Below, piece by piece: positions 1-64,000 of a DNA stretch of 64,000 nucleotides; the first letter of the stretch is position 1; the number at the start of each line of letters is the position of its first letter. The notes below the pieces were generated by a model. The model was not told where the DNA came from. It saw nothing but the letters and a program-made list of their open reading frames with translations, and searched no databases. The DNA comes from Xestospongia bergquistia (taxonomy: Eukaryota > Porifera > Demospongiae > Haplosclerida > Petrosiidae): the NCBI GenBank assembly GCA_963965975.1, contig OZ014418.1, positions 7,047,275-7,111,274 on the forward strand, read 5' to 3'. Position numbers and translations under genes: made by a program.

Positions 1-746
1 TGTGTCAGAGTATTGAGATGTCTAAAAATTATTGTGACCAGTCAATTCTAATGACAATTATTACTACATCATGTCATTTATTTGACTGGACCAATATCCA
101 CCAAATACATTCTATTTAGTATATTGAAAATTTGAGACTATACTGATTACAACAATTGAAATAGTAATGGAAAGAAGAGACTACTTTGTGGCTACAGGAG
201 GCATCCTTTACTGTAAAGTACTTGTTGTTACCATGACAGTACCTTTAAACAATAAACACATCATGTATAGTATGTAATCTCTTTAAGATTGTCACATGAT
301 TCTCAACTGAGAAAGATAAGTAAAACATGTAGTCTTTTAACAGTACAATAGTCTATATGAAAATACATCATATCAATATTGATCAAGTCACTATTATGGT
401 CTAGTAGTAAGAGTTCAGTCTTGTTGACTAACCAGCTATGTTTTGCCAGCAAAGTTGGAAAGAAAATGATAACAGACTGTCTTATTACATAGCAGTTGTA
501 ATTGTGATTAGATCTTAGAGGTGTGCTTACTAAACCTCAGAATGACAAGGACTATGAATATATAATTAGGACATATTATGTAATTTAATATATATTAGTA
601 AAGTTGTTATTATAATGATCAGATAATAAAGCAATATTTTATTGGTTAATAACACACTATTACACAGCATGACTCATCATAATATCCACCCCATAATACT
701 GTCTATATAAATAGAAGTAGAATCAAATATACTAAATATTATTATT
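1..746. other. 5' intergenic flank of the first CHxTH gene
   Basis: No coding sequence is seen here. The stretch is nearly identical to 8301-9055, upstream of the third CHxTH copy, so it is the 5' part of the duplicated unit rather than unique spacer. The last 80 bp hold the AP-1/TATA promoter listed separately. Confidence 0.7.
670..713 (+). promoter_or_regulatory. AP-1-like site plus TATA box, CHxTH copy 1
   Basis: TGACTCA at 670-676 is followed by TATATAAATA at 704-713, 34 nt upstream of the ATG at 747. The same pair recurs upstream of copies 2, 3 and 5 at nearly the same spacing. Conservation across copies supports a core promoter. AP-1 (Fos/Jun/ATF bZIP) binding is inferred from the motif only. 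Confidence 0.55.
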
Positions 747-1938
747 ATGGCAGAGAATCAAGAGACTAATATTTGTAAAGCAAGGTAAGTATATATACAG
801 ATATATACACATATGCTGGCAGTCATAATGTAATACTTGTTTTATGATTTTTGTAAATTATTTTAGAAGTATTGCTGGAGCTTATAGTCCAGAAGTACTA
901 TTTAGACGTTATCATGTCACACATCTTCCATGGGCAATGTATAATGAATGGCATAAAATTCCACCTCTTTGTGGTAAAGTTCCCCTTCAAAGGGTTGCCA
1001 TAACAGCAAAATCATTCTGTCATATAACACATGAGCAACCAGCTAATGAAATTATTCAAAACAACAATGGTAAAACATATTTCATTTTCAAACCAAAATC
1101 AAAACAAGGAAAGCAAGAAGGTGGTGAAACTTATGTAATATGTAATCCTACTGACCAACCTCCGACTGAAGAGACAACATATCGCTATTTGACTTCTACT
1201 GAAAGAGTATTTCCTGGGTACTATATCTGGTGGTCTATCGACAATGATGACTATTATCCATCATCATATTTAGAGGATTACTATTATTTCAGTCCACCTT
1301 TTACCTCATCATCTCGTTATGGTAATGTCAAGTTCTCAGGCTACATAATGCAACTGCTGCGCTGTTATCAAGAGGCCTATGCTAAAGTTAATCCATTGCC
1401 TTGTATTCAGTTCAGATGCGGAGGTACTTTACGTTACAAGCATGAGATCTGTAAGGTTGTTATAATATGTACTGATGCATACCCTCTACTTGAAGATGAG
1501 TTTCCTAGGATGTGGCAAGGTCATGATATTCGATATGGAAGAGATGGGAAGATAACATTTGTCAGACCTTTAGAAGTTACAATTAGAAACGGAGTATCAG
1601 GAGTCAAGGATCCATACATTCCCTATTCTTGGGATACATATGCTTTTGCTTTTTATTTTCCTGATGACACATATAGGTTAATATGTCCTACATCAGAAAA
1701 ATTCCGTTACTCAAAGATTGAACATGACAATCTTTGTCATTCCTTACAACCTAATCCTGATGGAAGTGGCAAATTAGTATGTCCTAATGAACTGTCTTCA
1801 CCATTCAAGTCAGTTTCTTCTTTTCAATGCTCACAATATCCTCATTGGCCAACTTCCTATGATGACAGCGACAGTGATGAAGATAACTTCATTCCACAAA
1901 AAAGGCAACGAACTAAATACTATAATAGTTGGTATTAA
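747..1938 (+). CDS. CHxTH-family protein, copy 1 (unknown function)
   Basis: Two exons, 747-784 and 867-1938, separated by an 82-nt GTAAGT...TTTTAG intron in phase 2, give 369 residues. I chose the start at 747 because exon 1 is conserved in copy 3 and lies just downstream of the TATA box. The domain is not one I recognise. Conserved landmarks across copies are VLFRxYHxTH, then CHxTHxxxA, ICxPTxQPP, FPGxYxWWS, SRYGN, QFRCGGTLRY and YSWDTYAF. The tail is acidic (DDSDSDE) followed by basic KRQRTK, which resembles a nuclear localisation signal. An N-terminal H-x-T plus a G-x-Y strand is faintly like the ADP-ribosyltransferase fold, but this is a guess. There is no signal peptide or membrane segment. 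It is almost identical to copy 3. Confidence 0.8.
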
Positions 1939-2336
1939 TGACTAGTTGTTTGACACTGTATAATCAAATCTTAAAACCATGTGCATAAAAATAAAAATAC
2001 ACCTACAACTGTTTTGTTTAAAGACTCAATTAATACTTGATTCTGTTCTTTTTGATAAATTTGGTATATTAGGTTTGTAATATTAATAAATTGATAATAC
2101 ATTGTTTAATTTTTGCTTTGTTTTTTGCTGTGGAAATCATTCAAACTCTTCCTACTGTCCTAAATTTATTAACTAATAATCATAAGAAAGGGTCTGAAGT
2201 AGACACCAAATTTTAATTTTAATCTATTCATAAATGAACACACCCCCTACCATATCTACTAGTCAATATAAACTTTGTACTCAGTCCACCCCCTAAACCA
2301 TACAATGCACCTCCCTCTTTTTACTGTACTAACAAT
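1939..2336. other. Intergenic spacer between CHxTH copy 1 and death-fold gene A
   Basis: AT-rich spacer with several A/T-rich polyadenylation-like runs after 1980. The stretch shortly before 2337 contains CACCCCC-type tracts that are also kept in unit 2 (10500-10633). They may be the promoter region of the death-fold gene. There is no TATA/AP-1 pair like that of the CHxTH genes. Confidence 0.5.
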
Positions 2337-5300
2337 ATGGATGACATGTTAAATCCAAGGAAACGGCCAAGAGATGATAATGAGATATCAGAAGAGGATG
2401 TAAAGCAAAAACAAGAGAAGCAAACAAGAGATGATGATGATGATGATAATGATGTTGTTGTTATTATTGATGGTAATTGATTATTGTAATGTATGATTGA
2501 TTTCCATGTGATTTTACAGACAAAAGAGAAGATGCATCAATCAAGGAGTTACAAACAAGTAGTCATCAATATTTTGAATTAAGTAAGTTAAAGATGGTTT
2601 GAGATATTATTAACTTTTTATATTGATGTGAATGATTTTAAAAAATTAATAGCATGAACACTCTTGTATCAATAGCTAATATATAGTCAAGTCATCTATT
2701 ACATTCTTATAGATATTGAAGATCTTGTTGATGTTAGGAATTTGTTGAAAGCCAACAACTTCTTGGATACAAACTGGCTTGATCTTGGTCTCCAACTTGG
2801 TCTACTAATGAATACACTTAAGACTATTGAGGCACAATGTGAGAAAAATGTCAGTAGATGTCTTTTGGAGTGTTTGACTCTATGGTTACAAAGAGTAGAC
2901 AAAGTTGACGAAAGAGGTGGACCTAATTGGGACACATTAGCTAATGCTCTTAGTGAAATAGGAGAGAGGTTTTCAGCTGACAATGTAAGGAAAAAAGGTT
3001 TGTGTAAAGAAAAAAAATCAGAGTTAATTATATATTCCTGCCATTTTTTAGTGAAAGAAGCAGCTCTCCAAAAATATATTTCATCACTATCACAGTCTAT
3101 GATCAATCCTGTGAAAGTGTCCCAGCTCTTATTTAGTGAGAGATGTATCAATGAAGCTACACTTGATGAGATGGAAAAACCAAAGGTCTCTCTAGATGAG
3201 AAGATGACGACTCTGTTGTCTGCTATACATACAGCAGTATCTTCAGATTACAAGAAGTTGAAAGTGTTAGCTAAAATACTATTCAAGTTTGAGAAGACAA
3301 GGATTCTATCTAAGCAAATTTCTAGTGAATATAGTAAGAGAATTAATGTCAAATTAATAATGACATTTGATTTTTGTCTAGTTTGGAAATTTCCAGATGA
3401 CCAGATGACAGTAGATAATGTTTCAGAAGTAGTGAATGATCAGTTGAGTAATGAAGATCGTGCCAGTGACATCTTATGTTGTCATTATGGTACTCTATCT
3501 CGGTGTTTTTACTATTCTGCTGATATGGGACAACTACTCCATGAAGAAAATGTAATTTCAAAGGCAATATTATCTACTGCTCAGTCTTTGTCAAAAGATG
3601 AAGCAAGTTTTCATTTGTTAAAAGCAGTACGTCATGCTGTACATACCAACTACCATAACCTAGTAGTGTTTGCTAGTGTACTACTGAAATTTACTAGCTG
3701 TGTACCATGTGCTAATGCTATCTTAGAGGACTGTGGTAAGTATATTATGATTTAGATTAATACCTTTATTAAATGATATTTTGATAGAAGAAATATTTCC
3801 TGATCTTGACATGTCTTTAATACAACCTAATAATAGTGGAACTAATGAAGGTATTGATTGTAATATAAGTTGTTATTATATCATTCAGTTAACTATTAGA
3901 TACTACATTAGCAGTGCCAGTTGAAAGTAGTTCAAGTTTAATTCAAGGTTACTAGTTAATATTGAAGGTTTACATTCAAACATATAACTTATTACAGATG
4001 AGGCTAAGCCAATTCCTCGAAGTTTGAGTCATGTTTTTGGGTCAAGTAGAAAAGAATTTGCACTAACCTTTAGCAAAATTAGAAAAGCTATAAATGCAAG
4101 TCCTCCACCTCTTGAGGAATTGAAAGAATTTCTTGAGGATGGCTATTCTTACCTCCAACCTCAACTTGTTCATTGTAACTCCATTTCTGAGATGCTACGA
4201 ATAGTGAAAGATCACTGTACACTTATTGATATCAGTTGTTTGGAGGGTATTGTTGAGCGATTTGATATCAAAGAAGCTAAGACACACATACAGGTGTACA
4301 AGAATTTCATTCAATCACTTTGTGAAAAAACAAAAGCTTATCTTTGCCTAAATGAAAATTTCAAAGTAACAAAAATGCCTTCTCTTCTCAAATGTGAAAC
4401 AATTGAGTTTGTCTTAGACTGGGATCCTAAGAGTTGTACATTAGAGGATATTAAAGATATTCTTTCAGAATCACTTGAGATGAATGTACAGATACGTTAT
4501 ATAAGAGAGGGCAACTCTATCATTGTCATCTGCTTTTTCCCACTTAGTCCAGCAATTTTAATCATTATTGCTAAAGCTCAGGAGAGTCTTGAAGTACTAA
4601 AGAAGAAAGGACTACTTAAGTTAACTGTAGGCTACTGTACTATTTATGATAAGTGTAAAAGAGATGAGGTAAGAGATGAGTAGTATTAGACAACAGTTAC
4701 TATAAGTGTATATACAGGAGACTATGGCTGACAGAGAAGAGATTGCAAAGTTGAGACATCAACTAGAAACGAAACAAACTATCATTAAAAAGCAGACTAT
4801 GGAAATAGATATTGTTACAAATAGAAGAGGTATTTATAATAGTTATATTTATGGAAAGCATTGGATATGTACTATAACATAGACATTGATCATATTGGTC
4901 TATGCTAGTAAGGAAGGCTATATAATTAAAATGTTTTATTTTGCTATATATAGTATCAAACTGTTAATATTGTTGTAGTGGTAATATCTGTCTCTACATT
5001 ATAAACACTATATTAAATTGGAATAGTAATATATGAATGAAACTATTTACTTTGTAGCTACTGAGAAAAAATTACAATCAGAGTCTGTCATTTGGAAAAA
5101 AGATACAGAGTTAAAAGTGGAAGCACAACAAAACCAAAAAACTATGGAGCTAGAGTCTACTGAAAAAAATCAAGGTATCATGTTGTCTTAATAGATAACA
5201 ACAATAAAAATCCCTTTAATAAAGAAGCTCTCATGATTTGGGCATATACATATATGATGATTAGCTAATAACTAATAATAGTTACTAATATGTTCTACTA

Positions 5301-5436
5301 TAGTCAAATTATTATTAATAAAATAATAATAGAGTCTATTAAAGGTATATGTATGTACTATTTCTGATATAGTAAAGAAATTAATATTGTCCATGATAAG
5401 GAGGTAATACATCTTTGGACCATTGTTGTAATAGCA

Positions 5437-5468
<32 letters not shown>

Positions 5469-8161
5469 GTATTGTTAATAGGCCCAATTATTGTACTAAT
5501 ATGAAGTTTTGTTTTCTTCTTAGCTACTAAGAAGAAATTACTATCAGAGTCTGCTAACAGGGAAGAGAAACTAGAAGCACAACAAGCCATCATTAACAAA
5601 CAGACTACTATGGAAATAGAGACTATTAAAGGTATTTGTATATACTATTCCTGACATAGCAAAGATATTAGGATTATCCATGATAAGGGACATCTGGTCC
5701 TTCAATTGATACATATTTTGTCAATTGTTATAATAACAACTATATTTATTATAGTACCATTAATAGGTTCAATTATTGTACTATTATATATTATATGTTA
5801 TAAGTATTTGTGCACATGAGACTAATAGAATACTGGATATGTATAGATTATTTGATAAGGAAACACCCACTATTCAGACCTCTTTTATCCATATATGGTC
5901 ATTGTTATAACTACTGGTTTACTTTATATTCAGGTATTTATAATACTGACCTCTTGTTACTATACATAGTTCTGACATTAGTACTAAAAATATATGTTCT
6001 CCATTACTTACTATATAGTAGACAGAAAAATGTGTTTTTTCAACAAAATCTTAGATTTGTTGTCAGAATCTCAACAGGAGATAGAGACACAGCATGAAAT
6101 AATTACATCATTGACTTTGGAACTAAGGGAAAGGGATGAAGAAAATGAGAATTTAAAGCAAATCTTAAACGGTAAATATATTATCAGTAGTTAACTATCA
6201 CTTCTTATTGCACATTGATCTAGCCTACTTACCCAAAGTTGAGGAACTAATCTTTTCTGATCAGGAACTTGAGGAGACCCAAACAATGTCTAGTCCAGAA
6301 ACATCTATACCAACTATCAGTGAAGATATAGGTATGTAAAGTACAAAATATTTACTTATAGTCAGAGTTAAAAGATCAGTTAACAGATGTTGAAAAAGCA
6401 AATAAAGGTATGCAAGTTACAAATAATTTGAGGTGTGTAGAAAAAACAGGATCATGTAGGGATAAGATCTAGAGGTAGTTATTTGAGGATGACTATAGTA
6501 TAATAACTAGATAATATTTTTTGTTAAAATACTAGATTATGAATTAGTATGATATCATTTAAGGACCCTATCATCACTATATCTTCAATATTGATGTCAT
6601 CCCTACATTAGTTTCAAGAATGCACTACATACTGATATTACATATTACATATATGTGATATGTAACTAATATATACATATTCTTATGTATATATCAGTTC
6701 TTAATGTATATTATACTAATAAAGTTGATACATATAATTAAGGTGATATCGGGGATATTCCCCCAGAATCTACAACTGGTCTGCTAGTATTTTAAACAAG
6801 ATAAGGTATCTTGTAAACAATGACTCAAAACTGTTGATTTTCTAAAAACTATATTCATGTTAAATATTTTGGTGGGAAGATGAGTCATCAAGTTATCAAT
6901 GATCTATGACGATAATAAACTGTTGCAAATGTTATTATGCAACATGACTCATCACAATTCTACTGATAATATGAGATTATATAAATAAGGTAAAGTCAAG
7001 AGTACCTTATTATACTACTAAATACTCTAGGAATGGTAGAGAGTGGACACAATATTGGAGACACTGAGGCTATTTATAGTACAGGAAGGTGAGTATGAAT
7101 ATATATATGATGTGGTGAGGTTATAAAAACTTTAAATATATTTCAGAGAAATTGTTGATACTGATAAACCAGAAGTATTATTTAGAAGTTATCATGTGAC
7201 ACATCTTCCAAATAAAGAATACCAGGAATGGGATGAACTGCCATATCTTGATGAGGATAGGGGAATTCAACTTAGAGATGTTCCTGTTGAAGTAAAGAGA
7301 CTTTGTCATGTAACACATAACCAACCAGCTAGTAAAATTGATCAAGGAAACCACTTCATTTTTAAGCCAAAGAAAAAAATAGGAAAAGCTGGTTATGACA
7401 ATTATGATGGATCACCAATTGGAGAGACCTTTGTTATATGTGAGCCAACCGACCAACCACCTACTAATGATACAAAGTATCGCTACATTAATCCTGATGA
7501 TCCTGATGACAGAGTCTTTCCTGGTTGTTATATCTGGTGGTCTATTGACTGTGACCGTTACCCTCCACTACTTCCAGGATATTCTTTCAGTCGTTTTTTT
7601 ACTTCATCATCTCGTTATGGTAATGTTAAGTTCTCAGGCTACATAATGCAACTACTACGATGTTACCAAGAAGCCTACAACATTAATCCATTACCTCATA
7701 TTCAGTTCAGATGTGGAGGTACCCTACGTTACAATAATGAGATTTGTAAAGTTGTTATAGTGTGTACAGAAATACACTATCCTCAACCGCAAGATGAGTT
7801 TCCTCTGATGTGGGAAGATCATGATATTATGTACAACAGAGATGGAAGGATCACATTTGTAAAACCTTTAGGTGTTGTAATAAGAAATATAGTCTCAAAG
7901 AAAAATGATGAATTCTATTCTTGGGACACGTATGCCTTTGCATTTTACTTTCCTGATGATACATATGAGTTACTGTGTCCTAAGTCTGAAAAATTTGAAC
8001 GTTCAGAGGTTCGCCACTATAAGTGCCATGTCTCACAGCCTGATCCTAAGAATGGTAATAAATATACTTGTCCTAATTTGTTACATACTCGAGACGATAG
8101 CGAAAGTGATGAGGAAGAGCAAAGCTCTCTTAAGAAGCCTAAAGTTGAAGACTATGACTAA
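2337..8161 (+). CDS. Death-fold/coiled-coil gene A, probably spliced into CHxTH copy 2
   Basis: Exons deduced by reading frame: 2337-2472, 2520-2582, 2713-2997, 3052-3333, 3382-3735, 3788-3850, 3900-3947, 3998-4668, 4718-4829, 5058-5174, 5524-5631, 6055-6171, 6224-6331, 6366-6407, then 7031-7088 and 7147-8161. Almost every junction is phase 1, and the full join stays open for 1,192 residues. The order is a basic/acidic N-terminus (PRKRPRDD), a Death domain in 2713-2997 (FLDTNWLDLGLQLGL, GPNWDTLANAL), two repeated helical death-fold-like modules (3052-3735), and an alpha/beta module of about 220 residues (3998-4668). Coiled-coil exons rich in E/K/Q follow, then the CHxTH domain. Adaptor-type signalling is inferred from the Death domain. 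The last join is uncertain: the message could instead read through at 6407 and stop at 6472, leaving copy 2 as a separate gene. Confidence 0.65.
5440..5467. repeat. (TG)n microsatellite in an intron of gene A
   Basis: A run of alternating TG lies in the 5175-5523 intron. It is absent from unit 2, where the corresponding exons are deleted. Confidence 0.9.
6945..6987 (+). promoter_or_regulatory. AP-1-like site plus TATA box, CHxTH copy 2
   Basis: TGACTCA at 6945-6951 and TATATAAATA at 6978-6987 lie 46 nt before the ATG at 7033. They sit inside what would be the last large intron of gene A, so copy 2 may have its own promoter as well as being a 3' exon of the fusion. Confidence 0.5.
7033..8161 (+). 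CDS. CHxTH-family protein, copy 2 (unknown function)
   Basis: If transcribed alone, exons 7033-7088 and 7147-8161 encode 356 residues, with a phase-2 intron exactly where the other copies have theirs. The landmarks are present: CHVTHNQPA, ICEPTDQPP, FPGCYIWWS, SRYGN and RCGGTLRY. The acidic tail (DDSESDEEEQ) is followed by basic KKPKVE. It is clearly more diverged from copies 1 and 3 than those are from each other. The sequence just before the ATG (CTCTAG at 7025-7030) is also a valid phase-1 acceptor, so the same exons can form the 3' end of gene A. AATAAA at 8292 is a candidate polyadenylation signal. Confidence 0.75.
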
Positions 8162-9055
8162 ATTAAAGTATAAATATTTTATAGAAATTTAAAAAATATT
8201 TTATTTTTATATTACTATTATTTTTAAACACTAAAAGAGACATTTTTATTATTACCGTGAAGAGATTGTGAGGCTGACATATATAGTCTTAAATAAACAA
8301 TGTGTCGGACTATTGAGATGTCTAAAAATTATCGTGACCAGTCAATTCTAATGACAATTATTACTACATCATGTCATTGATTTGGGCTGGACCAATATCC
8401 ACCAAATTCATTCTATTGGTATATTGAAAATTTGAGACTATACTGATTACAACAATCAAAATAGTAATGGAAAGAAGAGACTACTTTGTGGCTACAGGAG
8501 GCATCCTTTACTGTAAAGTACATTACACCTTGTTGTTACCATGACAGTACCTTTAAACAATAAACACATCATGTATAGTATGTAATCTCTTTAAGATTGT
8601 GACATGATCCTCAACTGAGAAAGATGAGTAAAACATGTAGTTTTTTAACAGTACAATAGTCTATATGAAAATACATCATATCAATATTGATCAAGTCACT
8701 ATTATGGTCTAGTAGTAAGAGTTCAGTCTTGTTGACTAACCAGCTATGTTTTGCCAGCAAAGTTGGAAAGAAAATGATAACAGACTGACTTATTACATAG
8801 CAGTTGTAATTGTGATTAGATCTTAGAGGTGGGCTTACTAAACCTCAGAATGACAAGGACTATGAATATATAATTAGGACATATTATGTAATTTAATATA
8901 TATTAGTAAAGTTGTTATTATAATGGATCAGATAATAAAGCAATATTTTATTGGTTAATAACACACCATTACACAGCATGACTCATCATAATATCCACCC
9001 CATAATACTGTCTATATAAATAGAAGTAGAATCAAATGTACTAAATATTATTATT
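8162..9055. other. Intergenic junction of duplication units 1 and 2
   Basis: It holds the 3' flank of copy 2 (AATAAA at 8292-8297). From 8301 it repeats the opening sequence of the window, including the promoter of copy 3. I see no additional gene. Confidence 0.7.
8979..9022 (+). promoter_or_regulatory. AP-1-like site plus TATA box, CHxTH copy 3
   Basis: TGACTCA at 8979-8985 and TATATAAATA at 9013-9022, with the ATG at 9056. Sequence and spacing are essentially the same as in copy 1. Confidence 0.55.
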
Positions 9056-10238
9056 ATGGCAGAGAGTCAAGAGACTAATATTTGTAAAGCAAGGTAAGTA
9101 TACACAGACATGTTTGCTAGCAGTCATAATGTAACATTTGTTTTATGATTTTTGTAAATTTTTTAGAAGTATTGCTGGAGCTTATAGTCCAGAAGTACTA
9201 TTTAGACGTTATCATGTTACACATCTTCCGTGTGGAATGTATGCTAAATGGGATGAAATTCCACCTCTTGGTGGTAAAGTTCCCCTTCAAAGGGTTCCTA
9301 TAACAGCAAAATCATTCTGTCATGTAACACATGAGCAACCAGCTAATGAAATTATTCAAAACAACAATGGTAAAACATATTTCATTTTCAAACCAAAATC
9401 AAAACAAGGAAAGCAAAAAGGTGGTGAAACTTATGTAATATGTAATCCTACTGACCAACCTCCAACTGAAGAGACTACATATCGCTATTTGACTTCTGCT
9501 GAAAGAGTATTTCCTGGGTACTATATCTGGTGGTCTATCAACAATGATGACTATTATCCATCATCATATTTAGAGGATTACTATTATTTCAGTCCACCTT
9601 TTACCTCATCATCTCGTTATGGTAATGTCAAGTTCTCAGGCTACATAATGCAACTGCTGCGCTGTTATCAAGAGGCCTATGCTAAAGTTAATCCATTGCC
9701 TCGTATTCAGTTCAGATGCGGAGGTACTTTACGTTACAAGCATGAGATCTGTAAAGTTGTTATAATATGTACTGATGCATACCCTCTACTTGAAGATGAG
9801 TTTCCTAGGATGTGGCAAGGTCATGATATTCGATATGGAAGAGATGGAAAGATAACATTTGTCAGACCTTTAGAAGTTATGATTAGAAATGGAGTATCAG
9901 GAGTCAAAGATCCATACATTCCCTATTCTTGGGATACATATGCCTTTGCTTTTTATTTTCCTGATGACACATATAGGTTAGTATGCCCTACATCAGAAAA
10001 ATTCCGTTACTCAAAGATTGAACATGATGATCTTTGTCATTCCTTACAACCTAATCCAGATGGAAGTGGAAAGTTAGTATGTCCTAATGAATTGTCTTCA
10101 CCATTCAAGTCAGTTTCTTCTTTTCAATGCTCACAATATCCTCGTTGGCTAACTTCCTATGATGACAGCGACAGTGATGAAGATAACTTCATTCCACAAA
10201 AAAGGCAACGAACTAAATACTATAATAGTTGGTATTAA
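9056..10238 (+). CDS. CHxTH-family protein, copy 3 (unknown function)
   Basis: Exons 9056-9093 and 9167-10238 (73-nt intron, phase 2) encode 369 residues, the same length as copy 1. Comparing exon 2 of copies 1 and 3 by eye gives about 18 amino-acid differences. Seven of them are packed into a 16-residue stretch after the VTHLP motif. The rest of the domain, and the acidic DDSDSDE plus KRQRTK tail, are unchanged. Promoter, 5' exon and 3' flank are also near-identical to copy 1, so the pair is recent or gene-converted. Confidence 0.8.
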
Positions 10239-10633
10239 TGACTAGTTGTTTGACACTGTATATTTAAAACTTAAAACCATGTGCATAAAAATAAAATACA
10301 CCTACAACTGTTTTGTTTAAAGACTCAATTAATATTTGATTCTATTCTTTTTGATAACTTTGGCATATTAGGTTTGTAATATTAATAAATTGATAATACA
10401 TTGTTTAATTTTTGCTTTGTTTTTTGCTGTGGAAATTATTCAAACTCTTCCTATTGTCCTAAATTTATTAACTAATAATCATAATAAAGGGTCTGAAGTA
10501 GACACCAAATTTTAATTTTAATCCACTCATAATGAACACACCCCCTACTATAACTACTAGTTAATATAAACTCTGTACTTAGTCCACCCCCTAACCACAC
10601 AATGCACCTCCCTCTTTTTACTATACTAACAAT
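10239..10633. other. Intergenic spacer between CHxTH copy 3 and death-fold gene B
   Basis: Counterpart of 1939-2336 with small indels. No coding potential is seen. Confidence 0.5.
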
Positions 10634-13600
10634 ATGGATGACATGTTAAATCCAAGGAAACGGCCAAGAGATGATGATAATGAGATATCAGAAGAGGATG
10701 TAAAGCAAAAACAAGAGAAGCAAACAAGGGATAATGATGTTGTTGTTATTATTGATGGTAGTTGACTATTGTAATGATATAATTGATTTCCATGTGATTT
10801 TACAGATAAAAGAGGAAATGTATCAGTCAAGGAGTTGCAAACAGGTAGTCGTCAATATTTTGAATTAAGTAAGTTGAAGATGGTTTGAAATATTTTTACT
10901 ATAATTATTATGTTATATAGATGATTTTAAAATTAATTGTATTAATACTCTATTATCTACTTTATGTTGATTGTCACTTTTTACACCATATATAGATATT
11001 GCTGATCTTGTTGAGGTTAGTGATTTGTTGAAAACCAACCACTTCTTGGATTCAAAATGGCTTAACCTTGGTCTCCATCTTGGTCTACTAATGGATACAC
11101 TTAAGACTATTGAGGCACAATATGGGAAAGATGTTAGCAGATGTCTTCTGGAGTGTTTGACTTTATGGTTACAAAGAGTGGACAAAGTTGATGAGAGAGG
11201 TGGACCTAATTGGGATACGTTAGCTAATGCTCTTAGTAAGATAGGAGAGAGGTTTTCAGCTGACGATGTAAGGCAAAAAGGTTTGTGTAAGAAAAAAATC
11301 AGAGGTAATTATATATTCTTATATTTTTTAGTAAAAGAAGCAGCTCTCCAAAGATATATTTCATCATTGTCACAGTCTATTGTCAATCCTGTAAAAGTGT
11401 CCCAGCTCTTATTTAGCGAGAGATGTATCAATGAAACTACACTTGATGAGATGGAAAAACCAAAGGTCTCTCTAGATGAGAAGAAGATGACTCTGTTGTC
11501 TGCTATACATATAGCAGTATCGTCAGATTACAAGAAGTTGAAAGTGTTAGCTAAAGTACTATCTAAGTTTGAGAAGACAAGCATTCTATCTAAACAAATT
11601 TCTAGTCAATATAGTAAGAGAAATAATGTCAAATTGATAATGATATTTGATTTTTGTCTAGTTCGAAAGTTTCCAGATGATCAGATGACAGCAGATAATG
11701 TTTCAGAAGTAGTGAATGATCAGTTGAGTAATGAAGATCGTGCCAGTGACATCTTATGTCGTCATTATGGTACTCTATCTCAGTGTTTTTACTATTCTGC
11801 TGATATGGGACAACTACTCCATGGAGAAAATGTAATTTCAAAGGCAATATTATCTACTGCACATTCTTTGTCAAAAGATGAAGCAAGTTTTCATTTGTTA
11901 AAAGCAGTACGTCATGCTGTACATACCAACTATCATAATCTAATAGTGTTTGCTAGTGTACTACTGAAATTTACTAGCAATGTACCATGTGCTAATGCTA
12001 TCTTAGAGGACTGTGGTAAGTATATTATGATTTAGATTAATACCTTTTATTAAATGATATTTTGATAGAAGAAATATTTCCTGATCTTGACATGTCTTTA
12101 ATACAACCTAATAATAGTGGAACTAATCAAGGTATTAATAATAATATAAGTTTTTATAATATCATTCAGTTAACTATTAGATACTACATTAGCAGTGCCA
12201 GTTGAAAGCAGTTCAAGTTTAATTCAAGGTTACTAGTTAATATTGAAGGTTTACATTCAAACATACAACTTATTACAGATGAGGCTCAGGCAATTCCTCG
12301 AAGTTTGAGTCGTGTTTTTGGGTCAAGTAGGAAAGAATTTGCACTAGCCTTTAGCAAAATTCGAAATGCTATCAATGCAAGTCCTCCACCTCTTGAGGAA
12401 TTGAAAGAATTTCTTGAGGATGGCTATTCTTACCTCCAACCTCAATTTGTTCATTGTAACTCCATTGCTGAGGTACTACGAATAGTGAAAGATCACTGTA
12501 CACTGATCGATATCAGTTGTTTAGAGGGTATTGTTGAGCGATTTGATATCAAAGAAGCTGAGACACACATACAAGCATACAAAAATTTCATTCAATCATC
12601 TTGTGAAAAAACAAAAGCTTGTCTTTGCCTGAATGAAAATTTAAAAGTAACAAAAACACCCTTTCTTCTCCGATGTGAAACAGTTGAGTTTGTCTTAGAC
12701 TGGGAGCCTAAAAGTTGCACATTAGAAGATATTAAAGATATTCTTTCAGAGTCACTTGAGATGAATGTACAGATTCGTTATATAAGAGAGGGCAACTCTA
12801 TCATTGTCATCTGCTTTTTCCCACTCGGTCCAGCAATTTTAATCATTATTGCTAAAGCTCAGGAGACTCTTGAAGTACTAAAGAAGAAAGGACTACTCAA
12901 GTTAACTGTAGGCTACTGTACTATTTATGATAAGTGTAAAAGAGATGAGGTAAGAGATGAATAGTGTTATACAACAGTTACTATAAGTGTATATACAGGA
13001 GACTATGGCTGACAGAGAAGAGATTGCAAAGTTGAAAGATCAACTGGAAATGCAACAAACTATCATTAAAAAGCAGACTATGGAAATAGAGACTATTAAA
13101 GGTATTTGTATATACTATTCCTGATGTAGTAAAGATATTAGTATTATCCATGATAAAGGAACTCTGGTCCTCCAATTGATACATCTTATGTCTATAGCAA
13201 CTATATTATAGTACCATCAATAGGCCCAATTATTGTACTATTATATATTATATGTTATAAGGTATTCATGTACATGAGACTAATAGAAACGGGATATGCA
13301 TAGATATCTGATAAGGAAACACCCACTATTTAGACCTCTTTTATCCATATATGGTCATTGTTATAACTACTGGTTTGCTTTATATTCAGGTATTTATAAT
13401 ACTGACCTCTTGTTACTATATGTCATTTTCTGACATTAGTACTAAAACTATGCTCTCCATTACATACTATATGATTCCACAGATAAACAGGGAAATGTAG
13501 AGTTGGCAACATCTATGGAAACAAATCAATATATACCAGGTAGTTAGTTTATTGATCATATAATTTAATTTACAAACATTTATTTCTCAGATATTTCTGA

Positions 13601-15677
13601 TATCTTAAAGAGAACTCCAGATGAACATGATGTACTCAATCTATTAGCTGTTATTGATCACAAGTGGTATGAAATCGGTTTGTCTTTAAAAGTTTTTCGC
13701 CATGTTTTGAATCATCTGAGACTAAGTAGTGAGAGTAATATTGTCAAACTAGATCAAGTCATTCATACCTGGATAATTACTGGGTCGTGTCCTGTTACCT
13801 GGGAGACAGTGATTGTTGCTATTGAGGGTCCTCTTATTAAAAATATAGAAGTAGCTAAAGAAATACGTAAACATTTGGCTAATGCAGAATTGAACTGGCA
13901 ACAAGAAATAGAAGAAACCAGCTGTAAAGAGAAGACTATGGAAGTAGAGTCTATTGCAAAACATCAAGGTATCTATATCTTGTTCCATTATCATGAAATT
14001 ATTGTCTTTTAATTAATGTCTAAACAAGAAGAAAAAATCACATTATTGTCTTCAGAATTAAGTGAGAGAGACAAAGAGGAGCTCAAACTAAGTTCACAAG
14101 GTAACTTCTGGTATATTAGCAGATCATTTTACAATATTTTGTCTTCTTAAACAAAGCTCAAGACTCAGTCTCATCTGATCAAATACTTGAGGAAATCCAA
14201 ATAATATCTAGCCCAGAAACCACTACACCAACTATCAGTGAAGATATAGGTATGTAGAATACAAAATATCAATATTTATTTATAGTTTTATTCAATTAGA
14301 GTTTAAAGATCAATTAACTGATGTTAAAAAGGCAGACAAAGGTAGGCAAGTTATAAATAATCTAAGTCTTATGTATATAATGAATATTTATTAATACATA
14401 AGCCATGTAGATATATGGCAATAGCATCATTTAATATTTTGATCATATCTAGAGGAGTACATTGTCAGTGTATGTTATATAGAGATGATACTACTGCTAT
14501 CTAATATATAAACCCACCCCCTATATTTTGAAGTTAGAAATGGTACCTCTTATTTTTTAGATTTCTTAGAGAAAGAAGATGACAAGACTATTTTTAAAGG
14601 AAGGTGAGTGTATGTACATGAATAACATGATAATGAGATAAATGTTTGTAAAGGTATTTCAGAGAAATTGCTGAAACTAGTTTACATGATTTACCAAATG
14701 GCAAGAAACGTAACACTGAAGTATTATTTAGAAGTTATCATATCACTCATTATCCATGGGGAGAGTGTCATGACTGGGACTCCATACTACAACCATTCAG
14801 ATTTAGTAGTTCTAACTTTGGAGTTCCTCTTCAAGAAGTTCATATAACAGTAGATAAACTGTGTCATATAACACATGAGGTACCTGCCAGAAAAATTTGT
14901 CAAGCAGAGTACTTCAATTTTAAACCTACACACATAGTAGGAATAGCTGGATCACCAATTGGAGAGAGCTATGTTATATGTGATCCTACTAACCAACCAC
15001 CTACTGAAGAAACAGAGTACCGACACGTGAGTTCTGATGAAAATCTATTTCCTGGATGTTACAGCTGGTGGTCTATTGATCATAACCATTATCTTTCACC
15101 ATCATCAAACTATTACTATAGTGACCTTTTCACTTCATTATCTCGTTATGGTAATGTTAAATTCTCAGGCTACATAATTCAACTACTACAATATTACCAA
15201 GAAGCCTATGATGTTGATCCATTACCTCATGTTCAATTCAGATGTGGTGGTACTTTACGTTACAAAAAAGAGATTTGTAAGGTAGTTATAGTATGCACCA
15301 ATACATACCCTCTACCTGAAGATGAGTTCCCTATTATATGGGATGACATTTTATATGACAAAAATGGAAGGGTAGCAGACATCGAACCTTTTAAAGTTGT
15401 AATTAAAAATGGAATATCAGGAGACAGACATATGCCTCTCTTCTATTCTTGGGACACATATGCCTTTGGTTTTTATTTTCCTAACAAGAACTACAGGCTA
15501 CGATGTCCTAAATCTGAAAATTTTGAGCGTTCAGAAGTTGAACACTATGATGAGTCTTGCGTCAAAACACAGCCTGATCCAAACAATGAGAACAAGTTAA
15601 CATGTCCTAACAGGTTTTTAGATGATAGTGAAAGTGATGATGAAGAGGAGTACATTTCTAAGAAGCAACAACAATGA
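10634..15677 (+). CDS. Death-fold gene B: two Death domains, coiled coil and C-terminal CHxTH domain
   Basis: Exons by reading frame: 10634-10757, 10806-10868, 10996-11280, 11332-11613, 11662-12015, 12069-12131, 12181-12228, 12279-12949, 12999-13101, 13483-13539, 13591-13968, 14029-14100, 14157-14249, 14300-14341, 14561-14603, 14663-15677. The joined frame is open for 1,230 residues. The first Death domain is at 10996-11280, two repeated helical modules follow (11332-12015), then an alpha/beta module (12279-12949) and a short coiled coil. A second Death-like domain is in exon 13591-13968 (HKWYEIGLSLKVF, PVTWETVIVAI); gene A lacks it. The C-terminus is CHxTH copy 4. That copy has no TATA/AP-1 promoter and no usable in-frame ATG in its short first exon (14561-14603). 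It fits only as a phase-1 continuation, so the fusion is well supported. The role is probably an intracellular death-fold adaptor or sensor (inference). Confidence 0.75.
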
Positions 15678-16085
15678 TGACATATAGAAGAACTTATTCC
15701 ACAGACCATATTGCTTTAACCTCTTGCTAATATTAACATAATCTATTAAGTGATATTTTTTATAAAAAATTGTATAATCATAAAAAGTGTGGGTGGTACT
15801 TCAACATATACTAAATAAACAATGAGTCACAATCTAAACGATTGGTAAGTCATGGCTAGTGGTTTGACAATACTAAACCTCAAATGTTTATCTAATTATG
15901 TAATGGTTTTCCTTCTATAAATATATCTATGTTATCACGTGATCATATACAGACCAATGTACTATTGGTAGATAATATAGTATAGTATTACTCAGAATGA
16001 CTCATCATAATATCCATCCCATAATACTGTCTATATAAATAGAAGTAGAATCAAACAAACTACTAGATATAAAGAATTGATCATA
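15678..16085. other. Intergenic spacer before CHxTH copy 5
   Basis: Holds the AATAAA at 15814-15819 for gene B and the promoter of copy 5. No gene is seen. Confidence 0.6.
15998..16041 (+). promoter_or_regulatory. AP-1-like site plus TATA box, CHxTH copy 5
   Basis: TGACTCA at 15998-16004 and TATATAAATA at 16032-16041, 45 nt before the ATG at 16086. The motif pair and the sequence between the two sites are almost unchanged from copies 1 and 3. Confidence 0.55.
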
Positions 16086-17356
16086 ATGGCAGAGGGTCAA
16101 GGTATCGTTTGGACTGGAAGGTAAGTATATATATTTCCTAGCAATTGTTTTAAATGATAATTTATGAATTTTTTGTAAATTATTTCAGAAATGTTGCTGA
16201 AAGTTTTAATGCAGAAGTATTATTTAGATGTTATCATCTCACTCATCTTCCATGGAAGGAATACAAAGATTGGGACCACATTCCACTTCTTGGTGGTGTT
16301 AGTGAAGTACCTCTACAACAAGTGCCTATACAAGTAAGAAAACTTTGTCATGTAACACATGAACAAGCTGCAGACAAAATTATTCAAAAGGATCATGACC
16401 AAGATTATTTTATTTTTAAACCTAATCATAAATGTGGAAAAGTACGAGCAATAGGAACAACCTACACTATATGTGAGCCTACTGATCAACCACCTAATGT
16501 TGAGACTACATATCGCTATTTGAGTTCTACTGAAAGAGTTTTTCCTGGGTATTATATCTGGTGGTCTATTGATCATGACAACTACCCACCATCATCTTCA
16601 GAATATTATTTTAGTCATTTTTTCTCTCCTTCATCTCGTTATGGTAACATTAAGTTTTCAGGCAACATCAAGGAATTACTACAATATTATCAAGAAGCTT
16701 ACATTAAAGACAAAGTTAATCCATTGCCTCGTATTCAGTTCAGATGTGGAGGTACTTTACGTTACAAACGAGAAATCTGTAAGATTGTTATGGTATGTAC
16801 TGATGTACACCCTCTACCTGAAGATGAGTTTCCTAGGATGTGGAAAGGTCATGGATTTCGCTACAACAAAGATGGAAAGATAACATTTGTTGAACCTATA
16901 GAAGTTATGATAAGAAATGGAGTATCAGGAGTAAGAGAACCATACTAACCCTACTCTTGGGACACATATACCTTCGCTTTTTATTTTCCTGATGACATAT
17001 ATATGTTAGTATGTCCTACATTGGAAAAATTCAAATGTTCAGAGATTGAACATGATGACCTTTGCCTCGCCTCACAACCAAATCCAAATAGTAGTAGTGG
17101 ATACATTTGTCCCAACAAATTACCTTCACCATATAAATCATTGTCATCATGTACTTCATGTTTGGATTGCTCTATCAAGTCAGTTCCTCTGTTTCAAAGA
17201 ACTCTGTCACCATCACATCCTCAATTTTCTTCATCCTTCATACCTTCAAACATATTTTCCAGTCCAGTATCTAACAACAAAAGTAACAAAGAAGTAACTT
17301 CTCCAACAAAAAAGCAGAGAGTTATGTATGATGATGATGATGATGGTGGTTGGTAA
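16086..17356 (+). pseudogene. CHxTH copy 5, interrupted by one premature stop
   Basis: Exon 1 is 16086-16120, and exon 2 starts at 16189 with the family's phase-2 junction. The frame matches copies 1 and 3 (CHVTHEQAA, FPGYYIWWS, SRYGN, RCGGTLRY) until a TAA at 16946-16948. It replaces the codon that in copies 1 and 3 lies just before PYSWDTYAF. The same frame is then open again to 17356, with a family-like C-terminal region and an Asp-rich end. There is one lesion, no frameshift and an intact promoter. It may be a young pseudogene, a truncated protein of about 265 residues, or a sequencing or allelic difference. The C-terminal region after the stop carries an additional Ser/Cys-rich stretch not seen in the shorter copies. 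Confidence 0.7.
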
Positions 17357-17604
17357 TCACATGATAATTACATGTTCAAACTATATGTATAAACATTTTT
17401 AATGTATTATACACAGTAAAGACATGTGTAGTCTCATTCTAAGACCTAAATCTTCCTCCAATAGGTCTAGGAATGAGGATAGTACACACATTAGTATAAT
17501 ATTTAACTCATTATTATATCATTTTAATGGACATAATATTGTTTGGCATATTAACTTTATATTGTTGAATTAATTTATTGTGTTTACAATAAATAAAATA
17601 AATA

Positions 17605-23035
<5,431 letters not shown>

Positions 23036-23301
23036 TTTTAGAGAGATGTGAATCAAGTATAATGGAGATGAAAGAAACTAGAAAATATTTTATAAAGTAA
23101 AAATTACACAATGATAAAACTCAAGAGGATAAATTTTAACCCTACCACCCCAAACATTACATAATTGGTGACGTCATAATTATAATTATAATTATTAAGA
23201 CAATAAAATTTAGTTCAGTTAAAGTGCATATTTATCATATTATTATATAGAGATATTTTTTATCTTGTAACACTCAAAATAAAAAGTAGAACAAGTTAAA
23301 T

Positions 23302-26300
23302 TTATATTGGCTGGAAAGCTTGTGGTGGGATGTTCCCTTGACTCTGTACATGAGAAAAGAAAGAAATTATAAATACATTGAGTAATAGAGAGGAATGCAA
23401 TAAGAAAAGGAGAAAGGAATCATTCTTACATTGAGAAGTTTGAAAGCTGCAATAGCTTTGTCATAATTCCAGCCATTCTCTGTCAAACATCTAGCAAGGG
23501 AGAGTGAGTTAGTAAATGACATGTAACACTCACTTTTTACTCCACTCAAGGTTCATTCCGGACTCAAGGCTAAACCGTCCAACTATTTCATCCTAACACA
23601 CAAGAATAAAGACATGAAAGAATGAAGACACATCATTACCTGACTGTAAGATGGTTGAGGAGGAAGAGAAGTAAAAGGGGCAACAGGTTGTACGAGGGTA
23701 GGATGAGAAGGGTCAAAGGGCATTGACTGAGAAAATGGTGAAGTCATTTGGACTGTAGAACTTGACATAAAAGGGGGTGGAGAAGGTTGTAGCCGTGTAA
23801 AGTGTTCCTGGACTTCATCCTGATATTGCTTGAATGAAGGAGGGAGAGAAAATATTTAAAACAATTTTTGTTTGATCTTTGATCTTACCTTGACTGTGTC
23901 AAAGTTAGGATTTCTGATGGTCAGCTGATCGTTGATTATAGCCACGCTGGGAGGGAGAGAACATTACCAGAAACAAACATGATATATTATAACTTTAAAG
24001 TATTATATTATAGTACAATGTAATATAGTAGAGTACATTGATCCAATGAAGGGTACAATATGTGATCTCAGTTTACACACATTTAATGGCATTTGTATTA
24101 TAAAGTACCCCTTCTTTTAAGGGAGTTAATTTTTTCATTATTTTAATGATCGTTTGTGACCAGCAGAGTACATTGATATATAACAAATTGTTATCCAATG
24201 AAGGGTACAATATGTGATCTCAGTTTACACACATTTAATGGCATTTGTATTATAAAAGTACCCCTTCTTTTAAGGGAGTTAATTTTTTCATTATTTTAAT
24301 GATCGTTTTGTGACCAGCAGAGTACATTGATATATAACAAATTATGTTATCCAATGAAGGGTAGAATTATGTGATCTCAGTTTACACACATTTAATGGCA
24401 TTTGTATTATAAAAGTACCCCTTCTTTTAAGGGAGTTAATTGTTTCATTATTTTAATGATCGTTTTGTGACCAGCACCATATCACATTGATATCTGATTC
24501 TCTTAATAATAATTTGAAGAGTATCTTGATCACCTTCATTTACAAGGTAATGTCTCCTTGAAAGTGTAATGGTGACAATTACTAACTCTTCAATATATCT
24601 TTACTTGTGTTTTGAGTGTTCTTTCACAAGTTATCTCAGAGATTAGTTCGAATTAGTTGATATCTTCTACTGAAATATCATCAACTTTTGATATATAGCT
24701 CAAATGGTCACTTTTCAAAAGAAGTTAATTTTGTCATATATTGTGGCAAAAATAATTCTTGTATTATTGTTATTTGAAGGTCATAATTTTATTAACAATG
24801 TCTCTGTTGTATAGTCAGATATGACACCACATAATATGAAGTGTATTTTAGATGTCACACAATTTCAAAACATAAGTTCAGACTTCACAATATTGAAGTT
24901 AAGTCATTCTATATCTTGTTGTAAATTCTTAAGCACATTATCAGTAAAGACGACCTTTAAACTTCTTAACATATTACAACATAGTCATGTTAATCAGCTA
25001 CCTTGTAGGTATGTAGTTCAATAAGACAACATTGTATTATCAGATGATGTGCAATACTGTAGTATTGTCAAATCACATACCAGTAGATGAGTATTGTGGT
25101 GATATGTTTCATGTAGAATGAATTGGGATCAAAGGATCATTCCTTTCATGATAACATGTTATATTTGAGTTACTTGAAGTCATACAGCCAGTGTAATAAT
25201 TGTGTAACAGTTTGAGAAATTTTGTTTAATAGTTAATATCTTCATATCATCACTGGCCAGTTTATAATTTATATGATAATAATGTTATTGGTTAGTATTG
25301 GTTTAGTGTTCAATATATTCTTGTCATAGTAATTATCATCATAACTTCCATTTTTTATTAGTGAAATTTTAAATTGATGATATTTATTGTGATGACCTGG
25401 AGGTCATTTTTATATATTTCATCACAAATGCCACTGTTGTGTCTCAATAATATCATTATTATTAATGTATCTATTAATAGATACAATTTATTTTTAACCC
25501 TTCAATATTTCAAGTGACACTGTTGTGTCTCAATAGTATTATTATTAACGTGTCCATTAATAAAGACACAATTATTTTTAACCCTTTAATTTCAAATTAT
25601 ATTAATACACAACACTTGATCTTTCTCAAAATTTGAGGCACAATAATTAAATTCAAAACAATATTTGATATACAGTTATAATTATATTCATAGCCTCAAT
25701 GAGCTATATTTTTAATGATATTCATAGCTTGTCTATCCCATAAACCCTTTATTACAAATAATTGATATTTAAATCACTCACCCGGTTCCAGCTGCCACTA
25801 TAATAAAAGTACGACAGAAAGATCTGATAGGATGTGAGTCCATTTTAGAATTAGAGGAAGCTAATGAAAATAAAATTCTATTTCATTATTAAAGATACCT
25901 TACAACTTACCTTCAGCAAACACACCATATACAGTGAAACCAGTACACATGGGCTATTAATAGAATAGGACTATTAACTCATGAATTATTCATATTTATC
26001 TCACAGAGGCCTTCATCACATCAACACTAAATGAACTAGCAATATGAAAACTTCTAGGTAATTGACGAAGACACTGGACTATATCAATACGACCATGTTT
26101 AATAAGAGAGGAACGTTTCCCTAGAGAGAGAGAGAGAGGACAGTAATAGATATGTGTGTATAGACAATAAATATAACTGACCTGCTTCTCTAACTCTTAC
26201 TAAGTTACGACTGAGAGGCATATACTGATGAAATGGTGGACCCCTTAAATATAATAGAATAATAATGTTTGTGTATTATGTACATGTACAATATGCTACA

Positions 26301-27234
26301 TGTATACCTTTGCTGTTGTTGTTGTTGTTGTATATCTAGCGAGAGAGAAAACACAGCCTATACACACAAGAGAGAGAGAGAGAGAGATGTAAATATTACT
26401 ACATAGTACTTACAGTGTCACTGTAAGCCTCTAATAACTTGTCTCTGCTTTCTCCATCATATAAACTATAGAACCTGTAAGAAAATAAATGGACTGATTT
26501 TAATAATACTAACATTGTTTTAGTATTTAAATATTAAATAGTTCTTGGGTTTTGTAGACAAATCAGTTTAAAAACTTGTCAATCATTCATGTAATATCTT
26601 CATATTGTTTCTGATAAATTTGAAATAATTATATTTTAACTTACTGTTCTAGAAATGACACAACAAGTGAACGGACTTCATCATTCACTAAATATCCTTT
26701 CTAAATAACAACAAAAGCAACAGACATCATGTGACTATCACATGGTTGTCACATGAACCTACTTGCGATGGAGGGAGGGAACCAGTACTAGTTGGTAGGT
26801 CAAACTTTATTGGACCTGGTAACTGCTGGCCATCCTAAATTAAGATAATATTAGTTATTAATAGTTATTAGTAGTTATAACCTAAGTCTATAATGTCCAT
26901 ACATCTATATAGGTATTACCAATATTAATAGATTTGGGAAATATTTGCGAAGGTTTCCAGCATATGCAGCAAAGTCTTGGAGATGTTCTTGAAAAGGATT
27001 ATTTTCCAACACTAATGTAGTGACGGAGGTCAATGGAGCTATTGCTTCAAGTTCTTTAGTATTACGTAACTAATAAATCATAACATTTAATACATAAATT
27101 TAGCTAATGAGTACTTGTCTAACCTCATTCTCTGAGAGGTCTAAAATTTGTAAATGTGGACACTTTTCTTTTAGTGAAGAGTAGGCTTGTAATCTTTGTA
27201 ACTTGTTCCTATTAAGATATAGAGCATTTAGCTA

Positions 27235-27290
<56 letters not shown>

Positions 27291-28586
27291 TTCATATTCT
27301 AATCACACTATTTTCTTACATTTGGACACCGAATAGCAATCTGATCTAAAATAGCGTTCACAAATCCTGTATCAAACATACTTCCTCTAATCTTGTGTTG
27401 TTGCAGAACTAATAGTTAATATAACAATAAGTAACAAAACCACACCCACTCACTTTCATCATGAAACATGTCACTCAAATCTAATGACATATTCATAGCA
27501 TCATATCGCTTGCCTAATACCTCCTAATATTATAGAGAAATATAACAGCAGTATTGTCCATCAACTTACCAATAAGACAGAAGTTGTATCTTCTTCCATC
27601 ATATCAGTACTCTCCCCACGTTGAAAAGACACTCTTCTCTCTCCTCCACTTGTATCTCTCCATCCTCCTCCGCCAGAATTCCATCCACCACGCCCCCATT
27701 TCCCACCACTACCGCTAGTATTACCACGAGGTGGTGGGCTGGGTTTTACTAAAATGGCTGGATTTTGAAGACCTTTAAGTTGATTAGCTGCTCTGTGTTC
27801 TTCAATAAAGAACATTAGCTTGTCTCCTTTGCTGTGTACTTGTTGTGGTTGAAAAGGCTCTTCAATTTGTTGCTGGAGTTCTTGTAGAACAGAGTCATGA
27901 TCTTCGTTAGCTGCACCATTTAACTAAAGTTAATTTTATACTTATAACTGTATATACAAAATGTTTTAGAATCTCACTGTAATTTTATGCCAATTTTGTT
28001 GTCCTTGGCTGTCATTTTGACCCAACCCACTCAATCGACCAAACACACTTCCTTTTCCTCGTCCACTAGCCCCGCCTCCTCCAGGTTCTCTGCCCAAACG
28101 ATTAAAAACAGATCCACGACTGAAACCTCCTTTACCACCAGATGGAGGACTCTTATTATAAGGAGTACTGTTAAAGAAATTCAATAAGTTTATTAATTTA
28201 ATAATTCTATTAACTTACTATCTATTTCTTCCTTGACTGTTACTACTGCTACCATAATCTCCACTATCATCTCCATAATCGCCTTCTAATCGACTACGAG
28301 GGTTAACACCTCCTCTGTTTCCTTTTCCACGTGGTCCACCTCCACGTGTCCAACGTCCACCTTGTCCTCCTCCACCTCTCCCTCTCCCCCTCCCTCTGCC
28401 GCCTCCTTGCCATCCACCCATCCTTTGATTATCGTAACTAGTGTCACCAGAATCATTCCACCGATCGTCATGTTGATCTTTAACTGATAAAGAAATTAAG
28501 TTATACTTATGAAAGAAATGAGACTTACAATTCACTTTTCTTCCTTTGCCTCCCCTTCCCCTATTAAATGACCCACGAGACGCCAT
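23302..28586 (-). CDS. NXF1: NXF1 / TAP, bulk mRNA nuclear export receptor
   Basis: The multi-exon gene starts MASRGSFNRGRGG at 28586 and stops at 23302-23304. In order it has an Arg/Gly-rich N-terminus (28100-28586, many RGG/GRGRG), an RRM-like region around 27500-27850, leucine-rich repeats at about 26930-27400 (LYLNRNKL-type, LVLENNPF), an NTF2-like domain at about 25800-26830 (FYSLYDGES, SRNLVRVREAG, RSFHIASSFSVD), and a C-terminal UBA-like TAP-C domain (SGMNLEWSKKCL, ENGWNYDKAIAAF) ending in QAFQPI. This order is the standard NXF1 architecture. In other animals it works with NXT1 and FG nucleoporins to carry mRNA through nuclear pores. One long intron (about 23950-25780) holds a tandem repeat. 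NEMF begins 266 bp beyond its stop on the same strand. Confidence 0.92.
24031..24477. repeat. Three tandem copies of an approximately 152-156-bp unit in an NXF1 intron
   Basis: Units begin with CCAATGAAGGGTA at 24043, 24195 and 24351, and end at a shared GACCAGCA. They are nearly identical, with single-base indels. The rest of the 1.8-kb intron to about 25780 is AT-rich and shows no gene. Confidence 0.9.
27238..27285. repeat. (GA)n microsatellite at an NXF1 3' splice site
   Basis: On the coding strand a CT run ends in CATCTAG before a leucine-rich-repeat exon. Shorter runs near 26120-26138 and 26371-26387 occupy similar sites in NXF1. Confidence 0.85.
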
Positions 28587-28996
28587 TTTAATTTTGTGAT
28601 CAGCACGAGTTTGCGCATGCGTATTACGACTTGCAAGGAAATACGCAGTAACGCCTTGGAGACAGGAACTCAGCCCATTTTCACAATTAGCTGACTAAAG
28701 GGGAGAAAGCTGATCTAGTTTTGACCTCTGCAGTGTCCACTCGATTGCCCTCATTAGGTAATATTTCGCCATCTCCTCTTATCTATAAATCACTCCAGTG
28801 TAAAGTGAGTACTTTAAATACAGTAATATACCGAATATTATTACGAAGACTAGTAATAGTTTTGTACCAAAAGAATGGCAATGTCGGACTTACTGTCGGG
28901 TCGACATGATTTAGTGTACGTCTAAACAGACTAGAAACTATTGTTTTAGTTGTATTCAATAATTAATATTTAATAACTTGTTTTGTCTTTTACAGA
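28587..28996. promoter_or_regulatory. Divergent promoter region of NXF1 (-) and LC3 (+)
   Basis: 410 bp separate the two start codons. The first 100 bp next to NXF1 are visibly more GC-rich and contain several CpGs (for example TGCGCATGCG near 28611-28620), unlike the surrounding AT-rich DNA. No TATA box was noticed. A short open stretch starting at 28876 is discussed under rejected items. Confidence 0.5.
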
Positions 28997-30963
<1,967 letters not shown>

Positions 30964-31377
30964 CCCCATCCACTCACTACGCCCCCATTTTATGTGTGAA
31001 TACATGTTAGAATCGCACATTTATGTTAACTGTGCATATTAAAACATGTCCATTTACATTGTAAGTATACCAATATACAAATGTTATATATTTTTGTGTA
31101 TCAGTCTAAAGTCTTTTCTTGTCTTTTAATATTCAATTTATTTTTGTTTCTTTATTTTTCTTGTTCATCACATCACATCACATCACATTAATTGTTCTTT
31201 TAGTTATCTGATTGAATTTATTTGCTATTTTCATTTAAAAAAATATTTGAATATATAAAATACTATAAAAATCACATAATAATAATAATAACAATAAATA
31301 ATAATACATGTAATAATAATAACTTTCTAGTGGTTTAAATTAATGCAGAGTCAGCTGTACTTGTAAAGGCTTTTTCG

Positions 31378-32937
31378 CTAAAACTTTGATTTCACATGCA
31401 TTGGTATCCTAGAAACTACTTCATCATGCCCACGCATAGTAACGAGTATACCACTGCTGTTATTAATATTGTTTAGCTCTCCATCATAAATCAAATTATG
31501 ACCAAGTGTATTCGTTAATTTACCACCTGCAGCTAATAAAAGGGCCTCACCAGCACAAGTGTCCCATTTCTTGGTACCCCAACTAGGATACATATATATA
31601 TCAGCTTTACCTTCAAGTACCATTAAGATCTTGTTACCAGAACCTCCTGCTTGTAAGATCTGAGAAGGAGAGATTCTACATCAACTATTTTACAGTACCT
31701 ACTTCTGATGGATTAAGTGCATGTACTGCGTCTTGAATTGTCTGGTTCATACGTGATCGAGTGACAACTATTTTTATTCCTTCCTTTAGTTTCTCCTCTG
31801 TCGCTCCAGCTTGAACACAGGAGATCCCTCTCACACCTAATCCAACCATACCCCAAGCTGTACGCCCACTCATACCATAGAAGGGTTGATGAATAACTCC
31901 ACTCACTGGTTTTCCTTTAAATGACACACCTATTAGTACAGTCACATGTTCTGGATAACCTTTTAGCATTAAGTCATAATGACATCGTTAACCACACCCA
32001 TTAATTACCTTCAGTGAATTCCTTGGTACCATCTAATGGATCTACCCAAACAATGACCTGATAGTGTGGAGATTGAAAACCTAATAATGTTACATAGCCT
32101 CATTCCCATACTGAGCATGGACCTGAGAACTTGGGTATCAATCTTTATAAGTTATAGTATAATTATAGACTTATTCTTTTCTATTTCATGTTATTGTGCA
32201 TGAGTGTTTGGGTTTGAGACCATCAACAATACTTACATCTTTAGTTTGTACATGTTCCAGTTCTCGTGGACATTGTTCTTTAAAAATGTCAGCACACTCT
32301 TCCTCATAAGATAATAGTTTGTAATCCTCATCTTGAATAACAATATCCTATACCAAAATACTAGTACATTATTTAGCAGGTTACCAATATATCCTAATAT
32401 ATGAAGAGATCCTAGCTATGACACACTGTTATATTAATTGATTGTAAAGTTCATGATTAGTTAGTTTTAACTAATTGTAGTTGTTCAAAATGGCTAAACT
32501 AAATTTCTTTTACTTTTAGGTTTAGTTAACAAAAACAACTCTAGTACTATCTTGTACAAATAAGGTTGCTTCTTGGTATAACTGGTATGATGACATAACC
32601 TGTACTATGATTACTACACCCAATATATGTATATCACATTGTGATGTGTACATATATTTTATGTACCTCTTCACCAATTAAGTTGATTCCTGGGAAGCGT
32701 TGTTGTAGAGTGGCAAAAATGCATCGTTGTGCTCTTCTATCAGCTTCTGTTTGTGGGTCATTACCTCCACCCTAAAGTGGTAGAAAAGGGCATTATTTAG
32801 AAGATTGTTGATGATTTATTTACTTTATCAATAATTCCAAGTTGACCACTTTTTAAAACATCTCTAATAATGGCGCCAGATCTATTAGCAGCACAAATTG
32901 AAGCAGATAGCAGTCTCAACATAAATGGGGAGGACAT
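31378..32937 (-). CDS. BPNT1: BPNT1, 3'(2'),5'-bisphosphate nucleotidase
   Basis: Starts MSSPFMLRLLSAS at 32937 and stops TAG at 31378-31380, with several short introns. The family motifs are clear: a QTEADRRAQ-type helix near 32750, INLIGEE near 32680, the metal-binding DPLDGTKEFTE at about 32010-32050, VTVLIGVSFKGKPVSGVIHQP near 31900, and KKWDTCAGEALLLAAGG near 31550. These are the inositol-monophosphatase-superfamily Mg2+ sites. The enzyme removes the 3'-phosphate of PAP (to AMP) and PAPS, relieving product inhibition of sulfotransferases, and is Li+-sensitive in other species. It is head-to-head with CEBPZ. Confidence 0.93.
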
Positions 32938-33001
32938 TCTTAATTAATATTCATAAAGTACCACGCCCATACAAAGCTAAACCACGTGGAGTTGAATGAC
33001 A
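32938..33001. promoter_or_regulatory. 64-bp bidirectional promoter between BPNT1 and CEBPZ start codons
   Basis: Only 64 bp lie between the ATG of BPNT1 (minus, 32937) and that of CEBPZ (plus, 33002). The stretch includes CACGCCC and CCACGTGG (an E-box-like palindrome at 32982-32989) and no TATA box. Both 5' UTRs must be very short, or they overlap. Confidence 0.6.
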
Positions 33002-36000
33002 ATGGAAGATGAACCTACACTCCAAAATGTTTTAGATTTGGGTGGCACTGAAGTAAGAACAGCTGTATTAAACTTTTAATTATCTTTCTTTTCTCTAAAG
33101 GAAGATTTTGCATTGCTACAAGAAGAGGATGGAGGCAGTGAAGTTGAAAATATTTCACAAAATGAAGTGAGCTTTACCTGACATTATCATGTGTTCCTTT
33201 GTATTAGTGTAAAAGAACTGACATATGCTTTAAGTGTTAAGTGTACTCACTTATATCTCATTGACTGTTTGTATACTTGTTGCTATGACAACATATAGTA
33301 ACTATATGGTTGAACAGAAAAAGAACTGACATATGCTTTAAGTGTTATGTGTACTCACTTATATCTCATTGACTGTTTGTATACTTGTTGCTATGACAAC
33401 ATATAGTAACTATATGGTTGTTCAGAAATAATTGTTCATTCATAAATGATGTAATATAACAATGAATTGAGAATATTTGTCCATATATGGTAGTTTCATT
33501 GTCTATTATAACAATGTAGTTGAATGAATTATATCTCTTCACACATAGATTAGTAACTTTATTAGTAAAATTGGTCTAATACCAGGACAATGGATGGATG
33601 ATTTTAAAGAGGATGAAAGTGAGGAGGATAATAACAGAGAAGATAAAAATAAGATAAAAGATAAGGATCAATTAAAGACGAAAAAAAGAGTTGATGTGAA
33701 GAATGATGAAGATGACAAAATCCAACAAGGTATCAAAAGAGATGAGACAGAGAATGTAGCAATAATGAAGTTAACAAGTACAAAGAAACAAGCTAATGAG
33801 AAATTAAAACTCCACCCACAATTAAAACTCCGCCCACAACAACAACAAGTACCTTCTCATGAAACGTCTTCATTAACAACAACGAAGAAAAAGAAAAAAT
33901 CACAAAATTTATCTGAAACCACACCCATTCAAACAACTCAATTGGATTTATCACCTGATCAGTCATTGCCCACTCAATTTAATTCGTTATTAGATCCTTT
34001 ATCTTTAAACAAAATTCTACCAGCTTCTGATACAGAAGACTTGACGAAATTGTCCTCGATGGGTGTGGTTGAACTAGTTGCTGCTACTCAAGACTTGGAA
34101 GAGAAATTATTACAATTGTCAGCAACAGAACACACAAAAATATACATACCTCTGGACAATGGTGTACCATGGTTTGAAGATGTAAGAGAAATGGATTGAA
34201 TAGATAGTGTTATAAATGAAGGAATGATATATTGATTTCTTTATTGTCTATTGTCTAGTCTAATTCAGAGATTGGTACAATGTTAGTATCTCAAGAAGTG
34301 CAAAATCATTTGCATACTTTGGCAGGACAGGTCATGACAAGTGAAGTTAAACTTTATCAGAAAAGTAAGTCATTAATTTATGCATTAAATATTTGTATTA
34401 TGATGTGTGTCTCAGTGTATTAATTTTTGTTGCTTCATTTTAAAATAGCAAGAGAGAAAAGAAAAGGTCAGCATGATGTTCAGTGGTTGAAAACTATCCT
34501 TACTTCTGGAACACTCAGTGATAAAATGGCTGCCATGACACTAATTGTTCAGGTATGATGTGGTCGTACTGACCATTTTTGTAAAACTGATTTGCTAATT
34601 AACTTACTTAAATGACTGGTTTTCTAAACTTGTTTTTCAGGTTTGTATTTAGAGTTAACCTCTCTAGATTAGTACATGCATATTGTTATCATACACATAC
34701 TTACTGATATTTCCTGATATTTCCTGATATTTTCTGGTATTTGATATGCAGGAATCTCCAGTTCACAGTTTATCAACAATTGAAAATTTTATTTCAATGA
34801 GCAGTAAAAGAAGCAAGAGAGAAAGTATCTTAGCCATTGGTAAGAGTTAACTATCTTAGCAGATTTTTATTGTAGTCTTTTCTTTTGTCAGACACTTTCA
34901 AAGGACTTGTTATATCTGATATTCTTCCTGAGAATAGGAAACTAAAGTATTTAAAACAGCGTCCGTTAGAGAAACTCTTAATAATGAGGGGGCAGGGTGA
35001 AATGTCATGTGATCAGCACAAATTGTTACTATGGTACTTTGAGGATCGTCTGAAAGATAAGTATTTTCGCTATGTGACATTGTTAAAGGTATAGTTGAGG
35101 AGACTGTTGTAATAATGATATGATAAGTATCATAGGAACTTCTTCATGATCCTGTATCGGAGATTAGAGAGAAGATAACAGGTACTATCACACACACACA
35201 ATCAAAAACTCAATTATTTTTATTGCAGGAGTTGTGTTTGATCTTTTATATAACAGACCAGAACAAGAACAGGTACATAATTTTCCTCCATGTGTGTGTA
35301 TGTGTGCATACCTCCTCTATCTCTCTCTCTCTTTCTCTCCAGTTATTACTAAAGCTAATAGTTAACAAACTTGGTGATCCTAATCGTAGGATTGCTTCCA
35401 AATCTATTCTCCTTCTCCTCAAATTGTGTATGTTTTCTAAACATTGTACTACTTCATTTTATAATATAATATGTGACAATATAGTAAACCATCATGTCAA
35501 TATGAAGCTAGTGGTTGTGAGAGAAATAGAAAAATTACTACATCGTCCTAATGTTCAGCCTAAAACACAGTGAGTTAATGTTGGTATTTAATTACATGCT
35601 GATATATTAATCACTCTCTCTCACACACACTCACTCATTAGATACTACACTATCTGTTTTCTCAACCAAATTGTCATTGGTCCTTCTGATCAACTTCTTC
35701 CTCAAAAACTTATCGGTATTTATTTTTCTTTTTTCAAAGTAACCAACTCATTAAATCATTAACAATATAATTATTATATTATAGACTTATATTGATAAAA
35801 GTGAATTTGACTCAAAAATACTCAGTGCACTCCTGACAGGAGTCAACAGGGCTCTACCATATCTGAAAGGTACATCAGATATTTCATACTATTTAAAACA
35901 TGGAGAGCGTCTCAGGCTATCACAATTTCTATTAGATTGTAGTTAATTGAATAGTTTTATTGTCTATTATTATTAACCCTTTATTCTCTTAGTTGATGTT

Positions 36001-39000
36001 CCCTCGTTAGAAGACCATTTGAATTCCCTCTTCAAAATTGTACATGTTGGTCCATTAGCTACAAGTGTTCAATCTTTAGCTCTCCTCTATCAAGTAATGG
36101 AAAAGAGACAGGCAGTATCATCTCGCTATTATAGAGCATTGTATCAAAAGTTAATGGATACACAGCTAAGATTGAGAACAGGACAACAGGTGGGTGTGGT
36201 AATGGGTGGGGTTTTTGATGTTTTATTTTGTTGTAGGCAATGTTTCTCAATCTGTTATACAAATCATTGAAGAGTGATCCCGAATTAAATCGTAACAAGG
36301 TCTTATTGTAACTCATCATTTTAAACTTTCTATTGTGTGTATACTATATAGGCATTTCTCAAACGTATTCTGCAGTCATGTGACTATCACATGCCTCATT
36401 TTGTGTGTGGGTGTCTACTAATCATATCTGAGGTAAACGTACATGTACATATATAGATATTTACGCTTAATATGTATTTTTGTTAAGGTATTGAAGACAA
36501 AACCAGCATTGTGGGCATATATCCTTCAACCAGAAATTGGCAATGAAGAAGAAATATTTCATGATGTTGATGAAACAGAGGAAGAAGAAGAAGCCATTAC
36601 AATGGAGGAGACAACAGCAATAGAGGACATTGTAGAAGGATATCGGATGAAACATCGAGAACCTCTTTATTGTAGAGCGGAAATTTCTTGTCTTTGGGAA
36701 CTAGCGAGGGTATGAAACTTACATTTACATTTTTTACATGGCATTTCTGGCTCCTCCCATTAGCTGACTCATCACTTTCATCCATCTGTTCAAGTATTTG
36801 CAAACAAGATTGCATCGGTAGGTCTTGACGTGATATAAGTCACACCTACTGACCACATCCATAGGGAAATCCTATAACTTATGATGGTGATCCCCTTAAT
36901 GATTTCACAGCAATACAATTTCTAGATCATTTTGTTCACAAGAACCCTAAACAAAAAGTATCAGATCATGGTGGCTCTGTGATGCAGGTTTGTATATGTA
37001 TATATGTGTTATATATATATCCATTTTATTATAGTATGTATCCATTTTATTATAGTATGTGTCCATTTCATTATAGTATGCATCCATTTTATTATAGTAT
37101 GTGTCCATTTCATTATAGTATGTGTCCATTTTATTATAGTATGTGTCCATTTTTATTTGTCCATTAGCCCATTGGGAACCTCCTAAAGACTGAAGTTTAT
37201 ACTTTACCAAGTAAGGATAACATTTTATATTGTAACCATAGTTGCTATGGAAACAGGGTCAATGTCTGATCTTGCAACAATGGATGAAGAAAAAGTTCGG
37301 AAAGATTTATTGTTTATTCACAAGTGAGTGTGTTTGAAGACATTTTTACATTATAATATGTGTGTACATCTTATCTCTCTCTTTTTCAGATTTATGAAAA
37401 GAGACTTTGAAATGAATCGATTGAAATATGATGAAACTATTAAAAAGAAAAGACGACGAAAGAAAGTTACCTCATTGTCAGACGAGGAGGAGGAGGAGAA
37501 AAAGGAGACAAGTGATAATGACAACAATAATGAAGACAATCCTGACTTTGCTGGGTAAAGGGGACATGTCCATATATAATATATTGTATGGAGTATGTCT
37601 AATTGTTATTGTTGTTTTATTTGTGTAGTGAGTTTACTAAGCAGGTTAAAATCAAACAAGAACAAAAGATAAAGGAGAAAAGAAAGAAAAAGAGTGCAAG
37701 AGACAGTGTTGACAATGATGAAGGTAAAATCCGAAACTTTAATTTTTAGTGTTTCCTCTCAGCAGTCAACTCACATTTGTATATCTGTCTGTCTGTCCGT
37801 TGTCTGTCTGTCTGTCTATCTGTCTGTCCGTTACTATATTGTATTTTACAATATATCATTCTTTAGATTTTAGTTACAGTGACATGAGTAGTTCAGACTT
37901 TGAGGAAGATCATGATATATCAGTTGATAATAGCAGTGAAGATGATGATAATAAAGTTGAACACTTTACAACGAAAGAAGATGTTGAGGAAGCACACTTG
38001 GAGAAAATGTTGCTAGAAAATCTTTCCTCATCATCAGAGGATGAAACAGAGACCAGTATTAGTCGTAAACGAGGGAGAGAGAACGAGTTTGATAGTGATA
38101 GGAAAAAGAAAAAGTAAAGTCATAATTGATAATAAAATTGAAGTGGTTATCTTTTGTATTTTAGAATGGATCACTCTTCTGTGTTTGCCTCAGCTGATGA
38201 GGTATTTTTCTGTGTTTATTGTATCATCTACCTCTCTCTTTCTCTTTCTTTCTCTCTCACTCTCTCTCTCTCACACACACACACAGTTTGCTTATCTTCT
38301 TGAAGAGTCTGAAGAAAAGCCTACCACATTTTTGAAAAAGAAAAAAACTGGAGCAAAAGAACAAGGATGGGAGGAGAAAAGAGCATCTGGTTATCATGGC
38401 TGGAGCCAAATAAAAAGAGACTTCCGAGGAAAATCATACAGAAGAGGAACATCGAGAGGTGGATTTAGAGGAAGGGTCAAAGGACTGACTGGAGAAAAAA
38501 TTCAGGGAAGTGGTGGAGGAGGATTTAGAGGGGGATCTCGTGAACGTGGTGGGGGAGGATTTAGAGGAGGAAGTCGTGAACGTGGTGGAGAAGGATTTAG
38601 AGGAGCAAGTCGTGAACATGGTAGGGGAGGATTTAGAGGAGCAAGTCGTGGACGTGGTGGAGGAGGATTTAGAGGAGGAAGTTGTGAACGTGGTAGGGGA
38701 GGATTTAGAGGAGCAAGTCATGGACGTGGTGGAGAAGGATTTAGAGGAGCAAGTCGTGAACATGGTAGGGGAGGATTTAGAGGAGCAAGTCGTGGACGTG
38801 GTGGAGGAGGATTTAGAGGAGCAAGTCGTGGACGTGGTGGAGGAGGATTTAGAGGAGCAAGTCGTGGACGTGGTGGAGGAGGATTTAGAGGAGGAAGTCG
38901 TGGACGTGGTGGAGGAGGATTTAGAGGAGCAAGTCGTGGACGTGGTGGAGGAGGATTTAGAGGAGGAAGTCGTGGACATGGTGGAGGAGGATTTAGAGGA

Positions 39001-39207
39001 GGAAGTCGTGGACGTGGTGGAATAGGATTTAGAGGAGGAACTCATGGCTCTGACAATAAAGGACCCAGAGGGCATAGTCATAGATTTAGAGGGGGATCTC
39101 GTGGACCTGGAGAAAAAAGAGGATTTAGAGGACGTGGTGAAAGTGGATTTAGTAGGGGATCTCATGGTGGTTTTAAAAGAGGATTAAGAGGACGTGGAAG
39201 AGTTTAA
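33002..39207 (+). CDS. CEBPZ: CEBPZ / Noc1 (Mak21) ribosome biogenesis factor with a C-terminal RG-rich tail
   Basis: The first exons are 33002-33052, 33101-33166 and 33549-34181; about 15 more follow. Family landmarks are the acidic/Lys-rich N-terminus, NGVPWFED (about 34160), VKLYQKTREKRKGQHDVQW (34340-34480), ISDILPENRKLKYLKQRP (34910-34970), HEAT-like helices and the CBF domain (35100-36800), HPSVQVFANKI (about 36790) and ASADEFAYLLEE (38180-38305). In yeast, Noc1 pairs with Noc2 in pre-60S assembly and export from the nucleolus. Unusually, the last exon (38287-39207) continues into about 15 repeats of a 12-residue GGFRGASRGRG-type unit. The frame across the last introns is continuous, so the tail belongs to this gene. 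It converges with the next gene, 145 bp away. Confidence 0.9.
33211..33422. repeat. Tandem duplication of a 108-bp intronic segment in CEBPZ
   Basis: The segment starting AAAAGAACTGACATATGC at 33211 is repeated from 33319 with almost no differences. Confidence 0.85.
37021..37155. repeat. 21-bp tandem repeat (about 7 copies) in a CEBPZ intron
   Basis: The unit is TCCATTT(T/C)ATTATAGTATG(T/C), beginning at 37021 and then every 21 bp. The intron runs from 36989 to 37167. Each unit holds an ATTATAG acceptor-like and a GTATGT donor-like string just before the true acceptor CCATTAG at 37161-37167. Confidence 0.85.
38515..39060. repeat. 36-bp coding minisatellite in the last CEBPZ exon
   Basis: About 15 copies of a 36-bp unit (GGAGGATTTAGAGGAG followed by a variable part) encode G-G-F-R-G-(A/G)-S-R-(G/E)-(R/H)-G. 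Internal units are near-identical, which suggests recent expansion. Length differences are always multiples of 3. Confidence 0.92.
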
Positions 39208-39352
39208 ACAATTATTATTTTAATGTAAAATTAATTTAATATTTTATTTTAGAATTAAATATGTACATGTTGTTACATTAGATAAGTAAAGTCTTTGTCA
39301 GGTAATGGTATTATAGATCAAGTCTTTGTCAGGTAATGGTATAGATCAAGGT

Positions 39353-42300
39353 TTAGTCAGGTAATGGTACAGAGATAGATGAAAATGAACTACAAGATGG
39401 TTCAGTTCCTTGACTGCTTTCTTCAATGACCTTTACTGGGCCCTGCATAAGGGATTGAGCTGTTTTGCCTGGAGAAGAGTCATTAGGTGGTGCATGAGCA
39501 ATAGTGATTGTATATGGGTGTGGTTTTATCTGTTGAGGTGATTGAAGGGGTGTCTCCGATATAGTAAGCTTGGGAGAAGAAGAGGAGGATGTTACTTGGT
39601 TGTCTTGAGAAATGCTATGAACAACTTGGACTCTGATTGTTTCATTTATTACAGGTGATGCAATTTGGGTGTGGCTTAGTTGGGGAACCCCCTTACCACG
39701 AGAGATATTGATGACATCAATACCATCTCTTAGTTCATTTTCAGTAGAGATTGAACGTGGAGTCGTATCCTTGACAACTATATCTCTTTTATTTCTTGAT
39801 TTTCTGTACATTTTCAATTCTAAAGGTACTTCACCATCAGATAATGGGTTCTCAGTTCTCCTTGACCCTTTAATTAAAGGTCGTCTAACTTCTCCAGGGG
39901 AAAGTGATCTATGTTCTATAGTATGAAACTTATTATCGTCATCTAATTCAGTTAGTGAAGGTATTCCAGCTAATGTATTATCAGTGTCTTCATCTTCGTT
40001 GTTGTGTTTAGTAGTAGAGGTATCACTTTCTGGTGTAGATGTGGTTAGTTTGAATAGATATTTATCAAAAACACCACCCCCATCATTAGGAACTCGTTTG
40101 CTTTGTTTTATTCTAGCTTCACCTAAACTGTGTCCCTGAAAAGATGGATGGATGGATAGATAGATAAACAGATGTATAGAAGGATAGACAAATCTTACCT
40201 GACTCCATGATTTCTCAGAGCTATCAGAAGACATGTCTTTAAGGTCAAAGTTAGTCATCATTGGGACTTGAACGGTTGCTATGACAACATGAAGTGTACA
40301 ATCTTTAACCATTACAATATACCTTTACTAACTACATCTTGTTTTGTTTGGAGTAAAATATTCCAATGTACATCTCCTGGTGACATGGGGACCTCCCCTT
40401 CACTACTTGATATATCACCACGTTGCTTAACTAGTCGTTGTAATCTTAGGTTGAAGTAAATACAATGCTACTACATAATAGTCAATACTTGTTGTCATGG
40501 AGACATTGTCCTAGGGACAATTCTTCATCAGTTGTAGTTGATTCACTAATGGATAGTGCTACTGGAAGATGAGTGGTACTTGTAGAGTGGGTGGAGTCAG
40601 AGGTGGAGCTTTCTAAAGGACTGACATTACGTGTAAAATATGTAATGTTATTGTTTAGCATACGCTTTTTTAAGTTGAATGGATGGTTCTTTATGTGATG
40701 TGATGTCAGGTGTTGACACTACCGCACTATGAGAGGGTGTGGCAATGGGTGTGGTTATAGTATCATCAAGTTCGGTTGTGTCTTTGCATGAAGATATCAA
40801 TGGATGAGGGGAAGTGTTGTCAGTTAAAATTGAAGAGCTAGGCTAATAAAATAAAGATAAAATATATGTTTAATACGTCCATCTATTGTCCATCTATAAA
40901 TCCATTTGCCATCCATCCATCCATTCATCTACCTATAGCATAACCAACAATAAAACAATATGTTTCTAACAATGAAATATTCCCAATTTATAACTTATCA
41001 AAGACAAATATGAGATAATATTGTTATGTTTACTAATTATAAACCAAAAAGGTTGCAGACAAAATAGTATTGTTTACAACTGTTAAATGAACCACGTCAC
41101 TTTTAACATGTCATATTATAACAAGGAAATACCATCTTTTACCTCATATTTCTATTGACGTTAATCAGTTACTCAACAATTACTTTAGGTGTTATTGTGG
41201 TATAGGTATGTGTACAATGTTTACATCGACCACATCCTTTTTGTAAAATTACATTAATTGATTTGACAACTAAAAGTTGATATAAGAACTTTCAATATTT
41301 GATAATATACTATAACCTCTTGAAATGAATATCTTACCACAGCAATGTCTGTCAGGTAAACTTTAGACATAATACCATTAGTAAACTCTAAACTAGTGAA
41401 CATACTGACCTAAGATAGCTACCATTAGTAAGCTCTAGACTAGTAAACATCAGTATTTACCACAGTGACCTAGGATAGCTACCATTAGTAAGCTCTAGAC
41501 TAGTAAACATCAGTACTTACCACCGTGAGCTAGGATAGCTACCATTAGTATACTTACTTCAGGTGTACTAATATTATCATCTTTATCAGTGATATTCTCC
41601 AAAATATTTGACAAAGAAGAAACAGGTGTAATCAAAACAGGTTCTGTGGGTGGAGCTTGTTCCATAGGTACTGGGGACTGAGGTGGAGTAGGGTGAGGAG
41701 TTGAGAGGGGTGTGGTTGATGAAACATCAGTTTCAAATGAGGAAAAGTCATAATGACCCTCATCTTCACCATCATATTCCTTTTTGAATTCACTTTTCTC
41801 TTCTTTTTGTAGTAGTAATGTTAGTGTTTCTTGTAGTAAAATATTTCTGACTAATTCTGTTACTGTGACATCCTCAGTATCTGTGGTGTTACAGGAGGAA
41901 GATGCTGTTGGAGATGTAGTGATCGGGTTGTCGTTATTGTCAAGGCTGGCAATCAGATGTGTCATTAGTTCTTGTTGAACCCTGAATGGATGAATGGATA
42001 GAGTAAATGGATGAATGGATAAAGTAAATGGATGAATGGATAGAGTAAATGGATGAATAGAAGGACAGATAGATGCATGATGGACAGATAGATGCATGAT
42101 GGATAGATAGGTGCATGATGGACAGATAGATGGCTACCATTTTTGTGCTTGCTCTTGATATCTTTGTTGGACTCTATTTTCCATTTCAAATGATGAGACA
42201 GGTTTATTCTCATAAGGAGTAAAACAAGATGGTTGCAACAAGGACGTGGGAACAGATTCCTCTTGTGGAGGAGGAGAGGGTTGCCCTTTTAACATAATGC

Positions 42301-44050
42301 AAGGTTGAGATGACAATGAGAGTGAACTGTCGGAGATAGACTGGAGAGAAAAAAGAAATAGTTTGTGAGAATGGATAGAGAGATTGATGAGTTGAACAGA
42401 GAGACAATGAAAGTTATTGTTAGTTTCATTGAGAATGTCTAGACACTAAAAATATTAATTAAGTTTAATTTATTATTTCAATAGAAACAGTGAAAATAAA
42501 ACGTATTACATAAAATAAACAGAGATATTAAAACATTGCATACATGTGTATAGTCCAATGGAAGCAAAATTGGTAAAAATAACAATCATTTTAATGTTTT
42601 GGGACTAAATGATTTGTTACAACAAGGACATGTTATACTTTCTATACTATATAGAACAACTAAGTTACTATAGTGATTTAGTTGTATACAACAATGGGAT
42701 AACAAAGTGTGACTAAGGGAAAAGAACAATATGTCCCAAATGTTCATCAAATAAAGCCCTGGGAGAGATGGATATAATAATTCAGCTGTCTTCTTTCAAT
42801 AAACACATATCGTTATTAATATTGTGTGCCAACTTAGGACTTAGTTTCTATTCAATGTTTGCCCTCAAAAAATTGATATTCAAGGAAATATATACAAATA
42901 TTGAACTAATCTTGTTCTTGTTCTAAATAATATGGGTTTTTGTTTTTGCTATACATATTGTATGGGTATGAGTCTTATATAAGACACTGTTTGGGTATGA
43001 GCCTTATATAAGACATTGTTTGGGTATGAGTCTTATATAAGACATTGTATGGGTATGAGGCTTATATAAGACATTGTTTGGGTATGAGTCTTAAATATAT
43101 ATAATATGGGTATGAGTCTTATAATATAGGTATTAGTCTTGTTATATATGTACATGGTATAGGTTTGAGTCTTGTTATACATGTACAAGGTATGGGTGTG
43201 AGTCTTATAATATAGGTATTAGTCTTGTTATATATGTACATGGTATAGGTTTGAGTCTTGTTATACATGTACAAGGTATGGGTGTGAGTCTTATCATATT
43301 CAATAGTACATGTTGTAAGTTGGATATTCAAAATTATGCTATAATTATATGCAAATTAATTGAAATTGCTGTCATAGTAATTCTAGAATAAAACTGGTTA
43401 TCAAAACAAGTTTGTCCAAATGGCTAAACAATTAACAATAAATACAACTACTAAGAAATTAACTCTTAATTTTGTGAGAATATGTTACAAAGATTCCCTT
43501 CTAATATACGATCCAGACTACGGCAACTCAAAGAAAAATAAGATTAACGAGAACATATTACCATGGTAACAGAGATTCCCAATATTTCTCCTTCTCTATT
43601 ACATTTGCTTAATAAATACATTCAATTCATAGTAATTATGAAGACTATCCAAACAGGAGGTCAATTATACCACTCTCTGAGATCACATGTATCTTATGGT
43701 TAGTTTCACTTTCCTAGGAGAGGGAGGGTTATAGTACAAATATGGTCACGTGACCTCTCCCCCTCAGACTTGTGGAGACATTAGACAAAACTGTAGCAAT
43801 CACTTGTAAGAGTTATAATTATGACAGTCAGGCTATCTGTGATTATAATACTAGTTTGCTAGTTTCATTATTAATATTGCTGGTATGACACTTTATTTTA
43901 ATGACAGCTGGTCATTAACTATTGACTCTCTCTATCCATCTAACTATGTAACTGTATTCATCCATTGATCTGTTTCTTTCATCCATAAATCTATCTATCA
44001 ACCAGTCTGTTTATTAATATATGCATATTAACTAACTTAAGTAAATACCC

Positions 44051-44086
<36 letters not shown>

Positions 44087-44801
44087 ATCCTTTTATCTTG
44101 TACTCCCAAACCATTGCAAAGGAGTGTCTATCAATGACCACAGTACATCAATAAACTATGTTTTATAATACTCCCAGGATAATTCAACATATGTTCACTA
44201 TTATTATCAATGAATAGATCTCCTTTGTGTTGGGGCAGGAACATGTGTACTGTTCTCATACCAGAAACCTATCTTCAAAAGTGAGAGTCTATTAGAGTGT
44301 GGTCTTGTACAGCTGACCTATTAATCTATTTTAATGGTTTCTTGTAATAGTGGCTTTTGTTTTGACAGTAACTAAACTTGTACAGGGATTCATTCATCCA
44401 TCTATCCATCCATCCATCCATCTATCCATCCATCCATCCATCCATCCATCTATCCATCCATCCATTCATCCATCCATCCATCCATTAATCCATCTATCCA
44501 TCCATTCATCCATCTATCCATCCATATATATTTCTAAATATATATTGTTGTCCACATCAAGTAAATTTTTAAAATGATGCTGCTATGGTTACATATGAAA
44601 AATGACATGAAATACATGTGAAATGAGAAGCCATATTTTACAACAATAACAATTCCTTTGTAACATCTAACAACACAAAAATTATGAACACCTACATTAT
44701 ATGTACATATAATAATACATGTATTATTGAATAGAAAGGTTTTGTATTATAAAACAAATGAGGCTAGTTGTTAAATGTGAACATTCTAATATAATCCTAA
44801 G

Positions 44802-44853
<52 letters not shown>

Positions 44854-47800
44854 ACTAACACTAAAAGTGAACAGCTGGAATTACACACGTATCTTTCTAT
44901 ACAAATACCGGTAACCCTGGTTTAACAATACCAATAAACGTTACCGATCATCCCCACATAGTAGTATATGTCTCTGCCCATATCAAATAGCGACCACAAT
45001 GAATTGACACAATAGTAGTTACCATGAAGACATTTTATAATTCATATGGATACGTGTAGTATACCTAATATGATTGTAAATGTTTGTGAGCACGAGTGTA
45101 GTGTTTTCTTGTTGCTATGGCAACTGTGTGACAGAATTGTCTGGTAAGCGTGGTTAGTTGTAAAGAAGAATTCTCTGGTATATATAATAGTGCCATTGAG
45201 TTTTAAAGGAAAGAGGCAGAGTTATTAAGTTATACTAATGAATATCTTTGTAAAATGATAAGTCAGTGTTGTCATATGATTGTATAACTGTAGATAACAA
45301 CAGTGTTGAAATGTACATTATAGAGAAGGCAGGCTTTATAGAGAAATATGTAATTATTGTAAGGGAACTAGTATAACAGAGGATATTAATTTGATCAATT
45401 AAAATATACTTATTTGATATTAAAATATGATATTTTAGTATAATTAGTTATAAATTTGATATAATTACATAAAAACACAACACACACGGACATGGACACA
45501 CACACACACACACTCGGTACACATGTACTTCTGACATATGATATCATAATATTTATTAAATTAACATGGTAATATAGTTTTTTCTTAGTAGTAAGTTAAC
45601 TGTATTCTTTGTGTAATACAATTATTAAAAAACAATTATCATGTTGGTTACATTGAGTAATCACTGTTGAAAACAACTATTAAACTGTTTGTATTTCATT
45701 TTAAATAATTTCCTGGTCTATATCTTTCTAAAGTTTACCTATAATTAATTATTTATTTTCATCTCAGATCAAAGCACACAAATACAGAAGAACAATATTA
45801 CATGTCCTATGTATTATTAATACATTGTTTATTTATTTATATGTAGTTATGTGACTGTACGTGTAGTCTGAAATACATACATCCAGCAGTGCAAAGTCTA
45901 GCCAATAATAAATAATTGTTTATTTTATCACGTATGATCAAAGAGTTAAATATAGTAAGTAATGATATCATACTAAGTAAGGTTTACCAATAACTGGATG
46001 GATCAATGGAGACTTGCTTGAATTAGGAGGCAATGTCTATTAAATCATTTGACCATGGAATGGATAATTATTATTATATTTTTTGAGTCGGTTTAGGTAA
46101 TATTATATCATGTACTAGTGAATTCGATACGCTCATATTCTCATACCAATGCTTATCTTGTCAAAGCCGAGAGCATAATAGTTATGGCAACACTGTTAAT
46201 ACCGACATCAACATAATACACACTTAGTGATAAATAATTTTAAATGTACTTTCCTTTGACTTAAACATTACTAATGTATATTTTTTTCACATTATAACAT
46301 TGTATATTACTCGGACCTTGTAAACAACATTGATGAGCTCAATACATAAGCTTACATAAGCTCTTATAACAATACTTTATACTTAACTAATGTAACTGTC
46401 TTTATAGATAGACTTGTCTTAAATGGATTTCAAGATCTAGGTGAATAGTGGAGTATTTAGAATTGTAAATTATTTAAAAAAGCTGTTAATAGAAAAACAA
46501 AGTTTAAAGTAGTTACAAATAGTTGTTAACAATATGATAACATTTGTATATAACAATTAGTATACTTTGTTGTATTGTTGTTGTTTTTGGTTTATTTGAT
46601 AATATTTCATTTAGAAAATGAAGGTATTTGAAGCGCACAATATATGTTGACAGCTGGTACTTTTTGTGTACATAACAGTGCTTAAAAAATCATTTATACT
46701 AACAAAACAGTTTATATAACACAGGTCAAAAAGTGTAAAATAAATATTTTTAATTTTTATGTGGAGTGTTATCAAGTACTCTGTGTGTGTGTGTGTGTAT
46801 GCACATTTGTATATATCTTTGTGTTATGTAGGTGTCCTCCTTATAAATAAATGTATAATATATAAATTGATGTACTTAAGCAAGAAATTTTCCACAGATG
46901 TAGTTGTAATTAGTGAGTTTAAAATTCCCTTAAATGTCAAGGGACTCATAAATAATTCTAAATATCACTCAATGCATTTCTCGTGTGAATATCATATAAC
47001 ATCTTTTACCACAGTTCAAGCAATTACAAAGGAACCATAATGTGGTAGGCAGGCAGGCAATGTCTAGCCACTAAACCACTGAAAGAGACAGGGGTAGATA
47101 AAAAGGATGATATAACATAAAAATATCTTTGTTATCTTTGAAAGAGATAGGTTCTTAGCCTCTTAGATATTATAAACGGATGAGATATTGTCCATAAAGT
47201 TATTTTAATAGTAACTATTGTTGTAGTATGGCATCATGATTGTAAGTTTAATTAGTGAACAAAATTACATTTTTAAGCTCTACTGGAAAAATGAGTTAGT
47301 TTGTAACACTTTTAAACATAAGAGAATCACGTGATGATGTCAAATGTTTATCAGAAGGAATGTTCAGCTCTCAGTTACTTAAAAATTGTTTTTTTAAAAA
47401 AATCTGTTTGATCTTGTGATAAGATCCTATTGACCTGATGATATTAGAATTTTAACACAAAGAGTTCACACTTTTAATATTTTAGAAATTTGTGTAGCCT
47501 TATTTAGCCTTGATGATCATTACCTCAGACAAGATCAGAGAGACCTTGAAATGAAATATGACGTAATCAATCAAGAAAAATGTTTAATTAACAGCTGCAA
47601 TACTAAAAAAGGATCTGTTTATTGAAATGATAATATCAATTGTGGACATATTAGTCAGCTGTTTAGTGTTTCAATATTTACATTGTAACAAAGGATTACT
47701 ATTAAAAGTACTTACATAGAATTAATATACGATAGGTATCATCTTCCGGTATAATATTTGAAACTATTTTAAAAAATGCCATTTCTCAAAAATGCTAGCT

Positions 47801-50267
47801 ATTTTTTATTGCATAACATACAGTTATGCATTCATATTTATGATACTTCTAATATAACACTCAGTAACCACAAATCATTCTACTTTCCATAGTATCTTTT
47901 GTCTGGAATATTACTCTATCTGCCTCCGGTGTCCAAAGGATAACCTGAGTAGGACACCCCCCTCTCTCTCCCTCTGTCTTTTCTCTCACCCACAGAGAAA
48001 GCTTTTGTAAATGCATTATGTAATAGTCCATATTTTCCTCCCACATTGTTGACACATAATTAGCAGTGAAATTAACAGCTGCTATAATAGTATTATAGGA
48101 AGTATGTGAAGTGTGTAATTTTATCTGGTTGTTGAAGAAAATGATTTTTGTGTTGTAATTCTAACCAATTTTATTGAGGTCACTGTGGTAAGTATTGATT
48201 ACACCCAATGGCTTATGTTTGCTACCACTAGACTAGTGAACATCAGTACTTACCACAGTGACCTAGGATAGCTACCATTAGTAAGCTCTAGACTAGTGAA
48301 CATCAGTACTTACCACAGTGACCTAGGATAGCTACTATTAGTAAGCTCTAAACTAGTAAACATCAGTACTAACCACAGTGATCTAGGATAGCTACCATTA
48401 GTAAGCTCTAGACTAGTGAACATCAGTACTTACCACAGTGACCTAGGATAGCTACTATTAGTAAGCTCTAAACTAGTAAACATCAGTACTTACCACAGTG
48501 ACCTAGGATAGCTACCATTAGTAAGCTCTAGACTAGTGAAAACCAGTACTTACCACAGTGACTTAGGATAGCTACCATTAGTAAGCTCTAGACTAGTGAA
48601 CATCAGTACTTACCACAGTGAGTTAGGATAACTACCATTAGTAAGCTCTAGACTAGTAAACATCAGTACTTACCACAGTGACTTAGGATAACTACCACTA
48701 GTAAGCTCTAGACTAATAAACATCAGTACTTAACAAATACAGGTGAACAGTTAGTATTAGTTAGTAATTACCCCAAGGCAAATTATCCTGCCATAAATAC
48801 TATCATTCACTAATCCATGATAAGTACTAAAATTCCTTAGTCTACATTTTACTATATAATGATTACAATATCTTCTAATATGGACCTACTAAAAAGCATC
48901 ATTTCATAATAGTTTACTACAATATAATAGAGTACAACCTTCCTTAGTTGTACATAATTTGATTAATTATAAAAATTACCCAAGAAGACACTAGACTAGA
49001 CATTACTTTGATGTAGAGAAGTGACCTAAGAAATGAATTATTAACATCTTATGAGAGAGTAGTTGTGGGATAAAATTCCCCTTTACAGAAATCAAAGGGC
49101 ACAAGATATAATGAATTAATACACAGACAGGAAGGAATACATGTCACACACCAGTTACATTATTAACTATTTGCCTGTCTGCCCATTCATCCATTTTATC
49201 TATCCATTCATCAATTCATCTGTCCATTCACTAACCCATTCATCAATTCATCTGTCCATTTACTAACCCATTCATCCATTCATCAATTCATCTGTCCATT
49301 CACTAACCCATTTATCAATTCATCTGTCCATTCACTAATCCATTCATCAATTCACTTATCACTTACTTCTATTTTATCATCTTTATCTTCAGTGCTACTC
49401 ATAGGTGATGTTGCCATGGTAACAACATTACTAGATTCAATATTGATTGATGGTAGATACTGTAATTATAAAGAAACAGTCAAATATATTGTATGTATGT
49501 TGATATAAAGTAACATAATGATGACCAAGGATAGGTACCATTAAGAATTGATGCCCGCAAAGTGGTAGCTATCCCTAGTCACTGTGGTAAGTACTGATGT
49601 TCACTAGTCTAGAGCTCACTAATGATAGCTATCTTAAGCCACTGTGGTAAGTACTGATGTTCAAGGCATATTAAATGTTATTTTAAGAGTGGTTAACTGG
49701 TATATTATAATATCCCCTGACTTAACTCTACTCAACCCTACTTCACACGCATTATAAACACCTATAGCCCACCTCGTTCTCACAACACCATTTGACCTAT
49801 GTCCGACCTTAATCAATGAATAAGCTAAAACAATCAACAAGGTAGAGTACCTTTAAGGTAGTATCTAATTACTATTATCACTGTTATGGACACTTCCTGT
49901 TGCATGCCTGAGCAGACCAAGGTGATGAATGTTGTAATTGTTTGTACTGATGTCTGAGGTCAGAGTTTAGTTATTAATCACTTCAAACCGGTCACATGCT
50001 TTAGGTGATTACCCATCATATGTAATTAATAACATTATCGGGTCACAAGACAGGTTTGTAAACTAGTTTATACATCAGGTCTCTCAATGTAATTATATTT
50101 ATAGCGAGCAATTTAAACTGGTTTTAATTTCATTCCATTGTAGAACAAACAATTGTGCAATATAATTGTTATCATGATTAACAGAATAAGCCACTAACAC
50201 AGAAAACTTAGTAATTAGTTATTCATTACATAATTTATTATATTTCATAAACTATTATAACAAATCA

Positions 50268-50307
<40 letters not shown>

Positions 50308-50759
50308 CCATGGGTTGTTGTATTGTGCTATTATATTTAGTCAATTATCATATTATAAGCAAGACATTAGATCATAATGACATCATGTGGTCTTAACAGG
50401 AGACAGTGATAATATATAGATGCACAGTCATAGTTACTATTAATGATTTCATATTTAACACCTTTATATTATCTCATAAACCACTTCCTCTATTAATAAA
50501 GGGACTTTATCCTTTTAAAAAAAGGTCAGCTCAGGAAGTCATTACTTACATGCTATCAATAATGTTCCAAAATATCACAGATCTGATAAGTGATTTAACT
50601 CATTGTGGCATGCAGGAAGATTTTTGTCAAGATAAATATAATAGGACATTATATTTATCTGTGGTTTGTTCTAGTTTATATTTAAAAGAGCATCTTTAAT
50701 TAGTAATATTGACATTCATTATATTACATCTAAGAAATATCCCCCTCTCTCTCTATATA

Positions 50760-50790
<31 letters not shown>

Positions 50791-52416
50791 ATTCCATCAA
50801 TCTATTCAACCATTGATTCGCTTCTATTGACTTAACACATCGAGGTTTTGTTTCAGGAACAAAGACCAATATTATTAACATATTGCAACAGTTACATTAC
50901 ATCAATATTATATTCCTCTATATAATGTATTATATTAACTGGTACAATATTATTAATATACTACAACAGTTACATCAATATTATATTCCTCTATATAATG
51001 TATTATATTAACTGATACAATATTATTAATATACTACAACAGTTACATTACATCAATATTATATTCCTCTATATAATGTATTATATTAACTGATACAATA
51101 TTATAATATATTATAATATATGTGATCTAGTGAATCCATATAAAAAATATATAAAATCAACAAACAAGACATTTTGGGACATAATTATTGTCATAATAAA
51201 CTGAGCCTGCACTCTTCCCATATCATGGGCCAAGGTCGCAAATTTGGCAGCCGAAATACATAAAAGAATATTAGTTATATTAATTTGTATTGAGTGCCAG
51301 TTATGTAACCTGTAATAAAACTTGTATTGTTTGGTGTTAAGAGTTGTAGCATCACAACTTTTCTGTCTTCTCAGTGGTAACATATTGAAAGTGAAACTGT
51401 CTGTACTTGTATCCTGTAATCTTAATTAATTGAACCCTAACTATATCATGACAGAATAGTATAAGCTTTAATCTAATTTTATGGGCTCTGTGATGAGTTT
51501 TGAAAGGATTGTTGTATAGATATGTTAATCAATATTAGACGATTTGTTTAACATATATAGTAAGTGATAGCAGTGACAATTGAATTAGCAATGTTCTTCT
51601 AATTGGAGGGAATTTTTTACAAAAAGCATTTGTGTGTATTTATAATAATATAGTAAGGTTGTTTAATATGATATTTAAGCATGTAAATAATGCTTTAATT
51701 AACATTTTTGTAATAATTCAACTATTTGTGGTTGCGTTGAAACAAGATTGACCAAGAGTTAGTATAAATCATAAGAACAGATTACTAAAAAAACTAAAGT
51801 CAATATGACTACATATTATAAGATACATGCTCTCCTGATATAGTTGATGAATAATAGGAAACAACTTTTAAAAGCCAAACCAGATATCAGATCACTACAA
51901 TCTAATTTTATTTGATGTCATAGTAAAAGTCAGAGAGATAAACTGATCTTAGTATTAGTTAATCAAAGCTGGGGTTTTTTCCTTTCCTTCTTATTGGCGT
52001 ACAATGTACAACAGATAACTTATGATCTATAAATGACTGGTATGTCTATGTGTAATAGTAAATATTGTAAAGGTTCTTTGTACTCAAAAATCGTTTCCTT
52101 GACCATTATTTGATATCGTACTGTATTACAATTTTGTATTGATCATATAATATTTAAGTGTTTGTAGTATTATGTCTTTAGAAAATGTTAGAAAACAGTC
52201 CCTTTGTTATCTATTGACTAATAAAGATATATCAAATATCATATTATAAGGTCAAAGTTAACTTCCTCTGATTATAGTCATGATGTAACAATTCTTACAG
52301 TCACTTAGGCTCCATGAATACTGGTATGTTACATAGTCTGCCTATAATTATCATAACAATTACATGTAGTCAAAGCCTCTCTCTCTCTCTCTCTCTCTCC
52401 CTCTCCCTCCCTTCCT

Positions 52417-52481
<65 letters not shown>

Positions 52482-53780
52482 AACTTCACTCAATCTAGTC
52501 AGAAACAAACATTACATAACAATAACAACAAATAAGACATGTAATCAGTACATGTAATTTTACCAACGTACATCCTTTATCCTCTTTTCCTAGAAAATAA
52601 TGTTTCCTCTTGATTTAAAAATACCTGGTATTCATAATAATAGCAAGAACACATCATCTGTTGATACAAGTACATACTAATTTCTAAACACATTCTAAAA
52701 TTCCCTCCACTAAAAATGAATAAAACTCCATTACCAATTAATATAATAGTTTAATAACAAATTTAATATGCAGCATTTCTCAGTATATGTCCTAACATTG
52801 ATTAATAACATCCTGTTCATTATAAAGCCATTCAGCCTGGTCTTTGTCTTAGTATTTCTTGGCAAACCAAACAATTTATTTCATCATCTATTGTATTTCC
52901 AATTCCTCTTTTTATTAGAGTAACTTTCTTTAAGGAGAATTGCTTGTTTACAAGAATATATTATAACAGATGATCTTATGACCTTCATGTGTCATATAAA
53001 ATTAAAATGTTAGGTAGTATGAGATAAGACTTACCTTTGAAACAACACTAAATAGTACTTGACTTAATTTATAGGCAATGTAATGCAGCTGTTATATATT
53101 ATACATGACAAGTAAAACTGTGATACTTTTAACAAACAAGTGATTAATTACAAGAAGTGTTGACAATAAAAGTTTCCTATAGATTGGTTTTAAATTACCT
53201 CCATAAATATCAGTTTCAGTATAATAATGAATCAAATTTTCCAGTAAAACAGCTTCAGTCTGACCCCAAGAAGTCATGAATATTGTTTATTGTTTCTGAA
53301 AATAGTGCAACTCAAATTACACTCTACAAACACTGCAGTGTCTTAATGACTTCATCAGTATGCTATGCAGTACAGTTTATACAAATAGTGACACTGTAAT
53401 ACTAAGAGTCCTCTCAACACACAATAATACACAATCTTATATCATAGAAGTCCCATACTAAATACATTGTGGTCACAATATACCAATATTCATACTTAGT
53501 AAACAGATCACTGCTTACATTCTTATATTTCAATACAATCCCATGGAAGAGGTGAGTAAAGAATAGATAAACTCTTAAACCCACCTTAAACCCAAACTCC
53601 CAAGGGAGGGTCTGACCACCCAAAGACTTGTTTTTTATCAAGTTCTCATTGGTCCAAATGAAAATAATCACACATGCTCATAGAATTCTGTCTCTATGGT
53701 ATATCTAAACTGTATACACAGGCCAATTTAACATGTGAATAGGCTATTGTACATGATAATTGATGATGATAAATAGATTA

Positions 53781-53836
<56 letters not shown>

Positions 53837-56800
53837 ATACTCTATCAGTAACTCTAAGAAATAATACTATAAATTTAAAAGATAATTTTCACTTTTACAA
53901 ATAATAGATCATTGCCTTGGATTCTCCTGTCACTGTACTGTGTATTACTGAAACATTAATACACTAAACAATTACTAATATAAGTACAACATATAGTACT
54001 AACATTTCTATATGTAATATTTAATATACAACATTTAAATCAATATGACCATGCAGTACTCCTAATGGGACAGTGTTTATTCATTGGATGTAGAGTGTGT
54101 GAACTAGGATTGTTACACTGTGTATAAATGATTATTAAGTATTATATTCATTCAGTGTAAGGTAGAACCATTCACAAGTTTAAAGGATATCTACTAGCAA
54201 TATAACACAATGGTTAGTACACTCCCTCTCTTCCATTCAAAAGGTTGTAATTACTATAATATGGTCATCTATCTCATTGATCAGTTGTTAGGAAGTGAAG
54301 CTAATTCAATTGAAAATTGCATTCTATAATGGCACCATTAGTCTAGTTAACCTACCACAGTGACTTAGGATAGCTACCATTAGTAAGCTCTAAACTAGTA
54401 AACATCAGTACTTACCACAGTGACCTAGGATAGCTACCATTAGTAAGCTCTAGACTAGTGAACATCAGTACTTACCACAGTGACCTAGGATAGCTACCAT
54501 TAGTAAGCTCTAGACCAGTAAACATTAGTACTTACCACAGTGACCTAAGATAGCTACCATTAGTAAGCTCTAGACTAGTAAACATCAATACTTACCACAG
54601 TGACTTAGGATAGCTACCATTAGTAAGCTCTAGACTAGTAAACATCAATACTTACCACAGTGACTTAGGATAGCTACCATTAGTAAGCTCTAGACTAGTG
54701 AACATCAGTACTTACCACAGTGACCTAGGATAACTACCATTAGTAAGCTCTAGACCAGTAAACATTAGTACTTACCACAGTGACCTAAGATAGCTACCAT
54801 TAGTAAGCTCTAGACTAGTAAATATCAATACTTACCACAGTGACTTAGGATAGCTATCATTAGTAAGCTCTAGACTAGTGAACATCAGTACTTACCACAG
54901 TGACTACCATGATTAGTAAGCATAGTGACCTAATGACCTTATTGGAATAACCACTAAGATTATTAATACCACTAATACCACAAAATACTACCTCATCTTA
55001 ACATGTGCTCAAGTTGGTTTCAAGGTAAAACAAGGAGTGGATATATAAACAAACTATGAGTGTACCTGACACTACCACTATCAGCAAGGCAAAGTATAGT
55101 ATTAACCACAACACATAGCAATATAATTATCAAATGAACTATAAACTGTCCTCTACAGTACAGTACTGTACTCCACAGTACTGTGCTCTGCAGTATTGTA
55201 TTATACTGTATTGTACTGTACTGTACTGTAGAGTAGAATTCAAAGGATGGTTAAGACATTTGTTTATATATCTCTATTCACCTTATCTGTATAAGAGTTG
55301 AAAGGGGAAATTATGGGCAGAGTCATTTTACCATCGGAGGAGGAACTATATGTCTTATAAGACGTTAAAACAACTTTATTAGGAGATGATATTGAGGCTA
55401 CAAATATGCCCACAGACAAAACCATAATCTATTCCACCTGTGTTTGCATTGGTTGTTGGTTTTAAAAAAGGGATAATGTGATTTTTTAAATTTAAATGGA
55501 GAAACAAGGCAAAAAGACACATACCAGTTACATAGTCTGACAGCTACAAAATGAATATTGTTGAGTTAGTCATCATCAATGAATTTTGTTAAGGCCAGCT
55601 GGACAACCAAAGAGAGAATGCTTAACAAGCACCCAAAATATTTCCCAAATATTAATTGGAACTTAATATGCTTTGGAGTTGAATCAAGTATTATAATTAA
55701 TTAAGCATATTATAGTCTACTTTCACTCTAATTAGCAAAATATGATTCAATTTCTTTCATAGGCAGCCATACCAGGCTAGATTCGAGGGGGGGAGTTTAT
55801 TAATAGGCTTTTCTCAGACCACACCGGAAAAGAGGGCTTGCTCTTAGCCTGCGGATTCCTTTCAGCTGCTGTTGTTTACCAAAAAAAACCTTTGCACTTT
55901 CAGGAAGTCTTACCAAAAGTTCATATGAGATATTCTCCTTTTAAGTTGCCGAAAAGAGAGGATGCAGGGCAGATGCCATAATGTTTTAGTAAAAACATTT
56001 TATGTCCTTTTATTAATGATCTAATCCAGGTGCAGTGAGGGTATAGGTTATAATACACAGTAACATTCAGTAATGTCACTAACATGTAGGTATGTATACC
56101 ACAACAATGCTGATGTCATCTGAATGTTATATGATCCTCCATTCATTGTACATACTTTGTCACATCTTGACATAGTGTAGATTAAAGCTTGGTCTAATGA
56201 CTACAACATATACACTTGAGTTGATTCTGATGTTATTATAAAGCCATATTCCTTTTTTAATATAGAAACTCAGTTACAACCAGTCACTTAATATTAGATT
56301 CTACTAATAAACACTTAGCATATTAAGAGTTGTAAGTTTATAAGCACCTCTACCTGTGGATTAGTAGGCATGCCATGTAATACAATTATAACCAATAGTA
56401 CCAGCTGTTACTAAAAGGAATGCATTAATTTGTAGAAAAGACAAACAAAGACAAGTTAGCTTGATCTATCTAAAAGATTCTCCTGTAAATTTAACGTACT
56501 CTAACACAATTTAACAGAATTTAACAACAACACTTATGTCAAAAAATCTTTGAAATGCTATAACAGGATATTTTCATAACATAAGACCTCATTCAAAAGC
56601 TATTATAATTTAAACACATTTAAATATCTTCTAACATGTTAAAGGTACTTTTCTATCATAAGTCTTCCTTCTTATTTACAATGGACTAATATTCCCTGAA
56701 TTAACACGAACCACAAAATTCAAATCACTCTTAGCCATACAAACGCTAAAATGAAGCCAAAAAGTGCATTTCACAATGAATAGGGAGTTCACCAACGCTA

Positions 56801-59800
56801 TAGACACTAACATTAGGCCAAAGCTAACTTTCACAGAATGATAATTTCTTATAATGGCATTAATAAAAGGCCCATTTTCATAATATAGTAATATTATGAT
56901 TCATAAGGTCAAAGGGCAAGAGTAAAATATTAGTATGTGAGTAATTGTTGGATTCATAGTAGTTGTGAAAAGGGAGTCTACCCTGTGTACATTAAAATAC
57001 ATCCAATAGGCTAAGTATATTAGATTACTGGCTCTGCTGAGGTGGGCATTGGTTAAAAGTAAACAGATTATTGTTATAGTAACCATACCACTATTTTCAG
57101 TGAGGATAATCCATTAATGCATTGCTTGAATGTTGCCATGTCAACAGGTTTTAATTTAGTATCTTGTTTTGATGTGTCAAGTTGTAACGTCCCATCCAAT
57201 TTCTTTTCTCTTTCCATCTTCCTTATCTGATCTTCTTTGTCTACAGCCTGTGTTGTCTTTTCATTTTGTAGTGATTCACTCATTCTTGCTTCCATCTCTC
57301 TACCTTCTCTCTCCTCTTCAATAACATCTATTTCACTTTCAACTAAGGTGACACCACCAGAACTACAAAAATTCATACGAGAAAGCAAATTATTCGTAGA
57401 AATCTGAGTGTGTCCAAGTGGGATATGAAAATTGTCCACGGATGAAATAGTAGTTCCCTCAGTTTGCCTATCATAACAATGACCTGATACCAGGTAGACA
57501 TATTGCTGTAGACCTTGTTTATATAACTGATTGGGCAAGTTTATAATTTCTTGGGAGAGTGTGATTCCTGGTAGGGCTGCCCCACTTGAGCCGCTTTTCA
57601 ATTTCTTAGAATTCTATGAGTAAGGGAGGAACAGAAAGAACCGCTAAATGATAATCATTAAAATTGTTAATAGCATTAATTGAAGAGTGTTAAAATACAA
57701 TTTCTAACAAGTCAGATCGTATCTGTTGTTAATAGCTAACAATCTGTGGGCAAGTCTAGACCACTTTTCAGAGGAAATGTTTTACTTTAAACAAACTACA
57801 GACACATCTCTATAGCCATTGTTAACAAGGATAAAAAAGTTGTAATAAAAAAGGATTTTTCTATTGTATGTAAATTATTATCATTTTTAGTTGCTATTAA
57901 ATTACTCCAGTATAAATAACAATTGATCGATAAATGAAATAAATATAGAATCAAATATCATGAACAACACTCAAAGCACATGCAAGCACATACAAGCACA
58001 TGCAAGCACATATAAGCACATAAATACATCAAGTATTTCATAAATACATTCTTAGACCATTCAAACCTACCACACCAACCAGTAATTACATTATCACTAT
58101 ACTTTTGTCAATTCAATGAAAAAGAAGTCAACACAATTCTCAGCCATTTTATACTATAAACAGAACCCATTGTAAAAAAAGTTCTCAGATGATATAATGC
58201 AGTTTATTCAATAGAGCACAATAGCTTTTCCTCCATCTCTTAATATACTCAATTTAGTTAGTGCACGTATTCCCACCTTAAGAGTTTCACCTTTATGGTC
58301 AATTGATGAACCATTTTAAGGTATTGCAAGTACATACGTACGAAAGTGAGGGTATTCCCTATATATACATGTAATAACAACGAACAAACTAGAGAAGACA
58401 TAGATTGACAATCTAGCTAAACCCTGCAGTGATTCCAACCAATCAGGAAATGTGCATGTATGTAAATAATGAAGGAAAAAAGAAGGAAAAAGGGTCACTA
58501 GGCAGAAAACATTAATAGAATTCATAGGCCTAAAAATATAGGCACTAGAAACACACAGTCTAAGAAAACTGTATCCTGTCCTATTGTTTATTTAAAATAG
58601 AGGTTATCATAACTTTATATGGTGAGGCTAAAAAATTGAATGAATGACCTTTTCTATTTTAAATATTTATCTTAGACAAATCTATGCTCCTCTCCCTTTT
58701 CTGTGTCATGTGCTTAACTACCTTCTTTTGTAACTGATCTTTTTGTGGATTTCTTTTCAGTGATTGATCTGTTTGCTTTGATTTGTACTCTCTTCTTTTT
58801 GTTTCCTTTCTTGTGGCCTTCTAAATAGACAAAAATTAGAAATAAGAGCAACATAAAAAAATAAGCAAATTATAATTTGTTGTTGTTGATCGAGAAAGTA
58901 TTCTATACAGAGAGAGCTAATCACATTAACTACTACTTAATAAGTACATAATGTTATATTAGCACAACAATGAAACAAGGAAAAGCAATTATGAAGACCA
59001 CTAAAATTCAATTAATTAGATGACCACAGGTCAATGTCATCAAATATGTGTATTATGTACTTTACACTTCTAAATAGAAAACAACTAACTGTCCAGTCTA
59101 TACTTTATTGGTGTTATAGCTAACAGTTAATGCTAGTTGGTATTATCCAAGACTACTGATTACCCTTCCTTCATATTTATTACAGCTGCTGATGAGAGAC
59201 TAAGACAGTATAGGTATAAATGATTAGATTCTACAGGTTTGTTTGAAAGATATACATTATTTTGGTAACTATTCAAATAAAAGTCTTTGTTTTGGAGAAC
59301 AAAAAAACTATTCACCAAAGGATGTGGTAAGCCCAAAAAATTCACAATTGATTTTATCTAGCCTGTGACTTCAGCTGCTGTAGTAATAGTGTATACTATA
59401 TAAATATTTGTGGTCACCATATTTATAGGTTATAGTTTTGACAAAGTTCAGTTAAAGTTCATAAGACAGTACAAACCACAACATAAAAATGAACTCAGAC
59501 ATGAGTAGTATGGAGAGTGGGAAAAAGATTATGCAGACAGGATGGCTGGCTAGATTTTTCAACACCTTATAAACACAGTTGTATAATTATGTATATTAAG
59601 AAAACTTGGTCAACATACACCCACAAAGTATGAAGAATTGTCCTCAAATGGATGGCAATGTTTTTAGCATACATGATCTCAAATGGCTGACAGCCTGTCT
59701 GGAGTAGACTAGTAGGTACTAAATAAGGTATTGATGTAGGCATACACAGGCCTGTTGATAGAATGGGATTATGACAGTTGGGTAGAATGGGATTGTGACT

Positions 59801-62800
59801 GTTGGGTAGAATGGGATTGGGACTGCTGGGTAGAATGGGACTGTGACTGTTGGGTATAAAAAGGAGTCCTAATAGTGACAAATTCAACTGTAAATACAGA
59901 ATTGATATAATATATATATATATATATATAATACACTTTTTATCTAATACATGCAATCCAAATATCCAGAGATAATATTACCAACTTAAAAATCCTTTTA
60001 ATTGGTATAATAAAAACAGTCCCTCTTTCAAAAGACATATAGATTGGAGGCCTGCTTATTGAGCTGTTCTATTGAAGTGAACACAAAAGACAAATGACAA
60101 AAGGAAGAGCCAAAATCGAACAATGCTTTTGGCCATCTTTCTTTTCAAAGAGTAAGGTTATGTTCAAACAATGCCAGCTTATAAGACAATAAACAAGGAT
60201 GCTTTTAGACAACAGAAAAAAGTGTAAATGAATTAAAAGTCGTGTGTTGTCTAACATCTCTTTTACAACTAGAAAATCACTTTTGAAAAAGCTTTGTTGG
60301 GGCAAAACAAGTTGAGAGAAGAGTTAGACACTACACAATATATACATGGTATGTGCAGAATGGTTTTGACTGAAGTTGTTGCAGGTTCAATAAATTAGTT
60401 AGCATTTAAAATAGAAGGAAGATTGGTGGGTGTTTAGACCAAACTGATTAGTCTTTGGCCACAAAACAAAAAACATTATACCATATAAACAGTACTACTA
60501 TTATATAAAAAGAACTTAAAATGAAGGGAGGTTTGGGCAGGGTTATGTTGAAGTGGGGTGAATGGTCGTATGTATACTGTACAATCCACCCACACATATG
60601 TCATCATTAGATACCAAGTATGTCTAGCGAATCCAAAAAGTGAAGATGAAAGGTATTTTGTCTTCCTAAAAGAGACTGTTTTCTGTTAGTTTATCTCATA
60701 TGAAGATGCATTAAATGTTTGTGTTAGACTAGACAAAGTTCATTAAAAACATTAAGAAGTTTTGATAAGTTAGACCATTTAAAAGAGTAGGAAACAGGCT
60801 TGTTTACTATGAAAAGATGCCTCTCAATCTGACAGCTATTCTACGAAGAAGGAAAGTGAGGCATCAAGTTAAGGAAAACTACCTCACAAAGAGGAACAAC
60901 CAGGTGCAATAACAAGTCAAATAAAGTGAAAACCAACTGTCGTCTCACCTTATAACAAAGATAACAATGTTATCACTAGGTATTTCCAAGTGATAAAGTT
61001 GCTACCTGTAGCTGTCAAGGTGTGCCAATTTTATGTATCAATGCTATATTAGGGCTATTACCAAGGTTGGGTAGAAGGAAACATACAGTTTGTCATTCAT
61101 TAATAATAACACTGCACAAAGAAAGAACAAGGGAGCCTGTTATAATAGCCATTAGGGTAGTCAGTATAATCTATAATATGTTATGACTGTCATCGTGTTT
61201 TATACACATTCTTTCTGACTCTATTGCTGAGACAACCGTCAAAGGGTTTTCTAATGATTTTAATCTAATCTTATCCTATCAGTGATATTTCACAAATGTA
61301 CCATTTATGGTGCATCAAATTAATCAACTGGAAACCATACCAATGACTTTAAATGATTGTGGTGTCTTAATTGTTACAAAAAATAAAGAGCTATTAATTA
61401 AAATTCCATTGTCACCATGTTATGTAACCTAGCAACATTGGTTCACAGAAAAAGATTTCACAAATGAGAGCTTACAATCAAATCAAATGGTTTACACAGA
61501 CTTCTTCTGTGTATAATAAGACTTCTTGAAACAGAATATGTTTTTTTAAAAGCTCACTCATTGACTAGTGCCAACTAATAACAAAATTATCAGTAATATT
61601 TTCATTAGGATCTAGATAGACCTCTGGGTATTGTAATCTGTCTACCTTATAACACACTTACTGTTGTACAGATATTTGTTTAATGGTGCAAATATACAAT
61701 ATAAGGAGTGAATTATTTAAAAACTAGCCCTTCACTCTGGGTATGAAAACATCAGGGGTCAATATTATGTACATAAGAGATAGTAGTTGTCTGACCAAAA
61801 GGATGTTGTGCATATATTGTGTATCACCTGTTTCCTGATTTAGAAATAGAAGTCAACCAAATTGATGTGATCATATCACTATGGTTACACTCTGTCTGAC
61901 TCTCTCCCTCTCTCAATAAAATTTCTTCAGCACACTCATTCTAAACTGTTAGTGTCAATTTAATTGTGTCTGAATTATGTGTTATTTCTTGTCACTAGCT
62001 GAGATGGTATTGCACAACCATATTCATTGTCACTACACTAAAGGACAAAGTCTACAGATTTTATTATAGCAACCTTGTGTTAACAATACAGACACCACTA
62101 TTTTCACACATACCAAGACACTAGGAGAAGCTATGAATATTGTTATAATGCCCTGATGCAATTACTATGATTATGAATGTTGTTAACACATTGTTAAAAA
62201 ACACTTAAATAAAAACTCAATTGACTAGTATTAGTGTACAAAGTCATCACATGATGGAAATGTGATAGACAGAGGTCAAATCCTATATTGTCTGACACTA
62301 TTGGTTCAAGGTAGAAATAATAGTGATATCATGTTTGGTTTGAGTTACTGTTCATGACTTATTGTTGGAACAAGTACTGTGTATGCATGAATGCCATTTT
62401 AGGTAGTTATATAGTAAGTGACAATGTGTATAAAATAAATAAAATAAGGTGTTTGTTGTAGAGTGAATGAATAGATGGATGGATAGATAACTGATGAACA
62501 ATGGATGGATGAATGTTTGTGTCAGTTTTCTATGAGGATGTTTAAGGTAATTCTTACTAATTTTATTTACTAGAGTGAACAAGATGACAAATCCTTTTTA
62601 GTATTAGAAAGTATTGCAACAAGGCATTACTAATGGTAACATGAAGGATATTAAGGCATTACTAATGGTGACATGAAGGATATTAGGTTAAAATTAATAA
62701 CGATTTGTTGAGTAGAGACTAGTAGACTGGTACAACATATTGGACATATAAAAATTGAACACCCACTTAGAGTTACAAATCTACTACTACAACTACACTT

Positions 62801-63049
62801 TGTTAAAAAGCAATTCAATTTAATAAAAGGATTAAACTAATGATGTAACTTCTAAGTATTTTCACCAAATATAGACAGAGAGATAGAAAGGTCTTTATAG
62901 TAGGTGACTGATGAGTAGTTTTCCACACACAGGATGAGGGTAATTACATTTAAATTAGTCATTGAGTACTTACATGGTTTTCTTCAGATGAATTTGTGGG
63001 TGAAGAGGCCAATGAAGTTGTCAAAAGCTCAGAGACTCTATTTCTAATT
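39353..63049 (-). CDS. Large minus-strand gene, tentatively TALPID3-like (5' end outside window)
   Basis: Exons that join with matching phases, 5' to 3': 62974-63049, 58722-58820, 57089-57613, 49367-49459, 42138-42340, 41558-41981, 40664-40842, 40489-40620, 40323-40444, 40199-40278, 39353-40135 (TAA at 39353-39355). The N-terminal visible part is Lys/Arg-rich and low in complexity. The 41558-42340 region has a helical W-V-Q-Q-E-L-M block and a Pro-rich TPPQSPVP stretch. The C-terminal exons repeat a short S-x-G-E-V motif (LSLGQ, SSEGEV, SLGEA, SLSPGEV, LSDGEV). The motif style and Pro-rich segment remind me of TALPID3/KIAA0586, a centriolar ciliogenesis protein, but I cannot confirm this. The 3' seven exons span 3 kb, while the next introns are 7.0, 7.6, 1.1 and 4.2 kb. 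The four upstream exons are supported by frame only. Confidence 0.55.
41397..41557. repeat. 60-bp intron-like minisatellite, locus 1 (about 3 units)
   Basis: Three units at a 60-bp period (CTACCATTAGTA at 41420, 41480 and 41540) abut the donor of exon 41558-41981. On the coding strand that exon's own GTAAGT opens directly into a shortened unit. Same family as 48226-48735, 49565-49664 and 54355-54905. Confidence 0.9.
41985..42130. repeat. GGATGAAT/GGATAGAT-type tandem repeats filling a short intron
   Basis: The 42137-41982 intron consists almost entirely of approximately 21-bp units such as ATGGATAGAGTAAATGG and then GATGCATGATGGACAGATA. No coding content is implied. Confidence 0.8.
42957..43110. 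repeat. 29-30-bp repeats each containing a 14-bp palindrome
   Basis: About five units of GGGTATGAGTCTTATATAA type. GTCTTATATAAGAC is a perfect inverted repeat and recurs in most units. Confidence 0.85.
43121..43295. repeat. 86-bp tandem duplication derived from the same GAGTCTT repeat
   Basis: TATTAGTCTTGTTATATATG occurs at 43131 and again at 43217, followed by the same flanking sequence. It continues the 42957-43110 array with a longer period. Confidence 0.8.
44393..44525. repeat. (ATCC)n tetranucleotide microsatellite
   Basis: CATCCATC runs with occasional CTATC and ATTC variants. Related but shorter (A/T)TCC tracts occur at 40905-40930 and 49190-49360. Confidence 0.9.
44805..44851. repeat. 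(GA)n microsatellite
   Basis: Uninterrupted GA run in the large intron, not next to a recognised exon. Confidence 0.9.
48226..48735. repeat. 60-bp intron-like minisatellite, locus 2 (about 9 units)
   Basis: Exact 60-bp period; AGTACTTACCACAGTGA recurs nine times from 48246, the third and last copies altered. On the minus (gene) strand the unit reads GTAAGT ... TTACTAATG ... CTATCCTAG and then GTCACTGTG. A half-unit in the opposite orientation (GTCACTGTGGTAAGT) sits just before it at about 48178-48192. Confidence 0.93.
49190..49360. repeat. Imperfect CATTCATC/CTGTCCATTCACTAACC repeats next to exon 49367-49459
   Basis: About four units of 30-40 bp, ending a few bases before the donor of the exon. 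Confidence 0.75.
49565..49664. repeat. 60-bp intron-like minisatellite, locus 3 (about 1.7 units, opposite orientation)
   Basis: CACTGTGGTAAGTACTGATG occurs on the + strand at 49580 and again at 49640. This locus is inverted relative to the other three, so the family is not just one array broken by slippage. Confidence 0.88.
50867..51110. repeat. Tandem repeat of 73-78-bp AT-rich units (3 copies)
   Basis: Units start with CAATATTATTAA-like sequence at 50867, 50945, 51018 and a partial at 51096, and share TATTCCTCTATATAATGTAT. Confidence 0.85.
52378..52480. repeat. (CT)n microsatellite with a CCCTCC-rich core
   Basis: About 100 bp of CT repeats on the + strand, interrupted by CCCTCCCTTCC. 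It lies inside the large intron with no exon next to it. Confidence 0.92.
53784..53833. repeat. (GA)n microsatellite
   Basis: A 50-bp GA run in the large intron. Confidence 0.92.
54355..54905. repeat. 60-bp intron-like minisatellite, locus 4 (about 9 units)
   Basis: Exact 60-bp period and the same orientation as locus 2. CTTACCACAGTGAC recurs from 54411 to 54891. Unit variants (for example AGACCAGTAAACATTAG) reappear two positions apart, which suggests higher-order duplication of groups of about four units. Confidence 0.93.
57614..58721. other. 1.1-kb intron with a 10-bp GCACAT repeat
   Basis: AAGCACATGC/AAGCACATAC units run from 57975 to 58022. Otherwise AT-rich with no coding signal seen. 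Confidence 0.6.
58821..62973. other. 4.2-kb intron
   Basis: Holds a 25-bp repeat at 59752-59855 (GGTAGAATGGGATTGTGACTG type, about four copies), (TA)n at 59912-59932, and a 32-bp direct repeat of GGCATTACTAATGGT near 62621-62680. No gene is recognised. Open frames on the minus strand here have no domain-like features. Confidence 0.55.
59752..59855. repeat. 25-bp tandem repeat (about 4 copies)
   Basis: The unit GTTGGGTAGAATGGGATTGT(G)ACT recurs with few changes. Confidence 0.85.
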
Positions 63050-64000
63050 CTGTAAATAAATAAACATTTCTTAAATTTAAAATGATGTCAATATGCACTC
63101 TTATTACATCATACGCACACAATAAACTATATTAGCCAACACTGACTAAATAAAATGTACTGACATGCAAAGACCCTGTCTCTGATATAAGGCCTAACAA
63201 CTCCACAATACCTAGAGTGACATTACTTGTTACCATAGTGACATAGAGGAGCTAGACTATTAGCTAGTTGGACAAGGTCAGATTGGTTACCCACAGTAAT
63301 ACAAATTATATTGCTGTACAGACAAGAACAAAGCATGATATCAAACAAAGTTACAAATTGACTTGTTTTAAGAAGCACTGCCTTGCACACATTCTTTACC
63401 AAGACTGGGAGTTACTGTGGCAACAAAAGACCACCAGTAACTTTACATGTGATATGATACTACTGATAATACAATAGTACAAGTTAAGGACTTGTCTGAC
63501 GACTAATTACTTATTAGAACTACGATTATTAGATAGTAAGGACAACTTATTAGATAGTATGGATTACGTAACAAAGTGCGCTGTGGCAGTTACTGTGGTA
63601 ACAAAGTCATGGAACCAACATTGTTAATAATATATAGAAATGCTTTTGTAAAATGCTGACAAGATTGCAAACTGTAAGTATACATAATCAAAAGAGATAT
63701 AAATAACAGCATATAATTGTTATGGTAACAGTTTCTATAGTAAATACTACTGGAGACAATAGTCTCAGATAACAATGAAAAGGGAAGGTAAAATAACAAT
63801 TACTGATATAGCAATTGAAAGTATAGCTCTATTTTAAAAGACAGTTTATTTATCTTTTATCGCTTTTGACTTCCCTAAGCCATCTTGTCTCTAGTCTAGC
63901 TGTCTCTGGTTCTATTTTCCCCATTACAAATAGATTATGTCAATGTTTGCTTCATGTGTTGAGATCATTGAATGAGGAAGGAGATAGTTTATGAGATTAG
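63050..64000. other. Window end, probably intron of the minus-strand gene
   Basis: No exon continuing the frame of 62974-63049 (which needs an upstream phase-2 donor) was found. A 24-codon minus-strand frame at 63850-63924 is noted under rejected items. Confidence 0.4.

Follow-up and report, generated by a model that had tools for sequence, protein, structure and literature searches.

A dispersed 60-bp minisatellite with intron-like motifs, concentrated near contig ends in the genome of Xestospongia bergquistia

A 60-bp unit with the motifs of a minimal intron is repeated at four places in the window, the 64,000-nucleotide stretch of Xestospongia bergquistia DNA analyzed here (contig OZ014418.1, positions 7,047,275 to 7,111,274). 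Probably, the unit belongs to a dispersed minisatellite that is enriched at chromosome ends, apparently copied between sites by DNA repair and tolerated in introns, and its intron-like motifs are a resemblance. The unit is convincing as an intron in this one window, yet it fails genome-wide tests of array edges, strand and motif conservation. The family is best read as young and the repeat as mostly ordinary: the evidence goes against a mobile intron, and in a single gene a unit is the apparent splice donor.

Repeat arrays in the window

Read on the minus strand, the unit is GTAAGT...TTACTAATGG...CTATCCTAG followed by GTCACTGTG, with the 60-bp consensus GTAAGTACTGATGTT[T/C]ACTAGTCTAGAGCTTACTAATGGTAGCTATCCTAGGTCACTGTG. 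It is present at all four places where an earlier note, made from the sequence of the window, had reported it: array 1 (41406..41550, minus strand, 2.4 units), array 2 (48228..48735, minus strand, 8.5 units), array 3 (49563..49661, inverted on the plus strand, 1.6 units) and array 4 (54350..54904, minus strand, 9.2 units). Array 1 is flanked on the same strand by a truncated unit that reaches 41557 and, on its other side, by decayed copies that extend to about 41373. The note's description of the units as exactly repeated was too strong, with TRF giving 95, 93 and 93% matches at loci 1, 2 and 4 and not listing locus 3. The inverted orientation of array 3 is real, and inverted unit fragments also adjoin array 2 (23 bp, 48177..48199, plus strand) and array 3 (49522..49543, minus strand, a weak match scoring 17). 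Scans of the window returned no Rfam family at gathering score and, under a bacterial-code scan, no tRNA.

All four arrays had been taken as intronic, and the reading frame bears this out for array 1. This array lies in an inferred phase-0 intron of 715 nt (40843..41557, minus strand), between an exon reading ...DNISTPE that ends at 41558 and one reading PSSSILTDN... that starts at 40842, both in phase 0; the upstream exon has a weak match to TALPID3 (E 0.002), below the family cut-off. An intronic position is not shown for loci 2 to 4. The coding signal is very weak from ~42.4 to 57.1 kb, with three segments scoring 4.8–5.8 outside exons, and these loci may therefore be intronic or intergenic. 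At the edge of array 1, a GTAAGT at 41552..41557 (minus strand) is the putative donor of the coding exon that ends at 41558, and by reading frame a real exon's donor does open straight into a unit at 41557, as had been proposed. This GTAAGT may be native or unit-derived. The edge reads GTAAGTA, after which the unit resumes at phase 31, and because the unit is cut there after seven bases a native donor is equally likely.

Abundance and divergence of the repeat across the genome

The genome assembly totals 146.46 Mb in 21 contigs, of which 15 are long (5.4 to 28.2 Mb, totalling 146.2 Mb). A 29-base core of the unit, searched with up to 2 mismatches, matched the genome 1,725 times, which places the total of unit matches at 1,725 or more, and its reversed control matched 0 times. 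This difference upholds the view, first drawn from the inverted array, that dispersal is needed and that slippage alone does not suffice. Loci of the family lie on 13 of the 15 long contigs.

Arrays were compared in a non-random sample of 42 stretches, chosen by the highest-ranking DNA matches and by exact patterns of unit variants, in which 92 overlapping loci had been reduced to 39 genomic stretches (two of them overlapping by 781 bp) by dropping those that duplicated an array already included, and to which three stretches of the window were added. The sample yielded 47 arrays scoring at least 50, with 307 full units. These arrays run head to tail and vary in length from about 1.4 to 26 or more units (n = 47), and related arrays elsewhere in the genome have periods of 44, 50, 51, 59 and 61. 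Among the 40 arrays with at least two units, units differ on average at 4.36 of 60 positions between chromosomes and at 3.33 within an array, which points to recent spread or frequent exchange. Dispersal restricted to the neighborhood of existing arrays was considered and set aside: the comparison of array similarity with distance gave only a weak trend, similarity being a little higher between neighboring arrays than between distant ones (permutation p 0.085).

The same data bear on the possibility that slippage amplified intron-end sequence, with a separate origin for every array in the intron that holds it. Slippage or unequal exchange does occur, as the tandem structure with its unit-length variants indicates, but one 60-bp consensus recurs across those 13 contigs and independent origins are therefore not credible. 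We regard this reading as extremely improbable. Intron-end slippage is thus refuted as the sole process and is retained as a component of the preferred explanation, a dispersed and probably repair-copied minisatellite.

Concentration near chromosome ends

Seven complete pattern lists gave 157 hits at 78 distinct loci. Taking the 15 long contigs as whole chromosomes, 55 of the 78 loci lie within 1 Mb of a contig end (21% expected) and 73 within 2 Mb (41% expected). The concentration persists when loci up to 500 kb apart are merged, with 24 of 26 merged loci still within 2 Mb of an end. The five exceptions, more than 2 Mb from an end, are on C2, C3 and C11. The two largest contigs together carry a single locus of the 78 (30% expected), while C13 and C15 carry none. 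Among the exact matches listed, which reach as far as C3, two places are on C1, one of them a 6-kb array at 9.20 Mb that is distant from any end, and three are on C2.

A second, unrelated minisatellite family, with a 58-bp unit and 315 exact 84-base matches, is similarly distributed. Its positions were listed completely for C1–C5, where all 27 loci of C3–C5 lie within 2.8 Mb of an end and none of the matches listed is on C1 or C2. On C3–C5 it occurs within 5 kb of 6 of the 55 known 60-bp loci, against 1.2 after local shifts (p 0.0005). Because an unrelated family is distributed alike, the distribution seems to be a property of the genome compartment and not of the intron-like traits of the 60-bp unit. 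End zones common to two unrelated minisatellite families offer a lead on how repeats spread in a compact genome.

Orientation, edges and flanks of the arrays

The earlier note had also raised the possibility of an introner-like element or a chain of recursively spliced mini-introns, in which the unit is, or descends from, an inserted and spliced 51-nt intron, and it had named a bias of the copies to the coding strand as a check. No such bias was found, both strands being used. Relative to coding segments within 600 bp, located by a codon-usage score whose threshold was calibrated on the first model version only (3 false segments per 300 kb), the 47 arrays divide into 10 sense, 11 antisense, 2 in conflict and 24 with no such segment. 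Hand correction with Pfam and reading frames changed the sense to antisense ratio to 15:11 (p 0.56). Seven arrays are flanked on either side, within 900 bp, by coding segments that share a strand; 5 of them are antisense and 2 sense.

Ten coding flanks were searched against Pfam, and eight reached the family cut-off: the RNase P p29 exons on either side of the L001 array, and one flank each at L007, L008, L041, L042, L065 and L072. A kinase match at the L078 flank fell below the cut-off, and the L002 flank gave no Pfam hit. The L001 array thereby lies between two RNase P p29 exons on the sense strand, where the automatic strand call had used a neighboring gene.

The phases at which arrays begin and end fit a uniform distribution (45 starts, p 0.48; 47 ends, p 0.32), with 6 of the 45 starts at phases 59–3 against 3.75 expected. 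Units bounded as an intron would be are nearly absent: exact patterns, which would miss diverged solitary copies, found 2 genome-wide on the 3' side and, at L041, 1 on the 5' side. A control edge placed within the unit gave 3, and at least one of the two 3'-side hits sits inside an array (L077).

The flanks bear on a further possibility, namely dispersal by transposition, with the arrays forming the tandem interior of a Helitron-like or foldback non-autonomous transposon. The wide recent spread of the family would suit such a carrier, as would the inverted unit fragments beside some arrays. Some transposons are known to carry or seed tandem repeats; Helitrons with minisatellites are one instance, and Tetris, a foldback element of Drosophila virilis, is reportedly another transposon linked with tandem repeats. 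Against a carrier, comparison of about 1.5 kb of flank on each of the 42 stretches revealed no shared flanking element, within the limit that decayed array edges could hide one. Of 143 rows in the flank-to-flank BLAST, 142 involve tandem repeats in one or both of the flanks; the single exception, 50 bp long, is hundreds of bases away from both arrays. Edge phases vary, as described above, and there is no clear target-site duplication: the mean shared word across 45 arrays is 3.84 against 3.60 in shuffles, a borderline difference (p 0.053) to which unit remnants in both flanks perhaps contribute. Moreover, two units as single-stranded DNA show no more folding than shuffled sequences do (z 0.95). 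Transposition of a carrier is on this evidence an unlikely source of the arrays.

Splice-like motifs in the unit

GTAAGT, TACTAAT and CTATCCTAG stand at intron spacing in the unit, which speaks for a spliced origin. In dinucleotide-shuffled sequences, a strict set of GTAAGT, TACTAA and YAG at intron spacing on either strand arises in 0.6% of cases, and looser definitions are satisfied in 3.5%, 10.7% and, for the loosest, 32.5%. The four definitions, from strict to loosest, are satisfied by 1, 0, 0 and 5 of 37 further tandem-repeat rows, some of which overlap and at least one of which is a diverged row of the 60-bp family. The motif set is therefore unlikely by chance but not extreme, and it belongs to a unit picked by eye among many repeats; we take it as suggestive and not strong.

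Conservation of these motifs was assessed over the 307 full units, in which most substitutions affect G or C: on average, a G is changed in 6.4% of units and a C in 7.3%, compared with 1.2% for A/T positions other than position 16. GT and AG are kept in register in 264 units, mid-table among the 60 possible rotations (median 268.5, 32 rotations higher). Compared with base-matched expectations, variation is equal at the acceptor TAG (3.0% against 3.0%), slightly lower at the donor (2.4% against 3.0%) and somewhat lower at the branch-like TACTAAT (1.2% against 2.1%). The donor and branch deficits lean toward a mini-intron, but they are small. The acceptor G51 is changed in 8.8% of units, more than the average for all G, and intact GT..AG pairs are as frequent in antisense as in sense units (62 of 71 and 90 of 109, respectively; p 0.53). 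A 44-bp variant at L043 would, moreover, imply an intron of 35 nt. The splice dinucleotides thus lack clear extra conservation, and together with the uniform edge phases, the scarcity of units bounded by GTAAGT or CCTAG and the lack of strand bias this speaks against both the introner-like and the mini-intron readings, which we consider very improbable. We read the motifs as a likeness to introns that selection does not clearly maintain.

Possible route of spread and comparison with known systems

Under the minisatellite explanation, we infer that segments of existing arrays would be copied to new sites by DNA repair, either through template switching or through capture, at breaks, of excised and possibly circular repeat DNA. 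Such copying would take place mainly among chromosome-end regions, and slippage or unequal exchange would then lengthen and shorten each new array. Introns and other non-coding stretches would tolerate the arrays, and an array landing at an exon edge may occasionally provide the donor.

The literature searched, mostly non-subscription, contained no paper on this 60-bp repeat. Introns are reportedly also gained by tandem duplication of a coding segment within one gene, a process in which the sequence AGGT plays a role. The junction between 60-bp units holds CTAG directly followed by GT, and their tandem duplication therefore makes potential splice pairs; that route, however, copies coding sequence within a single gene, whereas the present repeat is a dispersed non-coding family.

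Among described systems, the nearest are the dispersed TCAST arrays of Tribolium and the human VNTRs enriched at chromosome ends. In Tribolium castaneum, satellite-like TCAST arrays are dispersed in euchromatin, many of them in introns, with mutually correlated families and no common flanking sequence reported, and copying through extrachromosomal circles has been proposed (PMC3411249, PMC5844308). The 60-bp repeat is alike in forming scattered tandem-repeat pieces and arrays, many intronic, with correlated families and no common flank. TCAST, however, has its source in a major pericentromeric satellite and occurs mostly as single repeats, whereas the 60-bp family forms multi-unit arrays near chromosome ends and, among the matches listed, has no known larger source array except the 6-kb one on C1.

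Human VNTRs with units over 15 bp are in strong excess near chromosome ends, with many inside genes (PMC7608644). The 60-bp family resembles them on both counts; the human VNTRs are GC-rich (over 60%) and comprise many unrelated units, whereas here two AT-rich families each occupy many loci.

Introners are introns in their own right, with ends at or close to splice sites, and some families lack target-site duplications (PMC9860276). The 60-bp repeat shares with them an intron-like sequence at many gene loci but differs in that its units are tandem, rarely have their splice motifs as boundaries and occur within larger introns in either orientation. Membership among introners was rejected: array boundaries do not coincide with intron boundaries, L041 being an exception on one side, and the splice signals are not clearly maintained.

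Repeat units at exon edges

At L041, the end of an exon encoding ...LASLLVHLEMRK, part of a C2 domain (Pfam), coincides exactly with the start of unit 1. Past the array comes an acceptor, from which the following exon, ANEDEDLYC..., continues in phase. Judged by this reading frame, the GTAAGT of the repeat unit appears to be the real 5' splice site, a point in favor of the intron readings discussed above and a better case of a donor opening into a unit than locus 1. It was the only exact donor-in-unit case found by the exact pattern search. Native donors often read GTAAGT, and the L041 array may thus alternatively have joined a native donor through GTAAGT microhomology. The edge of the L042 array carries GTAAAT followed by diverged sequence, and the donors there and at window locus 1 may be native ones beside an array. 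L041 and locus 1 indicate that an array can supply a donor and give no support for units as introns.

A more far-reaching possibility is that the minisatellite is splice-competent, with arrays captured at GTAAGT microhomology replacing native 5' splice sites, so that genes near chromosome ends come to depend on units and sense arrays could offer recursive or alternative donors that vary with repeat number. We hold this to be quite unlikely; candidate genes for such unit-dependent splicing would perhaps be those at L041 and at 41557 in the window. The L041 exon, with its apparent repeat-unit donor, is a concrete point at which repeat spread and splicing meet.

Uneven distribution of the 60-bp family

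The 60-bp family is spread unevenly over the genome assembly (G000): few or no copies were seen on C1 and C2, its two largest contigs, or on C13 and C15, two small ones, and these four together hold one of the 78 loci sampled by complete pattern lists. A core-sequence search placed the family, among the matches listed, at a minimum of five places on C1 and C2. Distance from the chromosome end by itself leaves the scarcity on C1, C2, C13 and C15 unexplained. A 6-kb array of the unit identified by core-sequence match on C1, the largest contig (G000:C1:9200291-9206077), lies deep in the interior, ~9.2 Mb from the contig end. The unit also occurs as a 44-bp variant lacking its middle, which forms a tandem array adjoining 60-bp copies (positions 1344-1719 of genomic stretch L043).

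A second minisatellite family

Another dispersed family of minisatellites, built of 58-bp units, yielded 315 exact 84-base matches in G000, with arrays in genomic stretches L053 (114-695 and 2377-3035), L076 (123-901) and L071 (41-265). Among the matches listed, both families occupy common chromosome-end zones (ends of C3-C6), and the 58-bp family lies nearer to 60-bp arrays than expected under local shifts.

Open reading frames in the window

Several related long forward-strand ORFs (369, 367, 341, 341 and 264 residues; window 829-17356) occur in alternation with others of 359 residues, with a Death domain match, and 354 residues, in what looks like a local gene family. Elsewhere, a 36-bp tandem repeat (14.8 copies; 38506-39037, forward strand) lies in frame within a 396-residue ORF, encoding its glycine/arginine-rich run.
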